Positions 1 to 64,000 of a stretch of DNA of 64,000 nt are shown here, piece by piece. The stretch is from Candidatus Bathyarchaeota archaeon (GTDB taxonomy: Archaea > Thermoproteota > Bathyarchaeia > Bathyarchaeales > Bathycorpusculaceae). Location of the stretch: NCBI GenBank assembly GCA_029907545.1, contig JARYLR010000002.1, forward strand, positions 1 to 64,000, read 5' to 3'. The translations under genes and the position numbers were made by a program. The first letter of the stretch is position 1. Each line of letters begins with the position of its first letter. Under the pieces are notes generated by a model. That model was not told the origin of the DNA and did no database searches. It worked only from the letters and a program-made list of their open reading frames with translations.

Positions 1-98
1 TGCTTGCACGCTTTTGAGTGAGCAATGGAAAAGTAGTTTTCGTCATAAACAAATTCAGTATCCCTCCTACTAGATCTGAACAAAGGCGTGATAATCAT
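1..98 (-). CDS. Unidentified protein, N-terminal part only
   Basis: An ATG-started frame on the minus strand begins at 98 and stays open to the window edge, giving about 32 residues (it begins MIITPLFRSSRRD). A good ribosome-binding sequence (GAGGG) sits about 8 bases upstream of the ATG. It lies downstream of, and in the same direction as, the glycosyltransferase ending at 175, so it may continue a surface-sugar operon. The fragment is too short to name a family. Confidence 0.4.
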   Translation of the reverse strand, partial: MIITPLFRSSRRDTEFVYDENYFSIAHSKACK

Positions 99-174
99 GT
101 TTAATCCCTCACATTCAGAATCCTCAACAATATATTGCGGCAATGCCTAGAAACCAAAGCAGGAAATCAGTCTT

Positions 175-1110
175 CTATCCTCGGGAGAGTCTACCTATAG
201 AAAATCCAGCTAAAACCGCGATTATCGAAAAAAGTAATACGGCTAAATGGGATAAGTTCTCGAGCTTATATATTCTCAAGAGTCTTGAGGGAATAGCGTG
301 TCTAAGCAGATATTTCAAGTATGTTCCTTCGGTAGACAACCCCTTTGATGGCTTAGAATCAGCACCCATGATAGTAGCTTTTGAGAATCCTTCGTAGAAT
401 GATCTTTTCCATATGTACTTGAGACTGACTCTCTCTTTATTGACGACGTGAGAAACGATTGCCAGCGGTTCATACACTATTTTTGAACCTGCGATCTCTT
501 TCAGGACTCTCATGGAAAACTCTGTTTCCTCGCTACCCAGAAGCGTTTTCCCAACTCTGCCGATATCAGATCTAAAATATCCGATTCTTTCAAAAACACT
601 TCTTGCAAATGACATGTTACAGCCGATAGGGTTTCTCACGCTTGCCTTGCGCTCAGGAAGCCCTTTATATGAGCAACCAACTATCCAGTTTAGTTCTTCT
701 GGAAACCATGCTGGATACCCATCTTCCCACAATGGCTTAATCAGCCCCCCCACTCCAACAACGTTTGTATCTTCATAGTCCTTGACAAGGTTTTCCAGCC
801 AACTTTCATCTGCCACCGCGTCGTCATCGATGAAAGCCACGATTTCTCCTTTTGCACTTCTTACGCCAGCATTTCTAGCGTTAGATAATCCGCGCTTCTG
901 ACTGACAACAACCCTTACATCTTCAAATAATTTCGATTCATAAAACTCAACTAAATCTGGAACAGGATCCAAAACCAAAATTACTTCCACCGGCTTGAAC
1001 GACTGCTTTCTTAAAGACTCAATACAATCCAAAAGATAGCTCAACCTATCTTTAGAATAAGTAGAAACTACAACAGAAACTTCCCTCAAAATACTTACCA
1101 ACCATAACAA
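175..1110 (-). CDS. Family 2 glycosyltransferase
   Basis: A 311-residue GT-A fold glycosyltransferase, likely moving a nucleotide-activated sugar onto a surface glycan or lipid carrier at the inner face of the membrane. The N-terminus has the family start (VSVVVSTYSKDRL), an acidic metal/nucleotide site (FIDDDA, about residues 92-97) and the GNPIGCN-like acceptor region expected of GT2. A single hydrophobic segment near residues 285-305 probably anchors it. It lies last in a minus-strand group with an epimerase, a CapK-like ligase and a cytidylyltransferase. The donor and acceptor cannot be told from sequence. The start is uncertain within a few codons. Confidence 0.85.
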   Translation of the reverse strand: MLWLVSILREVSVVVSTYSKDRLSYLLDCIESLRKQSFKPVEVILVLDPVPDLVEFYESKLFEDVRVVVSQKRGLSNARNAGVRSAKGEIVAFIDDDAVADESWLENLVKDYEDTNVVGVGGLIKPLWEDGYPAWFPEELNWIVGCSYKGLPERKASVRNPIGCNMSFARSVFERIGYFRSDIGRVGKTLLGSEETEFSMRVLKEIAGSKIVYEPLAIVSHVVNKERVSLKYIWKRSFYEGFSKATIMGADSKPSKGLSTEGTYLKYLLRHAIPSRLLRIYKLENLSHLAVLLFSIIAVLAGFSIGRLSRG

Positions 1111-1152
1111 AAAATAACAATCAACTAAATCATGGACGAAAATGCTTCATGT

Positions 1153-1386
1153 CTAGTTTTCAGACTTTAAAAGCTCTTGGCAACTCAGCCTTACCGCTTC
1201 TTCACTATTAAGCTTCAGCCTCCAACCAAGATTCAACAATTTATTTATGGACAGCAACATAGTTTTTACGTCTCCCCTCCAACCACGGCCGCCATCAACC
1301 CCGCCAGTGAAACGAAAAGCAACATCCCGCAAGCCCATTTCCTCACAAACAATCTCAGCTATACGCTTAACATCAACCCAATCCAA
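1153..1386 (-). pseudogene. C-terminal fragment of sugar epimerase (decayed copy B)
   Basis: About 78 residues closely match the last part of the intact NAD-dependent epimerase at 5379-6359: both share LDWVDVKRIAEIVCEEMG, then GRGWKGDV/GRGWRGDV and a LNSEEA/LNSEDA tail. No Rossmann domain precedes it; the upstream in-frame sequence is Cys-rich nonsense. It is therefore a non-functional remnant. A second fragment of the same gene end is at 3634-3945. Both fragments lie directly after sequence related to the C-terminus of the CapK-like ligase, which points to duplication of a ligase-epimerase junction followed by decay. Confidence 0.75.
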
Positions 1387-1524
1387 CTGTTTATGGCGAC
1401 AACCAAAACCAAAAACACATTCACAACAAAACCTAAAACCACACCAGATGTTGTTGTACGCCAAAAAATTGACACGACAACATCTAAGCACACAACCACC
1501 AATTCTAAACACATACGAAAAAAC

Positions 1525-1599
1525 TTAACCATTTACACACGAAATAACCTTACGAAGTTTTCCAGAAAAATCCTGCGGAATTTCCTTTTCAAACTGAAA
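1525..1599 (-). pseudogene. C-terminal remnant of CapK/PaaK-like ligase
   Basis: Reading the minus strand gives about 24 residues ending in a stop. They contain the pattern IP.D.SGKLRKVIS, matching the tail of the intact ligase at 4051-5370 (IPLDNSGKFRKVIS). Upstream homology stops abruptly at the stop codon of the MazF-like remnant (1600-1602). It is followed by the epimerase fragment at 1153-1386, the same order as ligase end (4051) and epimerase fragment (3634-3945). It is a scar of duplication, too short to be functional. Confidence 0.6.
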
Positions 1600-1719
1600 C
1601 TAAAGCCTATAGACTTTGCGAAGTCTCTGGTTTACTTTTCTCTTAAGCTCGTCGCCCAGCTCGCCTATCTCACCAACAACTAAATCCTTCAATATTGCTG
1701 CAATTTTATCCAGTTTCAT
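1600..1719 (-). pseudogene. C-terminal remnant of MazF/PemK-type toxin
   Basis: A 39-codon minus-strand frame (KLDKIAAILKDLVVGEIG, then a charged helix ending VYRL) resembles the C-terminus of archaeal MazF/PemK toxins, in which a Leu-Asp-Lys strand-helix follows the SVV motif. The MazF gene at 2602-2859 lacks exactly this part. Its 71 recognisable residues plus the 38 here make 109, about the usual length of the family. The simplest reading is one toxin gene split by the 0.9 kb between them. The ATG at 1719 has no ribosome-binding site and is probably not a real start. The remnant could also come from a different paralogue. Confidence 0.55.
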
Positions 1720-1814
1720 TTGGGTAAACTGTCTGACGAGAAATCGGATACGATTTTGAAGGCGAAGCCTTAACCTTTGTCTTCAGTTGAAACTTGGAAA
1801 ATTATTAAAAAAGG

Positions 1815-2204
1815 TTAAGCCGTGACGGTTTCAGTTTTTTGGGCTTGCTTGTCAGCTTCTTCTTTTGCGATTTCTCGGTCGGCTATTTTCTGCGCTTCTT
1901 GTCCTGCAATTTCTAGTGCGAATTTGCGCAGGAGGATTGCTGCAGGGTTTTCTGTGTTGAGTTTGTACATTTGGGCGTGGCCTACGGTTCGGGTTTGTTT
2001 GATTAGGCCCAGTTCTTCGAGTTTTGCCATTTCTCTTAAGGCGTGGCGGAAGCTTACGCCGCTGTTTTTTGCCACGTCCATTTTGCTGTAGTCGTAGTCG
2101 TGAAATAATATTAAAAAGTCCAGTATTTTTGCTGGTGCTACGCCGTTATATAAGCGTTCTAGTGGTCCTGTTTCCAGTGCTTTTTCTGTTTTGAGGTCTT
2201 TCAT
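1815..2204 (-). CDS. Winged-helix transcriptional regulator
   Basis: A 129-residue protein with a winged helix-turn-helix at about residues 25-85 (segments KILDFLILF, SKMDVAKNSGVSFRHALREMAKLEELGLI, then a wing with a Tyr-Lys strand), followed by an Ala/Glu/Lys-rich helix. The layout is that of small archaeal DNA-binding regulators; the ligand is unknown. It is divergent from the small protein at 2335-2583, and the intergenic stretch has two palindromes. Together these two genes fill the segment that seems to interrupt a MazF toxin gene. Confidence 0.75.
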   Translation of the reverse strand: MKDLKTEKALETGPLERLYNGVAPAKILDFLILFHDYDYSKMDVAKNSGVSFRHALREMAKLEELGLIKQTRTVGHAQMYKLNTENPAAILLRKFALEIAGQEAQKIADREIAKEEADKQAQKTETVTA

Positions 2205-2238
2205 TTTGTTCTCCTTTGTATTTGTTTATGGTTGATGT

Positions 2239-2312
2239 GGCTTATAAATATTACTTCAATGACGTTCAGATATGACATTTACGTAACGCTTAAACACAAC
2301 TGTAACATACAG
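2239..2312. promoter_or_regulatory. Divergent promoter region with two palindromes
   Basis: Between two divergent small DNA-binding protein genes. There is a TATA-like TTTATAAG (minus strand, near 2239-2246) for the winged-helix gene, a perfect 8-base palindrome TTACGTAA (2279-2286), and an inverted repeat CTGTA-3-TACAG (2300-2312) close to the start of the plus-strand gene. They are plausible operators for one or both proteins; binding is inferred only. Confidence 0.35.
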
Positions 2313-2334
2313 GTAATAACTAAGACATCAAACC

Positions 2335-2583
2335 ATGATAAGCGAGATTGAAAAGAAAATCCTCGAAAAAATGCTTTATGAGCATTACATAGGCGGTAAA
2401 CATACTTCTGCGGATAATATCCCAAAGGGCTTCCCAAAGCACGAGAGAGGCGAAGTGAAAAAGGCGTTGAAGAATCTTATCCGAGAAGGTTACGTTATCC
2501 CTAAAATCACCAGTTATGGTTTGGAAGTTTCGCTAGATCCGAGGAGAATCAGGGAAATACGTGAAATCACGCAGGAACCTTGA
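2335..2583 (+). CDS. Small winged-helix-like protein of unknown role
   Basis: An 82-residue protein with a short helix-turn-helix-like layout: an N-terminal helix (IEKKILEKMLYEHYIGGKH), a second helix (RGEVKKALKNLIREGYV) and a beta wing (VIPKITSYGLEVSLDP). Many archaea have such mini winged-helix proteins, but their targets are mostly unknown. It is divergent from the regulator at 1815-2204. No catalytic motif is visible. Confidence 0.65.
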   Translation: MISEIEKKILEKMLYEHYIGGKHTSADNIPKGFPKHERGEVKKALKNLIREGYVIPKITSYGLEVSLDPRRIREIREITQEP

Positions 2584-2601
2584 TTTCTTCCTTTGTTTTT
2601 A

Positions 2602-2859
2602 TTAAAGAACCTCGCAAGAAACCCCCTGCGAAAGCCTGGGGTAGTTCACAACAGCGGACATTTTAAGCCCTTTCAACACAAATTCTCGATGCGATTCGTC
2701 AACCACAACATTTGTTAAAGCAGGCTTATCCGGCACTCTAGAAGAAATAAATGCCACCACTACGTCTCTTTCTCCCTCGAATAGAACCAAAGCAGGTCTC
2801 AATTTCGCTGCTGTTAAATCTGTGAAAGGAAAGGGTATGAGAACAATTTTCCCTTTCAA
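2602..2859 (-). CDS. MazF/PemK-type endoribonuclease toxin, C-terminus missing
   Basis: A type II toxin that would cleave RNA. The N-terminal 71 residues fit the family: start KGKIVLIPFPFTD, RPALVL strand, VVVAFISS strand and GLKMSAVV. The last 14 residues (from NYPRLSQG) do not fit; the expected Lys-Leu-Asp strand and terminal helix are absent. They are found instead about 0.9 kb away at 1600-1719. The gene overlaps the 62-residue antitoxin gene by 4 bases (ATGA), a normal toxin-antitoxin coupling. The toxin is probably inactive in this form, but that is inference. Confidence 0.75.
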   Translation of the reverse strand: MKGKIVLIPFPFTDLTAAKLRPALVLFEGERDVVVAFISSRVPDKPALTNVVVDESHREFVLKGLKMSAVVNYPRLSQGVSCEVL

Positions 2860-3044
2860 GAATACCTAACCTTAACATCCTTTATCGAATAAACATTAGG
2901 CTCTTCATTAAGAAAATCCTTCAAGGATTTCTCAGCCAAAAACATTAAAGACAACGTTTCCCTACTCTCAATTAAAAGATCAATCTTCTTATTCAACACA
3001 GAAAGCAAATTCTTAATCTCTTTCAAATCAATTTCAATTGTCAT
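2856..3044 (-). CDS. Putative antitoxin of the MazF-like module
   Basis: A 62-residue acidic, helical protein immediately upstream of, and overlapping by 4 bases, a MazF/PemK gene. That position and size are typical of the antitoxin partner. Residues 5-45 form amphipathic helices (LKEIKNLLSVLNKKIDLLI) and there is no clear ribbon-helix-helix or AbrB domain, so it resembles the small helical archaeal antitoxins that bind the toxin without an obvious DNA-binding domain. Identification rests mainly on context. Confidence 0.6.
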   Translation of the reverse strand: MTIEIDLKEIKNLLSVLNKKIDLLIESRETLSLMFLAEKSLKDFLNEEPNVYSIKDVKVRYS

Positions 3045-3127
3045 ATTTTCTCAATTCTCATATGTTTTTCGTCTTATTTAATTTTTATTTAACTTTAACA
3101 TTAAAACCCACAAAAGAACGCCACAAT

Positions 3128-3159
3128 TGTCTGTCCCAATCTATGGCGTGAGACAGACA
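3128..3159. repeat. Inverted repeat, 8-base arms
   Basis: TGTCTGTC (3128-3135) and its exact complement GACAGACA (3152-3159) are separated by 16 bases. The repeat lies in the 140-base gap between the antitoxin and the cytidylyltransferase, both on the minus strand. It could fold as a hairpin in the transcript or mark the edge of a transposed segment. No poly-T tract follows. Confidence 0.4.
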
Positions 3160-3185
3160 CTTACATACCGATTCTAAATGTTCAC

Positions 3186-3629
3186 CTAAACTCTTGGAGG
3201 GTTGTTTAAAGCATTCCTCAGGAAGTTCTTGATTATCCAACTGCTGCTCTGGGCCTTTTTCCCTCCAACATTAAAAACGATTTTTATTCCCAACCTTCTG
3301 CAAACCTCAACCTCGCTTCTAGGAAGGTTTTCAAACGTCCTATCCCCTCCCTTTGCGAATATATCGGGCTTAACTGCTCCTAAAGTGCTCGCCACTGTTA
3401 GGTCGCAGCCAGGCTGACAAACAATGACTTCATCAATGTACTTATTTGATTGCAGGATCGCAAGCCTATCATCAAGGGGCATGAAAACGTATCCCTTCTC
3501 CCTAATACAGCATTCATCCCTATGAATGTGAACAATGAGCCTATCCCCCAATTTCTTAGCCTCAATAAATAATGCTATGTGCCCCCTGTGTATGGGGTCA
3601 AAGAAGCCAGAAGTAAATACCGTAACCAT
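3186..3629 (-). CDS. Cytidylyltransferase-like nucleotidyltransferase
   Basis: A 147-residue enzyme of the HxGH nucleotidyltransferase family that joins a nucleotide to a phosphorylated alcohol or sugar with release of diphosphate. The N-terminal motif is FFDPIHRGH (His14 and His17), and a conserved late Ser/Thr motif appears as QSSSWII. Relatives include glycerol-3-phosphate cytidylyltransferase, FAD synthetase and the adenylyltransferase of heptose biosynthesis; the GGDRTFENLP stretch is most like the last. It sits in the glycan gene group and so probably makes an activated precursor for surface sugars. Substrate unknown. Confidence 0.75.
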   Translation of the reverse strand: MVTVFTSGFFDPIHRGHIALFIEAKKLGDRLIVHIHRDECCIREKGYVFMPLDDRLAILQSNKYIDEVIVCQPGCDLTVASTLGAVKPDIFAKGGDRTFENLPRSEVEVCRRLGIKIVFNVGGKKAQSSSWIIKNFLRNALNNPPRV

Positions 3630-3633
3630 ACCA

Positions 3634-3945
3634 TTAACACCTTATTTCCTTCAGCAACTCTCTACATCCCAATCTTATTGCTTCTTCACTATTCAACGTG
3701 GGCTTCCAACCTAAACCCATAAGCTTCTCCGCAGAAAGCCGCATTACCTTTACATCACCCTTCCAACCACGCCCATCACCCAAAACATCATTAAACTTAA
3801 ACCGTGCCTTAACACCCATCTCCTCACAAACAATCTCAGCTATACGCTTAACATCAACCCAATCCAAAGAACCCACATTAAAAGCCTCAACGCTCCCAGC
3901 TCTTTCAAGACACGGCAAAACAGCAAAAAACGCACAATTAAACAC
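3634..3945 (-). pseudogene. C-terminal fragment of sugar epimerase (decayed copy A)
   Basis: About 100 residues begin at FFAVLPCLERAG and follow the end of the intact epimerase at 5379-6359 nearly residue for residue (LDWVDVKRIAEIVCEEMG, GDGRGWKGDV, GLGWKPTLNSEEA). The NAD-binding Rossmann domain and the Tyr-x3-Lys catalytic site are missing. It is a truncated duplicate, not a working enzyme. It lies between the ligase gene and the cytidylyltransferase on the same strand and has a near-copy at 1153-1386. Confidence 0.75.
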
Positions 3946-4050
3946 GCAATGAAAAATTTCAAAAGCAAAATATCAACACGCCTTAAAGCCTTTTCAAATG
4001 TTGTTGTTCATGCAGAAACAGCCAACAACAACACAAAAGCACGGCTGATT

Positions 4051-5370
4051 CTACCTATTTCTACTTCGGCTATTTATACGTGAAATAACCTTTCTAAACT
4101 TTCCAGAATTATCAAGAGGAATATTTTCCATAAACTCAAACTTCACTTCCAGATTGCCAAAAAGTTCATGGAGTTTACGCTCCGCAGCCTCAATAATTTG
4201 GCTTTGATTCTCAACAGCCTTCTTAGGGGCAACCTGGATAACAAGTCTTTTCCGGCTTTCTTGGATAACCCTAAATCGCTTTATCCAATCAACACTCTCA
4301 AAGGGATATGGAAAGAAAAGCGTCGGCGAAATCAACCTCCCATCCGCCGCCACAAGTAAATCGTCCGCTCGCCCCTCAACAAACTTAACAAGCGGCAAAC
4401 TCCGCCCACACGCACATTCATCATTAACAGGAACCACCACATCATCCAACTCATACCGTATCAAAGGCATAACACGGTTAAACAAGCCAGTACACACAAC
4501 CCTTCCTTTTTCACCAAATGCAACAGCCTCACCACCATCACCCACAAACTCCATCAAAACACTATCAGCATTCACGTGATAACCACTATGCTCCTTACAC
4601 TCCCAAGCCAAAAGGCCTAACTCGCTACAAGCATAACAATCAAACAACTCCGCCCCAAACCTAGAACTAATCAATTTCTTGCTAGGCGCATCCAAAACTT
4701 CCGCACCAGAAAAAACCAACCTCGATTCAATTTCACCAACCAAATCCTCAAACTCTTCAGCTAAAATAAACAAGCTTGAAGCATAACCCTTAACAACATC
4801 AGGCTTAAACTCCTTAATCAACGCCAACTGCCTCTCAGCAGAATCAAAAATCGAAATATACTTACGCTTCGCCAAACCTAAACGTTGAAAAACACTCTCC
4901 TTTTTTGGAAAACTTCTCGGATCAGCAATAACAGACATTTTATCCCTAACCCGCAACCCATCCTCAAACAAGGCTCTCATCCAGACGGCAGCTTCAAAGT
5001 CTGATACCCTTCCATCGACAAGCGTCGTCAGCGGAACCCCAGTAGAACCGCTTGTCCTTCTCTTAGTAAGAGAGTCCAAGTCGGTGTTTTCCGTGACCAT
5101 GTCGAGGAGATCGCATGCCTGAACCTCCAGCTTGGTTGTGACTGGGATCTTTCGCAAATCATCAAAAGTCTTAAGGTCGTCTGGATTAAATCTCGCACCT
5201 TTGAACTTTCTGTGGTAGAATGGAACGTGCTCATAAGCATGCTTAACCGTGGCTCTAAGCTTTTCCCACTGCAGCTTCCGCAGGTCAGATGGCTTTAAGC
5301 GAAGATTCCTTCTTAGACGGTGCAGGTAGAAGAGCATTCGTGGAATCAAAGCAATCACGACTACTCTCAA
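4051..5370 (-). CDS. CapK/PaaK-like adenylate-forming ligase
   Basis: A 439-residue member of the phenylacetate-CoA ligase/CapK branch of the ANL family. Such enzymes activate a carboxylate as an adenylate; CapK-like members lie in capsule and surface-glycan loci. Visible motifs are the phosphate loop TSGSTGVPL (about residues 106-114), the aromatic acceptor motif YACSELG, a Cys-rich hairpin (DECACGRSLP), and the C-terminal lysine region SGKFRKVIS. It is placed 8 bases downstream of the epimerase, suggesting one transcript. Its C-terminal end has a decayed copy at 1525-1599. The true acid substrate is unknown. Confidence 0.8.
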   Translation of the reverse strand: MRVVVIALIPRMLFYLHRLRRNLRLKPSDLRKLQWEKLRATVKHAYEHVPFYHRKFKGARFNPDDLKTFDDLRKIPVTTKLEVQACDLLDMVTENTDLDSLTKRRTSGSTGVPLTTLVDGRVSDFEAAVWMRALFEDGLRVRDKMSVIADPRSFPKKESVFQRLGLAKRKYISIFDSAERQLALIKEFKPDVVKGYASSLFILAEEFEDLVGEIESRLVFSGAEVLDAPSKKLISSRFGAELFDCYACSELGLLAWECKEHSGYHVNADSVLMEFVGDGGEAVAFGEKGRVVCTGLFNRVMPLIRYELDDVVVPVNDECACGRSLPLVKFVEGRADDLLVAADGRLISPTLFFPYPFESVDWIKRFRVIQESRKRLVIQVAPKKAVENQSQIIEAAERKLHELFGNLEVKFEFMENIPLDNSGKFRKVISRINSRSRNR

Positions 5371-5378
5371 GCTTTATC

Positions 5379-6359
5379 TTATTGTAGCAGTTCCCTGCAG
5401 CTTTGCCGCACTGCATCTTCACTGTTCAGTTTGGGTTTCCAACCCAGCTCTACAAGCCTCTCTACAGAAAGCCTCATCGTTCTCACGTCGCCCTTCCAGC
5501 CTCGCCCATCTCCTAAAGCGTTGTTGAACCTAAACTCCGGCTTAATGCCCATCTCTTCGCAGACGATCTCTGCTATGCGTTTAACATCAACCCAGTCCAA
5601 GGAGCCAGCATTAAAAGCTTCAACGCGCCCAGCCCTTTCCAGACATGGCAACACGGCGAAAAAAGCATCCACAAGGTCTTTGACATGCAAATAGGATTTC
5701 TTCTGCTTTCCATCGCCAAGAATTTCCAACACGCTAGGATTCTGCTCCAGCTTTTTGACAAAGTCAACTATGACGCCGTGTTCCATTCTGGCTCCTACGA
5801 CATTGGCAAAACGAAGTAACACGCCGCTAAAACCGAAGGTGTGCGCATATGAAGAAATCAGCGCTTCGCACCCCAGCTTTGCCGCGCCATAGATGGAAAT
5901 AGGCAACAGAGGCCCATAGTCCTCAGGAGTGGGAAAAACGTCTGCTTCACCATAGATGGTTGAGGTAGAGGCAAAAACAATGCGTTCAGCATTTTCGCTT
6001 CTACGCATAGCCTCTAAGACATTGTAGGTAGCAAACAGGTTTTCCCTGAAATGCGTAGAAGGATCAATCTCTCCCAAACGCACATCCGGATTCGCAGCCA
6101 AATGAAAAACAACTTCTACACCTTCAACTGATTTGCTGCATATGCTTTGATCTTTCAGGTCGCCTTCAACGAACTCAAAGTGCTCGTCACTGAGCCAGCG
6201 TTCGATGTTAGCGATTTTGCCGCTGCTTAGGTTGTCCACGACTCTGACATGGAAGCCCTTGCAGATTAGAGAGTCAACAAGGTGACTACCGATAAACCCA
6301 GCGCCGCCAGTGACAAGAGCAGACAACCGCTTACCCATTTCCTTCACTTCTGCAAACAC
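5379..6359 (-). CDS. NAD-dependent sugar epimerase/dehydratase
   Basis: A 326-residue short-chain dehydrogenase of the UDP-glucose 4-epimerase type, acting on nucleotide sugars in the cytoplasm. It has the NAD loop TGGAGFIGSHL (residues 17-27), the HLAANPDV strand, the STSTIYG serine motif and the catalytic pair Tyr157/Lys161 (YGAAK). It is full length for the family. The start could instead be the ATG at residue 8, which lies just before the Rossmann strand. It is first in a unit with the CapK-like ligase; two C-terminal fragments of a sister copy lie downstream. Confidence 0.88.
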   Translation of the reverse strand: MFAEVKEMGKRLSALVTGGAGFIGSHLVDSLICKGFHVRVVDNLSSGKIANIERWLSDEHFEFVEGDLKDQSICSKSVEGVEVVFHLAANPDVRLGEIDPSTHFRENLFATYNVLEAMRRSENAERIVFASTSTIYGEADVFPTPEDYGPLLPISIYGAAKLGCEALISSYAHTFGFSGVLLRFANVVGARMEHGVIVDFVKKLEQNPSVLEILGDGKQKKSYLHVKDLVDAFFAVLPCLERAGRVEAFNAGSLDWVDVKRIAEIVCEEMGIKPEFRFNNALGDGRGWKGDVRTMRLSVERLVELGWKPKLNSEDAVRQSCRELLQ

Positions 6360-6431
6360 ACAAGCGATGAGAAACCAAGTAGAACCAACTAGACTTGTTT
6401 ACATTCTCTGAAGCAAACGACATCGAGGTCT

Positions 6432-6476
6432 CAGAAGTAGTAGTCACGTGTAAGCTGTGGTGGACTACTACTTCTG
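6432..6476. repeat. Perfect 14-base inverted repeat (hairpin)
   Basis: CAGAAGTAGTAGTC (6432-6445) and its exact complement (6463-6476) enclose a 17-base loop. The repeat lies in the 176-base gap between a glycosyltransferase and the epimerase, both on the minus strand. A 14-pair stem would be very stable in RNA. No T-run follows on the minus strand, so a standard archaeal terminator is not evident. It could be a processing or attenuation structure, or a mobile-element end. Confidence 0.6.
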
Positions 6477-6535
6477 GAAGAACTGCACAAGAGGGTTAAG
6501 GTTATTTCAAAAAAATGAAAGTGTTTGACGCGTAT

Positions 6536-7237
6536 TTAACGTGCGCTTTCAGTAAGGATCCTTCTAAATATAGTTATGCCGTGCTTCATTTTCAGCTTTT
6601 TCTCTCCAAGCCTAGGCCTATAGGAGATTGGAATCTCTGCGATGCCGTAGCCGCATCTTTCAACATGGTGGTTCAACTCCACTTCAATGTCGAAGCCCTG
6701 GGACAGCGGCGTCCAGTTCTTCAAAATATCCCAGCGAACAACTCTCAAGCCTGTCAGCGGGTCACGCATCTGCACACCATTTAGCATGTTGTGTGTGAAC
6801 GCCAACAGTCTATTTCCAAAGTAGAACATGTTGCGCATCGACTTCAGATGGAAGTGCGAGTTAAACCTGTTTCCGCAAACCATGCCGATCTGCGGATTTT
6901 CATCAAGAATCCCAATCATTTCTGGAAGGAACTCGGCTGGATAGGTGTAGTCTGCATCCGTGAAAACGGCGTAGTCAACGTCGCCAACAAAGGTGCGTGC
7001 GTATTTTATGGCTTCAGCGATGGCGTCGCCTTTGCCTCTGCCCTGCTGGAAAATCACGTCTGCAAACTCGTCTTTTGCGATTCGCACGGTTCTGTCGCAG
7101 CTGTTACCGTCAACAACGAGAACCCATGGCTTCCCCAAGTGCTGCCGAAGCTCCGCTATAGTGCGCCTTATACCTTGCTCCTCGTTTAAGGCAGCAACAA
7201 TTGCCAGCACTTGCTTATCTCTAGCCTTCTCCCACAT
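6536..7237 (-). CDS. Dolichyl-phosphate sugar synthase-like glycosyltransferase
   Basis: A 233-residue GT2 enzyme of the DPM1/DPG-synthase type, which moves a sugar from a nucleotide to a polyprenyl phosphate. The core is clear: AIVAALNEEQGI at the start, a VVDGNSCDRT strand, GRGKGDAIAEA, the metal site Asp94-Ala-Asp96 (FTDADYTYP) and a DPLTGLRVV acceptor loop, then QGFDIEVELNHH. No transmembrane extension is present, so it is the short cytoplasmic form. It probably supplies a lipid-linked sugar for N-glycosylation or surface polymer assembly. Confidence 0.85.
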   Translation of the reverse strand: MWEKARDKQVLAIVAALNEEQGIRRTIAELRQHLGKPWVLVVDGNSCDRTVRIAKDEFADVIFQQGRGKGDAIAEAIKYARTFVGDVDYAVFTDADYTYPAEFLPEMIGILDENPQIGMVCGNRFNSHFHLKSMRNMFYFGNRLLAFTHNMLNGVQMRDPLTGLRVVRWDILKNWTPLSQGFDIEVELNHHVERCGYGIAEIPISYRPRLGEKKLKMKHGITIFRRILTESAR

Positions 7238-7334
7238 TTACAGCACCGCGAAGCACTTGGCGTGCGGTTCTCTAGGATGGAAACTCTCCCGCTCTCTATT
7301 AAACAAGTAAGGTATTTTCTTCTAGAAAAGCTTT

Positions 7335-7934
7335 CTATATAGGCATGGTCATGTTGATCCAGAACCCGACAAAGCGGCTATGATACTGAAAACCCGAAAA
7401 AGCACGATCGTAGATCCATAGTTCGAAAAACAGCTGCATGTAGAAACCCTTATTTTCAACATCCCACACTGCGAGTTTTTCAACATTCAACGTGTGACCG
7501 TCTATGGTCAGGCCGGAAACTCTGCAGAAGTTGCCGTCAAACGAGACCGCGTCAAACGAAAAATGAATTTTCTTTTCCCAGACGCCGCCATCTTCGAGAA
7601 ACGTGCGATACTCGAAAATCGGCTCCAAGCTGCTTGACGTCCCACTAAGCGCGTCTGGCAAAGGCTCAGTCTGGTTCCTCAGCTTAACGTAAACCACGTA
7701 ATAAGTCAAGTTGTCCATGTGGTTGCGAACGCCTAAGAAGAAATTGTAGACTTGTCCTTGCACGATGTTGAATGGGTAGTTTTCAGCCATGCCGCCTGAC
7801 CCCAAAATCCACAGCTCTGAAAACCTTTCTCCGCCAGGAAGCTGAATGACCATGGCTAGGGTAGGCGACAGAATAATTAGGGCTAATGCCAAACATGAAA
7901 GAACGTAAAGCGCCTTAAAATCCGCGTAGTTCAT
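7335..7934 (-). CDS. DUF1616-like secreted/membrane protein
   Basis: A 199-residue protein with one N-terminal membrane segment (residues 8-30) followed by an extracytoplasmic beta-rich domain. The core matches the archaeal DUF1616 pattern (FSELWILGSGGMAENYPF, FLGVRNHMDN, and an F-x-LWIYD strand near the end). DUF1616 proteins are cell-surface proteins of unknown function, often in glycan gene regions. The gene overlaps the preceding membrane protein by 4 bases (7931-7934), so the two are probably translated together. Confidence 0.75.
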   Translation of the reverse strand: MNYADFKALYVLSCLALALIILSPTLAMVIQLPGGERFSELWILGSGGMAENYPFNIVQGQVYNFFLGVRNHMDNLTYYVVYVKLRNQTEPLPDALSGTSSSLEPIFEYRTFLEDGGVWEKKIHFSFDAVSFDGNFCRVSGLTIDGHTLNVEKLAVWDVENKGFYMQLFFELWIYDRAFSGFQYHSRFVGFWINMTMPI

Positions 7935-8437
7935 TCAGTCCCCTCCAGCTCGGGCTTCATCTCCAAAACTTTCTTCAGGTATCTGTCTTTCATAAATCTC
8001 CAGAAAAACAAGCCGAGCACAAAGAGCATGCTCAAGCCTACACTGGAGAGCGCTGCTGTCAAAAAGAGGCGCCCATCACGGTTTTGTTGGGCTTCGCTTT
8101 TCAGAACAGCTGCTTCAGATGCCGTATTTGCGATAATGCTGCTGCAGTTTTGCGCATGGAAGTAGGCGCCATCGTAATTCTCTGCTCTGTAGGCGTTGTA
8201 GGCTTCAGCTAGCTTGGCTGTGGCGCTTTCAAGATCAGCTAAGAGCTCTGAAACATTTGCTCCTGCGTTCTCGGCTTCTGCAACCACCAAACAAGCAGAA
8301 ACTATGCCTTCAGCAACGTCTTTCAGAGCCTTATCCGCGTCGGGTTTGTCCACTGCGTAGCAGCCATGCATAAGAAAGGAAAAAAGTATGGCAAGCACGA
8401 CAAGACATGTGAAAGCTTTCCATGGAAACAGCTTCAA
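7931..8437 (-). CDS. Membrane-anchored helical protein of unknown function
   Basis: A 168-residue protein: signal or anchor segment at residues 10-28, an extracytoplasmic all-helical stretch rich in Ala and Glu (about 30-120), one membrane span near 127-148, and a short basic cytoplasmic tail. No enzyme motif is visible. It overlaps the DUF1616 gene by 4 bases, and the two probably make a surface complex. The helical part looks like a tetratricopeptide-like or coiled bundle, but no family is recognised. Confidence 0.65.
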   Translation of the reverse strand: MKLFPWKAFTCLVVLAILFSFLMHGCYAVDKPDADKALKDVAEGIVSACLVVAEAENAGANVSELLADLESATAKLAEAYNAYRAENYDGAYFHAQNCSSIIANTASEAAVLKSEAQQNRDGRLFLTAALSSVGLSMLFVLGLFFWRFMKDRYLKKVLEMKPELEGTE

Positions 8438-8450
8438 AATTTCTCCCTGC

Positions 8451-8846
8451 CTAGAATATTAGCGCGTTATCCTTAGACTTTGATGGAGAAGGAGGATTGC
8501 CGCCGAGATCCTTGTTAACACATAGATCTTCAAGAACCCTGCGTTTAAGCTGGACTTCGCTCAGCTGCCTTTCCACATGCCTGTTGCGCCTCAAATACTC
8601 CTTGTACCTCTCCAGGAACTCTTTGCCCTTTGAAGTCGGCGTATAGCACTGCCGATCAGGCTCGAAGATTATGAGCCCTGCATCTATTATGTCGTTCAAG
8701 TATTTGGAGAGAAGCTTGTAGCTTAGGTTGGATCGGTACATGATCTGGGTTTTCTTGGCGCTTTCGCCGATTGCCTTCAGCATGTCCGCTATGATGTCTA
8801 CTTTGCTTCTGTAACAGCCCAAAACCTTTCGCCTGAAGTGTTGCAA
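8451..8846 (-). CDS. Archaeal winged-helix regulator
   Basis: A 131-residue protein of the archaeal winged-helix type: KVDIIADMLKAIGESAKKTQ, the recognition region RSNLSYKLLSKYLNDII, and a wing with YTPTSKGKEFL, at about residues 16-90. This is the common archaeal pattern in which KTxIMYRxNLSY precedes the recognition helix. It ends with a basic tail. It lies just upstream of the membrane protein pair, in the same direction, and may control them. Ligand unknown. Confidence 0.8.
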   Translation of the reverse strand: MQHFRRKVLGCYRSKVDIIADMLKAIGESAKKTQIMYRSNLSYKLLSKYLNDIIDAGLIIFEPDRQCYTPTSKGKEFLERYKEYLRRNRHVERQLSEVQLKRRVLEDLCVNKDLGGNPPSPSKSKDNALIF

Positions 8847-8890
8847 ATGGGAAAAGAGTTATGAAGCGAAAAAGAAACGTGTAGCGCGTG

Positions 8891-9286
8891 TTACAGGTGA
8901 AGCCAGCCTCTTCCGCCTTTCTTCAACTGCTGCTTCTCGGGCTTGCATGGAAGGTATTCGGAGGCTTCTCTTGCACGTCTGTGTCGGCTTTGGCTTAAAA
9001 TCATTGTTTTCGTGAATTTTCGCCATCCGCCAACCTCGGGGCTTGGAGGAAGAACCTTGTTAACGTCGGCAACGCCGTGCATCTCTATGATTTCTCTGAG
9101 ATTCAGCATTTTGAAGTTGCGGGTTGCGAAAATTACTGTGCCCTTCTCAATGAACAATGATGAGTAGTCTGTGTCTGCAATTCCCTCTGCTCTTATCTTG
9201 TCGTCAATCCGCTCCCGCCACAGCTGCTTCCACTGCTTTTTAACTTCCTCGATGAATTCTTGGGATGCAACATTTTCCATAGACAC
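8891..9286 (-). CDS. Hypothetical protein
   Basis: A 131-residue protein with no recognised family. The N-terminal third is helical and charged (FIEEVKKQWKQLW), the middle has short strands (GTVIFATRNFKMLNL) and the tail is basic with Trp-Leu-His-Leu at the end. There is no signal peptide or membrane span. It is followed by the winged-helix gene, and a 14-base palindrome next to a TATA-like box lies upstream (9413-9446), suggesting its own regulated promoter. Confidence 0.5.
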   Translation of the reverse strand: MSMENVASQEFIEEVKKQWKQLWRERIDDKIRAEGIADTDYSSLFIEKGTVIFATRNFKMLNLREIIEMHGVADVNKVLPPSPEVGGWRKFTKTMILSQSRHRRAREASEYLPCKPEKQQLKKGGRGWLHL

Positions 9287-9412
9287 TCCCCCCGTGACGG
9301 AGCGGAAACGAAACTTTAGACAGCGCTACGTGCTGTTTCCTCTTTCCTTCCTCCACTTCCTCCTATTCAGAGCCGACCTATTTAAAGGATGACGGATGAA
9401 ACTTCGGTTTTA

Positions 9413-9446
9413 TTGTTCTAGAACAAAATTACATTTCTTATATAAA
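9413..9446 (-). promoter_or_regulatory. TATA-like box plus 14-base perfect palindrome
   Basis: On the minus strand a TATA-type stretch (TTTTTATATAAG, near 9435-9446) is followed about 10 bases later by the perfect palindrome TTGTTCTAGAACAA (9413-9426), then the start of the hypothetical gene at 9286. A palindrome placed just downstream of a TATA box, near the expected transcript start, is the usual site for an archaeal repressor. The repressor is not identified. Confidence 0.45.
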
Positions 9447-9461
9447 AAGCTGAACGGTTCT

Positions 9462-10004
9462 CTAGAAGTTTTTGGAGCTACGTCGCTTGCCTCTTGCCGA
9501 AAGAAGACGAATAAGGCTGTTAGCAATGTTTTCCGCTGCTGCTTCAACCTCCGGAGTCAAACCTTCTCCAAAATCGGTTAACTCTGGCTCAATCAGCAGC
9601 AAAGCAACCTTCGCATGAGCCTCTTTAGCCAGATATTCGCAGAACAACCGCAAAGGCAACATATGCGTCGAATATGTCGGCTTATCGCTTGCCTGCGAAG
9701 GATCAACAAGTCTCGACTCTCCCGCTTCCATGCCCATTTTCGCCGCGTCCACAATTAGCACATGAGTCGGCTTAAACTCCAAGATCAGCTGCAAATGATT
9801 CTCGGGCACTGTTTCCGCGTCTACCAGCATCACGTTTCCGGCATCCACTCTGCCCCGCAGGTTCTGCACGATCTTTACACCAACAAAGTCGTCCATCCTA
9901 ATCGGGTTCCCAACTCCAACAACGACGACGCGCCCAGCACCTCTAAGCCAACTGCTCAGCTGCTTCGCCACGTTACACTTTGTCTGGGGCAAATCATAAC
10001 CCAC
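9462..10004 (-). CDS. Hydrogenase maturation protease
   Basis: A 180-residue HycI/HyaD-type endopeptidase that trims the C-terminus of the NiFe-hydrogenase large subunit once nickel is in place. Family signs: GVGNPIRMDDFVG near residues 30-42, a Glu after VDAE (residue 64), the VLIVDAA strand and a His in STHMLPL, which fit the nickel-sensing acidic and His residues. It is the last gene of the first Mvh/Hdr operon, 69 bases after the large subunit, whose 25-residue tail after the last metal-binding His is the likely substrate. No second protease is seen for the other large subunit at 26831-28288. Confidence 0.88.
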   Translation of the reverse strand: MGYDLPQTKCNVAKQLSSWLRGAGRVVVVGVGNPIRMDDFVGVKIVQNLRGRVDAGNVMLVDAETVPENHLQLILEFKPTHVLIVDAAKMGMEAGESRLVDPSQASDKPTYSTHMLPLRLFCEYLAKEAHAKVALLLIEPELTDFGEGLTPEVEAAAENIANSLIRLLSARGKRRSSKNF

Positions 10005-10073
10005 AAGAAAACTAAGCCAGCCTATATATAAGGGGTCTAAAAAAGCACAGCCTCTATCTTCACCTTAAGGAAG

Positions 10074-11528
10074 TCAACGCGAAACCGTCTTAATCAGCTT
10101 TTTGTTGCTGTCATAAATGCTTAGGGTCAGAGGCATCTGCCCGACTGCAAGATGCGTAGCACATGCGAAGCATGGATCATACGCGCGGAACGCCATCTCC
10201 ACCATGTTAAGCACAGCGTTATCCACCTTGTCGCCATGAATCAAACCTTTCGCAGCGTCACGGACAGACATGTTAATCGCTGGACAGTTATTCGTCGTCG
10301 CCACCACCAGATTAACATTCTTCATCAAAGCATCCTTGTCCAGCACGTAGTGATGTATCAAAGTGCCTCTGGCCGCTTCAACGATACCTATACCCTCGCC
10401 AGGCTCGCCAACCGGACGCCGCACATCCTTACTTGTGATTTCCGGGTCAGTTGCAAGCTCAACAGCCCGCTCCGAAGCATACAGAAGCTCAATAAGCCTA
10501 GCCCAGTGAAACGCCAAAGTCGAGTGCACCGGTTTCCCGCCAAGCGTGTCATACATACGTTTATATTCTTCTTGCGCCAGCGGCGTCGCCATCCCATCAG
10601 AAGCATTAAGCCTTCCAAGCGGACCTACACGGTAGATGCCGCTGTCAGAACCCGCGACAAAGCCTTTCCAGCCGATCTTTTTCAGAAACGGAAACTTGGC
10701 GTAGCTCCAAGGCTCAACGTGCTCAGCAACATGCTCAAAAAAGTCCTTGGGCGCAAACTTGAGGAACTCTCTGCCATTCGGATCGACAACCCTAACCTTA
10801 CCATCATAAAAGTTCACCTTGTTGTTCCCGTCAACCAGCCCCATATAATAAGTCTTCATCGTGTACGCATCGCTCTTAATCAAGTCAACATACTTGCTAT
10901 TTCCAAGCACAATGTCGTGAAACAGCTTCAGCGAAAACTTCGCAAACTCTACGCATGACCGCGCCATCCGCTCAATCTCGGCACGATTCTCCTCGCTTAA
11001 CGCCTTAGAAATCCCGCCAGGCAAGCCGCATGTCGGGTGAGTTGCCTTTCCGCCAAGAATAGCAGTTATCTGCTGACCGTAGGCTCGATGCTTAATGACC
11101 TCCTTGCCAATCTCCAAACCCGCTTTCTCGATAACCCCGATTATGTTACGCTTCTCCGGAGGAGCATCCGGACCCACAACAAAGTCAGGACCACCCAGAT
11201 AATAGAAATGCAAAGTATGATCATAAATGTAGTAGCCAACATACATCAGCTCTCTAAGCTTCTTGGCAGCAGAAGGAGGCTCAACATTGAAGGCTGCGTC
11301 CAAAGCCTTCGTCGCCGCAAAGTGATGCGCAACAGGGCAGACACCGCAGATCCGCGTAGTCAGAACAGGCATTGTTTCAGCTCTGCGTCCCAGACAAAAC
11401 TTCTCGAACCCTCTAAGCTCAGGCACCTGCAAATACGCGTTCTCCACTTCGCCTTCATCGTTCAGGAAAATCTGGATGCTCCCGTGACCCTCAAGCCTTG
11501 TTATAGGATTAATGCTTAACTGCTTCAT
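10074..11528 (-). CDS. mvhA: F420-non-reducing NiFe hydrogenase large subunit (MvhA-like), copy 1
   Basis: A 484-residue group 3-type large subunit carrying the NiFe site that splits or forms H2. Both metal motifs are intact: RICGVCPVAHH (Cys61, Cys64) and DPCFACATH (Cys453, Cys456, His459). A 25-residue tail after that His would be removed on maturation. No selenocysteine is involved. It overlaps the small-subunit gene by 4 bases and is followed by the maturation protease. In methanogens MvhADG passes electrons from H2 to HdrABC; the neighbouring hdr genes support the same role here. Confidence 0.95.
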   Translation of the reverse strand: MKQLSINPITRLEGHGSIQIFLNDEGEVENAYLQVPELRGFEKFCLGRRAETMPVLTTRICGVCPVAHHFAATKALDAAFNVEPPSAAKKLRELMYVGYYIYDHTLHFYYLGGPDFVVGPDAPPEKRNIIGVIEKAGLEIGKEVIKHRAYGQQITAILGGKATHPTCGLPGGISKALSEENRAEIERMARSCVEFAKFSLKLFHDIVLGNSKYVDLIKSDAYTMKTYYMGLVDGNNKVNFYDGKVRVVDPNGREFLKFAPKDFFEHVAEHVEPWSYAKFPFLKKIGWKGFVAGSDSGIYRVGPLGRLNASDGMATPLAQEEYKRMYDTLGGKPVHSTLAFHWARLIELLYASERAVELATDPEITSKDVRRPVGEPGEGIGIVEAARGTLIHHYVLDKDALMKNVNLVVATTNNCPAINMSVRDAAKGLIHGDKVDNAVLNMVEMAFRAYDPCFACATHLAVGQMPLTLSIYDSNKKLIKTVSR

Positions 11529-12505
11529 TTCTTAATCACCTTCCTCCCCAAGATCGAAGACGGCAACGAATACATGTAGAACGTTCCAATCGGATCCTTA
11601 ATCTGGCTCATAAGCTCCTCAACATCCTTATCAGTGTACTTTTCCTTCTCCTCATCCAACCCCATAATCGAAGCTAAAGCACTCATCATAGCTGCACCCT
11701 GCTCAGGCGCATTGGGACACGGCCCACCGCAACCCGTGCAAGGCATGTCAACATTCAAGCATTGAGCACCGCAACCGCTACGAGTTGCCGGCCCCATACA
11801 GATTATTCCCTGCTCAAGCAGACATCTCTCAGGATCCGGAGCCTTCTCATACACGCGGTAGATCTTGGAGATCTTCTTGTTCTCCTTCTTCTTCGGGCAC
11901 TCATCGCACACAGACTTAAGAGGCGCCAACACAGACCCCTTAGCCGGCAACTCATTTTTTGCAATCGCGTCGATGGCAGCCGATATCAGCTTAACCGGAG
12001 GAGGACAGCCTGGAAGATAGTAATCAACCGCAACCGTCTGCCCCAAAGTCTTAACCGTGTCATAGAACTCTGGAAGCCTAAGCACGCCTTCTTTGGCTTC
12101 GAATTCGGTCTGTGGAACTACTCCGTTAGGGTTTTCGACAGAGCTGCATTTCAAGTAGTACTTCTCGAAAACCTCTTGACGGTTGTGGAGGTTCGCGAGG
12201 CCTGGAATGCATCCCTCGTGTGCACATGAGCCGAAAGCTACAAGGGTTTTCGCCTTCTTCCTCAGAAGCTTGGCCATGTGCTCCTGTTCCTCGTTTCTCA
12301 CTGAGCCATTGAAGAAGCAAATGTCGATGTACTTGTCAGGCATGTTTTCAACGTCTTTGTACTTGATGTCCATTGCCACTGGCCAGAAGACTATGTCTGC
12401 CAACTGGAGCACATCAAGTATTTTTTCATTTATATCTAACACAGCGATCTCGCATCCGCCGCAGCTCGCCGCCCAGTAGAAGGCTATCTTGAGCTTTTCT
12501 TTCGC
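11525..12505 (-). CDS. mvhG: NiFe hydrogenase small subunit (MvhG-like), copy 1
   Basis: A 326-residue small subunit that holds FeS clusters for electron exit from the NiFe site. It begins with YWAASCGGCE and has GSCAHEGC, PGCPPP and a Cys-rich C-terminal part (SGCGAQCLNVDMPCTGCGGPCP). An upstream ATG at 12556 exists, but the start at 12505 is preferred: it aligns with copy 2, follows the HdrB stop by 4 bases and has GGTGG about 9 bases upstream. There is no Tat signal, so the enzyme is cytoplasmic. Confidence 0.93.
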   Translation of the reverse strand, partial: AKEKLKIAFYWAASCGGCEIAVLDINEKILDVLQLADIVFWPVAMDIKYKDVENMPDKYIDICFFNGSVRNEEQEHMAKLLRKKAKTLVAFGSCAHEGCIPGLANLHNRQEVFEKYYLKCSSVENPNGVVPQTEFEAKEGVLRLPEFYDTVKTLGQTVAVDYYLPGCPPPVKLISAAIDAIAKNELPAKGSVLAPLKSVCDECPKKKENKKISKIYRVYEKAPDPERCLLEQGIICMGPATRSGCGAQCLNVDMPCTGCGGPCPNAPEQGAAMMSALASIMGLDEEKEKYTDKDVEELMSQIKDPIGTFYMYSLPSSILGRKVIKK

Positions 12506-12509
12506 CATC

Positions 12510-13397
12510 TTATTTTCCACCTTTGGTTTTATCCAGTATTCTTGATGCATCCACACGAAGCTCGCTGAAACCTAGCTCCTCAGGCTGAAAGCCCATGGCT
12601 AGACCGAGCAGCTGTGGATAGTGTAAGATTGGAATACCATAAGTCTCATTAAACATTTTCTCAATTCTCAGCTCATTTGTATCATACATTATGTGGCAAA
12701 AGGGGCAAATCGTAATCATGGCCTCAGCCTTAACCGCCTTAACGTGGTTAAGCTTGTTCCTCGCAAGCTGCAGCGCAATTTTGTCGTTTACGCCGACGCT
12801 TGGTGCACCACAGCATTCTGTCTCCTCCAAGTAGTCGAGGCATCGCGCCCCAGTTGCCTCTATCAAAGTCTTAAGAGTCTTAGGATCCTCGGGATCATCA
12901 AATCCTATAAACTCTTTCGGCCTTAGAATGTGGCAGCCATTATGCTCAGCGACGCTTAGCGCTGTAAGCGGTTTAATCACCGAGTCTTTAACCCGCTCTA
13001 GTCCGATGTCCTCGATGAGAACCTGCATCAAGTGTTTAGCTTCTATGGTTCCCTTAAACTCCAGCCCAACCTCTTTCAGACGCTGGTTTATGCTGTGCCG
13101 CAAGGCACCGTCTTCCTTAAGCATCCTGTTGACCTTCTTAAGGGTTCCAGCACAGCCGGGACAAAGCGTAATTATGTCCAGTCCTTTCTGCTCTGCCAGC
13201 GCCAAATTTCTTGCAGCCAAAACAAGCATCGCTTCGTGGCTTACTGGATCAAGAGGAAGCCCACAGCAGTTAAACTCGGGCATTTCAACGAGCTCTACGC
13301 CTAGCTTGGCGAGAACTTTCCGCGCTGAGACCTCGAAGGCTGACACCCTGTAGGGTATGGCGCAACCGAGAAAAATCAGATACCTGCCCTTCGACAT
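12510..13397 (-). CDS. hdrB: Heterodisulfide reductase subunit B (HdrB-like), copy 1
   Basis: A 295-residue protein with two CCG domains: FNCCGLP with upstream Cys and CPGC, and ECCGAP with GCHILRP upstream and CPFCH downstream. In methanogens these bind the unusual non-cubane FeS clusters where the CoM-S-S-CoB disulfide is reduced. Nothing in the window shows methane metabolism, so the physiological disulfide may differ. It is encoded directly after HdrC with no gap and before MvhG. Confidence 0.92.
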   Translation of the reverse strand: MSKGRYLIFLGCAIPYRVSAFEVSARKVLAKLGVELVEMPEFNCCGLPLDPVSHEAMLVLAARNLALAEQKGLDIITLCPGCAGTLKKVNRMLKEDGALRHSINQRLKEVGLEFKGTIEAKHLMQVLIEDIGLERVKDSVIKPLTALSVAEHNGCHILRPKEFIGFDDPEDPKTLKTLIEATGARCLDYLEETECCGAPSVGVNDKIALQLARNKLNHVKAVKAEAMITICPFCHIMYDTNELRIEKMFNETYGIPILHYPQLLGLAMGFQPEELGFSELRVDASRILDKTKGGK

Positions 13398-13925
13398 TTA
13401 GTAGCCTCCATTATTTTCAAAAAACTTCTCAGGTTTTAAGCCGCGCAATGTCTTCCTGATGCTTTCCGAATTTCCCTTCGGCAAAGGCGGAAGCCCAAGC
13501 AACTCTCTCCTTTTCACTCTAAGCTCAGGGATCTTGTAGGCGTAGCCTGACTCAAGTATGCTTGAAAACTGCTCCCTAAAGACTTGGGGTATGTGGCCTC
13601 TTTCCGCGGCAAGATTTCTTAGAACTCGGATAACGCTTGCGACTTCGACGTCCTGAGGGCAGCGGTCGGTGCAGGTGAAGCATGACGCGCAAAGCCATAA
13701 GGTGTCGCTGTCCAGAATTCTATCCTCAAGCCCAAGCTGAGCCATACGAATAATCTGCCTCGGCCTGTAGCTTTCGCTGTACCGAGCAATGGGACAGTCA
13801 GACGTGCATGTTCCGCACTGGAAGCAGCGCATCAGCTTCTCTGCGCCATGCATCTTCGAAATTTCATATTTAAACCTAGGATTTATTTCCGATGCTTTGA
13901 CCACTTTACATTCTGCCTGCGTCAT
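13398..13925 (-). CDS. hdrC: Heterodisulfide reductase subunit C (HdrC-like), copy 1
   Basis: A 175-residue ferredoxin-like subunit with two 4Fe-4S motifs: [12 protein letters not shown] and [12 protein letters not shown]. It relays electrons between HdrA and HdrB. The rest is helical with a GLPPLP segment near the end, normal for the family. It overlaps MvhD by 4 bases and abuts HdrB, so the subunits are translationally coupled. Confidence 0.92.
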
Positions 13926-14362
13926 TGCGACTTTACTTCCATTTCCTTCAACGGGTTCGGACCAAGCTTCTTTATCTGCTCAGTCATGTCCCGCACTACA
14001 GCAGCAAACTTGTCGCCTTCGCTTGCCGAGATCCATTCCAGCCGCAGACGTTCAGGTTCTATTCCAAACTCGGCTAAAGCCTTCTTCAGCAACGTGATGC
14101 GCCTTAAAGCCTTGAAGTTGCCGCTGATATAGTGGCAGTCTGAGGGTAGATGGCAGCCAGCAACGAGCACTCCGTCTGCGCCGTCTTTGAAGGCTTCAAG
14201 CACGAAAGCGGGATCTATCCTGCCACTGCACATGACGCGGATGATTCTTATGTTTGGCGGATACTGAATCCTACTTACTCCAGCAAGATCTGCACCTGCA
14301 TAGGAACACCAGTTGCAGAGAAAGCCAATTATTTTCGGTTCAAAACCGTTCTTTTCACTCAT
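13922..14362 (-). CDS. mvhD: MvhD-like FeS subunit, copy 1
   Basis: A 146-residue MvhD-family protein that links the hydrogenase to HdrA through a 2Fe-2S cluster. Cysteines are in [29 protein letters not shown]. It sits between HdrA (4-base overlap) and HdrC (4-base overlap). A second MvhD-type domain with a C-terminal extension is encoded just upstream at 17384-18139. Confidence 0.92.
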
Positions 14363-17300
14363 GTTTTAACCTCCACTAAGGCAGCTTTAACCTGTGCAAG
14401 AATTTCATCCGTGGTAAAGTGCCCCATGACAATGGCTTTCGTAGGACATGCTGTGCCACAAGCGCCGCAGCCTTTGCATAAAGCTTCAAGAACATGCGCA
14501 ACGGTTTTGCCTTCTTTGTCCTTCATCTCGACAGCACCGTAGGGGCATAGATATTCACAGATTCTACAACCACTACATAAATCTTCAGATACGTTTGCGA
14601 CTATTCCTTCCATCTCAAGCGTCTTCTTGGAAAGTATCGTTGTTGCCCTTGCCGCTGTAGCGCATGCTTGCGCTATGCTTTCATCGATGTATTTGGGCGA
14701 ATGCGCCATTCCGCAGAGGAATATACCCTCAGTCGCAAAATCCACGGGTCTAAGCTTCATGTGTGCCTCCAAAAAAAAGCCGTCTTTTGTTAGCGGCACC
14801 TTAAGCATGTCAGCTAACTTTTTATTGTCAGGATTCGGAACCGTCGCGGCACTTAAGACTATGAGATCTGGCTCAACTTCTAATTGCTCGTTCAAGACGG
14901 GTTCCCAGAAACTAGCCAAAAGCTTACCGTTTTCAGCCTTTACCTGCGGTTTCCTCTCGTCACCATAGTTTACAAATATCACGCCTTTTACAGCGGCTTC
15001 ACGATAATAGTCCTCTTTGAAACCGTAGGCTCTCATGTCCTTGTAGAGAACGTAGATTTCCGTCTCTGGGCTGGTTTCCTTGATTTTCAAGGCGTTTTTT
15101 ATGGCTTGTCCACAGCATATTCTGGCGCAGTTTGGTCTCTCATCGTTTCGTGCCCCGACGCACTGGATCATGACCACGGTTTTGGCTTGGAAGGCTCCGC
15201 TTGCAAGCTTTTCCTCAAGCTCATGCTGGGTTACGACGCGTGGATCCTTGCCATAAAGATACTCATTCGGCTTATACTCCGCCGCGCCCGTTGCCACAAT
15301 TACGACGCCATGCTCAACTTCCTTTTCTTCTCCGTCTTTCTGCCTAATCTTGGATTTGAAGTTGCCAACGAAGCCGTAGACGTCAACAACTTCCGCGTTC
15401 TTGTATACGCGTATCTTGTCGTTCTTTGTCACTGCTTCAACGAGAGCATCCAATTTTTCTTTAGGGTCGCTGTCTTTCTCAAGCAGGTAGTGAATGCGGC
15501 GCAGTTGACCGCCTAACTCAGGTTCTTTCTCGACAAGATGGACTTCAAAGCCTTGATCAGCAAGCGCCAGCGACGCTGTCATACCAGAGACTCCGCCGCC
15601 GATCATAAGCGCGACTGGAGTAACGTTGATTAGCGGCTTCTTTAATGGCGCTAGAAGTTTGGCTTTGGCAACAATTGACCGCACCAGATCTTTCGCTTTC
15701 TCTGTTGCCTCCTTCGCATCATGCATGTGCACCCAGCTACACTGGTCACGGATGTTAGTCATCTCGAAAAGGTAGGGGTTCAGTCCTGCTTCCTGAACGG
15801 TTTCCTTGAAAAGCGGTTCATGAGTCCTCGGAGTGCAGGAGGCAACAATCACGCGGTTCAGCTTGTTCTCCACAATCTTCTCTTTGATCAGCTTCTGGGT
15901 GTCTTCTGAGCAAGTGTATACGTTGGCTTCGGCGAAAACCACGTTCGGCAGCTTCCGAGCATATTCCACTACCTCAGGAACGTTAACTACTCCGCCGATA
16001 TTTATTCCACAGTGACAGACAAACACGCCGATTCGGGGCTCTTCTAGGCTTACGTCTCTTTCAGGCGGATACTCTTTCACCGCAACCTCTGCTCCCCTTT
16101 TAGAGGCAATAACTCCCATGGCTTTGGCGGCTGCACCAGACGCCTGCGCCACACTTTCCGGAATGTCCTTCGGTCCGGAAAACGCCCCACAGACAAAGAC
16201 CCCTGGTTTCGACGTTTCCATGGGAGAAAAAGCTTGGGTTTCACAGAACTTGTAACCGTTGAGTTTTATTCCCAAGCTTTCAGCGAGTTTTTCAGCATTC
16301 TTCGGCGGCTGCATTCCAACAGACAGGACAACCATGTCGAATTCTTCTGTCTTCGGTGTTTCGTCCTCCACGTAGTGAACAAAAAGGTTCTGCGTCTTCG
16401 GATCTTCTGTTACTCCAGCAACTCTTGATCTTACGAACTGGATGCCCCATTCTCCTTGAGCGCGCTTGTAGTAAGCATCAAACTCCTTCCCGTAAGAACG
16501 CATGTCCATGAAAAAGATTTTAGCATCCAGAGGCGAAGGCGTATGCTCTTTAGCTATGACTGCCTCCTTCATACCATACATGCAGCACGCCGCGGAACAA
16601 TAATTGTTGCCGAGCTGATAGTCTCGCGAACCCACACACTGAATAAAAGCAATCTTCTTGGGAATCTCGCCGTCGGAGGGACGTAGCACAAGCCCCCCAT
16701 AAGGTCCAGAAGCGCTAAGAATACGCTCGAACTCTATGCTTGTCACCACATTAGGATAGCGACCGTAACCATATTCGCTTTTAAGCTTCGCATCGAAAAC
16801 CTCGAAGCCTGGCGCAAGTATTATTGCCCCCACTTTCAGTGTGGCTTCACTGTCTTTCTGGTCATATGCGACGGCTTTTGCCTTACAGACTTCGAAACAT
16901 GTTCCGCAACCGATGCATTTTTCACGGTCGATTTTGTACTTCAGCGGAACTGCTTGGGGGTATTCAACGTAGATGGCGCTTCTATTGCTTAATCCTTCGT
17001 TGAACGTGTCTACGGCTTCAATCGGGCATTTTTGGGCACAGATGCCACATCCATTGCATTTTTCTTCAATAATGTAGCGGCTCAGCTTTCGAAGCTTAAC
17101 TTCGAAGCTTCCTGCTTCGCCATTTAATCTTGTCACTTCGACGTTCGTTAAGACCGTAATGTTGGGGTGTCTTCCTGCTGTAACAAGCTTAGGCGAAAGA
17201 ATGCACATTGAACAGTCATTTGTTGGAAATGTTTTGTCAAGCTGAGCCATCACTCCACCAATGCTTGGTGCCTGATCATCCAAATACACTTTGAAACCAG

Positions 17301-17382
17301 AATCCGCCAAATCCAGAGACGCTTGTATTCCAGCCACTCCACCGCCAATAACGAGAACTGCCCCAATTTTCTGGTTTGCCAT
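14359..17382 (-). CDS. hdrA: Tandem HdrA-type FAD/FeS electron-bifurcating subunit
   Basis: A 1007-residue protein with two HdrA-like modules. Module 1 (about 1-435) has an FAD loop at residues 10-18 (GGGVAG) and two inserted 4Fe-4S motifs ([24 protein letters not shown]). Module 2 (about 450-1007) has the N-terminal thioredoxin-like domain with Cys456, Cys458, Cys491 and Cys516, a second FAD loop near 594-600, no inserted ferredoxin, and two C-terminal 4Fe-4S motifs ([24 protein letters not shown]). Canonical HdrA is about 650 residues with one module. Known HdrA splits electrons between ferredoxin and HdrB. The MvhD-type partners on both sides support one large complex. Confidence 0.92.
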
Positions 17383-17383
17383 T

Positions 17384-18139
17384 TCATTTCACCTCCAAAG
17401 CCTTGTAGAAGGGGGTTGTTCCATCCACGTGGTCGATGGCTATCATGTTTTTCCTGCGCAGGTTAACAATGTGGCTCAGCACTGCTGCTGGTTTCAATTC
17501 AATCTTTTCAGCTAAGGCTTTAACAGAAAGTGGCTTCACGCTTGTCAAGACATGGATCTTCTGCCGAATAAACTCTGTCTGAACAATCTCATCCAGCAGT
17601 TTATCAAAGTCCTCAAATGGAATTTTCTCACCGTAAACGTTAACGCTTTCAGTTAGCTCCTTCTCCCTGCCCAACAAAACTCTTAGTCTAAAATCGGCTG
17701 CCACTTTTTTGGCTGCTGAAATATTGACAAGGAAATCAGTGTCGGGGTTGATGTTTTTAAGCGATAAGGAAGCAAGTTTTCTCATCTTGTCAGAGAACTC
17801 TGTGAGATGGCGGCTGAAGCTTTTCTTTGCAGTAGGCGAATGCCAAAGCAGTTTTAGGCGTTCTGGTTCCACATTTACCAGCGACATGAGCGTCTTAAGT
17901 ATGCTAATTGTGATTTCTGCTTGGGCATTTCCGTCCACGTAGTGGCAGTCTGGTGGCTTGCAGCCAACTAGCATAACGGCTTCTGTTCCTTTCTCAAACA
18001 TTTCCAAGATCAGCACAGGATCTATTCTTCCGATACAGCTTACTCTTGCCACGTTTACGTTTCGTGGAACTTGAGCCTCTTTTTGGCAGAAGACAAAGTC
18101 ACACATCAAACACGCAATTCTCGGCTCGTTTTTCTCCAT
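17384..18139 (-). CDS. MvhD domain fused to a winged-helix domain
   Basis: A 251-residue protein. Residues 1-140 are an MvhD-like FeS domain (CLMCDFVFC, VSCIGRIDP, VGCKPPDCHY); residues 190-250 look like a winged helix (LSVKALAEKIELKPAAVLSHIVNLRRKNMI, then a beta wing). The extension may bind a partner protein rather than DNA; related fusions with HdrA loci occur in other anaerobes. It is encoded between the NAD(P)H-type oxidoreductase and HdrA with 1-base gaps, so it is likely the adaptor between those two subunits. Confidence 0.82.
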   Translation of the reverse strand: MEKNEPRIACLMCDFVFCQKEAQVPRNVNVARVSCIGRIDPVLILEMFEKGTEAVMLVGCKPPDCHYVDGNAQAEITISILKTLMSLVNVEPERLKLLWHSPTAKKSFSRHLTEFSDKMRKLASLSLKNINPDTDFLVNISAAKKVAADFRLRVLLGREKELTESVNVYGEKIPFEDFDKLLDEIVQTEFIRQKIHVLTSVKPLSVKALAEKIELKPAAVLSHIVNLRRKNMIAIDHVDGTTPFYKALEVK

Positions 18140-18140
18140 A

Positions 18141-19874
18141 TCATTCGCCTCCTACGGTTGCCAGCGCCAAGCTTACAATCTGCTTGTCAGTTAGCTTCTT
18201 CATCGTTATGGCTCGTTCTGGACATCTGGCAGCGCATATGCCGCATCCCTTGCAAAGCTCCTCATTCACCACGGCAACGCCGTTCTCGTTCTTCTTAACT
18301 GCCTCGAACGGGCAGACAACAGCACATACATTGCAGCCTATGCACCGCTTCTCTTCAACCACAGCTTTATCTCCAACACACAAATCCATGTTCGCAAGAC
18401 ATTCCGCACACGGTCCGCAGCTCATGCAGCGAAAAGCTTCAAACATAGCATTCCGCTTCATCTTCTCCAAGTACTTGGCAGTCTCTTCCAAACTTAGATG
18501 CGGCTTCTCCAGAGGAGGCTCATATCTACGCTCCTTTTTGCCTATAGATCCCCAGTTCTTAACCCATGTCGTCTCCTCAATATTCTCGTATCTCCCACTC
18601 TGCAAATCCTGCCCTGTAAGATAAAAATGAATAGACAATGCAGCCCGTTTGCCAGCACCCACAGCCTCAATTATGCTTGCCGGCCCAGTAACGACATCTC
18701 CGCCAGCGAAGACCCCTGGCACCTTGGTCTCCAAAGTTATTGGGTTAACTCTGATTGATGGTGCACGCGCATCCTTGTCGCAGAGCTCTTGCGGTATGCA
18801 CGTCATTTCCGCCGACTGCCCCAGAGCCGGGATAACCATGTCAACCTCATATTGATGTTCTGAAAAGCTTACGGGAACTGGGCGTCTTCTTCCGCTTTCA
18901 TCCGGTTCTCCAAGCCGCATGCGAAGGCATTCAATAGCCTTAACCTTTCCGTTTTCTCCAACGATCTGTTTAGGTGCGACAAGAAAGTGAAACACCACCC
19001 CATCTTTCTCAGCCAACTTCACCTCGTGGGGAAGCGCAGGCATCTCCTCACGGGAACGACGGTATAGAATCATGACTTCTCGTGCGCCAAGCTTTCGGGC
19101 AGTTCTAGCCGCGTCTATCGCGCTGTTCCCACCTCCAACAACTACCACTTTCTCACCAACTTTAACATGCTCTCCAAGAGCCACTGCCCTAAGAAAATCA
19201 ACGGCGTTAACAACGCCATCAAGGTCTTCGCCTGGAACGCTTAATTTCATGCCAAGCTGCGTTCCAATAGCCAAAAAAAACGCTTTGTAACCGTCTCTAC
19301 GCAGACTATCAAGGGTCACGTCCTTGCCAAATGTAACTCCGGTTCTAATCTCTACACCTAGATCAGCAATATAGGTAGCCTCATTGGCAACCACAAACTT
19401 CTCAAGGCGGAAGTCAGGTATGCAATAGCGCATCATGCCGCCAGGCTCGGACATCTGTTCAAAAACTGTCACTGGGTAACCGCGCTTTGCGAGTTCGTAT
19501 GCCGCTGTTAGGCCCGCGGGACCTGCGCCGATTATGGCAACTTTTTCACTACGTCTAATCGACATTAAATCCGGCTTAAGCTTAGGTCTAACACGCCCTT
19601 GCTCGCGTTCTATGTCGGCAACAAGTCTCTTCAGGGCGCGTATAGCAACCGCTTGATCCACGTTTGCCCTTGCACACGCGTCTTCGCATGGGCTAAAGCA
19701 GACTCTTCCGCATATTGCTGGGAAAGGCATGTCTTCTCTTATGACTTCTACGGCTTCTAGGAATTTGCCTTTTTGAATCAGAGCAACGTATGCTTGAACA
19801 TTTACTCCTGCTGGGCATGCGGAGCGGCAGGGCGGCAGTTTTCTCTTCACATTTGTTATGTTTTTGGTTGACAT
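18141..19874 (-). CDS. GltD/NfnB-like FAD/FeS oxidoreductase
   Basis: A 577-residue protein of the glutamate-synthase small-chain family. It has an N-terminal Cys-rich helical domain (CRSACPAGVNV, CGRVCFSPCEDAC), an FAD-binding GAGPAGLTAA loop, an NAD(P)-binding GGGNSAIDAA loop, a GGDVVTGPAS motif, and two C-terminal 4Fe-4S motifs (CIGCNVCAVVCP, CKGCGICAARCP). Such proteins exchange electrons between NAD(P)H and FeS partners. It is first in the operon with MvhD-HdrA-MvhAG, so it probably connects the hydrogenase-Hdr complex to the NAD(P) pool. The second cluster has no such gene. Confidence 0.88.
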   Translation of the reverse strand: MSTKNITNVKRKLPPCRSACPAGVNVQAYVALIQKGKFLEAVEVIREDMPFPAICGRVCFSPCEDACARANVDQAVAIRALKRLVADIEREQGRVRPKLKPDLMSIRRSEKVAIIGAGPAGLTAAYELAKRGYPVTVFEQMSEPGGMMRYCIPDFRLEKFVVANEATYIADLGVEIRTGVTFGKDVTLDSLRRDGYKAFFLAIGTQLGMKLSVPGEDLDGVVNAVDFLRAVALGEHVKVGEKVVVVGGGNSAIDAARTARKLGAREVMILYRRSREEMPALPHEVKLAEKDGVVFHFLVAPKQIVGENGKVKAIECLRMRLGEPDESGRRRPVPVSFSEHQYEVDMVIPALGQSAEMTCIPQELCDKDARAPSIRVNPITLETKVPGVFAGGDVVTGPASIIEAVGAGKRAALSIHFYLTGQDLQSGRYENIEETTWVKNWGSIGKKERRYEPPLEKPHLSLEETAKYLEKMKRNAMFEAFRCMSCGPCAECLANMDLCVGDKAVVEEKRCIGCNVCAVVCPFEAVKKNENGVAVVNEELCKGCGICAARCPERAITMKKLTDKQIVSLALATVGGE

Positions 19875-19909
19875 TGTTAAACCCGCTTATGTAGAATATT
19901 AGCCCGCTA

Positions 19910-19958
19910 CGGAATATATTAACGCATTCAAGCCACCTATAACGCAAAATTAACGCAT
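19910..19958 (-). promoter_or_regulatory. Phased TAACGCA repeats in the hdr/mvh operon promoter
   Basis: Three copies of TAACGCA on the plus strand at 19920-19926, 19940-19946 and 19951-19957, spaced 20 and 11 bases apart, so on about the same face of the helix. The first touches an AT-rich TATA-like stretch (19910-19920) about 40 bases upstream of the oxidoreductase start at 19874. Tandem short sites fit cooperative binding by a dimeric regulator, for example the ribbon-helix-helix protein encoded next door. That link is inference. Confidence 0.45.
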
Positions 19959-19997
19959 GAAAAAACACGTAGCTACGGAAAAAAGAGGAGATGCAGG

Positions 19998-20588
19998 CTA
20001 CTCTCTTAACCTTCCTTCAAGCCTGCTTACCCACTTGTTATATTCTCTCGCGCCAAGCAACCCTTTGAGTTCCTGTTCGAGCACAAGCGAATTCTTAGGC
20101 TTTATCTCAGCGATCCATCCTTCGCCATACGGGTCCTCGTTGATCAAGTGCGGTTCATTTTTCAGCTTGTCATTGGTCTTGGCTATTTTGCCGCTGACTG
20201 GGGCATAGAGGTCAAACATGAACATCCATGTTTCCGCGACGCCAAGGGGCTCCATCTTGCTGATTTCCTTGCCAGGTGCTTCAGTCATAACGTTGGCTAT
20301 GCCTTTCAGATGTCTTTGGGCGTAGTCAGATACGCCGACGCGGATGTTGCCTTCTGGTGTTATCTGTGCCCATGTGTGTTTAGGCGTGTACAGTAGGAGT
20401 TCTGGTGTTTTTAGTAGTTCTTTGCGTTTTTCTGCTGAGATTCCTTCAGCTCGCATAAGGTCTTCTAGGCGCAGTCGGATGGCTTCTGAGACGAATTCTG
20501 AGATGCTTCGGTATCTTCCTGTTTTGATTGCTTCTTCGATTTCTTTTATTAGTTCTTGTCTCAAACTTACGGTTTTCCATTCGGACAT
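19998..20588 (-). CDS. Ribbon-helix-helix domain fused to a lysine-less GcvH-like domain
   Basis: A 196-residue fusion. Residues 1-45 are a ribbon-helix-helix DNA-binding domain (VSLRQELIKEIEEAI, then SISEFVSEAIRLRL). Residues 67-196 follow glycine cleavage H protein closely: YTPKHTWAQI, VGVSDYAQRHL, DLYAPVSGKI, YGEGWIAEIKP. At the lipoyl-lysine position the sequence reads ETWMF (Met122) instead of ES-x-K, so it cannot be lipoylated there. It is better seen as a regulator using the H-protein fold as a sensor or docking part than as a glycine-cleavage carrier. It lies 123 bases upstream of the hdr/mvh operon on the same strand. A strong GGAGG precedes the ATG. Confidence 0.88.
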   Translation of the reverse strand: MSEWKTVSLRQELIKEIEEAIKTGRYRSISEFVSEAIRLRLEDLMRAEGISAEKRKELLKTPELLLYTPKHTWAQITPEGNIRVGVSDYAQRHLKGIANVMTEAPGKEISKMEPLGVAETWMFMFDLYAPVSGKIAKTNDKLKNEPHLINEDPYGEGWIAEIKPKNSLVLEQELKGLLGAREYNKWVSRLEGRLRE

Positions 20589-20638
20589 TTTTTATCAGCC
20601 TCCTTTACATCTGATTGATATATAGCGTAAAAGAAGAA

Positions 20639-20680
20639 TATATACTTAGTGTATATAAAGAAAGAAGTAGTAAATACCAT
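20639..20680 (-). promoter_or_regulatory. Promoter and inverted repeat upstream of the RHH-GcvH gene
   Basis: The inverted repeat TATATAC-5-GTATATA (20639-20657) overlaps a minus-strand TATA-like box (CTTTATATAC, 20651-20660), about 50-70 bases upstream of the start at 20588. Next to it, AGTAGTAAATACCAT (20666-20680) matches 13 of 15 bases of a site in the PhoU-gene promoter (21016-21030). A symmetric site over the TATA box suggests repression, perhaps by the RHH protein itself. Confidence 0.45.
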
Positions 20681-20701
20681 GATACGCTAGCCAGCTTCGC
20701 T

Positions 20702-20908
20702 TCACTTTTTCCTTCTGCCAAAATCCAGAAAATTCCAAACCCGCTCATGCAAATAATAAATGACAATCTTCAACACGAACTCCCAGAATCCAACACCAAG
20801 GCTAATTGTCAGATTCCCAGTAGCCACAAAAACCAACAGGGTAGTCGTTAATGTGGCAACTATCCTCCAAGAAATCGCCTTCGCCAAACTTCTAATATGT
20901 TTCTCCAA
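20702..20908 (-). CDS. DUF2061 membrane protein
   Basis: A 68-residue protein matching the DUF2061 pattern: SLAKAISWRIVATLTTTLLV, a second hydrophobic part (ISLGVGFWEFVLKIVIYYLHERVWN) and a basic end (FGRRKK). Two membrane spans are likely. The family is small, widespread and of unknown function. It is on the same strand as, and upstream of, the RHH-GcvH gene, but a separate promoter seems to serve that gene. Confidence 0.8.
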   Translation of the reverse strand: MEKHIRSLAKAISWRIVATLTTTLLVFVATGNLTISLGVGFWEFVLKIVIYYLHERVWNFLDFGRRKK

Positions 20909-21001
20909 AAACGTGGCACCTTACCTTGCTATGCTAAAATACGGCAATTACTATAAATAATCTTCCAAAACCTCGCGGCAGCTATAAACCATAGAGTAAG
21001 A

Positions 21002-21042
21002 GATATAAAATAAGGAATAGTAAATACTATCCCAAGCGGTGA
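21002..21042 (+). promoter_or_regulatory. Promoter, operator-like element and Shine-Dalgarno of the PhoU-like gene
   Basis: A TATA-like GATATAAAAT (21002-21011) is followed by AATAGTAAATACTAT (21016-21030), which includes the inverted repeat ATAGT-4-ACTAT and is shared with the region upstream of the RHH-GcvH gene. A GGTGA (21039-21043) about 7 bases before TTG at 21050 decides that start. Position downstream of the TATA box suggests an operator. Confidence 0.4.
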
Positions 21043-21049
21043 CATATTT

Positions 21050-22123
21050 TTGGAAAGCAGAAAACTGCAAAAAGTAGGCTACTCAACAATAACCGTTTCT
21101 CTTCCAAGCGAATGGGTGAAACAGAACAAGATAAGTCCAGGCGACCTAGTTTTCCTATCTTCAGAAAGAGACGGCACTTTACGAATTATGCCAAGTCAGA
21201 TTGCCCAGCGAGAGGAAGCAGAAGAGTTCATAGTGAATGCTGATGCAGTAGATAGCAATGGACTACTTGAGAGAATTGTTGTTGGATGCTACATACTTGG
21301 ACACGATGTGATAAGGATAACCTCTGCCACCCGCATAGAGAAGGAGCAAATAGATGAAGTTCGAAGAGTAGTTCGCAAGCTAATAGGGCTGGGCATCATA
21401 GAAGAAACCCCCAGAAGCATTTTGCTTCAGTGTTCGGTTGATCCGGCAAAGTTCAAACTCGACATGTTAACTCGACGGCTGTCTCTAATAGCGTCAACAA
21501 TTCTTCTCGAAGCAATCCAAGCGTTTGTTGACGGCAACGAGTCCTTAGCACAAGAAGCCATAAGCCGAGAAGACGAGGCAGACACAATTTACTATTTGGC
21601 TGTGCGTCTCCTTCTTTCTGCTCAGGTTAAACCAGACATCGCGGAACAGATAGGAGCCATAGACATTCTCTTTATTCCGGCCACACGTTTGATACTGCAG
21701 TATCTAGAGCTCATTGCCGATTACGCGGAAGACATAGCCAAAAGAATTGTCGAGCTAAAGATCTACAGAAAAAAATTGCCACCCGAGATCATTGAGCGAA
21801 TCCAAAACCTAAGCGAATCAACACAAACTGTCTTTCAAAAGGCGCTAGATTGCATTTTCACAGGAGACTTGAAAGTTGCAAATGAAGTTCTGGAAATGAA
21901 AAAGGTAATCGAGTTAGAGTCTAATAGATTCATGCGGGAAGCTCCCGAGATAATATACATTAGGTCAGTTGTAACATGTTTGAATAAGGTTGCCGATATT
22001 GGCGCTACAATCGCAAATATAGCGATAAATAAGGCGTTGGAGCAGCCTAACAAGTATGTGGAAGACATCATACGGACAGTGAAACACACTCGAACTGTGC
22101 CGATTTCGTCGAAAAGAAACTAA
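21050..22123 (+). CDS. AbrB-PhoU family phosphate regulator
   Basis: A 357-residue archaeal PhoU-type protein. Residues 1-50 form a SpoVT/AbrB-like swapped-hairpin domain (GYSTITVSLPSEWVKQNKISPGD), and residues 120-350 are two PhoU three-helix bundles with acidic metal-site patterns (EDEADTIYY and ADYAEDIAKR). PhoU proteins report phosphate-transport state to transcription or to the Pst transporter; no pst gene is in the window. The TTG start is chosen because GGTGA is well placed upstream. It separates the two Mvh/Hdr clusters together with the next gene. Confidence 0.85.
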   Translation: MESRKLQKVGYSTITVSLPSEWVKQNKISPGDLVFLSSERDGTLRIMPSQIAQREEAEEFIVNADAVDSNGLLERIVVGCYILGHDVIRITSATRIEKEQIDEVRRVVRKLIGLGIIEETPRSILLQCSVDPAKFKLDMLTRRLSLIASTILLEAIQAFVDGNESLAQEAISREDEADTIYYLAVRLLLSAQVKPDIAEQIGAIDILFIPATRLILQYLELIADYAEDIAKRIVELKIYRKKLPPEIIERIQNLSESTQTVFQKALDCIFTGDLKVANEVLEMKKVIELESNRFMREAPEIIYIRSVVTCLNKVADIGATIANIAINKALEQPNKYVEDIIRTVKHTRTVPISSKRN

Positions 22124-22212
22124 TTCGCGCTTAGTTGAGTTTGCGCTAAACTTAACATGACAACCCTTAAAAACTTGGAAGTAAATATTATAAATACCGA
22201 GGGGCGCCTTCA

Positions 22213-22686
22213 ATGGGCAGTTTTGAAGAAGCATTAAAGAATATCGACGTTTTCTGCAAAGCTTTGGCAAAGAAAATAACTGAAAATGACAAAGGAATAG
22301 AGAGTGATCTTCCTATTGAGCCTGTTGAAAAGCTTTTGCGGCAAAGATACGTGGCTGAGATAAAGGAAGAACTATCTCCGCCTAAACCACCGCTGATACC
22401 GCTTCCTCAGCTCGAACAGCCCTTAATTGATGTCTTCGAGGATGAGTACTCATACAAGGTTCTTTTGCAATGCCGATGTCGCGATGAGAAAGTCATGATC
22501 CACACAGATGTTGATAGCGTGGAAATCTGCAAAAGAGAATGCTTCATTGATTCCCAAGGCGTTGAAGTATGTGCGGATAACTGTCAGAGACTTGACTTGC
22601 CTCCGAACCGCCTACAGATAGAGAAAATGATCACTAAATGCAATAACAACGAAGTCTTTGAGATAGAGATCCCGAAGAAAAACTGA
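22213..22686 (+). CDS. Hsp20-like (CS-domain) protein, Cys-rich
   Basis: A 157-residue protein. Residues 1-75 are helical with a Pro-rich linker (PPKPPLIPLP). Residues 77-157 have the spacing of an alpha-crystallin domain: LIDVFEDEYSYKVLLQ at the start and LDLPPNRLQIEKM with a closing FEIEIPKK strand. Seven or more cysteines in the domain (LQCRCRD, CKREC, CADNC) are unlike ordinary Hsp20 and suggest metal binding or disulfides. It is 89 bases after the PhoU gene. A chaperone role is inferred. Confidence 0.6.
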   Translation: MGSFEEALKNIDVFCKALAKKITENDKGIESDLPIEPVEKLLRQRYVAEIKEELSPPKPPLIPLPQLEQPLIDVFEDEYSYKVLLQCRCRDEKVMIHTDVDSVEICKRECFIDSQGVEVCADNCQRLDLPPNRLQIEKMITKCNNNEVFEIEIPKKN

Positions 22687-22694
22687 TACTGCTG

Positions 22695-22943
22695 TTAGGA
22701 AGTTTTTCTTTTTCCAATTTTCGTTTTGCACGTTTCTTCGTTTATACATTTAGAACACGTGTAAATCACGTCATATTCTCTGTTCTTCGGCTCTGAGGAA
22801 TACACGAACAGGGCAAAGCATTCTTCGCCCTTCTTTATTGTTCCGCCGCAGCAGTAACACTCGTGTTCACGTAGCGCCACAACTTTCATTGACAAGCAAC
22901 CATAGTTTCTATGCGCAAATCTTTCTATTAATGATTTCCTCAC
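22695..22943 (-). CDS. Small zinc-binding protein
   Basis: An 82-residue protein (64 if it starts at the ATG at 22889). It has two Cys pairs typical of a zinc finger, ECYCCGGTIKKGEEC and YTCSKCINEETC, which resemble PARP-type or HNH-like treble-clef fingers. The longer form begins at GTG and carries a basic lead. It converges on the Hsp20-like gene with an 8-base gap. Nucleic-acid binding is possible but unproved. Confidence 0.6.
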   Translation of the reverse strand: MRKSLIERFAHRNYGCLSMKVVALREHECYCCGGTIKKGEECFALFVYSSEPKNREYDVIYTCSKCINEETCKTKIGKRKTS

Positions 22944-22999
22944 AAAAAGAATAGATTGATGGAAACATCTGAAAGCATTCTGGAACGTGGAAACACTTT

Positions 23000-23875
23000 C
23001 TAGCTGATTTTGCTCAGCACCTTGTCTACTCGGATTTTGTGGAAGTCTAACGCAAGCTCTTTGGGATCGATTCCGAGACTTAAACTAAGAAGCTCAGTAT
23101 AGTGAAGTATAGGCAGATTGTACTCTTCATGGTACGTGCTTTTCATAAGAAACTGCCCTAGATCAAGAGTGAGGAAGCAAAAAGGGCAGAGTGTTGATAG
23201 ACAGTCGGCTCCAGCCTTGGTAGCCATCGCAATCTTATCTCGAGCGATCGCTAATGCGATGTCATCAGCATACCCTCTCAGCAGCCCGCCGCAGCATTTC
23301 AGCTTGTTCCTGTACCATATGCTTTTGGCGCCCAGAGCTTCCACAAGATTGTCAAAAAGTTTCGGTCGTTCCGGATCGTCAAACTTGAGAAGCGCGCTAG
23401 GTCTGAGAGAGTGGCATCCATAGAACGTAGCTACTTTTAGGTTGCCAAGTTTTCTTGTGACGTTTTTCTTCAAATGGTCTATGCCAACGTCTTTCATAAG
23501 CACTTGCAGGTAATGTCTTACTTCCTTGTTTCCTCGAAACTCTTTTCCTGCGTTAGATAGAATCTTGTTGACTCTTTCCTTGAGCTTGGCATTTTCCCTG
23601 AGCAGGTTGTTTGCGATTGCTAGAGACTCGAAGCAGCCTGTGCACAGCGTGACTATGTCGAGGTCGGCTTCTTCAGCTAGGCTGATGTTGTACGCTGCCA
23701 TTGAAAGACTGGTTTCTAAGTCTATGGACTGCAGAGGCGGAGGTGCACAGCACGTCATGCCTTCCAGATCTACGAGATCTATTCCGAGTTTGGCAAGGGA
23801 TTTACGCGCTGAAACCTCGTAGTGTGGTTGTCTGGCAGGTATCGTGCAGCCTAAGAACAACGCGTAACGTGTCAT
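23000..23875 (-). CDS. hdrB: Heterodisulfide reductase subunit B (HdrB-like), copy 2
   Basis: A 291-residue two-CCG-domain protein like copy 1: MTCCAPPP in the first domain (here Cys-Cys-Ala rather than CCG), CTGC, GCHSLRP, KCCGGLL and CPFCF in the second. It would hold the disulfide-reducing FeS centre. The altered first CCG motif marks a difference from copy 1, where it is FNCCGLP. It is the last gene of the second operon and overlaps HdrC by 4 bases. Confidence 0.9.
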   Translation of the reverse strand: MTRYALFLGCTIPARQPHYEVSARKSLAKLGIDLVDLEGMTCCAPPPLQSIDLETSLSMAAYNISLAEEADLDIVTLCTGCFESLAIANNLLRENAKLKERVNKILSNAGKEFRGNKEVRHYLQVLMKDVGIDHLKKNVTRKLGNLKVATFYGCHSLRPSALLKFDDPERPKLFDNLVEALGAKSIWYRNKLKCCGGLLRGYADDIALAIARDKIAMATKAGADCLSTLCPFCFLTLDLGQFLMKSTYHEEYNLPILHYTELLSLSLGIDPKELALDFHKIRVDKVLSKIS

Positions 23876-24387
23876 TGTGGTTCTTCCTTCTTTTTCAGCT
23901 TATCAAAACCTGTTGCCGAAAGGATTTTTCTCAAGGTATCCATGTTCGCTGGCTTAAGAGGAGGCAGACCGTAGTCGGCTCTTTTTTTCTCCAAAAACTT
24001 GGACATTGGGACTATTTTGCCTTCACTCATCAACCCCGCTGAGAACTCGGAATAAATATTAGGCATTTTTCCTTCTCTTATAGCCAAGTTCCGCAACGCA
24101 TAGAACACGTCAGCAATTTCCACTTTCTGCGGGCATCGTTCCTGGCAGTTATAGCATGAGCAGCAAAGCCACAAGGCATCTCCGAACAAGATTTCTTCTT
24201 TTTCTCCTAGAAGTGACTGGCGGATCACTTCTCTGGGATTGAATCGTTCGCTCACTCTCGCCACCGGACAGCTGCTGGCACAGGTTCCGCACTGGTAGCA
24301 TGAGGCTAAGGTTTCGCCGCCAAGCATGTGCCTTACTTCCTCGAGAAAAGTCTTACCGGAGCTTTTCGCTGTCTTGCCATGCGCCAT
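23872..24387 (-). CDS. hdrC: Heterodisulfide reductase subunit C (HdrC-like), copy 2
   Basis: A 171-residue protein with the two 4Fe-4S motifs CYQCGTCASSCP and CCSCYNCQERCP. It relays electrons from HdrA to HdrB. The size and tail (GLPPLKP) match copy 1. It is encoded 14 bases after the HdrA-MvhD fusion. Confidence 0.9.
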   Translation of the reverse strand: MAHGKTAKSSGKTFLEEVRHMLGGETLASCYQCGTCASSCPVARVSERFNPREVIRQSLLGEKEEILFGDALWLCCSCYNCQERCPQKVEIADVFYALRNLAIREGKMPNIYSEFSAGLMSEGKIVPMSKFLEKKRADYGLPPLKPANMDTLRKILSATGFDKLKKKEEPQ

Positions 24388-24401
24388 AGTGTCTATCTCC
24401 T

Positions 24402-26819
24402 CTAAGAACTACTAAGCTGCAGTGGGCTCATTTTCTCCAGTTTTTCAGTCATCGTCTGCGCTACTTCAGCGAACTTGTCGCCTTCGATGTAGACAAGGTT
24501 AAACATTTCAAGTCTTTCTGGTTCGATGCCGTACTCCTTAAGCAGCATCTTGGCAAGTTCCACTTTCTTCTTTGCCTTGGGGCTTCCAACCTCGTAGTGG
24601 CATCCATCAGTCTTGCATCCTACAACCATGACCCCTTGAGCGCCTGCTTTGAAGGCTTCTAGGATCTGGTGGATTTGAAGGATGCCTGTGCAGGGGACTT
24701 TCATGACTCTTACGTTTGCAGGATACTCCAGCATAGCCATGCCTGAAGAATCAACAGCTGTGTGTCCACATTCTGAGCAGCAGATAGCGAGAATCAGCGG
24801 TTTTGATGTTCCGTTAACTGACATCAGAGCCTTCATCTGGGCAAGCATCTGGCTAGGTCTATAGTGCCTAAGCTCAATAGCATTGAGGGGACAGGTGCCT
24901 ACGCAGATGCCGCAGCCTTCGCATTGAAGCTCGGACACTTGAGCGACAAAGTGGTCTTCTCCTTTCTGAACAAGGCTTATTGCGCCGTATGGACAGGTAA
25001 CAGGGCAAAATTCGCAGTCACCGCAGTACTCATCATCTATCACGGCAGTTTTCTGATCCTTGACAATTTTGCCGGTAGAGAGAAACTTGGCAGCCTTCAG
25101 AGCGGCAGAGTGTGCATGCAGAGAAGAGGTTGGCGCATCCTTGGGAAAGGTTGCGCCTCCGCAGAGGAATATGCCTTTTCGCTTGGTCTCGGTGGGTCTA
25201 AGCTTGGCGTTGTATTCTTTGAAGAAGCCATCCTGCTCCAGCTCGATTCCAAGCATGCTAGCTAGCTCCTTCGTTCCCTGAGTAGGCACCATTGAAGTGG
25301 CAAGAACCACAAGGTCAGCTTCTAGTTCAAGAAACTTTCTGGAAACAGCGTCTTCAACGTCAACGATTAGCGTGTTGTCTTCAGGATCATGTGCGATCTC
25401 TGTGGGTCTGCCCTTGACGAATTTTATTCCCATGTCTCTTGCGCGTTCATAGTAGTATTCATGCTCTCTTCCCGTTGTTCTTATGTCTATGTAGCATATC
25501 GTCACATCGGTTTCCGGGTCAGCGGATTTCACCAGCATCGCGTTCTTAAGCGAAATCATGCAGCAGATGCTTGAGCACCACGGATTCCAACGTCTGTCAC
25601 GGGAACCGACACATTGAACGAAAACTATTCTCTTAGCTGGTTCTCTTGTCGAAGGCCTGATTATACTTCCGCCTGTTGGACCAAAGCAGTCTATCATTCT
25701 GGCAAGCTGAAGGTTAGTTACCACGTCTGGGTACTCGCCATAGTGGTACTCCTTGATCACGCTTGGATCATACTCTTCGAAGCCTGTGGCAACCACGATG
25801 GCGCCGACGTTAAGTGTCTTTTTCTCTGTTTTCTGGTCAAGCTCAACTGCCTTGGTGGGACAGACTTTCACGCATTTTTCACACTCGTGAAACTTGCATG
25901 CCTTTTCATCTATGACGTAGACGGGCGGATATACTTCTGGAATGTTAATGTAGATTGCTTTCCGTTTTTTCAGTTTCACATTATAATCATCTGGAACTTC
26001 CACAGGGCACACTTCTGCGCAGAGGTTGCAGCGGATGCATTTTTGCTCATCAACGTACCGTGGCTTTTTCTCTATCGTAACCCGATAATTGCCTGGCACT
26101 CCCTCTACTGCTGTGATCTTTGAGTTGGTTAGCACGTTGAGATTCTGGATCTCGGTGAATCCAGAGCGGTACACGCATTTTCTGGATGTGTGGGTTATGG
26201 ACTTGACGTCGGTTGAGGGTGCCTGAATGCAGATGGCGCAGTCGTCAGTTGGGAAGAATCTGCCAGCGCGAGAAGCTAAGCCGCCTAGGAACGGTTCTTT
26301 TTCCACTAGCTGAACTTCAAAGCCGAGTTCAGCCAGATCCTCTGCTGTTTGCATTCCTGCAATTCCGCCGCCGATAACTAAGATTGATTTGAGAGCAGGA
26401 AATTCCAGCTTCTCTAAGGGTTCCAGAAGCTTTGCTCTTTCGATAGCGGCTAGAAGCATGGCTTTTGCTTTGGCTGTGGCTTCTGCAGGCTTGTTCCTGT
26501 GAGGTCGCGCGCAGTGGTCTTCTAGGTCTATGACTTCTACCAGAAAGGGGTTAAGTCCAGCTTTTTCAACTGCCTTGACTATGTTTACTTCGCTTAGTTT
26601 CGGAAGTCTTTCGGCGACGACCACCCGATTGAGTTTCTTCGTTTTAACCGCGTTAACGATGGCTTTCAGCCCGTCGCCTCGCCAGAACTCTTTTGCTCTT
26701 TCGACGAGAACTACTTTTGCCACGTTCTTTGCGAAGCTCGCCAAAGCATCATAGTCCAGTACCTTGGAGGACTGGTTTCCGCCTTCTGACAGGAATACTC
26801 CAACTTTTGGTTCATCCAT
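24402..26819 (-). CDS. hdrA: HdrA-MvhD fusion, copy 2, N-terminal cluster ligands lost
   Basis: An 805-residue protein: thioredoxin-like domain (1-140), FAD domain (GGGIAGMQTA near 148-157) with inserted ferredoxin motifs (CIRCNLCAEVCP and an atypically spaced CKFHECEKCVKVCP), two C-terminal 4Fe-4S motifs (CGDCEFCPVTCP, CEGCGICVGTCP), then a fused MvhD domain (about 670-805; CCSECG, VPCTGI, VGCKTDGCHY). Against the other HdrA, the N-terminal cluster cysteines are replaced (Ser11, Gly13, Trp46, Arg71) in a gap-free stretch, while a later Cys103 is kept. The N-terminal FeS cluster is therefore probably absent. The fusion removes the need for a free MvhD. Confidence 0.9.
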   Translation of the reverse strand: MDEPKVGVFLSEGGNQSSKVLDYDALASFAKNVAKVVLVERAKEFWRGDGLKAIVNAVKTKKLNRVVVAERLPKLSEVNIVKAVEKAGLNPFLVEVIDLEDHCARPHRNKPAEATAKAKAMLLAAIERAKLLEPLEKLEFPALKSILVIGGGIAGMQTAEDLAELGFEVQLVEKEPFLGGLASRAGRFFPTDDCAICIQAPSTDVKSITHTSRKCVYRSGFTEIQNLNVLTNSKITAVEGVPGNYRVTIEKKPRYVDEQKCIRCNLCAEVCPVEVPDDYNVKLKKRKAIYINIPEVYPPVYVIDEKACKFHECEKCVKVCPTKAVELDQKTEKKTLNVGAIVVATGFEEYDPSVIKEYHYGEYPDVVTNLQLARMIDCFGPTGGSIIRPSTREPAKRIVFVQCVGSRDRRWNPWCSSICCMISLKNAMLVKSADPETDVTICYIDIRTTGREHEYYYERARDMGIKFVKGRPTEIAHDPEDNTLIVDVEDAVSRKFLELEADLVVLATSMVPTQGTKELASMLGIELEQDGFFKEYNAKLRPTETKRKGIFLCGGATFPKDAPTSSLHAHSAALKAAKFLSTGKIVKDQKTAVIDDEYCGDCEFCPVTCPYGAISLVQKGEDHFVAQVSELQCEGCGICVGTCPLNAIELRHYRPSQMLAQMKALMSVNGTSKPLILAICCSECGHTAVDSSGMAMLEYPANVRVMKVPCTGILQIHQILEAFKAGAQGVMVVGCKTDGCHYEVGSPKAKKKVELAKMLLKEYGIEPERLEMFNLVYIEGDKFAEVAQTMTEKLEKMSPLQLSSS

Positions 26820-26830
26820 ACGTGATCCCT

Positions 26831-28288
26831 CTATCTTCTCACCGTTTTTACAAGATGCTTTTCGCAGTCGTATATGTTAACTTCCAGCGGTATTTCCCCG
26901 ACAGCAAAGTGAGTGGCGCATGCGAAGCATGGATCGTATGCGCGGAACGCCATCTCCACCATGTTGAGCAATCCGTCAGATACCTTGCCCTTATGAATAA
27001 GCCCTTTCGCCGCATTCTTAATTGACATGCAAATGCCAGGCGCGTTATGCGTGGTAGCAACAATCAAGTTAACTTTCTTGGCTAAGGCTTTCTCATCAAG
27101 CTGATAATGGTGGATCAGCGTGCCTCTAGCTGCCTCGACTATGCCAACTCCTTCGCCAGGTTTTCCAGGCGTGTTTTTTATGTCTTTTCGCGTAATGTCC
27201 TTGTCCGTGATAAGCTCAAGTGCACGTTCAGCCGCATAAAGCAATTCGATGAGTCTGGCCCAGTGATATGCAAGCGTGTTGTGAACAGGTTTTCCGCCTA
27301 AAATCTTGTACATTTTCTCGTATTCTTTCTGCGCTCCCGGCGTGGCCATGCCGTCTGCCGCATTGAGTCTTCCAAGTGGACCTACACGGTAGATGCCGCT
27401 TTTGTCTCCGTCAACCAGTCCTTTCCAGCCCACTTTCTTAAGGTAGGGAAGCTTGACATACGTCCACGGCTCGACATGCTCCTCGATAATGTCTAGGTAT
27501 TCTTTGGGACTAAATTTCACGTATTCTTTTCCTTGAGGGTCTACGACTCTGACTTTGCCGTCGTAGAAGTTCACCTTGTTGTTCTTATCAACCAGTCCCA
27601 TGTAGTACGTGTTCAGAACGTAGGGCGCGCTCTTGACCAAGTTGACGTAATCAGCATTTTTGAGAACTATGTCCTCGAAAAGCTTCAGCGAGAATCCAGC
27701 GAAATTCACGCAACTCTTGACCATCTCCTCTATTTCTCTTCTGTCCTCTTCAGATAGGGCTTTAGCAATGCCGCCGGGGATGCAGGCGCTAACTGGGTGT
27801 GTTGGTCGTCCGCCAAGGATGCCTGTTATCTTTTGCCCATAAGCTCTGTGTTTGATGACTTCTTTGCCTATGTCTAGGCCGGCTTTTTCTATGACTCCAA
27901 GCACGTTTCTTTTTGCGGCTGGAGCGTCTGGCCCTACGACGAAGTCTGGTCCTCCTAGGAAGTAGAAGTGCAGTATGTGGTCGTAGATGTAGTATGCGAC
28001 GTATTCGAGTTCTCTAAGTTTCTTGGCGGTTTTGGTGGGTTCCACGTTGAAAGCGGCATCCAGAGCCTTTGCGCTTGCCATGTGGTGCGCGACTGGGCAG
28101 ACTCCGCAGATTCTGGTTGTAATTATGGGCAGATCTTCGGCTCTTCTTCCTTCGCAGAATTTTTCGAAGCCTCTAAGTTCAGGAACTTGGAAGTAGACGT
28201 TCTCTACCTCGCCTTGATTGTCGAGGAATATGGTTATTTTTCCGTGACCTTCAAGTCGCGTAATTGGGTCTATGACTACTTCTTTCAT
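26831..28288 (-). CDS. mvhA: F420-non-reducing NiFe hydrogenase large subunit (MvhA-like), copy 2
   Basis: A 485-residue NiFe large subunit strongly similar to copy 1. Metal motifs are RICGVCPVAHH (Cys61, Cys64) and DPCFACATH (Cys454, Cys457, His460), followed by a 25-residue cleavable tail. It overlaps the small subunit gene by 4 bases. No maturation protease gene is attached to this operon, so the one at 9462-10004 may serve both. Confidence 0.95.
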   Translation of the reverse strand: MKEVVIDPITRLEGHGKITIFLDNQGEVENVYFQVPELRGFEKFCEGRRAEDLPIITTRICGVCPVAHHMASAKALDAAFNVEPTKTAKKLRELEYVAYYIYDHILHFYFLGGPDFVVGPDAPAAKRNVLGVIEKAGLDIGKEVIKHRAYGQKITGILGGRPTHPVSACIPGGIAKALSEEDRREIEEMVKSCVNFAGFSLKLFEDIVLKNADYVNLVKSAPYVLNTYYMGLVDKNNKVNFYDGKVRVVDPQGKEYVKFSPKEYLDIIEEHVEPWTYVKLPYLKKVGWKGLVDGDKSGIYRVGPLGRLNAADGMATPGAQKEYEKMYKILGGKPVHNTLAYHWARLIELLYAAERALELITDKDITRKDIKNTPGKPGEGVGIVEAARGTLIHHYQLDEKALAKKVNLIVATTHNAPGICMSIKNAAKGLIHKGKVSDGLLNMVEMAFRAYDPCFACATHFAVGEIPLEVNIYDCEKHLVKTVRR

Positions 28289-29223
28289 TTCATTACCTTC
28301 CTTTTCAATATGGAATTGGCAAGAGAATACTTGTAGAAAGTTCCCACAGGGTCAACAACCTGTTCAATGACGGCTGGATCAGTTGCAATAGAAGCCATCG
28401 CGCTGACTATCGCTGCACCTTGATCAGCCACACGTGGACCTGGACCGCCGCAGCCGGTGCAAGGTATGTTCACTTTGGGACATTGTGCCCCGCAGCCTGA
28501 GCGTGTGGCTGGACCCATGCAGATCACGCCTTGGTCCCAGAAGCATGTTTTGAAGTCATCTTCAATTTCGTAAATTCTTCTTATCTGTGATAGTTTTCTG
28601 TCCATTTTCTCTCTTGGGCATTCATCGCAGATTGACTTGTTCGGGAGCAAGCTTGATCCTTTTGGAGGAAGTTTGCCACTTAATACGGCTTCAAAGGCTT
28701 GCACTATGTTTGGAATTGGCGGGGGACAGCCTGAGAGGAAATAGTCTACATCAACTGTTTGAGCCAGTGTTTTCACGGTGTCATAGAACTCTGGGAGTTC
28801 AAGTTCGCCTTCTTTGACTTTAAGTGAAGTCTGAGGAGTAACCTTGTCCGGGTTTCTTGTAGAGGGGGTTTCAAGGTAAGCTCTTTCAAAGATTGTTTTT
28901 CTGTCCCACAGGTTTGCAAGACCCTTAACGCATCCGTCGTTTGCACATGAGCCGAAGGCTACTAGGATTTTGGATTTTGCTCTAAGGAGCTTGGCAATCC
29001 GCTCGTTTTCCGCTGTCCTGATTGCGCCGTTGAAGAAGCATACGTCTATGCTCTTGTCGGCCATGGCTTCAACGTCCTTATATTTCATGTCGATGGCCAC
29101 TGGCCAGAAGACTATGTCTACTTTGGCGACTATGTCTAGGATTTTTTCGTTTACGTCTAGAACTGCTATTTCGCAGCCTCCGCAACTTGCTGCCCAGTAG
29201 AAGGCGACTTTAAGCTTCTCCAT
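28285..29223 (-). CDS. mvhG: NiFe hydrogenase small subunit (MvhG-like), copy 2
   Basis: A 312-residue small subunit: YWAASCGGCE at the start, GSCANDGC, SGCPPP, and SGCGAQCPKVNIPCTGCGG near the end for the FeS clusters. It starts the second Mvh/Hdr operon. It lacks a Tat signal, as expected of a cytoplasmic bidirectional or bifurcating complex. The start is supported by alignment with copy 1. Confidence 0.93.
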   Translation of the reverse strand: MEKLKVAFYWAASCGGCEIAVLDVNEKILDIVAKVDIVFWPVAIDMKYKDVEAMADKSIDVCFFNGAIRTAENERIAKLLRAKSKILVAFGSCANDGCVKGLANLWDRKTIFERAYLETPSTRNPDKVTPQTSLKVKEGELELPEFYDTVKTLAQTVDVDYFLSGCPPPIPNIVQAFEAVLSGKLPPKGSSLLPNKSICDECPREKMDRKLSQIRRIYEIEDDFKTCFWDQGVICMGPATRSGCGAQCPKVNIPCTGCGGPGPRVADQGAAIVSAMASIATDPAVIEQVVDPVGTFYKYSLANSILKRKVMK

Positions 29224-29377
29224 CCTTTCTCACCAGTTTGAAACCTTTGAGAATTATTGATTAAGGAAAGGTAATGGAGGATTCTTGAATTTAAGTTTAG
29301 CCATTATGAAGAACCGAAAAATATGAATCAAGATTGAGCTACATGTAACATATCAGGCCTTCCTCAACCCATAGTGA

Positions 29378-32263
29378 TCATTGGCTCGCGGCGGAAAGCG
29401 TGCCTGATTCTTTTTCCTTATGTTCCAGCGGAGCAAGTTCATCAAGTGTTTGAGACGGTTTAAGGGCTTCCATTTCTGTACGCTGTTTTTCCCCTTCTTC
29501 CCTCAAGTTTAGCACGCCTTTTGCGGTGCCGTCCTCCATGTACGTAATTACAAAGCCCATTTTCTTCATCATATTTATCGCTCTATAGTTGTCAGGCAAC
29601 ATTATCGCGTAGAGAGTTTCCAGCTTCATGTCCTTGCAGATTTCAATCGCGTAGTCAACAAGCTTCGTGCCTAAACCCAAGCCCTGCCAAGCATCAGCAA
29701 CTATGAAGGCGATTTCGCCTGATTTTCCGTCGGGGTCTATGCTGACTCTGACGACGCCTAAAATTTTTCTCTTGCCATTCTCTGTTAGCTCTGGAACGAT
29801 AGCTATCTCGCGGTCGTAGTCAATGTTGCAGTATCTTACACGAGTCTCGTGAGGCGTGTCTTTTATTATCTGGAAGAACCTGTAGCGAATGGATTCTTCA
29901 GAGAAGTTCTGGAACATCTCAAGCCATAGAGGCTCATCTTCAGGCTTTATAGGTCTAAGCAGTACTGTTCGCCCGTCGCGCATCTTCCACAGGGTTTCAT
30001 ACTTCCTCGGATACGGCGTTATCACCAAATGCTCATGAGGCTCAAACTTCCTAAAGACACGTTGCTTGTCGATTACTATGCGGGCATCAATAGCACATGC
30101 CTCTTTCTCATCTATAAATAAGGGGTTAATGTCAACCTCTCTGATCTGGGGAAAGTCGACAAGCATCTGACTAAAAAGCACCATAATTTCCTCAAGAAGT
30201 TTAAGGTTGGCAGGCGGCACGTTCCTGTAGCCCCTGAGAAGCTGATACACCTTTGTCTCTTCCATTATCCTCCTCACAAGTGTCTGATTCAGCGGAGGAA
30301 GACCTAAAGAAAAGTCCTTGAAAAGCTCGACTCCGACGCCGCCCATACCGAAGACTATAACTGGCCCGAACAGCGGGTCTGTTTTGGCTCCAAGAATAAC
30401 TTCGTAGCCTCGCTTCTCCACCATTTGCTGGACTGTGACGCCTAGAATTTCTGCATTTGGATTGTATTCTTTGGCTCTCTGCATTATGAGGCTGTAGGCT
30501 TCGCGGAGCTGTGCCTCGCTGGTTATGTTAAGTATCACTCCGCCAGCTTCGGTCTTATGCACAATCTGCGGAGAAAGAATCTTCAGCACAACAGGATAAC
30601 CTATCTCAGACGCCTTAGCAACCGCTTCCTCAACGCTTCTAGCAACCCTTGTCTTAGCCACGGGGAAGCTGTAGTATTCTAGAAAAGTTTTGGATTCGGC
30701 TTCGTTCAAAACCTCTCGGTTCTCTTTAGCCACATTCTGCATTATCACCATCAGCGGCCGCTTAGGCGGAGCAACATCAACGGGCAGCTCCTCAGGCGTC
30801 TGATAAAGAAGTTCCAAGTTACTCCTATACTGATACATGTACATGTATGTTTTCACCGCCTGCTCAGGCGTCGAGTATGTTGGAATGTTGCTCTGAACGA
30901 AAATCCGGTTAGCTTCCTCAACTGCGCCGTAACCCATGAACGAGGTTAGAATAGTCTTATTCTGGTACGGCTTGCTTCTGACAAGTTCAGCAATGCTTCT
31001 AGCGATTTCAACTGGCTCGCCAACGGCTTGAGCCGTGTAGATGATAAGTAAGCCATCAACGTTTCGGTCATTCAAGCAAGCCTCGACCACCGCTTTGTAT
31101 CGGTCGGCTTTCGCATCTCCGAGAATGTCAACAGGGTTACCGTGGCTCCAAAAATGCGGCAAAACACTATTCAAGGTCTCAATAGTTTCTGGGCTTAACT
31201 GAGCCACTTTGCCTCCTCTCGCTACGATAGCGTCGGTAGCCATAACTCCTGGACCACCGGCATTCGTGACTATCGCAAGATTAGGCCCTTTTGGCAAGGG
31301 CTGCGTTCCCAGCACTTCGGCGCAGTTGAACAGGTCTGCGATTTCTTCCACTCTGACGATTCCTGCACGCTTGAAGGCTTTGTCGTAGATGATGTCTTCT
31401 CCGGTCATTGAGCCCGTGTGCGAAGCCGCTGCCTTTGCGCTTTCTCCGAATTTTCCGGCTTTGACAACAATTATGGGTTTTGTGCGGGCAAAGTGTCGTG
31501 CAGCGCTCATGAATTTTCTAGCGTTTGTCAACCCTTCGATGTACATGAGTATTGACTTGGTTTTGGGGTCGGTTCCAAAATAGTCTATGAGGTCTCCGAA
31601 GTCTACGTCAATCATTGAGCCGACTGAAACGAAGTTGCTGAACCCTATGTTCTCGTGGATTGCCCAGTCCAGAATCGCCGAGCCTAACGCTCCGCTCTGG
31701 GAGATGAATGCGATGTTGCCTGGCTTAGGGACGCGGTTTATGAAAGTCGCGTTGAGGTTGACGGCTGGACGTATTATGCCGAGGCAGTTGGGTCCAATTA
31801 TGCGGAGACTGTACTTCTTCTTTATCTCGGTGATCTGGTCCTCGAGGGCTTTGCCTTCTTCGCCTATTTCCTTAAAACCAGCAGAAATTATGACAAGCCC
31901 AAGTATTCCAGCTTTTCCGCATTGCTCAACGATCTGCAGAACAGTTTTTGCAGGCGTAGCTATCACGGCGAGGTCCACGGGTTCGCCTATTTGCTCCACG
32001 TTCTGGTAGGCCTTGTATCCTAGAATTTCGGGCTTGCGGATGTTGACAGGATAGATTTTGCCTTCAAACTTTAGATCGATAAGGTTTTTCATCAGTGTAT
32101 AGCCAACGGTGCCTTCTTCGTCGCTGGCGCCGACGATGGCTACGCTTTTGGGATTGAAGATCTTGTCAAGGTTAAGGGTTACCAATGTGTGACCGTCCGG
32201 ATATGGTGTTGAGTTTAGCGGGAAAATTAAGCTTTGCGACTTGAGACTACACCTTGAGTCCAA
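29378..32263 (-). CDS. ADP-forming acyl-CoA synthetase fused to a GNAT domain
   Basis: A 961-residue protein with the order CoA-binding (about 30-170), succinyl-CoA-ligase-like (170-330), ATP-grasp (about 515-740) and GNAT (765-930; RPIKPEDEPLW, QGLGLGTKLVD). The layout equals that of bacterial protein acetyltransferase Pat/YfiQ, but the phosphohistidine site SHTGS (His282) is kept, so ADP-forming acetate/acyl-CoA ligase activity, giving ATP, is plausible. The start is uncertain: homology begins near LNLDKIFNPKSVAIVG, and TTG at 32185 is an alternative. It is not in the hdr operon but would fit energy conservation from acetyl-CoA. Confidence 0.85.
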   Translation of the reverse strand: MDSRCSLKSQSLIFPLNSTPYPDGHTLVTLNLDKIFNPKSVAIVGASDEEGTVGYTLMKNLIDLKFEGKIYPVNIRKPEILGYKAYQNVEQIGEPVDLAVIATPAKTVLQIVEQCGKAGILGLVIISAGFKEIGEEGKALEDQITEIKKKYSLRIIGPNCLGIIRPAVNLNATFINRVPKPGNIAFISQSGALGSAILDWAIHENIGFSNFVSVGSMIDVDFGDLIDYFGTDPKTKSILMYIEGLTNARKFMSAARHFARTKPIIVVKAGKFGESAKAAASHTGSMTGEDIIYDKAFKRAGIVRVEEIADLFNCAEVLGTQPLPKGPNLAIVTNAGGPGVMATDAIVARGGKVAQLSPETIETLNSVLPHFWSHGNPVDILGDAKADRYKAVVEACLNDRNVDGLLIIYTAQAVGEPVEIARSIAELVRSKPYQNKTILTSFMGYGAVEEANRIFVQSNIPTYSTPEQAVKTYMYMYQYRSNLELLYQTPEELPVDVAPPKRPLMVIMQNVAKENREVLNEAESKTFLEYYSFPVAKTRVARSVEEAVAKASEIGYPVVLKILSPQIVHKTEAGGVILNITSEAQLREAYSLIMQRAKEYNPNAEILGVTVQQMVEKRGYEVILGAKTDPLFGPVIVFGMGGVGVELFKDFSLGLPPLNQTLVRRIMEETKVYQLLRGYRNVPPANLKLLEEIMVLFSQMLVDFPQIREVDINPLFIDEKEACAIDARIVIDKQRVFRKFEPHEHLVITPYPRKYETLWKMRDGRTVLLRPIKPEDEPLWLEMFQNFSEESIRYRFFQIIKDTPHETRVRYCNIDYDREIAIVPELTENGKRKILGVVRVSIDPDGKSGEIAFIVADAWQGLGLGTKLVDYAIEICKDMKLETLYAIMLPDNYRAINMMKKMGFVITYMEDGTAKGVLNLREEGEKQRTEMEALKPSQTLDELAPLEHKEKESGTLSAASQ

Positions 32264-32347
32264 GAAAGGTTTCCCCTAAAAGAGGGGCAAACTAGGGTCT
32301 GCTACGCTTTTATATCGGCTGCTTTTAAGGAAAACAGGGGCGGAAAG

Positions 32348-33267
32348 TTGAAACCTGAAATTGCGGTTGCTATTCCTCTTCTTTGCCTTGTTCTCTTCGC
32401 AGGAACGCCAATAAGCAAAAGTTCACATAAGATGCTTGGTGCTCAGAGTTTCTTGCTTTCGCTTTACAGACGGAAATAGGGCTTTGCGTGGAATATGAAG
32501 GAAGTAACAGTGTCTGGGTTACTCATGACAATCTGTTAGCCGGATATGCTTTGGAACAGTGGAACAGAACGATCGCAGACAACATCACTTCCACAGTGAA
32601 ACACCTTGCTGGCGAATATGACTTGGCTTGCAACTCTGAAAACGTGCCCATAGACACGAGAGCTGAAATCCTCTTAGGATACAATGCTCATGCGCTAAAT
32701 GAGACCAGCATGAGATTAGTTGACCCTTCTTATCATGGCTACGCCTTGTGCAATGAAGAAGCCGCAAACAAGGCTTTCGAGGATTGGATGAATTATACTG
32801 ATTTGGTCATATACCAAGCATTAATCGAGTGGAGAAAACAGAATTACACGTACGCAGATCAATTGTACGACATGGCGAAAAAGTTTTGGGATGGGAAAGG
32901 ATTCAACGACAAAGCCGCGCGACTCCATGGGTATTACGACGTTTACAAACTTGGCTTATTTTGCTATCTTAACCGTATGATGGGAAAGGGATATTTCGAG
33001 TTCGAAGAGGCATTAGTCGAAAGAGCTTGGAGTTGTCAAACGTCAAAGGGCGGATTTCTAACAGAGTACTATGGAAACGGCTCCATTCCAAATGGAACGA
33101 AAGCAAATTGCGAAACAACTGCAATAATGCTTGTTGCTAACGTGCCAGAAGCAGTAGCAGGAAACTGTGAAGACCGTTGGTGGCTGGATCCAAAGACTTT
33201 CGTAATTGCTGTTGAGGCAGCCATAATTATTGCTTTGGCGGTGAAATGTGTTTTTAGACGTCGCTAG
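32348..33267 (+). CDS. Secreted, C-terminally anchored protein (frameshifted near its signal peptide)
   Basis: A signal peptide is readable from TTG at 32348 (hydrophobic IAVAIPLLCLVLFAG), but that frame stops at 32477. The mature domain is open in another frame from 32431 (DAWCSEFLAFALQTEIGLCVEY) to 33267. One extra base near 32429 would join them, so a one-base deletion or sequencing error is likely. The mature part (about 270 residues) is helical and rich in Trp, Tyr and Asn-x-Thr/Ser sites. One membrane span near the end precedes RRR. No family is recognised; a helical repeat-type surface domain is possible. Without the signal, the shorter frame from GTG at 32488 would be cytoplasmic. Confidence 0.6.
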
Positions 33268-33391
33268 CCTTCTGCCTTATTTCCCTCTATGCGTTGGTAA
33301 TTACTCCCTTTTTGTTATTTATGCTTGTGTCTGTGACTAACCCTTTCAAGGCATGGGACAAGCGGAAAATCTTGGTTAACGTTTCTTGCTT

Positions 33392-34004
33392 TCAGTAGCC
33401 TTTGATGGTGCAGTGCTTCTTGATGTATTCGTCAAGTTTGTTGCCAAGCGTCTTCTTCAGCAGATCCGCTCTGATCTGGAGATACTCGTCTCGGAGAATA
33501 TCGAAGTAGAAGCGATCCCATTTTCTTCCGTTCACGAACGCTGATTGTCTTGTCACCCCGCTTTTCTTGAAGCCGCAGGCGACCAGAGCCTTATGGGCGC
33601 GTTCATTATATTCAACACTTGAGGCTTCGCAGCGGTCGGCGTTAAGCTGATTGAAAGCCATCTCCAGCAGGGCTACAGTGATCTGTGTTCCAAGTCCTTT
33701 GCCCCAGAGCCCTTTCTTGCCGATGTATGTTCCGATGTCGACGGTTTTCACGTTTGCCCAAGCATGCTGCTCGAGCCGAGCGCCCCATGGGCTCTTTGGA
33801 CTCGGCAAGTTCAACAAGGAAGTGAATTTGTTTTTCGTCTTTAAGCCATTCCTCGTACTGCTGTTCCAGCTGAGCCATGCTCGCGAAGTTCATGGGGTAG
33901 TTTCTGGAGTACATGATTACCTCAAAGTCGTTCTCCCATTCGTGAAACACTTGAAGGTCTTCTTTCTCGAATGGCCTGAACCTGACATCTCCGAATTCGA
34001 ACAA
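33392..34004 (-). pseudogene. GNAT acetyltransferase split by a frameshift
   Basis: Two overlapping frames make one GNAT protein of the RimJ/RimL type. The N-terminal half (34004 downward) reads FGDVRFRPFEKEDLQVFHEWEND; the second half (from about 33790 down to 33392) reads TVDIGTYIGKKGLWGKGLGTQI with the acetyl-CoA loop and VACGFKKSGV. Removing one base in the CCCC run at 33784-33787 joins them exactly (MGARLEQHAWAN). It is either a recent mutation or an assembly error. Substrate unknown. Confidence 0.7.
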
Positions 34005-34050
34005 GGGTTTTCACCTTGGATTTATAGTTGGCTGGTGCTGCCTATTAACT

Positions 34051-35775
34051 CTAGCCACATCGTGCTGCGTGTCTTCGCCTATGTGCGGTGCTTGAAAGCA
34101 ACGTTACTGCTGTGAAAAGCAGGAGAAACATCCATTGCGGGTACTCATAGGTGATTGTCACTTCGAGAGTGGAGTGCTCGTAGCAGAAGAATATCCAGCG
34201 GTTGCTTCCATCGTCACGCAGCATGTAGTTGGCGAAGTAGGGTTCTTCGCCGTTAATGATTACCTTGTATGTCTGGTTCATGACCGAGTGGGGGATTCGA
34301 ATGCGGCAGAAGCCGAAAAGCTGGGAGATCGATGTGTTTGAGACATGCATTTTGATCATGCTTTGTTGCGCAGAGAACTGCAGATTGTTTATTGTGGAGT
34401 TGGAGATTACGTCTATTGAGTAGCTTGCGGAAATGTTGAAGCTGCTGAATGCCCCCATTAAGGGGTAACGGTCAACGTTGCTTGACGTGACGGTGTAGCT
34501 GGTGTCGCCTATTCCATCTCTGTTTTCGTCTGTTCCGTTGAAGTTGCTCCAGTAGTTGCCTTCGAAACCGTTATCAAGAAAGTTTTTAGCTTTGTTGCTG
34601 TGTGCCTGCTGGTTGTTGTCGATGAAGCTGTTGTAGAAGATGAAGCTGTCGTCGGAGTGGTCTAGCCATAGCCCGTAGTCGTTATTCGAGAAAGTGTTGG
34701 CGCAGATGAAATTTGAGGCGCTGTTCCAGAAGAGGTCGGCTCCGTGGCTGCTGTTGGAGATTGTGTTATATGAGATTACGTTGTTGTCGCTGTACCAGTA
34801 GACGCCTACGCCGAGGTAGCTGTTTGAGAAGAAGCTGTTTCGGGTAGCTACGTTGCCGTCGCTGTTGCGGTTAACACAAAAACCATAGATGTTATTTGAA
34901 ACCGAATTATCTGAGATCATGTTGCCGTTGGAGTCATGCAGATTAACTCCATAGAAGGCATTAGCGTGTATGGTGTTTCTGCTGATTGTGTTGGCATGGG
35001 AGTTCTTGAGCCTTATGCCGTCATCAAGGTTTGAACGAACAATATTGTCTCGAACCGTGCAGTTTGATGATTTATAGACCAGTATGCCCACATAGTTATC
35101 CGAGACAATGTTACCGCTTATGTTAGAGCTATTCGCGCCTTCCGCAATGTAGACGCCGCTGTCCCAGTTTTGTCTTCCGCTGTTTTGAATAATAAAGCCT
35201 TCAATGCGGGCGTTAGGGGCAGTTATGGTTACAACGTTTCCTGTGAAATTGCCATCGATAATTGTTTGGGTTTCGTCCTCACCTATCAGTGAGATAGTTT
35301 TGTTCACGACGAGATTCTCACAGTAGGCTCCTGAGGAAACGAAAAGCGCAGTTCCGGCTGCCGCGCTGTTTATTGCTTCTTGTATGGATGAAAACTTTAC
35401 ATAGACATCGTAGCCGAGGCTGTTCCACGCGGCTATTCCTCCAACCATGTTGTAAACGCAGAAAAAGCCAGCCTCCTCGAGTATCTGGCTTGCTGCAGCG
35501 CTTCTTGAGCCTGTTCTGCAATAGACAAGGATTTCGCTTGACTTGTCCAGTTCGCTCAGTCTGCTTTCCAGCTGGTGCAGTGGGATTAGCTTGGCGTTTC
35601 TTATGTGCCCTGACTCGTATTCGCTTTGGTTTCTTACGTCTAAAATAGCTAGTGAAGGGTTGGATTCGATTAGTGTTTTTGCTTCTGAAACCGTGACATC
35701 TGCGCAGTACTGGAAGAGAGTTGGCTTAAAGAACAGGGAAAAAAGCAGGAAAATCAGCACGAGTTTTTGAAGCAT
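34051..35775 (-). CDS. Secreted rhodanese-NosD fusion protein
   Basis: A 574-residue surface protein: signal peptide (1-22), a rhodanese domain at about 28-125 with the active-site loop CRTGSRS (Cys86), then about 14 right-handed beta-helix NosD-type repeats (N-x-I-x-N patterns such as NNVISYNTISNS), a short C-terminal beta domain and a terminal membrane span with basic residues. Rhodaneses transfer sulfur from thiosulfate or persulfides. NosD-like helices bind polysaccharides or act in copper-centre assembly. An extracytoplasmic rhodanese tied to a beta-helix is unusual, and its role is unknown. Confidence 0.85.
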   Translation of the reverse strand: MLQKLVLIFLLFSLFFKPTLFQYCADVTVSEAKTLIESNPSLAILDVRNQSEYESGHIRNAKLIPLHQLESRLSELDKSSEILVYCRTGSRSAAASQILEEAGFFCVYNMVGGIAAWNSLGYDVYVKFSSIQEAINSAAAGTALFVSSGAYCENLVVNKTISLIGEDETQTIIDGNFTGNVVTITAPNARIEGFIIQNSGRQNWDSGVYIAEGANSSNISGNIVSDNYVGILVYKSSNCTVRDNIVRSNLDDGIRLKNSHANTISRNTIHANAFYGVNLHDSNGNMISDNSVSNNIYGFCVNRNSDGNVATRNSFFSNSYLGVGVYWYSDNNVISYNTISNSSHGADLFWNSASNFICANTFSNNDYGLWLDHSDDSFIFYNSFIDNNQQAHSNKAKNFLDNGFEGNYWSNFNGTDENRDGIGDTSYTVTSSNVDRYPLMGAFSSFNISASYSIDVISNSTINNLQFSAQQSMIKMHVSNTSISQLFGFCRIRIPHSVMNQTYKVIINGEEPYFANYMLRDDGSNRWIFFCYEHSTLEVTITYEYPQWMFLLLFTAVTLLSSTAHRRRHAARCG

Positions 35776-35850
35776 GGTCTTCGCTATAAAATGGGGTTTG
35801 CCGATTTTTATGAGTTTTGCAGCCCTCTCCAGAAAAGAACACCAATGTGT

Positions 35851-36717
35851 TTACTGCTTGGCTGATGTCTGCATAAGCCATGAGCCATCGCACGTAGCAG
35901 TGTTTAGGTAGCTTAGTCCTTCGCGGCACGTGCCAAACCTCATACCAAAGCTTGTCACAGCGTCGCGCACAGCTTTCATCAGTTTGAGCCGCAGTTCTTT
36001 AGGTAAGACCACGTAGCTGCCTAGCTTCTCGCCTTTCTCGAAGTATAAAGGTCTCAGTCTCTCAGCAGTCTTGGGCAGTGCCGCAGAAAACCTTTGCCAG
36101 TTATCGTGCCTGATCTTGTATGTTGAGCTTATCACATGCTTAACCCCTATCTCGGCAAGCGTCTTAACCAAGGCTTGGGAGTCGTCATTCACGAAGGGAA
36201 TGATTGGATCTATTCTTACGGACGCAGAGATCCCTTTAGAAATTAGGGTTTCAACCGCCCTTAGGCGCTCGGCTGGCGAAGGAGAATAAGGCTCGGTCAG
36301 CTTTGCCAATGCTTCATCTATGGTTGTAATGGTTATAGAGACCATCGAGCATGTTTTGCTCAGCAGGTCAATGTCTCTCGTGACCGTTGTTCCTTTTGTA
36401 ATGATCTGCAGCTTGCAGGACGCTTTCGAAAGAATCTCAAGGCAACGGCGAGTTAAACATCTCTCAGCCTCCGCTTCAGGATAGGGATCTGAAGAATTCG
36501 CCATTGACACGGCTTCACCTTTCAACTTTCCGACTTCTCTCCTTAGCCTTGAAATCAGCTCCTTTTTCGGCCGACACTCAAAAAACCGTGGAATATAGCT
36601 AGATGCATAACAGTACACACATCCGTGATCGCAGCCAGTGTAAGGATTAAATGTCAACTTAGGCGGACAACTGCAAAGTCTGGAACGCCAAGGATCAAAT
36701 CTTGAAATCAGCCCCAC
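35851..36717 (-). CDS. Radical SAM protein, SPL-like
   Basis: A 288-residue radical SAM enzyme; the cluster motif is CDHGCVYC (Cys29, Cys33, Cys36), followed by the typical KGEAVSMANSSDPY strand. C-terminal cysteines (FGTCREG and ATCDGS) may bind a second metal. The set resembles spore-photoproduct-lyase-like proteins (COG1533), whose archaeal members are of unknown reaction. It is a stand-alone gene between secreted protein genes. Confidence 0.85.
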   Translation of the reverse strand: MGLISRFDPWRSRLCSCPPKLTFNPYTGCDHGCVYCYASSYIPRFFECRPKKELISRLRREVGKLKGEAVSMANSSDPYPEAEAERCLTRRCLEILSKASCKLQIITKGTTVTRDIDLLSKTCSMVSITITTIDEALAKLTEPYSPSPAERLRAVETLISKGISASVRIDPIIPFVNDDSQALVKTLAEIGVKHVISSTYKIRHDNWQRFSAALPKTAERLRPLYFEKGEKLGSYVVLPKELRLKLMKAVRDAVTSFGMRFGTCREGLSYLNTATCDGSWLMQTSAKQ

Positions 36718-36854
36718 GAAACGCCACTAAAGCTAACTATCACGAAAACAGCAACAAAAACCATTCGCAAAAAACACATTTCAGACCCTATATAAAAGGG
36801 GTTCAGAAACCGCCCACACCTAAAAGGCTCAAACTTCTTGCAGATCAAACGTGA

Positions 36855-37334
36855 TTACAGCCTTTTGCTCATAAGATAGGCATCTTCTCCATCAGCGTAA
36901 TAACCGTTGATCGTACGTATAACCTCGAAACCAAGCTTCTTGTAAAGGCTTATCGCCGGCTCATTGGTCACCCTAACCTCCAAATAGCACTGTTTTGCCC
37001 CATACCTCGTTTTCATATTCTCCGTTGCCTTCTCAACAATCGCCTCAGCAACGCCTTTCCGCCTGTGCTCAGGCACTACAGCAACCGAGACAATATGCCC
37101 CTTTCTAACAAGCCCGCCTAAACCAAAGTTTGATAACCCTACCTCAACTCGACACATGATATAGCCAATAATCTTTCCGTCTTCCTCAGCCACGATAAAA
37201 GCCTCTGGAAACCGCCTGAAAAGATCAATAAAGAAAAAGTCAGTATAGTTCTCAGGCAGGCACTCACGATTGATTTCGGTAACCCGCCGCAGATCCTCAA
37301 TCTGAAAACCCCGAAGCCTAAACGTGTTCTGCAT
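36855..37334 (-). CDS. N-terminal (RimI/ARD1-type) acetyltransferase
   Basis: A 159-residue GNAT enzyme close to archaeal ARD1/RimI, which acetylates protein N-termini. Motifs: IVSVAVVPEHRRKGVAEAIVEKA for acetyl-CoA binding (about 86-108), YLEVRVTNEPAISLYKKLGFE for the substrate end. Length and motif spacing match the family. Its neighbours give no functional hint. Confidence 0.85.
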   Translation of the reverse strand: MQNTFRLRGFQIEDLRRVTEINRECLPENYTDFFFIDLFRRFPEAFIVAEEDGKIIGYIMCRVEVGLSNFGLGGLVRKGHIVSVAVVPEHRRKGVAEAIVEKATENMKTRYGAKQCYLEVRVTNEPAISLYKKLGFEVIRTINGYYADGEDAYLMSKRL

Positions 37335-37367
37335 TTCATCAGCTCCTAACGTGTTCTGAATACCGTG

Positions 37368-38672
37368 TTACTGGGCAACCTCCGCAATCTCCGCTTGCTT
37401 TTCAGTCACCCTAATCTCTGGCAAGGTGAAGCTGCCTAAGGGCATAGCCCAAACCCGTCCATTTCTGCCCACAATATTGAAAGCATCATTTAACGCGTCA
37501 TTGACCGCTCTAGCCGTCTTCAACCTGAAAATCTGTGCAGCATAGTAGTCAGGCATCGAGGAAACCAAGATAATCGTGTGATTCTGCAAGGCATGAAGCA
37601 AGTAATACGTCTTATGCCCTCCCCAAACAAAGTTGCGCTTAATCTCACGCTCCGCAGTCTTCAAATCATGAAACCTAACCATCCAATCATGAAATACCTC
37701 GTTGCCATGACCCTCAGAACACTCGGCTACCAGAACGATTACTCCACCGCGCTTAACGATTTCCAAAGCATTGTTCACAGCCTCACACGCTTCAAACAGG
37801 CTCACGTCAGTAGGATAGCCGCCAGCGCTAACAACCACGATGTCCGCTCGGCGATCAACCGGAATGCGATACATTTCGTCAACAAGTTTCACGCCTTCCA
37901 CAAACGCTTGCTCCATGTCGCCTGCAAAAGCCCTAACAGCCTCTCCTCTGGTGTTGGAAACTGTATTCAGAACAAAATCCACCTTAGCAAGCCCAGACGC
38001 CTCCACCATGTCAACGTAGACAGGGTTACCCTCCAAAACACCTGCTTTCGCACGCGCATCCAAAAGCATCGCATGATTATGCTTTATTGTGCTCTCACCC
38101 GCAATCCCGGGCAGAACACTTACGTGTCCACCACTATAACCCGCATAATTGTGAAGACATATGTCACCAGTCAAAATCCGCACGTCAGACTCAGCAAAAG
38201 TTCTGTTCAAGAAAACCTTATTTCCAAAAGTCTTTGTTGTCCCAACAAAAACTAGGTCTTGAGCACGGCAATCATGACTAACCCACTTCACCCGATTGAA
38301 AACCGCTTCCCCAAGAAGACGCAATGCCTCTTCACGCGTGACTACCCTGTGCACACCACAAGCAAAAATCACAGTAACATTCTCATCTTTGACTCCAGCT
38401 GCCTTCAACTCCTCAAGCAGAGGAGCCAGAAGCTTATCGCTTAAAGTCGCCCTCCTAGCAGCATCATCGACAACTATTGCAACCTTGCTTTCAGGCTTGG
38501 CGATCTCGCTGAGTCTTTTAGTGCCCAAAGGCTCGCATAAAGCCCTCCTAACCTCCGCAACAGGGTCAGCAACGCCAGTCTCTTCTCTCGGCTCAATTAG
38601 TCCTAAAAAGTTGCGGGTTGGAACCCTAACGCAGACCTCAGACTTTCCGTAGGGAAGCCAGACATCAACCAT
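37368..38672 (-). CDS. LarA-family nickel-pincer racemase homologue, cofactor lysine absent
   Basis: A DUF2088/LarA protein of 434 residues from the preferred ATG at 38672 (an upstream ATG at 38699 exists). LarA racemises lactate using a nickel pincer nucleotide bound to a lysine. In numbering from 38699, three histidines sit at His117 (GVHR), His183 (CLHNYAGYSGG) and His209 (KHNH). These correspond, with a constant offset of 9, to His108, His174 and His200 of Lactobacillus plantarum LarA. The lysine position (184+9=193) is Val in SGGHVSVLPG. Nickel pincer binding must then be non-covalent or absent. No larB, larC or larE is in the window. Confidence 0.8.
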   Translation of the reverse strand: MVDVWLPYGKSEVCVRVPTRNFLGLIEPREETGVADPVAEVRRALCEPLGTKRLSEIAKPESKVAIVVDDAARRATLSDKLLAPLLEELKAAGVKDENVTVIFACGVHRVVTREEALRLLGEAVFNRVKWVSHDCRAQDLVFVGTTKTFGNKVFLNRTFAESDVRILTGDICLHNYAGYSGGHVSVLPGIAGESTIKHNHAMLLDARAKAGVLEGNPVYVDMVEASGLAKVDFVLNTVSNTRGEAVRAFAGDMEQAFVEGVKLVDEMYRIPVDRRADIVVVSAGGYPTDVSLFEACEAVNNALEIVKRGGVIVLVAECSEGHGNEVFHDWMVRFHDLKTAEREIKRNFVWGGHKTYYLLHALQNHTIILVSSMPDYYAAQIFRLKTARAVNDALNDAFNIVGRNGRVWAMPLGSFTLPEIRVTEKQAEIAEVAQ

Positions 38673-38793
38673 GAGCAACGACCACAGATATGAAGACACA
38701 CATGCATGAAACTTTTAAGCCTTATCAAAGGACAAGCAGCATAAGTTCTTTAAAACACTATTCACAATAGATAAGAGTCAGCGAGGAACCTAA

Positions 38794-39486
38794 ATGTCAA
38801 TCCAAAAAACCCCGCAAAAAAATGAAATCCTATTTGCATGGTTCAACCGTTATGCCGGAGTAACCATAAAAACCCCAAAAAAAACCCTCGTCATAGACCC
38901 TGTGGACGTTAAATCAAAAACCTTCACAGATTTAGATGCAATCCTCATCACGCATGAGCATTATGACCACTTGGACCAAGCGCTAACTGCGGAAATACAG
39001 AAACTAACACAATGCAAAGTCATAGCCGACACGACATCAGCAAAGAGACTAAAAAACACCATCCCCCAGCACAAGCTACAGGAAGCAACAGTCGGCACCG
39101 AAATCGAACTGGACGACCTCAAAATAAGAGCGGAGAAATGCAATCACCCGCCTGCCACAACACCAATAACCTACCTGATAACAAGCGAAGACGGAGTGAA
39201 AATCTTCCACACAGCAGACAGCCTTCCCTACCCTGAAATGGCAGCTATAGGAGAAAAAGAAAAACCAGACATAGTTTTCTGCACGGTAGCAATCGCTCCT
39301 GGAACATCACCTGAAACAGGAGTCGAGATAGCTAGACTCACCAAACCCAAAGTTGCTGTGCCATATCACACAGGCTCGCATACAGATCAGAAAAGATTCT
39401 CAGAATTGCTGAAGAAGGAACTGCCCAAGACCACATGCTTGATACCGGAACTTGGAAAGATCTACCAAGTCTCTAAAAGAGCGTGA
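38794..39486 (+). CDS. Metallo-beta-lactamase-fold hydrolase, UPF0173-like
   Basis: A 230-residue protein with the metal motif THEHYDHLD (His54, His56, Asp58, His59) and further His in KCNHPPA and FHTADSLPY, typical of the UPF0173/YtkL-type cytoplasmic hydrolases. The reaction is unknown. Four bases separate its stop (39486) from the PyrE start, so they are co-transcribed. Confidence 0.82.
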   Translation: MSIQKTPQKNEILFAWFNRYAGVTIKTPKKTLVIDPVDVKSKTFTDLDAILITHEHYDHLDQALTAEIQKLTQCKVIADTTSAKRLKNTIPQHKLQEATVGTEIELDDLKIRAEKCNHPPATTPITYLITSEDGVKIFHTADSLPYPEMAAIGEKEKPDIVFCTVAIAPGTSPETGVEIARLTKPKVAVPYHTGSHTDQKRFSELLKKELPKTTCLIPELGKIYQVSKRA

Positions 39487-39490
39487 ACAC

Positions 39491-40120
39491 ATGCCCACGG
39501 AAAAAGCCGGCGAGACGGTAAGAACTGAAGTCTGCAGAATACTGAACAAGATAGGGGCACTGCAATTCGGCGCCTTCAAGCTTACAAGCGGAAAAATAAG
39601 CCCCTATTATATAGATCTAAGAGTTGTGCCAAGCTTCCCAGACGCCTTCCAGAAAATAATGGGCTTTTACACTTCATTCATCAAAGAAGACATAGGTACA
39701 GAGAACTTTGAAGGAATAGCCGGTATCCCTGTGGCAGGCATACCGTTTGCATCACTAGTCGCCTACAACCTCCGCAAACCCTTTCTCTACGTACGCAAAG
39801 GCGAACGTCTACATGGGAGACAAAGAAGAATCGAAGGAGTGCTTTCGCCTGGAAACCGCATTCTCCTTGTTGATGACTTGGCTACCACAGGCTTATCCTT
39901 AAAGAAGGCGGCAAAAGCTATAGCAGCAGAAGGCGGAGTTGTTAAAGACGCTGCAGTGCTTATCGACAGACAAGAAAGCGGCAAAGAAAAACTGAAAGAA
40001 GAGGATATAAGCCTTCACTCACTGCTTAACATCAGCGAAATAGCGACAACGCTTTATGAAACCGAAACGATAAGCGAAATGCAGCTAAAAACAATTCTGA
40101 AACAAATCAAGAAAAAATAG
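39491..40120 (+). CDS. pyrE: Orotate phosphoribosyltransferase
   Basis: A 209-residue type I phosphoribosyltransferase that makes orotidine 5'-phosphate in pyrimidine synthesis. The PRPP site is RILLVDDLATTGLSL; the N-terminal part has FKLTSGKISPYYIDLR, characteristic of PyrE. The start at 39491 is chosen because it follows the upstream stop by 4 bases and matches the family length; a longer frame overlaps the neighbour. No other pyr gene is present. Confidence 0.88.
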   Translation: MPTEKAGETVRTEVCRILNKIGALQFGAFKLTSGKISPYYIDLRVVPSFPDAFQKIMGFYTSFIKEDIGTENFEGIAGIPVAGIPFASLVAYNLRKPFLYVRKGERLHGRQRRIEGVLSPGNRILLVDDLATTGLSLKKAAKAIAAEGGVVKDAAVLIDRQESGKEKLKEEDISLHSLLNISEIATTLYETETISEMQLKTILKQIKKK

Positions 40121-40142
40121 GAAGCAGTTTCAGCCAAGCATG

Positions 40143-40703
40143 CTACTCATAGAAGATTAGGTCCTTTTGCTCTAGAATCCCGTGAAGCTTATGCACCGCA
40201 TCATAGACGTCTTGCTCTCTCTTTGCGCCCGTGCACACCAGCTTGCCGCTTGCAAACAGAAGTATGACAACCTTTGGCTCATCCATCCGGAAAATGAGAC
40301 CAGGAAACTGCTCCGGCTCGTACATCGTCTTTCCGAGAGTGTAAGCTGCCTTCTCCAAGTCTATAAGACCGCCTAACCCAGCAGAAGCAACAATGTTCTG
40401 AATCTTCAGCTCAGGCTTACTGATTATGATGATGCCGCCTTTCTTCAGCTCTTTGATCACCTTCATAACCGCGCTTCGCGCTTCTTTCTCAGACTTGGCG
40501 CCAGTGCAAACCATCTTGCCAGAATTAAAAATCAACGTAGCCGTCTTAGGTCTCTTAAGCCTGAAAACTAGGCCTGGAAACTGTTCAGGTCGATACTCCA
40601 CGCCTGGATAGCCCTTCACAACCGCGTTCAAGTCAACCTTCTGATTGAGAGTCGCAGAGGCAACCACATTCTCAATGCTTATTACTGCTTTCGCCTTAGG
40701 CAT
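40143..40703 (-). CDS. tbp: TATA-binding protein
   Basis: A 186-residue TBP with the two symmetric repeats: IENVVASATLNQKVDL and IQNIVASAGLGGLIDL, each followed by EYRPEQFPGLVFR or MYEPEQFPGLIFR and SGK-VCTGAK. It bends promoter DNA with TFB to recruit RNA polymerase. The length is normal for archaea. It confirms an archaeal host. Two tandem TATA-like boxes lie upstream. Confidence 0.96.
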   Translation of the reverse strand: MPKAKAVISIENVVASATLNQKVDLNAVVKGYPGVEYRPEQFPGLVFRLKRPKTATLIFNSGKMVCTGAKSEKEARSAVMKVIKELKKGGIIIISKPELKIQNIVASAGLGGLIDLEKAAYTLGKTMYEPEQFPGLIFRMDEPKVVILLFASGKLVCTGAKREQDVYDAVHKLHGILEQKDLIFYE

Positions 40704-40740
40704 TCATTACCACTTCTTAGTTAGTGAATGAGAAGCACCC

Positions 40741-40758
40741 TTTATAAGCTTTATAAGC
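40741..40758 (-). promoter_or_regulatory. Two tandem TATA-like boxes upstream of tbp
   Basis: TTTATAAGC occurs twice head to tail (40741-40749, 40750-40758); on the minus strand they read as GCTTATAAA boxes, 38-55 bases upstream of the TBP start. Twin boxes could give two start sites or allow the protein to influence its own promoter; this is inference. Confidence 0.5.
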
Positions 40759-40818
40759 TCCAAACCAAGATAGCCACGCTTCTAAACCGACTAGTCGAAA
40801 GGAGCACAGCTAAGCTTG

Positions 40819-41430
40819 TTAGTCGCCACTGTATGCAGTTTGTTTTTTAGCGCGCGTAAAGATAGGTAAGATAATTTCTACAACCACAAGAATGATTATG
40901 AATAGAATGATGATGAATACCCCAGAAGAGTTGCGCATGAAAAGTGCGAGATGACCAACCCAAGGGATCCGCATAACCACCTTCCCGATAACTTGCTCGC
41001 CTGAAATGGGCGAGTCCTCAGCAGAATTGCCGTCTCCTTTGGTCACGATGAATGTCTGATTCCCAACTGTATATTTTCTAATAGCCCTATGCACGATAAG
41101 TTCGCTTGAGCCTCCACTTGATCGTTGATAGATGATGACATCTCCCTCAGGCTCTGGTGCTGCATGTATTTCTTCCGGGCTTACTCCTTGAACTATGATC
41201 AAGTCTCCCACGTGAAGAGTTTTTTCAAAAGGATGACCCCAACCATCGCATTGTGGTCCCGGAAGCTTGCACATACTTCCAGACGCAACAGCTAATGCTG
41301 GATACTGTGTGCGCAGCAAGGCTTGGGCAACGTACCATACGCTAACAACTATGGCAATTATCGCAACTATCATGATTACTGTTTGAACATATTCATTTTT
41401 CCACAGCTTCTTGCTCTTCGAGTTTTCCAA
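40819..41430 (-). CDS. Archaeal signal peptidase I (S26B type)
   Basis: A 203-residue membrane peptidase that removes signal peptides from exported proteins. N-terminal span at residues 16-38, catalytic Ser in SGSM (Ser52), His in IVHRAI, an acidic KGDGNSAED motif, and a C-terminal span (about 165-190). The SGSM motif with His instead of Lys marks the archaeal/ER type. The target set would include the secreted proteins in this window. Confidence 0.9.
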   Translation of the reverse strand: MENSKSKKLWKNEYVQTVIMIVAIIAIVVSVWYVAQALLRTQYPALAVASGSMCKLPGPQCDGWGHPFEKTLHVGDLIIVQGVSPEEIHAAPEPEGDVIIYQRSSGGSSELIVHRAIRKYTVGNQTFIVTKGDGNSAEDSPISGEQVIGKVVMRIPWVGHLALFMRNSSGVFIIILFIIILVVVEIILPIFTRAKKQTAYSGD

Positions 41431-41532
41431 TATTCCGCCTTCTTATGAATAAATACTCTGAAGGAATAAGCATGCAGTATCTAAGACTTAACGTTTTACA
41501 TAAGAAAAAGAATGGGGGAAGGAGGGATAAGC

Positions 41533-41742
41533 TTAAAGCTCTATGCCTTCAGAACCCAGTTTAGCCTTGCTCACGATTCCCTTGAACTTCTTGCCGCAGT
41601 TAGGACACTCATACATGCCGAATATGGTTACGGTTATTCGCATGTTCTTGTCGGGGAAAGGAGCCACAAGCTCCCATGTCTTGTACGGATCTTTCGGCGG
41701 TGTTCGGCATTCAGGGCAGAGATTTTCTCTTTTTTTCGGCAT
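41533..41742 (-). CDS. Small zinc-ribbon protein
   Basis: A 69-residue protein with two Cys pairs, CPECRTPP and CPNCGKKF, joined by strands (TWELVAPFPDKNMRITVTI, FGMYECP), making a zinc ribbon. It is conserved-looking in archaea with no defined role; RNA-polymerase-linked or ribosome-linked roles are known for similar ribbons. It is 25 bases downstream of another zinc-ribbon gene on the same strand, with a similar strand order, so the two may be related by duplication. Confidence 0.7.
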   Translation of the reverse strand: MPKKRENLCPECRTPPKDPYKTWELVAPFPDKNMRITVTIFGMYECPNCGKKFKGIVSKAKLGSEGIEL

Positions 41743-41767
41743 GCTGGCAGTCAGCTTCCTTAAGCGC

Positions 41768-41938
41768 CTATATCTTCTTCTTGTTCAAGACTTCTCGGAA
41801 GGGCTTGTGACACTTCGGGCAGTCAAATAGGCCTATTTCTAACTGGATTCTTTTTCCAGACTTGTCTGGGCGTCCAGCCATTGTCCATTTCTTCTTTGGC
41901 GTGGAGACCATGGTTCCGCATTTTGGACATTTTGCCAT
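41768..41938 (-). CDS. Small zinc-ribbon protein (56 residues)
   Basis: The minus-strand frame from ATG 41938 to the stop at 41768-41770 gives 56 residues with two CPxC pairs, KCPKCGTM and FDCPKCHKPF, joined by a basic middle (KKKWTMAGRPDKSGKR) and IQLEIGLF. A perfect GGAGG (41946-41950) sits 7 bases before the start. It resembles the 69-residue ribbon protein next to it and probably forms a pair with it. Nucleic-acid binding is likely from charge, not shown. Confidence 0.8.
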   Translation of the reverse strand: MAKCPKCGTMVSTPKKKWTMAGRPDKSGKRIQLEIGLFDCPKCHKPFREVLNKKKI

Positions 41939-41950
41939 GTATTTTCCTCC

Positions 41951-42535
41951 AATGTACTACGGTCTCATGGTTTCTCATGATGATGGATAAAAAACTTTCC
42001 ATTGTTTTCGGATTGAAAAACGTTAGGCAACCATGCGGTTTAGACACCTTCGTTGCAAAGAATGAATAATCTCTGCAAAACATTAAAGTTCAAAATTAAA
42101 AAACCGCTCCATGGCAGCTCCAAATACTATTTAGACAAGCATGGAACTTCGCTAACAAAGCCCATTGCATGCAAAATCGCGACAAAATACGTAGCAATTC
42201 ATCTTAAAATAATGAATCAAGTGTTGTCTGCGTGCAAAAAATTGAGGTTTAGCGCTTGTTCAGCAATAACGAAAATGAAATTAAAGCCAAAAAATCGATT
42301 GCTAAAGTTAAATCGAGTAATCTGTTGCATATTTAATTCAAAAAATGCGCAAAGCCCAGATGTAATTGCGCTTAAACTGGCAAAAATAAACATGCAAGAA
42401 ATAACGTTCTTCTCTATGATGAAGCCATATTGCCCCAACCAGCCGCTGCGTCACCGCATCCCAAACATATGTAGCTTCCAAAATGCTTTTACACAGCCGT
42501 CTGTAGCTATTTCTAGAAAATCGGAGTTTGCTGGC
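41951..42535. other. 585 bases without a convincing gene
   Basis: Lies between the zinc-ribbon pair and the helicase. A plus-strand frame is open from TTG at 42053 to the helicase start, but its composition (Lys-, Asn- and Cys-rich, no repeats of hydrophobic pattern) looks random and no homologue is recognised. No tRNA or hairpin of note was seen. It may hold a decayed gene or untranslated leader. Confidence 0.4.
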
Positions 42536-45408
42536 GTGAAAGATTCATCAGGGAACGTTTTTGATCTGCTTGTTAAGCCTGTTCGTCGACTGATTGAGCA
42601 GAAGGGTTTTTCAAAGCCTACGGAGCCACAGGAGAAGACGATCCCGAAGATACTTGAAAAAACATTCTCTTAATCTCTCCTACCGCTACTGGCAAAACCG
42701 AGGCAGCATTTCTACCCGTGCTAAGCATGCTTCTTCAAGGTGTGCAAGGCACGCCAGGGATAAAAGCGCTTTACATTACTCCGCTTAGAGCTTTGAATCG
42801 AGATATGCTTGAGCGGCTCGAATGGTGGTGCAACAACCTTGACGTAAGATTGGCGGTGAGACATGGAGATACTGAAACAAAGGAGAGAATGAAGCAGTCA
42901 AAAAGTCCGCCAGATATTCTGATAACAACTCCGGAAACCTTACAGGCAATTCTTCCAGGCTGGCTTATGCGCCAGCATCTGCAACAGGTGCGCTGGATTA
43001 TCGTAGATGAAGTTCATGAGATGGCTGACAGCAAAAGAGGAAGCCAGCTAGCTCTGGCGTTGGAAAGACTTAGAGCTATTATGGGAAGAGACTTTCAGCT
43101 CATTGGATTATCAGCAACAATTGGCAGCCCATCGAAAGTTGCCCAGTTCCTCGTTGGAAAAGGACGCGCCATAGACATCGTACGCGTTCCAGTGGCGCGC
43201 ATGATGCGGCTGAAAGTCATTTTCCCAACTCCAGAGGACGAAGATCAACGTTTATCCTCTAAGATTTACACACATCCAGAAGTTGCCGCTAGGTTACGAG
43301 TCATACGTGACTACATAGGCAAGCGTAAATCCGTACTTCTCTTCACAAACACGCGGGCGATCTCGGAAGTGTTGGCAAGTAGATTCAAAGTCTGGGACAT
43401 GGATTTTCCAGTTTCTATACATCATGGTTCCCTAGCTAAGCCTTCTCGCATAGCTGCTGAAAAAGGCTTGAAAAGTGGTGAATTGAAGGGGCTGGTGTGC
43501 ACTAGTTCTCTAGAGTTAGGCATCGACGTAGGCAGCATAGATCTTGTCATTCAATACATGAGTCCCAGACAGGCTACTCGCCTAATTCAGCGTGTTGGCA
43601 GAAGTGGGCATCGGATTGGACGAATTGCCGAAGGAGTAATCGTTGCGTTGGATTCTGATGATACTCTGGAAGCCTTAGCCATCGCGAGAAGAGCTATGAA
43701 AGAAGATTTAGAGGATGTTCAGATTCCTCCTAAACCTTTTGACGTCTTAGCACATCAAATCGCAGGTCTGCTGCTTAAGAATAGGAAGCTTAGTTTTCAG
43801 GAAATCCAAAACATTTTCGGAAATGCTTACCCCTACGAAGACTTGGCTATCGAAGACATTGAAAAAGTTCTTAGATATATGCATCAACGCTTGCCACGCC
43901 TCGCATGGGTTTCCTTCGAGGACAGAATTGTGCTCAAGCCTAGGCAGACAAAGGCGCTCTTTGAGTACTATTTCAACAACCTATCAATGATTCCTGAAGA
44001 AAAGCAGTTTCTCGTTGTAGACGTGTCTACAGACTCGGCGGTTGGAGTTTTGGATGAAGCTTTCATGGCGGAATACGGGAAGCCAGGAGTGAAGTTCATT
44101 ATCCGCGGAAGTCCTTGGGTCATACAGCATGTTTCCGAGGACAAAGTGCATGTCAAGCCTGTTGATGACCCCACTGGAGCCATACCTAGCTGGATAGGTG
44201 AAGAAATACCTGTTCCGTTTGAGGTGTCTCAGGAAGTAGGTGCAATCAGGGCTTTCGTTGAAGAACAGATACAGAAGGGGATTTCTCCTGAGGATATAGC
44301 GCTTAAACTGAGTGAGAAATATCCTTCAGATAAAGACGTAATCTCGCGTGCACTAGAAAACACTGTAGAACATGTAAAGGCAGGATATCCTGCGCCCACT
44401 GATAGCCGCATTATCATCGAAGACTGGGAAGATTTTGTTCTCATACACGTCAACTTCGGCTCACTAACAAACAGAGCTTTAGCTCAAATGATCGGGCAGC
44501 TGCTCTCGGATAGAGTGGGGTATGGAATTGTCGTACAGCACGATCCATACCGCATCTTTGTGCAGACAATGAAGTCAGCAACCAGCGAGCAGATCGTTTC
44601 CTTGTTCGAAGAAATGAAAACTATGTCTGAGCAAGCGGTCAAGGAGACTTTGACTTCGGCAACTGTGAAAACAGGACTTTTCAAGAGACGAATGATCCAT
44701 GTTGCCAGACGTTTCGGAGCGCTTGAGAAGTGGGCTGACTTCAGCAGCGTAAGCCTCCAAAGACTGGTTAAAAGCTTTGAGGGGACGCCGATATACGATG
44801 AAGCGCTAAAAGAAGTGTTTACCAAAGACTTGGACTTGAAGCAGCTTGTTTATGTTTTGGGCAAAATGCGTGAAGGCAAAATCACCGTGCAAAGAATTGA
44901 GACGGGAGGAAACGCTACTCCGGTTGCCCGTTCTGGTCTTGAACGAATGAGCATGAAGAGTGACTTGATTCCTCCTGAACGAATGCGTGCTGTTCTAATC
45001 GAGTCTACTAAGGCAAGGTTGCTTAACGAGACTTTAAGTTTTCTCTGCACAAGCTGCTGGAGCTACATGGAAATGCTAAAACCTAAAGACATACCGGATA
45101 AGCCCAGATGCCCAAAATGTGGTTCCGCGGCAATAGGCATACTCAGAATCGAAGAAGAGAAAGCCTTATCGATCATCGAGAAAAAGGGCGTAAAGTTGAC
45201 TAAGAGTGAAGAGAAAATGCGCGATCAAGCATTGGAGACGGCGAAAATGATCGCAAAATATGGTAAGAGAGCCGCAATAGCATTGTCTGCGAGAAAGATT
45301 AAGCCAGCAGACGTCGAAGAAGCCTTATTGAAAGAGTCCAAGTTAAGCGATAGGTTCTACGAGCTTGTTCTTGAGGCTGAACGCAAAACTCTTAGCAAGA
45401 GGTTTTGA
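42536..45408 (+). CDS. Lhr-family DEAD/DEAH helicase, frameshifted
   Basis: A large ATP-dependent helicase of the archaeal Lhr type, used in DNA repair or RNA processing. GTG at 42536 with GGAG (42523-42526) upstream begins the Q-motif part (FDLLVKPVRRLIEQKGFSKP). Walker A (SPTATGKTE) is in another frame: the run of six A at 42657-42662 needs one more A to join them (expected ILEKNILLISPTATGKT). The rest from 42718 is intact: DEVHEM, GLSATIG, HHGSLAKPSR, GRSGH, and a zinc ribbon CTSCW...CPKCG near residues 785-815. Full length would be about 957 residues. Sequencing error is as likely as a true mutation. Confidence 0.85.
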
Positions 45409-45519
45409 CTAGACCCCCTATATATACAGAATTCTCAGGGAACAGAGGCTTGGAATAATGAAATCTTAAATTCCCAGACATTGTATGTATCATGCAACAA
45501 AAGAAAGGCCGAGGAGACT

Positions 45520-46203
45520 ATGGAAAAAACCGTGGAAGATCAGAAGCCAACGGAGTCAGCTATTTCCAGAGTTTTTACTAGAATTGGCGGAGTTTTGCTT
45601 GCGCCCGAGTCTACATATCAGCAAGTCATCGCAAATAAGATCAGCTTTTGGGAACCTCTAATTATTGTTCTTCTGCTGATCGGGGTTCAAACTGCTGTGG
45701 TTGTTTCATTCTGCTACAGGGCGGTAACAGCCATCGCGGAGTCTCTAAGCTCAATTACAGGCGCCATACCGCTTGGCTTTTTCAGCTTCTTTGCAGTCAT
45801 AGCCTTCATAGGAGTGATTCTTGTAACTCTCGTTGTCTGGACGCTTGTAGCACTGATAGCACACATCATCGCTAGACACATCTTTAATGGTCAAGGTTCC
45901 TTTGGTCAACTAATGAAGCTATATGGCTATTCCACGATTCCTTGGTCCCTACAAATCTTGGGAACAGTTCTCTTTGGAGTAAGTTGGGTTCTGTGGCCTA
46001 TGCTAGTCTTCTTCCATATCGTAGCCTTGTTCTGGATCGTGACCCTAATGTCGATTGCAGTGAGGCAGAACTACAATATTGACGCTGGAAAAGCCTTCAT
46101 TGCTTCTTTTGTTGGTCCCATGACTGTCTGGCTGATAATTACCGGAATCCTTTGGGCATGGATATGGTTTACAATAAGCTCTTTGACAGGAGGAGTCGTC
46201 TGA
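45520..46203 (+). CDS. YIP1-family membrane protein
   Basis: A 227-residue protein from the preferred ATG at 45520 (GAGGAG upstream), with five membrane spans between residues 30 and 220. The pattern (APESTYQQVIANKISFWEPL first, a Tyr-Ser-Pro-Trp-like YGYSTIPWSLQ between spans, repeated hydrophobic helices) fits the YIP1 family of membrane proteins, whose archaeal members are unassigned. It ends 1 base before the next gene begins. Confidence 0.75.
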   Translation: MEKTVEDQKPTESAISRVFTRIGGVLLAPESTYQQVIANKISFWEPLIIVLLLIGVQTAVVVSFCYRAVTAIAESLSSITGAIPLGFFSFFAVIAFIGVILVTLVVWTLVALIAHIIARHIFNGQGSFGQLMKLYGYSTIPWSLQILGTVLFGVSWVLWPMLVFFHIVALFWIVTLMSIAVRQNYNIDAGKAFIASFVGPMTVWLIITGILWAWIWFTISSLTGGVV

Positions 46204-46204
46204 A

Positions 46205-47098
46205 TTGACCTCTGCGAGAACCATACTAGGTTGGGTGTTTGTTGCTATCCTACTGATAGGAGGAGTTTATGCAGCCGTTTCTCCGATACTTCAGCCTATT
46301 CGGTTTCCTAAAATAAGCTTGCCATGGATCATTACGGAAGCGGACAGCATCATTGACCACTACAGCTTAGTCAGAGAAATCAATTCCTCAAGCTCAATTA
46401 AACATGTCACACTGAATGTTTCTGTAATGTTTGGAGCGCTAAACCTGCTGTTCCTAGACTCGCCTAGCTTAGTTTGCGAAGCAAGCTTCAGACGCAACAT
46501 CAGCATGTCAGCACTCAACACAAGCTATACTGAAACAAGCGGAGAGCACGCTGCGGTAAGGCTTCATGGAAAAGTAGGTGAACTCAATTTGACTCTGGGA
46601 AAAAACTATCAATACGATGGGGTTCTCGATGTCAGAATCGGTGGCATGGTTGTCGAGCTGGGAGAAAACTCTAACATCAGCAGGCTAATGCTTTCAATCA
46701 GATACTTCGGCGGTCTATTTATGACAGTTAAAAACGAAGCATCATTCGAGCAAATCGACATGAACCTAAACATCGGTGGGATTCTGCTAACCGTTGACGC
46801 TGAAAGCCTGAAGAAAGATGGCATAATCAACGCAGGCGTCAACATAGGTGGCTACTCGATGAGCGTCGACGTTGACACTGAGAAGATCGGTGTTCGCTTG
46901 AACTCAACCGTTGACATCGGCAGCCTCACGATTGCACACAGCAGCTTCACAGGATCAGCCACCAAAACCCAGTGCTATGTAGAAACAACAGACTACACGC
47001 ACGCGACAAATCATCTTAACATAAACGCCGTAGTAGGGCTTGGCGGAGGAACCATCCAAGAAACTCAACCATACCAGTTTCTAGGTCGCAATTCTTAA
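46205..47098 (+). CDS. Membrane-anchored surface protein with adhesin-like beta repeats
   Basis: A 297-residue protein with an N-terminal membrane anchor (residues 7-26) and an extracytoplasmic part made of repeating beta strands with Gly-rich turns (NVSVMFGALNLLF, RIGGMVVELG, NIGGILLTVDAE, NIGGYSMSVDVD). Such right-handed or stacked beta folds occur in LiaF/DUF4097-type proteins, but the family is not certain. Start is TTG at 46205, with GGAGGAG upstream and nearly overlapping the YIP1 gene. Confidence 0.65.
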   Translation: MTSARTILGWVFVAILLIGGVYAAVSPILQPIRFPKISLPWIITEADSIIDHYSLVREINSSSSIKHVTLNVSVMFGALNLLFLDSPSLVCEASFRRNISMSALNTSYTETSGEHAAVRLHGKVGELNLTLGKNYQYDGVLDVRIGGMVVELGENSNISRLMLSIRYFGGLFMTVKNEASFEQIDMNLNIGGILLTVDAESLKKDGIINAGVNIGGYSMSVDVDTEKIGVRLNSTVDIGSLTIAHSSFTGSATKTQCYVETTDYTHATNHLNINAVVGLGGGTIQETQPYQFLGRNS

Positions 47099-47178
47099 GG
47101 TTTCCGTTTTGCATAAGTCTTAAATGATTGCCCACGATATTCAGCCTAAAGCTACCGCAGTTGTAAGGAGACAAAGCT

Positions 47179-47502
47179 TTGGAAATCAGCCGAAAGAAGC
47201 TACGCGAAGAGGTTCTCGAAAGAATCAAGTACGTTCAAGGATGCGTTTTAGCAAGGGAAATCTGCTTGCTCGTCCGCACCAACAGAGCAGTCCTTGAGCC
47301 AAAAGATGTGCATGAAATCTGTCTCTACATATCAAAGCTCTGCAGCGACTCAGGCTGCGTAGATGCAAGTGAAATATGCCGCAAAGCAGCAGAGGAAGCA
47401 TTAAAAGATGAAGCAAAATACCTTGAGCTCTGCGCTCAAAGCTGCGCAAAATGCGGAGAATCTCGAACCCCACAGCCGAAAAAGTCAATGTATGTCTCCT
47501 AG
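47179..47502 (+). CDS. Cys-rich small helical protein
   Basis: A 107-residue cytoplasmic protein starting at TTG (GGAGA upstream). It has nine Cys, spaced in helices (GCVLAREICLL, EICLYISKLCSDSGC, ICRKAA, LCAQSCAKCG), with the C-x3-C and C-x2-C pattern seen in four-helix metal-binding proteins of the DUF326/copper-storage type. Whether it binds copper, zinc or FeS is unknown. Confidence 0.55.
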   Translation: MEISRKKLREEVLERIKYVQGCVLAREICLLVRTNRAVLEPKDVHEICLYISKLCSDSGCVDASEICRKAAEEALKDEAKYLELCAQSCAKCGESRTPQPKKSMYVS

Positions 47503-47567
47503 AGAAGGAAAATCTTTAAGGCGCCCATCCAACTCAGTTAACTAGACATTAACGGAGGCAAAGCAAC

Positions 47568-48044
47568 CTGTATATTGCTCCCTATGTTCCAAGTCCACCA
47601 CAGGTCATACACCACATGCTTGTTATGGCTGAGCTTAAACCAGGCGAGATCTTCTTTGATCTAGGCTCAGGAGATGGAAGAGCAGCAGTAATGGCTGCAA
47701 AAGAGTTCAGCGCCAGATCGGTAGGTGTTGAGCTCAGAGAGGATCTCGTGAAAAAAGCACTGGCCACGGTGTATGAGGAAGGGCTTCAGGACAGAGTAAC
47801 CATCGTAAACAGCGACCTTTTCAAGGTAGACCTTGCATCCGCAGACGTCGTTTTCCTATATTTAACAACAAGCGCCAATGAAAAGGTTCGACCTAAGCTG
47901 GAGTCCGAGCTAAAGCCAGGAGTTCGCGTAGTTTCCCATGACTATGAAATAATCGGCTGGAAACCTGTCAAAGTGGAGAATTTCTGCGAAAACCAAGCAT
48001 TAGGCTATCCTTCGCACACAATCTATCTTTACAAGAAAACCTAA
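47568..48044 (+). CDS. SAM-dependent methyltransferase with a non-standard start
   Basis: A Rossmann-fold methyltransferase with the SAM loop FFDLGSGDGRAAVMA, an acidic VGVELRED after strand 2 and VNSDLFKVD. Conserved family N-terminus (LYIAPYVPSPPQVIHHML) begins before the first in-frame ATG (47616). The only in-frame candidates with a well-placed Shine-Dalgarno (GGAGG at 47554-47558) are CTG at 47568 or ATT at 47574, so a CTG start is proposed (158 residues). It may also be a sequencing error. Substrate unknown. Confidence 0.75.
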   Translation: MYIAPYVPSPPQVIHHMLVMAELKPGEIFFDLGSGDGRAAVMAAKEFSARSVGVELREDLVKKALATVYEEGLQDRVTIVNSDLFKVDLASADVVFLYLTTSANEKVRPKLESELKPGVRVVSHDYEIIGWKPVKVENFCENQALGYPSHTIYLYKKT

Positions 48045-48062
48045 CTCTCCACGTGTCTAACC

Positions 48063-48485
48063 ATGACTCATGCTGCATTCAAACTTTTGTATCGTGTCTC
48101 ATGGGCAGACACAGACGCTGCTCAGGTCATGCACTTTTCCAATTATTTAAGACTCTTTGAAAGAGCAGAAGAGGAATTCTATAGGAGTTTAGGCTTCTCA
48201 TTTACAGAACTTAAAGACAGTGAGCTCTGGCTTCCGAGGGTTGAAGTCTTCTGCCAGTACAAGAAGCCGGCAAGATTTAACGATTTGCTGGAAATAGAGC
48301 TGAAAATTGAAGAATTGAAGCAGAAATCAGTCAAGTATGGCTTCAGAATCATAAACAAGAAAAGCGAGGAGCTTCTGGCTTTGGGCTATGTAACAATTGT
48401 TGCTGCTGACAAACGGAGGGGAAAGGCAATACCGATTCCCGAACAGATCATGAATAAACTTCGATCGTTTGCAGATATTCCTTAA
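48063..48485 (+). CDS. Hotdog-fold acyl-CoA thioesterase, YbgC-like
   Basis: A 140-residue 4HBT-type thioesterase: YRVSWADTDAAQVMHFSNYLRLFERAEEEF has the family's Asp/His catalytic region, then a beta-sheet core and EIELKIEELK. It would hydrolyse acyl-CoA thioesters. It follows the methyltransferase with an 18-base gap, so may be co-transcribed. Confidence 0.85.
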   Translation: MTHAAFKLLYRVSWADTDAAQVMHFSNYLRLFERAEEEFYRSLGFSFTELKDSELWLPRVEVFCQYKKPARFNDLLEIELKIEELKQKSVKYGFRIINKKSEELLALGYVTIVAADKRRGKAIPIPEQIMNKLRSFADIP

Positions 48486-48516
48486 GAAGAGTTTCTGCTT
48501 CAAATGGCTGATGTCA

Positions 48517-49047
48517 ATGCAGTTTGTTCCATGGCGAAGACTTGCAGACTGGAAATGCACAGCATGCGGCGACTGCTGCCGATGCTACAGCGTCGTTCTA
48601 AGCTTTCCCGAATGGCTTAGAATAGTGGAAAACTATGGAATTGAAAAAACCACAAGCGACATAGACAAACTGTACATACGAAGAAAGGAAAACGGCGTAT
48701 GCCCTTTCCTCTACAGCTTCGCAAGTCTCTCAGTCTGCGGACTGCAACACATAAAACCAAAGGCATGCCAATTGTGGCCGTTCAAAATTCTTCCCAAGCC
48801 TCAGTATGGCCACGCAAGCGAGGCCGCGTATGATGCTTTTCAGAACCGTGTCTTTATTTATGCTGACATTGCGTGCCGAGGCCTAAGATTTGGAAGACCT
48901 ACATGGGAGTTTACAAATCATGTTCTGAGGGAATTTCTCGAAATTGCGCTGGGAAGCCGTAGCGTGCAGCTGAAGACTACTTCGGCTCTTGTTTTTGCGG
49001 ATACTCGCCGCGTCTTCAGTCCGCCTTATGTTGTGCGACGGCTCTGA
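48517..49047 (+). CDS. YkgJ-type Cys-cluster protein
   Basis: A protein of about 176 residues from ATG 48517 (upstream in-frame starts overlap the thioesterase end). It has the Zn/Fe-chelating motif set of the YkgJ family: CTACGDCCRC, then CPFL, SVCGLQHIKPKACQLWPF. The family binds Zn or FeS with a C-x2-C-x2-CC cluster and has no fixed role; some relatives act as metal-sensing oxidoreductases. Confidence 0.8.
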   Translation: MQFVPWRRLADWKCTACGDCCRCYSVVLSFPEWLRIVENYGIEKTTSDIDKLYIRRKENGVCPFLYSFASLSVCGLQHIKPKACQLWPFKILPKPQYGHASEAAYDAFQNRVFIYADIACRGLRFGRPTWEFTNHVLREFLEIALGSRSVQLKTTSALVFADTRRVFSPPYVVRRL

Positions 49048-49050
49048 AGA

Positions 49051-49090
49051 TATATAATACAAAACTTATATATAAGAAAATTATTATATA
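49051..49090 (+). promoter_or_regulatory. Nested 40-base palindromic operator/promoter
   Basis: A perfect 12-base palindrome CTTATATATAAG (49065-49076) sits at the exact centre of an outer inverted repeat, TATATAAT (49051-49058) and ATTATATA (49083-49090). It also supplies TATA-like sequence. It lies just upstream of an ArsR-type gene starting at 49115, the position of a self-repression site. Confidence 0.55.
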
Positions 49091-49114
49091 GATGCTGCCG
49101 TTGAGGAAGGACAT

Positions 49115-49432
49115 TTGAATGAAACCCAAAGCCAAGAAATGGTGAAAACCTTGAAAGCCCTCGCAAACCCTGTGAGACTAAAAATGATTGCTTCACTTGG
49201 CGAAAACCCAAAGAATCTCTACGCTCTTGCAAAGGAGCTTTCACTTCCCTATCCTTTGGCGTATCTTCACCTCGACGGTTTGAAAAAACGTGGTCTAGTT
49301 AAAGAAGTAAGAGAGGAGAAAAAAGTGGAAGGACTACCATCCGTAAAATACTACGCGCCTGCCGACTTCAAACTCGTGCTGACCCCGAGCATAATTAAGA
49401 AACTATTTCAAACAAAAAAGGAGGCTAGCTAG
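49115..49432 (+). CDS. ArsR-family winged-helix regulator
   Basis: A 105-residue regulator: KTLKALANPVRLKMIASLGENPKNLYALAKELSLPYPLAYLHLDGLKKRGLV is the helix-turn-helix with the typical LxNPxR lead, followed by a wing and a helical tail. No metal-binding Cys or His cluster is visible. It starts at TTG with GAGGAAGG upstream and lies under a nested palindromic site. It heads a four-gene run with membrane, small and bactofilin-like proteins, which it may control. Confidence 0.85.
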   Translation: MNETQSQEMVKTLKALANPVRLKMIASLGENPKNLYALAKELSLPYPLAYLHLDGLKKRGLVKEVREEKKVEGLPSVKYYAPADFKLVLTPSIIKKLFQTKKEAS

Positions 49433-49433
49433 G

Positions 49434-49763
49434 ATGGCGAAAACCTCAATCTTAGCCGGATTAAGCGTCCTACTACTAGGCTTCTGTATCCCAGTCCTCA
49501 GCATCTACGCAACCATTCAGTACGGTTTCAGTTACATTGCCACCGCGCTGATATGCCTTCTAGCTCTAATCGTGGCCGGAGTTCTCGCAGCAACAGGCCT
49601 AGCTTTGAGCAGCGAGGAAATCCATTTTGAAGGAGCCAAGCCTGCCGAGGAAGAAAAGGTAAACCTTCTCCGCGCCCATCAGAGAGCGACCTTGGAGGAA
49701 ATGGACGAGATGGTCAGTATACTCAAGGAAATTCGAGACATACTGAAAGCTGCACATGAATAA
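49434..49763 (+). CDS. Two-span membrane protein
   Basis: A 109-residue protein with two membrane spans (about 5-28 and 30-56) and an acidic helical tail (EEEKVNLLRAHQRATLEEMDEM). It starts 1 base after the ArsR stop. The tail resembles the small helical protein encoded next (49782-49910), with matching KEIRDILK and AEIRDLLK ends, suggesting they pair. Confidence 0.7.
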   Translation: MAKTSILAGLSVLLLGFCIPVLSIYATIQYGFSYIATALICLLALIVAGVLAATGLALSSEEIHFEGAKPAEEEKVNLLRAHQRATLEEMDEMVSILKEIRDILKAAHE

Positions 49764-49781
49764 AGAGGAAGGTGGAAGAAT

Positions 49782-49910
49782 ATGGCCAAAGAACTAAAAT
49801 ATCTCGAACTTTCCGATGAAGAAGTCGCAAAAGAAACTGGAAAACGGCTTAAAGAAATGAAAACGCTCCTTGCTGAGATACGAGACCTTCTGAAGTCGAC
49901 AGGTGATTAG
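49782..49910 (+). CDS. 42-residue helical protein
   Basis: ATG 49782 to TAG 49910, preceded by GGTGG. The product is one amphipathic helix (KELKYLELSDEEVAKETGKR, then LLAEIRDLLKST). Its end matches the tail of the membrane protein just upstream. It is in the same transcript as ArsR and the bactofilin-like protein. A coiled-coil adaptor is possible. Confidence 0.6.
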   Translation: MAKELKYLELSDEEVAKETGKRLKEMKTLLAEIRDLLKSTGD

Positions 49911-49913
49911 GCA

Positions 49914-50777
49914 GTGAGTAGCAGTAATCTGAGTGGAGAAGAAAAATTCGAGCAGTATGAGAAGAAACTCGCTGAGACTGTTGCTATACCAACCACCCGT
50001 ATAAGCGGTTCTGGAAAGGTGCACATCAAGGGAATAGGTGAAGTGGCAGTTGCCGGCGCCGGCTACATTTCGCCTGAAGAAATCAAAATCAGTGGAAGCG
50101 GACGATTGCCAGGAGGATTAAAGGTTAAGAAAATAAGCTGTGCTGGCAGCATTGGTGTTGAGGGAAACATCGAAGCTGAGGATTTGAGTCTTTCTGGATC
50201 AACCTCAATTGCGGGCAATGTCAAAGCAGTTAAGCTTGCTGCAGCAGGAAGCTTATCTATCAATGGCGGTATCAACGCAAATTTTGCGGAATTTGCTGGC
50301 TCATGTAAGATTGGGAGCAAAGTAGAGGTTGATGATGTCTTGCGGGCTTCTGGTTTTCTAAAGGTTTCAGGCGACGTCACAGCTAGAAACTTGGCGGATT
50401 TTCACGGTGCATTTGACATTGACGGTAGAGTTTCAACAGGCAGATTCGAAGCAAAACTGAGCAGGAACGTATCTCATGTTAAAGGAGGAATTAAGGCTGG
50501 AAACGTTACGGTTAAGAAAAGGGGAAGAGAGGGAATTGTGATTTTTGGCATTTCACTCTTAACATGGTTTTCACGTGAAGGCCGACTTCACACAACAAAC
50601 ATCGAGTCTGAAGGAAGCGTATACTTGGAAAGGGTCACATGTGACAGCGTTCTAGGAAGAAGTGTGAGCATAGGTGAAGACTGCACTGTAAAAGGAGAAG
50701 TTAGGTATTGGGACGCGGTAACTGTGCATTCAACAGCCAAACTTGCCTTTTCCCCTAAAAAGGTATGTGAGAAGTGA
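49914..50777 (+). CDS. Bactofilin-like polymer-forming protein
   Basis: A 287-residue protein starting at GTG (AGGTGATT upstream). Residues 28-200 are repeats of short strands with Gly turns (ISGSGKVHIKGIGEVAVAGAG, KISCAGSIGVEGNIEAEDLSLSGS), the right-handed beta-helix of bactofilins. A further C-terminal part repeats the pattern. Bactofilins form membrane-bound filaments. The neighbouring small membrane protein may recruit it. This grouping with ArsR is notable. Confidence 0.7.
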   Translation: MSSSNLSGEEKFEQYEKKLAETVAIPTTRISGSGKVHIKGIGEVAVAGAGYISPEEIKISGSGRLPGGLKVKKISCAGSIGVEGNIEAEDLSLSGSTSIAGNVKAVKLAAAGSLSINGGINANFAEFAGSCKIGSKVEVDDVLRASGFLKVSGDVTARNLADFHGAFDIDGRVSTGRFEAKLSRNVSHVKGGIKAGNVTVKKRGREGIVIFGISLLTWFSREGRLHTTNIESEGSVYLERVTCDSVLGRSVSIGEDCTVKGEVRYWDAVTVHSTAKLAFSPKKVCEK

Positions 50778-50859
50778 TCGGAAAGATGGTCACTTTTGTC
50801 TAGAATCTTTAACAAGAGGGCTCAGCCCCTTTTGACTAGTAGAAGAGAAGTGGTGAATA

Positions 50860-51822
50860 ATGGAAGCAGTTAAAACGGCTGAGCTTTCAAAGGTTTACCG
50901 CGGCAAAGAAGCTGTTGAAGCTTTAAAAGAGGTCAATTTTTCAGTAGCTAAAGGCGAATTGTTCACTCTGCTCGGACAGAATGGTGCAGGCAAAACAACC
51001 TTCCTAAGAATAATCTCAACACAGCTCCTACCAACCGCGGGAAAAGCAAGCGTCTTGGGATACGATATATTGACTCAGCCAGAACAGGTTCGAAGATACA
51101 TATCGATTGTTCCGCAGGACATTGCTACCTATGGCAACTTCACACCATGGGAATACGCCTACTACTTCTCGATGCTGCGGGGCATGGCAACGTCTAAGGC
51201 AAGAGACGCTGCTGAAAGAGCACTAAGGGCTGTTGAACTTTGGGATCTAAGAAACAGACCGTGCGCGACGCTTTCAGGCGGCGAAAAGAAGCGCGCCATA
51301 ATTGCGTCCGCCTTGTCTTCAGATGCGGAGGTGTACATGCTGGATGAGCCTACTAGCGGTTTGGATGCTGTTGCACGCCGTAATGTTTGGGCGGTTCTGA
51401 GAGAGATGGTGGAAGAAGGCAAAACCATCCTCTTGACGACTCATATAATGGAGGAAGCAGAGATGGTTTCAGATAGACTGGCGATAATTCACAAGGGGTC
51501 TGTTGTTGCGGAGGGAAGCCCTGAACAGATTAAAAAGATGACGAAAGAAAAATTCAGAGTAGTTGTTGAAGGTGACTTGAAAGCTTTAGGTCTCAGTGGA
51601 AACGGAAACCATGTGGCACGCTTTGGAAACAAGAACGTATTCTACATCAAAGACGAGGATGAGGCTGTAGAGCTTGGTCCTTTTTTCTTGATTTTCTCCA
51701 AAGCGTCTTTGTCCATGCCAAATGACAGTCCCATCATGAAAACCAAGAACCCGAGAGAGGCGTCAAATAGGAACCCGACTGCTGAACTGTCAAAAACTGC
51801 TCCCAGACTGTTATTTGTATAA
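50860..51822 (+). CDS. ABC transporter ATPase with an aberrant C-terminus
   Basis: A 320-residue frame. The first about 270 residues are a normal exporter ATPase: GQNGAGKTT, LSGGEKKR, VYMLDEPTSG, then the usual domain ending KDEDEAVELG. From about 51676 onward, the amino acids are those of the opposite strand of a LysO exporter gene (51642-51869), so the natural end and any permease gene are missing. A deletion, inversion or chimeric contig is likely. Confidence 0.8.
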   Translation: MEAVKTAELSKVYRGKEAVEALKEVNFSVAKGELFTLLGQNGAGKTTFLRIISTQLLPTAGKASVLGYDILTQPEQVRRYISIVPQDIATYGNFTPWEYAYYFSMLRGMATSKARDAAERALRAVELWDLRNRPCATLSGGEKKRAIIASALSSDAEVYMLDEPTSGLDAVARRNVWAVLREMVEEGKTILLTTHIMEEAEMVSDRLAIIHKGSVVAEGSPEQIKKMTKEKFRVVVEGDLKALGLSGNGNHVARFGNKNVFYIKDEDEAVELGPFFLIFSKASLSMPNDSPIMKTKNPREASNRNPTAELSKTAPRLLFV

Positions 51823-51869
51823 CCTGCTAAAATTCCCGCAGCAAGTGCTATGAGAATGTACTTTATCAT
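51642..51869 (-). CDS. LysO exporter, second half, truncated
   Basis: A 75-residue frame. Residues 1-63 fit LysO/YbjE lysine exporters: spans at about 2-18 and 34-50, with GLSFGMDKDALEKIKKKG leading to the next span. After that point the family sequence stops and unrelated Ser-rich residues follow. The cut (about 51676-51685) coincides with the point where the converging ABC ATPase loses its family sequence. Confidence 0.6.
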   Translation of the reverse strand: MIKYILIALAAGILAGYTNNSLGAVFDSSAVGFLFDASLGFLVFMMGLSFGMDKDALEKIKKKGPSSTASSSSLM

Positions 51870-52129
51870 TCTATCTTCACCAAGCGTTTAGCCAGCAATG
51901 CAAATGCGGCGCTGAGCAGCATAGAGATCAGCGCTATCACAAGGGCGTTCCACCCAACGATAGGCAGCGATCTAAGGAGTTCGCTGTTTGAACCCAACGT
52001 AAATCCTAGGAAGAATATTAGAAGCATTATTGACGCGAAAATAACTTTGCTGATAGGTGCCTTGCTTTTCCCTCGCAGAAAGTAGCCTAACGCTATTCCG
52101 GCAACCAGCGAGACCATTAGATGAAACAT
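51866..52129 (-). CDS. LysO exporter, first half
   Basis: An 87-residue membrane protein with three spans, matching the N-terminal domain of LysO (DUF340): IFFLGFTLGSNSELLRSL and GIALGYF. In some prokaryotes LysO is split in two genes; here it overlaps the second part by 4 bases (51866-51869). It probably exports lysine, if the truncated partner is completed elsewhere. Confidence 0.65.
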   Translation of the reverse strand: MFHLMVSLVAGIALGYFLRGKSKAPISKVIFASIMLLIFFLGFTLGSNSELLRSLPIVGWNALVIALISMLLSAAFALLAKRLVKIE

Positions 52130-52219
52130 GTGTTGACACTGGGATGGGCAGAATAAGTCTTGAGGTGAAGATAAGATTTAATCTTTCTCAAGCCTTCTGT
52201 ATATCAGCCGAAGCACGAG

Positions 52220-52849
52220 TTGAGTTGGTCTATGCTTAGCGATGGCGCCATTGCAGTTGTTCTTCTAAGCTGCTTAGGCTTTTTTATTCTCATCAATTCA
52301 TGGAACATTGTATTCCGCAGAAAGGAAAGTATTTCAAAACGCTCTTCGGCTCTAAATCCTTCTGGAGTAGCTCTCGGGATGGTAGCCGTAGGCACGCTAG
52401 CATACTTCTTTGAACTTTTTGCTTATTGTTTTCTTGTGCTGGGCGGCTTTGCATTCATCAATCCGTTGTCTCGGCAATTCGAGTCCTACATTTCAGTTGT
52501 CTTGCAGTTTTTTGGTCTTTGTCTGACTCTTGCCGGCTACCTCGTCTTTAACTGGAGTGTCATAGCTAGGGGGAGGTATGCTGTTTCGTGGAGCATGTCT
52601 GAAAACCACAGGTTAGTTACTTCGGGCCCTTATAGATATGTGCGCCATCCATCATATCTCGGCTACATTCTCATGTTCGTGGGCTTGCCTCTAATGCTGT
52701 TAAACCCGATTGCCCTGATCCCTCTCGTAGGTGTTCCTGGCTATTATTTTGTGACATCCCAAGAAGAAAGACTTCTGGTAGAGCATTTTGGAGAGCAGTA
52801 TGTGGAATATCGGAAAAGGACTGGGCGCTTTCTGCCGAAGATTCGTTAG
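52220..52849 (+). CDS. Isoprenylcysteine/phospholipid methyltransferase-like membrane protein
   Basis: A 209-residue integral membrane methyltransferase of the ICMT/PEMT type: GPYRYVRHPSYLGYILMFVG, then SQEERLLVEHFGEQYVEYRKRTGRFLP, which make the SAM-binding C-terminal half. Four to five membrane spans. The substrate (isoprenylated thiol, lipid amine, or other) cannot be read. TTG at 52220 and ATG at 52232 are both possible starts. Confidence 0.8.
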   Translation: MSWSMLSDGAIAVVLLSCLGFFILINSWNIVFRRKESISKRSSALNPSGVALGMVAVGTLAYFFELFAYCFLVLGGFAFINPLSRQFESYISVVLQFFGLCLTLAGYLVFNWSVIARGRYAVSWSMSENHRLVTSGPYRYVRHPSYLGYILMFVGLPLMLLNPIALIPLVGVPGYYFVTSQEERLLVEHFGEQYVEYRKRTGRFLPKIR

Positions 52850-52866
52850 AATAAAAGTTTGGCGCG

Positions 52867-53451
52867 TTATTTTCTGTCAAAGTGTTTGCTAAAGATTCCG
52901 TGGATTGCTTCCGGCTGCTCGATCACAAACACGTTTGCCATGTTCCTCAGTTTTCTCGCATTGTCGGCGTCTTCCTTTCTGACATGTATCTCCAAGTCTC
53001 GTCCATTTGGAAGTTTAGTGAGTATGGTTCCTTCTTTCCAGTCTGATGGGAGCACGTAAACTTGGACGCGCGCTTTCAAAGCCATAGCCGCCGCGTTGCT
53101 CAGCATCGAGTCCGCGATCCCGACCGCGATTTTTGCAACGGTGTTCGAAGTAGCTGGAGCAATTAGCAGGAATTCAAATAATCCGAGCTGAAGTTGCCCA
53201 GCTAGAAAAGGTGAATTCGCGTCCACTTCAACTGCCACTTTTCCAAAACTCATCTTCAAATCACCAAGCAGTCTATAGCATTTGGCAACGTGCTCGCCAG
53301 CTTTAGAAAGATAGGCATGTATGTCCACTGCGTGTTCATAGCGTCTCTTAAGTTCTTTCATTTTATCGATGGTTTCCTGCAGTTTCTCTCCGCTGCCGGT
53401 GATTCCCCACGCAACCTTTTTCTTTTTGGCTTGCAGCGGCTTATCTGTCAA
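52867..53451 (-). CDS. afpA: Archaeoflavoprotein AfpA-like (DmrB-like)
   Basis: A 194-residue flavoprotein: KKVAWGITGSG start, EFLLIAPATSNTVAKIAVGIADSMLSNAA, the FMN-binding pattern of the flavoprotein/HFCD family, and VYVLPSDW. Archaeal AfpA receives electrons from ferredoxin or an iron-sulfur flavoprotein. It overlaps the iron-sulfur flavoprotein gene by 4 bases, supporting one electron-transfer pair. Its final acceptor is unknown; DmrB-like members reduce dihydromethanopterin. Confidence 0.82.
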   Translation of the reverse strand: MTDKPLQAKKKKVAWGITGSGEKLQETIDKMKELKRRYEHAVDIHAYLSKAGEHVAKCYRLLGDLKMSFGKVAVEVDANSPFLAGQLQLGLFEFLLIAPATSNTVAKIAVGIADSMLSNAAAMALKARVQVYVLPSDWKEGTILTKLPNGRDLEIHVRKEDADNARKLRNMANVFVIEQPEAIHGIFSKHFDRK

Positions 53452-54044
53452 ATCTTCCTCTTCTCCTCGTTTTCGTTAAGCATTTCCACAAGTCTTTTCA
53501 TGGTCTTTCTGAGGGTTCTGAATCCCTCTTCATCTGCTTTGGCATCTTCGATCTTGTCTTTTGACCAGAAGGTAGCTCCGAGATTGGCTCCGAAGAAGCC
53601 GCCGCTTATGGGAATCACGCCGTTTAAGATGTAAAACGTGTGGATTTGCAGTAGCGCAAGTTCCTGTCCGCCGGCTCTGTCTCCTCCTACAGCTATGGCT
53701 GCCCCGATCTTTCCTCTAAGAGCTTTACTGTTCGCGGCTAGCAATGCCCTGCACCTATCAATAACGGCCTTGGTTTGGGCGCTGACTCCTCCATTATAAA
53801 CAGGCGTGGCGAAGATTATTCCTTTTGCCTGTTCCAGCAGTGGGTAAAGCTCGTGCATGTCGTCTTTAATCTTGCATTTCTTCTTTCGAAGGCAATAGTC
53901 ACAGTGCTGGCAGAAGCCAATATTTTTTCCTCTAACTGTGAAGAAGCTAGTTGCTAACCTCTCTTTTTCCAGCATGTTCAATGCTTCTCTGAGAACGTGT
54001 TCTGTTGCCCCTTTTCTGGGGCTTCCGCAAATGCCAACTATCAT
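53448..54044 (-). CDS. Iron-sulfur flavoprotein (Isf)
   Basis: A 198-residue FMN protein with GICGSPRKGATEHVL at the flavin site and the compact cluster motif CQHCDYCLRKKKC (Cys45, Cys48, Cys51, Cys57), i.e. C-x2-C-x2-C-x5-C. This is the signature of archaeal Isf, which takes electrons from ferredoxin and reduces O2, peroxide or a flavoprotein. It sits just upstream of AfpA. Confidence 0.9.
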   Translation of the reverse strand: MIVGICGSPRKGATEHVLREALNMLEKERLATSFFTVRGKNIGFCQHCDYCLRKKKCKIKDDMHELYPLLEQAKGIIFATPVYNGGVSAQTKAVIDRCRALLAANSKALRGKIGAAIAVGGDRAGGQELALLQIHTFYILNGVIPISGGFFGANLGATFWSKDKIEDAKADEEGFRTLRKTMKRLVEMLNENEEKRKI

Positions 54045-54131
54045 AGCTTTTCTGCTGGTGCATATTGGTGCATTGTATCAATAAAGCTTGCTGATAAGCA
54101 GGAAAAGTGAAAAGAATGGCTGTGGCTGAGC

Positions 54132-56348
54132 TTATGCTTCTTCGAAGAATTCTTTGGCATCAGGCGGAGTCGGGCTTAACCCTCTTCTCTCGCGTATTTG
54201 CCTTATGATCTCTGCTTGCATCTGCTCTGGCACAGGAGCCCAGCGGCTGAACTGTGTTGCCCAGAAGGCTCTTCCCTCTGTTGATGACCGTAGCTCTTCT
54301 GCGAGTCCGAATGACTCAGCGACAGGCATTTCTGCTTTTACAATCATCATGTCTTCTTCATTGGTCATATCTATGATTTTTCCACGTCTTTTCTGCACTA
54401 TAGCGATGACGTTGCTGACGAAGTCGTTCGGCACCTTGCATTCAAAGCTGATCAACGGTTCAAGTAGTCTGGGATCGCTTAGCAAGAAGCTGCACCAGAT
54501 AGGTCGCCATGTCATTGGCAGTATCTGTGCTGGTCCTCTGTGAACTGGATCTTCATGGACCGTTATGTCTTCCAAGTTCACTTTCAATCCGTATGCCGGC
54601 TCCTTAGCTAAGACTGATGTGTTTACAGCTTCGCGGAAGCCTGATTTTATGTGGTCCATAACCTCGTCCACGTATTGTCTTCCCTTTATTCGGTTGACCA
54701 TTATGTTTGTGCCTTCGATCGCTACTACGTTGCGTGCGTCATCGGTTTCCCAGCCGAACTGCTTCAGGGTTTTCTGTCTTTCTTCACGGGTCTGCATTTC
54801 TGAAATCTTTCCGATTTTAACGGCTTCTATAATTTCTTCAGGGAGCTTCTCAAGCGTAACCCAGAGCTTGCTGTGCTTGTTCGGGCTTTTACCCATAACT
54901 GGCGGGCCCTTGTAGTCGTGGCTTATTGTTTCGCGGTAGATGACAATTGGCTTGCTTATCTTAACTTTCAATCCGGCTTCCTGCATTCGATAAGCTGTAA
55001 TCTCCAGGTGCAGCTCACCCATGCCGCTTAGAAGGTATTCACCGCTTTCCTTGTTAATCAGAAAATGCAGGTTTGGGTCTTCAGTTGTTAGCTTATGCAT
55101 GACCTTGTCGAATAACGGCAAGTCTTTGACATCTTCCGGTTCAACTGCAACTGTCACCACGGGGTCTGAAACGTATTTCAGTCCTTCGAAGGGTTGTGTT
55201 TCAACACCCTCTTCCGCTACCGTTTCGCCTACGTGAATTGACGGTAACCCCGAGAGAGCGGCAATGTTTCCTGCAGGAACCTTATCCACTATAACCCTGT
55301 CAGCAGCCATGCTCATGTAAACCTGTTGAATAGTTCCTTTCTGCTTGCTTGTGATGAGGCTGACAGTTTTTCCTTTCTCAACCGTGCCGCTGAACACGCG
55401 TCCAATGGCAACCACGCCGCTGTGGGGATCAACCTCGATGGTTGAAATACACATTAGCACAGGGCCGCTGGGGTCAACTTTCGCCATAGCTTTGCCCACC
55501 GCGCTGTTGACATCTCCGGGCCAGATTTGGCTCTGACGGTATGGCTGGGCTTGCAACGGGTTAGGCAGGTGTTCACAGAACATGTCTAGGATAGGCTCGT
55601 AGACTGGAGCTTTCTTGCATAGAGCGTCAACTTTTCTATCGATATCTTCCTTCTCGCCTGTGTAGGCGTCGATGATTTCCTTGAAGGTTACGCCTTTCGC
55701 CTTCATATGTGGGAGGTTCAGCCCCCACTTGTGAAGAGCTGAGCCAAATGCGACTGATCCATCTTCAACCTTAACCTGCCAGTCCTTCTTATGCTCTGGC
55801 GGCGCATATTTTTCGATGAGATTGTTAATTCTGAGAATTATTTTCGCAAATTTTCTTTGAATCTCTTCAGGCGTCAGTTTTATCTCTTTAATCAACCGGT
55901 CAACTTTGTTTATGAAAAGAATAGGTTTAACCCTTTCACGCAACGCTTGCATCAGGACGGTTTCGGTCTGAGTCATCGGGCCCTCAACGGCATCAACAAC
56001 TACGAGTGCACCGTCCACTGCCCGCAGGCTTCGTGTTACTGCCCCGCTGAAGTCTATGTGGCCTGGCGTGTCTATTAGGTTGATGAGATATTCCTTGTCC
56101 CTGTAGATGTGGGCTAGGCTTATGTTTGACGCGAATACTGTCATCTGCCTTTTCTGCTCAAGTTCCCAAGAGTCGAGGACAAGCTGCTGCCCTGCTCTTT
56201 GCTCGCTTATGATGCCTGCTGCGGCAAGCAAGCTGTCTGAGAGCGTGGTTTTTCCGTGGTCAACGTGGGCTATGATGCTTGTGTTCCTAATCATCTCTGG
56301 ATAATTCATGAGTTTTACGATTTCTTCAACCTGTCTGTAGCGAACCAT
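54132..56348 (-). CDS. fusA: Translation elongation factor 2
   Basis: A 738-residue aEF-2, the GTPase that moves tRNAs on the ribosome. GTP motifs AHVDHGKTTL and DTPGHIDF, NKVDR, five domains in the usual order. The diphthamide loop is EDPVHRGPAQI with its His conserved. The start (MVRYRQVEEIVKLMN) and length are typical. It is a good marker gene for placing the organism. Confidence 0.97.
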   Translation of the reverse strand: MVRYRQVEEIVKLMNYPEMIRNTSIIAHVDHGKTTLSDSLLAAAGIISEQRAGQQLVLDSWELEQKRQMTVFASNISLAHIYRDKEYLINLIDTPGHIDFSGAVTRSLRAVDGALVVVDAVEGPMTQTETVLMQALRERVKPILFINKVDRLIKEIKLTPEEIQRKFAKIILRINNLIEKYAPPEHKKDWQVKVEDGSVAFGSALHKWGLNLPHMKAKGVTFKEIIDAYTGEKEDIDRKVDALCKKAPVYEPILDMFCEHLPNPLQAQPYRQSQIWPGDVNSAVGKAMAKVDPSGPVLMCISTIEVDPHSGVVAIGRVFSGTVEKGKTVSLITSKQKGTIQQVYMSMAADRVIVDKVPAGNIAALSGLPSIHVGETVAEEGVETQPFEGLKYVSDPVVTVAVEPEDVKDLPLFDKVMHKLTTEDPNLHFLINKESGEYLLSGMGELHLEITAYRMQEAGLKVKISKPIVIYRETISHDYKGPPVMGKSPNKHSKLWVTLEKLPEEIIEAVKIGKISEMQTREERQKTLKQFGWETDDARNVVAIEGTNIMVNRIKGRQYVDEVMDHIKSGFREAVNTSVLAKEPAYGLKVNLEDITVHEDPVHRGPAQILPMTWRPIWCSFLLSDPRLLEPLISFECKVPNDFVSNVIAIVQKRRGKIIDMTNEEDMMIVKAEMPVAESFGLAEELRSSTEGRAFWATQFSRWAPVPEQMQAEIIRQIRERRGLSPTPPDAKEFFEEA

Positions 56349-56508
56349 GGTTAAACCTTCTTTGTGATTTTGCTCTTATTTCGATCTTGCATTTCTTACG
56401 CGTCTTTAAATATGAGCTACATGGAAGTGAAAAATGTGACCTATTAACCTTTTGTCATCTAGCGCACTGTAACTCTATAAAGAAGCAACCAACGTCTAAG
56501 CAGTGCTT

Positions 56509-57011
56509 TTACTCGACTTTAGCTAGGTACTTGAAATGGAATGGCTTCAGCACGGTTTCAGGGCTTATATCGGCAATGAAGCTTTGGCTTTCGCTTATTA
56601 GGTCTGAGAGTTCGCTTTCGTGTCTTCTTGCAAAGCGTGCAAAGTCGGAGTAGCTCTTATGGAAGGAGATGCGTATGCCATCCCATCCCATTCCCTGTCC
56701 ACATATGGCGAAAATGACGTTGGGTTGGCGCATAAGCCAGTCAACAGTTCTGGCTGCAGATTTTTCCCTTTCCTCAGGTTTCCCGTACTTGGTTTTACTC
56801 TTAAAGAAGGTGAAGACAACGATTTCAAATCCGATTCTTGCGAACTTTGGTATCGTTGTATAGCCATCGATGAACTCTTCAATCTTGCTCTTCTTCGCGT
56901 AACCGTAGGCTGAGAGATCTTTAATGCTTTGGCAATTTGACGGTCGCTCTTGCGGCAGTCTGTAGTCAGTTCCCATAGAAGTGCGTAATCTATTGTGTCA
57001 AGCTTCTTCAT
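56509..57011 (-). pseudogene. Lrp/AsnC-type regulator split by a frameshift
   Basis: The first part, from 57011, reads LDTIDYALLWELTTDCRKSD and a helix-turn-helix (ISQPTVTRRRARL). The second part, to 56509, continues in another frame as EEFIDGYTTIPKFARIG with the ligand-domain pattern. One extra G near 56880 (minus strand) restores a single frame of about 167 residues. So it is a one-base deletion or sequence error in an otherwise clean Lrp protein, which would sense an amino acid. Confidence 0.75.
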
Positions 57012-57130
57012 TCCAGATCAGATACTATTTATTTTTCTAGGCTTTTATTGTTTGCTAAAAAACCATCGATTTCAACTGGTGAACGATCCATCTGAGGATT
57101 TGCCTTTTCAGAATTATTGTCATGTAGGAT

Positions 57131-58117
57131 TTACGTTATGAATCTTCTGTAAACTGGGTGCCCCTTGAACCGCAATGTAGTTTCAGATCTCTCAACCGTT
57201 CCGCTTGGCAGCCTCATACAAATCGAGCTCACTATTGCTCCATCAGGGATGAAACGCACACCGTCAAGTAGTTCGCCTTTCGTGACGCCTGAAGCTGCGA
57301 AGACAAGTTCATTTCCCTTAGCAAGCTCATCTTCCCTATAGGTTTTTTCAACATCTATACCTTCAGCCCTCAGTCTATCCAGCCGTTTTGCGTCATCCTT
57401 TTGATCCTTCCAGACTTTCACAAGCATAGTTCCTCCCAAGCATTTGACAGCAGTCGCCGCGATCGTGGCTTCTGGACCCGCGCCAGCTCCAATGAGGAGA
57501 TCGACGCCTGAACTGGGGATGCAGGTAGCAACAGCGGCGGCGATGTCTCCGTCAGGAATCAGGATTATTCTTACGCCAAGCTGTCTAAGAGTTTTAAGAA
57601 TGCTCGCGTGTCTGTCACGTTCAAGCATTATGACCGTGAAATTTCCAAGCGGTAGCTTTTTTTCCTGAGCCACTGTGCGAACGGTCTCTTCAACGGACAT
57701 TTCGAGCGAGATTTTTCCTACGGAATGGAAATCTGTTGCCACCTTGAAGTAGTAGCCGTCGTCAGGCAATACTTGGAAGCAGCCTGTGGGTGCGCACGCC
57801 AAGGCGGAGATGGCGTCTTTTCTGCCTTTAGACGCAGCGGTTGTGCCGTCAACAGGGTCGACGACGAACTCTATCTTTGGTCCTTTTCCTGTTCCGACTT
57901 TTTCTCTGCGCAGAAAAGCAGGAGCATTATCTTTGGGACCTTCGCATGCGATTACCTCTCCTTCGATGTCGGTTTGTGCCAACGCGGCACGTGAAAATTC
58001 TACTGCTTTTGCATCGACTAGGTCTGGGTTGCCTTGGCCTATGTGGAGTGCTGCTCCAACGGCGCCTGCGATGGTTATTCTGGTAAGTGATGGTGCTAGA
58101 GCTCTGAGAGAAACCAT
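57131..58117 (-). CDS. glpX: GlpX-type (class II) fructose-1,6-bisphosphatase
   Basis: A 328-residue metal-dependent phosphatase: CEGPKDNAPAF, DPVDGTTAASKGR and the closing GDIAAAVAT and GAGAGPEATIAATA motifs. It hydrolyses fructose 1,6-bisphosphate in gluconeogenesis, or possibly sedoheptulose bisphosphate. Most archaea use the type V aldolase/phosphatase instead, so a GlpX-type copy is notable. No nearby gluconeogenesis genes. Confidence 0.88.
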   Translation of the reverse strand: MVSLRALAPSLTRITIAGAVGAALHIGQGNPDLVDAKAVEFSRAALAQTDIEGEVIACEGPKDNAPAFLRREKVGTGKGPKIEFVVDPVDGTTAASKGRKDAISALACAPTGCFQVLPDDGYYFKVATDFHSVGKISLEMSVEETVRTVAQEKKLPLGNFTVIMLERDRHASILKTLRQLGVRIILIPDGDIAAAVATCIPSSGVDLLIGAGAGPEATIAATAVKCLGGTMLVKVWKDQKDDAKRLDRLRAEGIDVEKTYREDELAKGNELVFAASGVTKGELLDGVRFIPDGAIVSSICMRLPSGTVERSETTLRFKGHPVYRRFIT

Positions 58118-58279
58118 TTATCTGCACCTTAGTCGTAGTCTCTTTGTTTCGTCCTAAAGGCTTTTCCGTTGACGCTTGTGAAATCTGCTTTCAATGCTCG
58201 TTGTTTTTATCAGCGTGGTAGCAAAAGCTGTTTGTTCAACGAGTCTTAGCGGTTTCAGCGAATGTTTTAATGAATACAT

Positions 58280-59389
58280 TTACTTGTAAATTCTTAGCGG
58301 TTTTCCCAGAAGTTTAGCGTCAACCTTCTCTATTCCTAGACCATGCCCATTTGTGAATTTCCTCACAGAATTCGCTAGGGGAACTCCGCCTTCCGTGGCA
58401 AGCTTGTCTTTTAGAAGGATGTCAGAATCCAGATCTGCATACTGAATGTTCTTAACTGCGCCTGCAAGGTGCGTTGCAGCCGCTATTCCTATCGATGACT
58501 CGCTCATGCATCCAATCATGCATGGCATGCCTGCGGCTTCTGCCACGGCTGCAATTTTCTTGGCTTTCAGTATGCCTCCGCATTTCATGAGCTTAATGTT
58601 CATCATATCCACTGCGTCTTCACGTGCGAGGCGGAGGGCGTCTGCTGGCGTGTGTACGCTTTCATCAGCCATAATGGGGATTGGCGAGTTTTCCTTGACG
58701 TTTTTTAATCCTTCAATGTCTTCGCTGGGGACCGGTTGCTCGGCGAACTGGATGTTGTAGCTGCTTATCTTCTTTAGGGCTTCTATGGCTTGCTTTGGAG
58801 TCCAGCCTTGGTTGGCGTCAACTCTCAGTTGAACGTCGTTGCCTACTACTTCGCGGACGAGTCTGATTCTTTCAACATCTTCGGCGACGTTGACTCCAAC
58901 CTTGATTTTCAGCGCTTTGAACCCTTTTTCTAGTGCTTTCTTGGCGTCTTGAGCCATCTCTTTCGGGGATTTTATTCCAAGAGTTATGTCTGTTAGGACT
59001 TCTGTGCGGTAGCCGCCTAGGATTCTGAACAGGGGCTTGCGCGCTGTCTTTCCTAAAACGTCGTGTAACGCTGTGTCGATCGACGCCTTCGCAGCGGGGT
59101 TTCCGCTGACCGCTTGATCCATGATTTCTACATCGCTTTCTATCCTAAGAGGGCATTTGCCGATTAGTTGTGGGCATATTTTGTCAAGCGCTTCGATGAC
59201 TGTTTCTGTGGTTTCGCCTGTCACCCTTTTTGAAGGTGAGGCTTCACCCCACCCGTAGACCTCGTAGTCCGTGAGAACCTTCGCTATAACATTGCGTGTT
59301 TCTGTGCTTGTTCCAGCAGCGATTGTGAACGGCTCCTCATACCGCATGGCAACTGTGTAGATTTCGATCTCCTGTATTCCCACGTGCAA
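58280..59389 (-). CDS. Dipeptide epimerase-like enolase superfamily enzyme
   Basis: A 369-residue muconate-lactonizing-type enolase fold. LKIKVG provides the KxK acid/base lysine; RVDANQGW, FAEQPV and MADESV bind Mg; NIKLMKCGG carries the second lysine, and CMSESSIGIAAA is near the end. The pattern fits L-Ala-D/L-Glu (dipeptide) epimerases, but the substrate is inferred. Confidence 0.82.
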   Translation of the reverse strand: MHVGIQEIEIYTVAMRYEEPFTIAAGTSTETRNVIAKVLTDYEVYGWGEASPSKRVTGETTETVIEALDKICPQLIGKCPLRIESDVEIMDQAVSGNPAAKASIDTALHDVLGKTARKPLFRILGGYRTEVLTDITLGIKSPKEMAQDAKKALEKGFKALKIKVGVNVAEDVERIRLVREVVGNDVQLRVDANQGWTPKQAIEALKKISSYNIQFAEQPVPSEDIEGLKNVKENSPIPIMADESVHTPADALRLAREDAVDMMNIKLMKCGGILKAKKIAAVAEAAGMPCMIGCMSESSIGIAAATHLAGAVKNIQYADLDSDILLKDKLATEGGVPLANSVRKFTNGHGLGIEKVDAKLLGKPLRIYK

Positions 59390-59429
59390 GCACCTAGAAA
59401 CACTGTTCTATCTGCGAAACGGAAAAACC

Positions 59430-60725
59430 TTACTCAGCCACAGCGCTTTTTTCACGCTTTCTGAAGCCTTTGAACTTAAGCTTCATTGTCAAGATTTTTT
59501 CAGTCGCGAAAAGTCTCGACGCTACATACATTATAACCAACGTGAAAATGGCAACGTAGACTATGCCTAGGGCTGCTGTCAAGTTGTCGCCCATGGTCAC
59601 GGCTTTGGACGCGATAATCGGGTGAGTGTAGGGGATGGCGTAAAGGGCGATTCTAGCTGCCAAGGGCAGCATGTTTATGTCTACATACATGAGTGCCAGC
59701 GAGGGCACGAATAGGAATGGGTAAATGTAGCCGACCATGGACTGGGCGCTGCGCACGTCTTCGGCGAAAGCTGAAAGAATTACTGCCAAGGCAAGCGCGG
59801 AAAGCAAAGTGACAAATAAAGAAATTCCAAGCAGAACATAGCCAAGCAGCGACGGCGCTAGCCCCACGGACGCTAGATCTAAACCTGAAACTGCTGAAAA
59901 GCTTGCGAACGAACCCATATGGTAGTTAAAGCCAACCATGTATGCCAAAGCGCCTATGCCTGCGACAAGAATTGAACCTGAGAGTTTGCCCATCAAGATT
60001 GCGAATCGATCCATAGGCAAAGTCAACAGGGTCTCAAGAGTTTTTTCTTCTTTTTCCATGGCAACAGATGTCGCGGCAATTTGCATAGAATAAGTCAGCA
60101 AAATCATTATTGTGATCGGCATCGCGATTGCCTGCGAAATCATCAAGCCACTTAACGTACGCGGATCCACGTTTTCGTAGATCTGCCCTTTAATGATGGA
60201 TGCTTTACTCGTTTTCATAAGATCAGGAGCGTACTGCCTGTTAAGTCTCTCAACCAGCAGATCAATCAGAGATGAGCCTACGTCCTCGACGATGCCTGTT
60301 CCTGAAAATACGCTGTAGAGCTTTACGTATGTGGTAACATTTGTCTCTCCTGCAAGATGTCGGGTTATGTTTTCGCTAAATCCATTTGGAATCTCGATTA
60401 TCTGCGTGGTGTTGTATTCTGACAGCAAGCCTCTGTTTACTGCTTCTTCTGGGTTCACATTAGTGAGGTTGTAGATCTTTACACCGTTTGCTTTCAGATT
60501 TTCCATAAAAGCAGTTGCGTAGATGCCTCCATCTCTGTCGAGGACGAGGGCTGAGGCTTTTTTTGCTTGCTCCGCGGCTGACTGGATTGAGAAGCTCATG
60601 ATGCTTCCTAAGACTGGAAACATTATCAGCGGTACAATGATCATCCCCAGAAGTATTTTCGGATCTCTGACAAGCTCTCTAAGCTCTTTTGTTAATACGG
60701 TTCCGAACCCTTTAAGCAAGCCCAA
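59430..60725 (-). CDS. ABC-2 type exporter permease
   Basis: A 431-residue membrane protein: one N-terminal span, a large extracytoplasmic domain (about 50-200), then five to six spans in the C-terminal half. The layout (KELRELVRDPKILLGMIIVPL at the start) is that of NatB/YhaP-type ABC-2 permeases, which export Na+, peptides or drugs. It overlaps the ATPase gene by 14 bases, showing one operon. Confidence 0.85.
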   Translation of the reverse strand: MGLLKGFGTVLTKELRELVRDPKILLGMIIVPLIMFPVLGSIMSFSIQSAAEQAKKASALVLDRDGGIYATAFMENLKANGVKIYNLTNVNPEEAVNRGLLSEYNTTQIIEIPNGFSENITRHLAGETNVTTYVKLYSVFSGTGIVEDVGSSLIDLLVERLNRQYAPDLMKTSKASIIKGQIYENVDPRTLSGLMISQAIAMPITIMILLTYSMQIAATSVAMEKEEKTLETLLTLPMDRFAILMGKLSGSILVAGIGALAYMVGFNYHMGSFASFSAVSGLDLASVGLAPSLLGYVLLGISLFVTLLSALALAVILSAFAEDVRSAQSMVGYIYPFLFVPSLALMYVDINMLPLAARIALYAIPYTHPIIASKAVTMGDNLTAALGIVYVAIFTLVIMYVASRLFATEKILTMKLKFKGFRKREKSAVAE

Positions 60726-61443
60726 CCACCTTCGCGAACACGTCTTCCAGATTTACACTTCCATACTTGTCTCTAAGTTCCGCTGGCTTTCCTTCTGCAA
60801 CAACTTTTCCCTTGTTTACTAGGGCAACTTTATCGCACAAGTGTTCAACCTCAAGCATGTTGTGGCTTGAGAGCAGAACTGTCGTATCGCGATTTTTCGC
60901 GTATCTCTTGATGATTCCTCTGATATGGTAAGAATGCAGAACATCCAGTCCTCCGGTCGGCTCATCAAGTATTGCCAGTCTGGGTTTAGGCATCAAAGCC
61001 CTTGCTATGAGAAGACGCCTCTTCATTCCCTTGCTATATGTCTTAACTTTATCCCTGAGCCTGTCGCCCAAGCCGCAGATTTCTGCTGCCTCCTGAACAG
61101 CCACATATTTCTCGTCTTTGTTCCGAGCACTGAAGTTCGCCATAAACTGTAGGTATTCCCAGCCTGAAAGATTTCGATAGGCTCCTGCCTCTTCAGGAAG
61201 ATAGGTTATGATTTTGCGCACCTCAGGAGCGTCAGCCGACACGTCTAAACCGAACACCTTAACTGTGCCAGATGTCGGTAACAGTAATGTGGAAATAACT
61301 CGCAAGCAAGTTGTTTTTCCAGCCCCATTAGGCCCAATGAGCCCGAAGATCTCGCCCGTGTTCACTTTTAGATTTAGCCCATCTAGAGCTTTTATGTTGC
61401 CGAAAAACTTTGTCACTTCTGTTGCTTCAACTGCAGTTTTCAT
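60712..61443 (-). CDS. ABC transporter ATPase (NatA-like)
   Basis: A 243-residue ATPase: GPNGAGKTTCLR (Walker A), SKGMKRRLLIARAL (signature variant), LAILDEPTGGLDV (Walker B) and SSHNMLEVEHL. It drives the permease encoded next. The substrate is unknown; NatAB-type exporters move Na+, antibiotics or lipids. No regulator gene is attached. Confidence 0.9.
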   Translation of the reverse strand: MKTAVEATEVTKFFGNIKALDGLNLKVNTGEIFGLIGPNGAGKTTCLRVISTLLLPTSGTVKVFGLDVSADAPEVRKIITYLPEEAGAYRNLSGWEYLQFMANFSARNKDEKYVAVQEAAEICGLGDRLRDKVKTYSKGMKRRLLIARALMPKPRLAILDEPTGGLDVLHSYHIRGIIKRYAKNRDTTVLLSSHNMLEVEHLCDKVALVNKGKVVAEGKPAELRDKYGSVNLEDVFAKVVGLA

Positions 61444-61648
61444 TTCGTTGCCGCTCAGTTCTATGAGTTTCTAGACGGCAGCTAAAAAACTTTCTGACTT
61501 ATCTTCATTTTTCTTAGACAAAACTTTAGAAGATGGCATTTTATGGAATTTCTGCCAGAAAAAGCTTAGAAAACAGTCAATCACGCTGGTTTTCAAACAC
61601 AAAATTTATAACATATAAGCGATGATACCAGATTCTTGTGAATGAAAA

Positions 61649-62032
61649 ATGAATATGGAACAGATTGCACGCTACGCGTTTATCGCCTTCGTTTTCCTAG
61701 CCGTCATAATGGGACTCGTTGTCGGCTACATGGACTACGCTGATGACCCAAATACTACTGACACAAACTCCTATGTTACACTGATACTGCTGATTCTCGG
61801 CATAATAATCGGGTTCATAACCATCACTTCAAAAGAAGTAATGCCCTTCCTAATAGCCACAATAGCCCTCATCGTTGCAGCCAGCGCCAACGTGTGGTAT
61901 CCATTGAACACAATCCATGCGCTTCTCTACGAGTGGGCTGCCTACATCTTGAACTACATAGTTGCCTTCGCAGCTCCAGCAGCTGTGATAAACGCGGTCA
62001 AATCTGTCTTCGCCATGACCAAAGAGAAATAG
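61649..62032 (+). CDS. Four-span membrane protein of unknown function
   Basis: A 127-residue protein with four hydrophobic segments (about 8-27, 42-60, 65-83 and 98-117) and an acidic loop (DYADDPNTTDT) after the first span, ending in a basic tail. It has no recognised family. A TATA-like TTTATAAC (near 61605) lies about 45 bases upstream. It is not in an operon with the next genes, from which it is separated by 138 bases. Confidence 0.65.
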   Translation: MNMEQIARYAFIAFVFLAVIMGLVVGYMDYADDPNTTDTNSYVTLILLILGIIIGFITITSKEVMPFLIATIALIVAASANVWYPLNTIHALLYEWAAYILNYIVAFAAPAAVINAVKSVFAMTKEK

Positions 62033-62108
62033 AAAGACAGGGTCTTCTTTCTTCCCCACTTTCTTTTGTATTTTGGAAATATCTATGTCAATGCCGCGGT
62101 CAGAGTGA

Positions 62109-62118
62109 AGTATATATT
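62109..62118 (+). promoter_or_regulatory. TATA box of the grpE-dnaK operon
   Basis: AGTATATATTT lies 53-62 bases upstream of the GrpE start at 62171, the only clear TATA-like sequence in the gap after the membrane protein. The Shine-Dalgarno is CAAGGAG, about 10 bases before the ATG. No CIRCE-type inverted repeat was seen. Confidence 0.5.
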
Positions 62119-62170
62119 TCTCCTCTTGATACGCTAGAAAACTGTAGAATCCCACAAGGAGAAAAACCCG

Positions 62171-62686
62171 ATGACCGAAGAACAGCTTGCACTGCTGGAA
62201 GAAGCTCTTGAACTGGAAAAGAAACGTTCAGAAGAATACATCACGAAGCTCAAATATCTTCAAGCAGACTTCGAGAACTTCAAAAAGAGAGTTGACAAAC
62301 ATCTTGAAGAAGCCAAAAAGTACTGTGGCGAACGCATAATCATGAAGCTCTTAGAAATTGCTGATGAACTAGAGCTTGCTGTGGCTTCTGCTCGTTCGTC
62401 CGGCTCTACGGACCCTGTAGTTCAAGGTGTCGAGATGACGCTTCAGAAGCTCAAGAAGATACTTGAGGCTGAAGGCGTATTCCCGATAGACTGTTTAGGC
62501 AAACCCTTTGATCCTACACGGCACAATGCTATAGGCAAAGTAGAGAAAGACGGGGTCAAGGAATACACGGTCATTGAGGAGATAAGGAAAGGTTATATCA
62601 TGAAAGAAAAAGTGATTAGACCGAGCGTCGTCAAGATTGCAGTGGGATCTACGTCAAAAACCAAAGAAAAAGGTGAAAATGAATGA
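62171..62686 (+). CDS. grpE: GrpE nucleotide-exchange factor
   Basis: A 171-residue co-chaperone: long N-terminal coiled coil ([20 protein letters not shown], then [11 protein letters not shown]), a helical bundle and a beta domain ([17 protein letters not shown]) that opens the DnaK nucleotide site. It overlaps DnaK by the ATGA at 62683-62686. DnaK/GrpE systems in archaea are of bacterial origin and occur in only part of the domain. Confidence 0.92.
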
Positions 62687-64000
62687 GTAAGGTTGGAGCT
62701 GGTGAAAAAGTCTTAGGTATAGATTTAGGCACAACAAATTCTGCAGCCGCGATCTTCGAAGGAGGACGCGCAACAGTTATTCCAAGCGCGGAAGGACCTA
62801 CCATAGCAGGGAAGATGTTTCCTTCGGTTGTGGCTTTCACCAAGGATGGAACACTTTTAGTTGGTGAACCTGCGAAGAGACAGGCAACCGCTAACCCTGA
62901 AGGAACCGTATTTGAGATAAAAAGGAAGATGGGCACGGACTACACTGTGAACATAGGCGGTAAGCAGTACACTCCGCAGCAGATTTCCGCTTTCATACTT
63001 CAGAAGATCAAGAAAGACGCGGAAACATATCTAGGCATTCCAATAAGAAAGGCGGTTATAACGGTTCCAGCGCACTTCAATGACAATCAGCGCCAAGCCA
63101 CAAAAGACGCTGGCGAAATTGCAGGCTTCGAGGTGATGAGGATTATTAACGAGCCTACGGCTGCTTGCCTTGCTTACGGTGTTGACAAGCTTGAAAAGGA
63201 AATGAAAATCCTTGTTTTCAGCTTCGGCGGCGGCACACATGACGTGACGGTGATGGACTTTGGAAAAGGGGTCTTCCAAGTGCTGTCTACGAGTGGAGAC
63301 ACGCAGATCGGCGGAACCGACGTAGATAAGGCAGTTATGGACTACGTGGTTGAAGAATTTAAGAGGCAGACGAACATTGATTTGGCAAGCGATAAGGCAG
63401 CCATGACGCGGCTGAAAGAGGCTGCTGAAAAGGCAAAGATAGAACTGTCAACCCTTTTGACAACAGACATCGATCTGCCATTCATATACTCCGACTCTTC
63501 CGGACCCAAGCATCTGCATCTTACGCTTACCCGCGCCAAGCTGGAATCGCTTGTTGAGCCGATAGTTCAGAAGACAGAACGAACCATCATTAAGGCGCTT
63601 GAGGACGCAAAGCTGACGCCGAGGGACATAGACAAGATTATTCTCATAGGCGGCATGACACGAATGCCCTATGTGCAAAGGTTTGTGGAGCAGATTCTCG
63701 GCAAACCTGTGGAGAGAGGCGTAGATCCTATGGAATGTGTAGCTATAGGCGCAGCTATACAGGCAGCCGTCATCACAGGCGAAGTCAAAGACCTACTACT
63801 GCTCGACGTCACGCCGCTTTCTCTGGGAGTAGAGACCTTAGGGCACATCTTCACCAAAGTCATCGAGCGGAACACCACGATCCCTACAAAAAGAAGCCAA
63901 ATCTTCACGACAGCCGCAGACTTTCAAACAGCCGTCACAATCCACGTACTCCAAGGAGAGCGCCCCATGGCTCCGGACAACGTTTCTCTAGGAATGTTCA
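62683..64000 (+). CDS. dnaK: Chaperone DnaK (Hsp70), cut by window end
   Basis: A 439-residue N-terminal part of Hsp70: [15 protein letters not shown] (phosphate 1), [62 protein letters not shown]. The ATPase domain is complete; the peptide-binding domain begins near the end. It is translationally coupled to GrpE. Unlike usual DLGGGTFD, phosphate 2 reads SFGGGTHD, with Phe replaced by His. Confidence 0.95.

Follow-up and report, generated by a model that had tools for sequence, protein, structure and literature searches.

A conserved gene fusion that joins a ribbon-helix-helix (RHH) domain to an H-protein domain lacking the lipoyl lysine was identified in Bathyarchaeia, mostly next to Hdr and [NiFe]-hydrogenase genes. 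The gene is located at positions 19998–20588, on the minus strand, of the window, that is, the whole stretch of 64,000 nucleotides of Bathyarchaeota DNA that was analyzed. Bathyarchaeia are abundant sediment archaea whose gene regulation is little known. The encoded protein is probably a dimeric one-component regulator of the adjacent Hdr/hydrogenase genes, with the lysine-less H-domain as its input domain, and is a candidate for switching the hydrogen and electron-bifurcation metabolism of these archaea. The chances are about even that it represents, more broadly, a new class of archaeal one-component regulators in which a once-delipoylated H-protein receives the input and which, as heterodimeric ETWMF/ETWWF pairs in several lineages and together with a divergent AbrB-PhoU protein, controls hydrogenase/Hdr electron-bifurcation operons. 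The original prediction knew of no regulator of this kind, and no description of an RHH joined to a lysine-less H-protein was found in the open-access literature searched. The family is a recurrent case of a cofactor-carrier protein that has lost its cofactor site and been recruited as an apparent regulatory domain.

Architecture of the fusion protein

The two domains that had been predicted in this single open reading frame of 196 amino acids were both recognized by Pfam. Residues 6–42 (20463–20573, minus strand) matched the DNA-binding domain RHH_1 (E 1.4e-4, with a score of 22.1 bits where the cut-off is 20.5), and residues 65–187 (20028–20396, minus strand) matched GCV_H (PF01597) with an E-value of 4e-28. 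The RHH_1 score fell below the cut-off in several relatives, and a profile built from 19 fusion N-termini gave a weak match to the NikR RHH domains of the PDB (E 0.004). NikR, the nearest solved RHH protein, likewise has its RHH at the N-terminus, followed by a sensor domain; this sensor is a nickel-binding, ACT-like domain, whereas the C-terminal domain of the fusion has the GCV_H fold. The nickel responsive regulator model scored 16.9 on the window fusion, against a cut-off of 119, and no ligand site for NikR-like nickel sensing was identified in it.

The AlphaFold2 monomer model of the fusion reached a mean pLDDT of 82.5, with values above 90 across most of the GcvH part. When this model was searched with Foldseek, the 21 best PDB matches were all H-proteins, including some in complex with T-protein, with TM-scores of up to 0.93 by target length and, for most solved H-proteins, an identity of 28–39% in the structural alignment. 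The N-terminal 20 residues were modeled as a helix of low pLDDT and the RHH strand was absent, as would be expected of a monomer model if the strand forms only in the dimer.

The lipoyl site of the solved H-proteins (ESxKx) aligned without a gap in phmmer with the motif ETWMF of the fusion (residues 119–123; 20220–20234, minus strand), the lysine being replaced by Met122 (codon 20223–20225) exactly as the original prediction had proposed. In the model, W121-M122-F123 formed the loop at the tip of the lipoyl hairpin, between strands 114–120 and 124–128. The window fusion scored 93.3 bits with the gcvH equivalog model of NCBIfam, below the cut-off of 115.85. The protein resembles GcvH in its full-length domain and fold, and differs from a functional GcvH in having no lipoyl-accepting lysine and in scoring below the equivalog cut-off.

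Loss of the lipoyl lysine in the family

The class-wide search comprised 257 genomes of Bathyarchaeia and gave fusion matches in about 41 of them, as counted from the matches listed. A total of 49 distinct near-full-length fusion proteins, all from Bathyarchaeia, were aligned, and the lipoyl lysine was found in none of them, as opposed to 31 of the 32 stand-alone GcvH proteins checked. The stand-alone GcvH lacking this lysine (L044, 238–723) carries ETWNF and no RHH, and its long branch groups with those of the fusions. In the tree, the fusions and L044 were split from all of the lysine-bearing GcvH proteins with a support of 100/99. In the preferred explanation, lipoylation of the H-domain was lost a single time, ahead of the diversification of the family.

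The residues that set the fusions apart from the lysine-bearing GcvH proteins were concentrated at the hairpin, between positions 120 and 125. In the M-type fusions, which carry ETWMF, T120, W121, and F123 were present in all 38 sequences, and M122 and F125 in 37 of 38 each, whereas the lysine-bearing set has S, V/I, K, A, and S at positions 120, 121, 122, 123, and 125, respectively (ESxKA at the lipoyl site). The dN/dS values of the fusions ranged from 0.007 to 0.09, and these genes are under purifying selection. The separate clade of the fusions, the near-invariant hairpin residues and the dN/dS values (0.007–0.087) indicated that the lysine loss is old and that selection maintains the motif that replaced it. 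Taken alone, the missing catalytic lysine would also fit a functionless, decaying relic, or the fusion might be a misassembly, but this extremely improbable explanation was refuted by the low dN/dS, the invariance of W121 in the M-type, the 49 distinct near-full-length proteins, the conserved promoters and the recurrence of the fusion in about 40 separate genomes, which also disposed of an assembly artefact.

Despite these changes at the hairpin, the H-fold, much of its surface and E119 were kept in the fusions. The glutamate of the HEW motif at position 72, which touches the aminomethyl-lipoyl arm in the pea H-protein, was replaced as well (T72 in the window). The host genome encodes GcvT, a single LplA/LipB-type protein and one separate lysine-bearing GcvH whose gene has no gcv neighbors, so that the real H-protein chemistry probably takes place elsewhere in the cell. 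The conserved fold and surface, the presence of such partners in the host and the T-protein complexes among the best structural matches would all suit a docking decoy for the enzymes that act on H-proteins (an LplA-type ligase, T-protein or a dihydrolipoamide dehydrogenase-like flavoprotein), through which the metabolism of lipoate or glycine would influence the expression of the hydrogenase/Hdr genes. Such a decoy is nevertheless unlikely: the aromatic residues replace exactly the lysine hairpin on which those enzymes act, the HEW glutamate is lost too, and no gcv or lip genes were seen beside any fusion in the neighborhoods inspected. None of the homologs of the fusion kept the lysine, and none was seen beside glycine-cleavage genes; the original prediction had named homologs with both features as contrary to it.

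Two paralogous types of fusion were distinguished, the M-type and a W-type with ETWWF-like motifs. The W-type formed a single clade (support of 100/100); the monophyly of the M-type was not resolved. Several lineages carry both as tandem genes, in which ETWWF, or a tip that is longer and altered, marks the first gene and ETWMF the second, while the genome and lineage of the window have only the M-type. The RHH strand position is Ser8 in the lineage of the window and Arg/Lys in both of the tandem copies, as would fit heterodimers that share one operator; T6, S8, and R10 are the residues of the RHH predicted to face the DNA. Tandem W and M proteins would probably pair through their RHH domains.

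The distribution of the fusion was also analyzed outside the class. Among the matches listed from 398 Thermoproteota genomes, those of fusion length lay only inside Bathyarchaeia, and those outside it spanned just the GcvH part. A scan of GTDB contigs with a single RHH peptide pattern, which fusions with a different RHH could escape, returned only Bathyarchaeota records and two MAGs labeled as "uncultured archaeon." No relative of the fusion was detected in the viral contigs searched, and the plasmids searched gave just ordinary GcvH-type matches of low identity.

Gene neighborhood and promoter regions

In agreement with the original prediction, the fusion lies directly upstream of a hydrogenase-Hdr operon. 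The genes downstream of it, all on the minus strand, encode a GltA-like NAD(P)/FAD/Fe-S oxidoreductase (18141–19874), an MvhD (FlpD)-like protein whose C-terminal region resembles a helix-turn-helix (MvhD-HTH, 17384–18139), HdrA (14359–17382), and, as judged from sequence and gene order, putative MvhD-like (13922–14362), HdrC-like (13398–13925), and HdrB-like (12510–13397) subunits and an MvhG-like [NiFe]-hydrogenase small subunit (11525–12556). The MvhA-like large subunit (10074–11528; PF00374, E 3.7e-40) and the hydrogenase maturation protease HycI (9462–10004; PF01750) complete the series. On the other side, a DUF2061 gene (20702–20908) separates the fusion, in the window, from the divergent gene of an AbrB(MazE)-PhoU regulator (21050–22123, plus strand; Pfam PhoU and MazE). 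Most loci show the same order, with AbrB-PhoU divergent from the M-type gene, which may be preceded by a W-type gene and is followed by GltA, MvhD-HTH, HdrA, MvhD, HdrC, HdrB, MvhG, MvhA, and HycI.

The AbrB-PhoU regulator is co-inherited with the fusion: its subfamily (E at most 1e-78) was found in 38 of the 41 fusion genomes vs. 8 of the 216 others, and 31 fusion genomes vs. 26 of the others had the MvhD-HTH marker, with Fisher values of 6e-34 and 4e-16 that overstate the significance because related genomes are treated as independent. Some of the exceptions corresponded to contig ends. Since 10 of the 41 fusion genomes were without the MvhD-HTH marker and 26 genomes had it without the fusion, the fusion and the MvhD-HTH operon are not obligate partners.

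Other features of these loci were recorded. The C-terminal region of MvhD-HTH gave weak ArsR/PF0610-like matches, and its relatives occurred in 57 of the 257 genomes of the class, many of them without the RHH-GcvH fusion. After AbrB-PhoU, a conserved protein of about 157 amino acids (22213–22686, plus strand) without a Pfam match is encoded in many loci, and its end appeared Hsp20-type-like by eye. On the far side of AbrB-PhoU, the window contains a second MvhG-MvhA-HdrA-HdrC-HdrB cluster (23000–29223, minus strand), which is syntenic in many relatives.

In the promoter region of the fusion (20589–20700, minus strand), an imperfect GTAWWTAC palindrome (20667–20680) accompanies TATA-like elements and the ribosome site. 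A 28-nt copy (82%) of 20653–20680 precedes the AbrB-PhoU gene (21003–21030, plus strand), and the perfect palindrome ATAGTAAATACTAT at 21017–21030 had a single match in the whole genome at up to one mismatch, so that a wider regulon cannot be read from it. Upstream of the fusion, GTAWWTAC-like elements (in many cases), a CATTA-n-GTATATAT-like block, a TATATATCA-like block and the ribosome site were kept across families. GTAWWTAC was found at 23 sites in 36 divergent regions, vs. 1.2 expected from shuffles, an excess that is inflated by related loci. The palindrome was also present at L177, an AbrB-PhoU locus lacking the fusion; it may therefore be the operator of AbrB-PhoU instead of a site of the RHH.

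The promoter region of the downstream operon is intergenic (19875–19997, minus strand). The phased repeats noted at 19910–19958 do exist there, as three copies of TGCGTTAW within 40 bp; however, across the window the motif occurred about as often as chance would predict (4 copies vs. 3.7 expected) and the repeat pattern was conserved only within the genus, so it was rejected as a proven operator. The promoter that the repeats overlap, a CTTAATATAT block between the fusion and GltA, was conserved across genera in M-only lineages.

Domain exchange and proposed mode of action

The genes downstream of the fusion differ in family f5, where in most cases a TauE/SafE permease, a protein of 124 amino acids and HoxEFUYH-like hydrogenase genes follow, without GltA-Hdr. 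In L060, TauE and the GltA-Hdr operon occur together, and L061 has TauE and the 124-amino acid protein with no hydrogenase directly downstream. This protein (L059:12944–13318, L061:13000–13374, and others), which mostly precedes the Hox-type genes, gave no Pfam match and seemed PD-(D/E)XK-like when its sequence was inspected by eye.

In AbrB-PhoU loci without the fusion, other domains occupy its place. In L178 (6252–7061), an RHH with 71% identity to that of the window is joined to DUF2096 instead of GcvH, at the same site, divergent from AbrB-PhoU and directly before HdrA-MvhD-HdrC-HdrB. A ligand-binding domain of the Lrp/AsnC type was found at this place in L177 and in L182, where it precedes Hox-type genes. 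This exchange of domains gives the strongest support for a modular protein, in which the RHH would bind DNA and the C-terminal domain would be an interchangeable module for the input.

The same loci bear on whether the H-domain could instead belong to the GltA-HdrA complex as an adaptor with a structural or regulatory part, the RHH serving only for oligomerization or autoregulation. The tight synteny with GltA-HdrA would fit this role, as would the lysine-bearing GcvH-like proteins that work with Hdr-like complexes in sulfur oxidizers (PMC6067878), but most of f5 has TauE and a Hox-type hydrogenase downstream without GltA-Hdr, DUF2096 replaces the H-domain at the same site while the RHH is kept, and L061 has no hydrogenase directly downstream. 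An adaptor is thus quite improbable, even more so than the docking decoy. The sulfur oxidizer proteins had also served the original prediction as an analogy, which was not supported: the LbpA proteins resemble the fusion in having a GcvH-like domain and hdr genes as neighbors, but all of the 95 aligned keep the lysine (PMC6067878), which the window fusion lacks while carrying an RHH, and the Hdr of the window is of the HdrABC-MvhADG type beside a [NiFe]-hydrogenase, unlike the Hdr-like sulfur oxidation cluster.

For the preferred function as a one-component regulator, we infer that the fusion dimerizes and that its RHH would bind DNA near the flanking promoters, namely its own, which is divergent from AbrB-PhoU, and that of the adjacent Hdr/hydrogenase operon, whose expression it would control. 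The H-protein domain, having lost lipoylation once, would now act as the input domain. The aromatic/Met tip (T-W-M-F-x-F) that replaces the lysine hairpin is probably a docking or ligand surface, and would report the redox or metabolic state that calls for the hydrogenase-Hdr complex. The domain exchange and the W/M tandem pairs offer direct handles on what the H-fold senses. A partial counterpart is HdrR of Methanosarcina barkeri, which is described as a helix-turn-helix regulator that activates hdrBCA of this methanogen (PMC11218639). It is an archaeal regulator of an hdr operon, as the fusion is proposed to be, and differs in its described domain, which is neither RHH nor GcvH.

Furthermore, RHH domains related to that of the fusion were detected in three short genes, L101:1096–1455, L102:10001–10333, and L037:11234–11617, where they are followed by a short, Cys-rich C-terminal tail, its cysteines being conserved in the pattern CPMFGWF...GCKxRKKxCxWFVG, which is possibly metal-binding.
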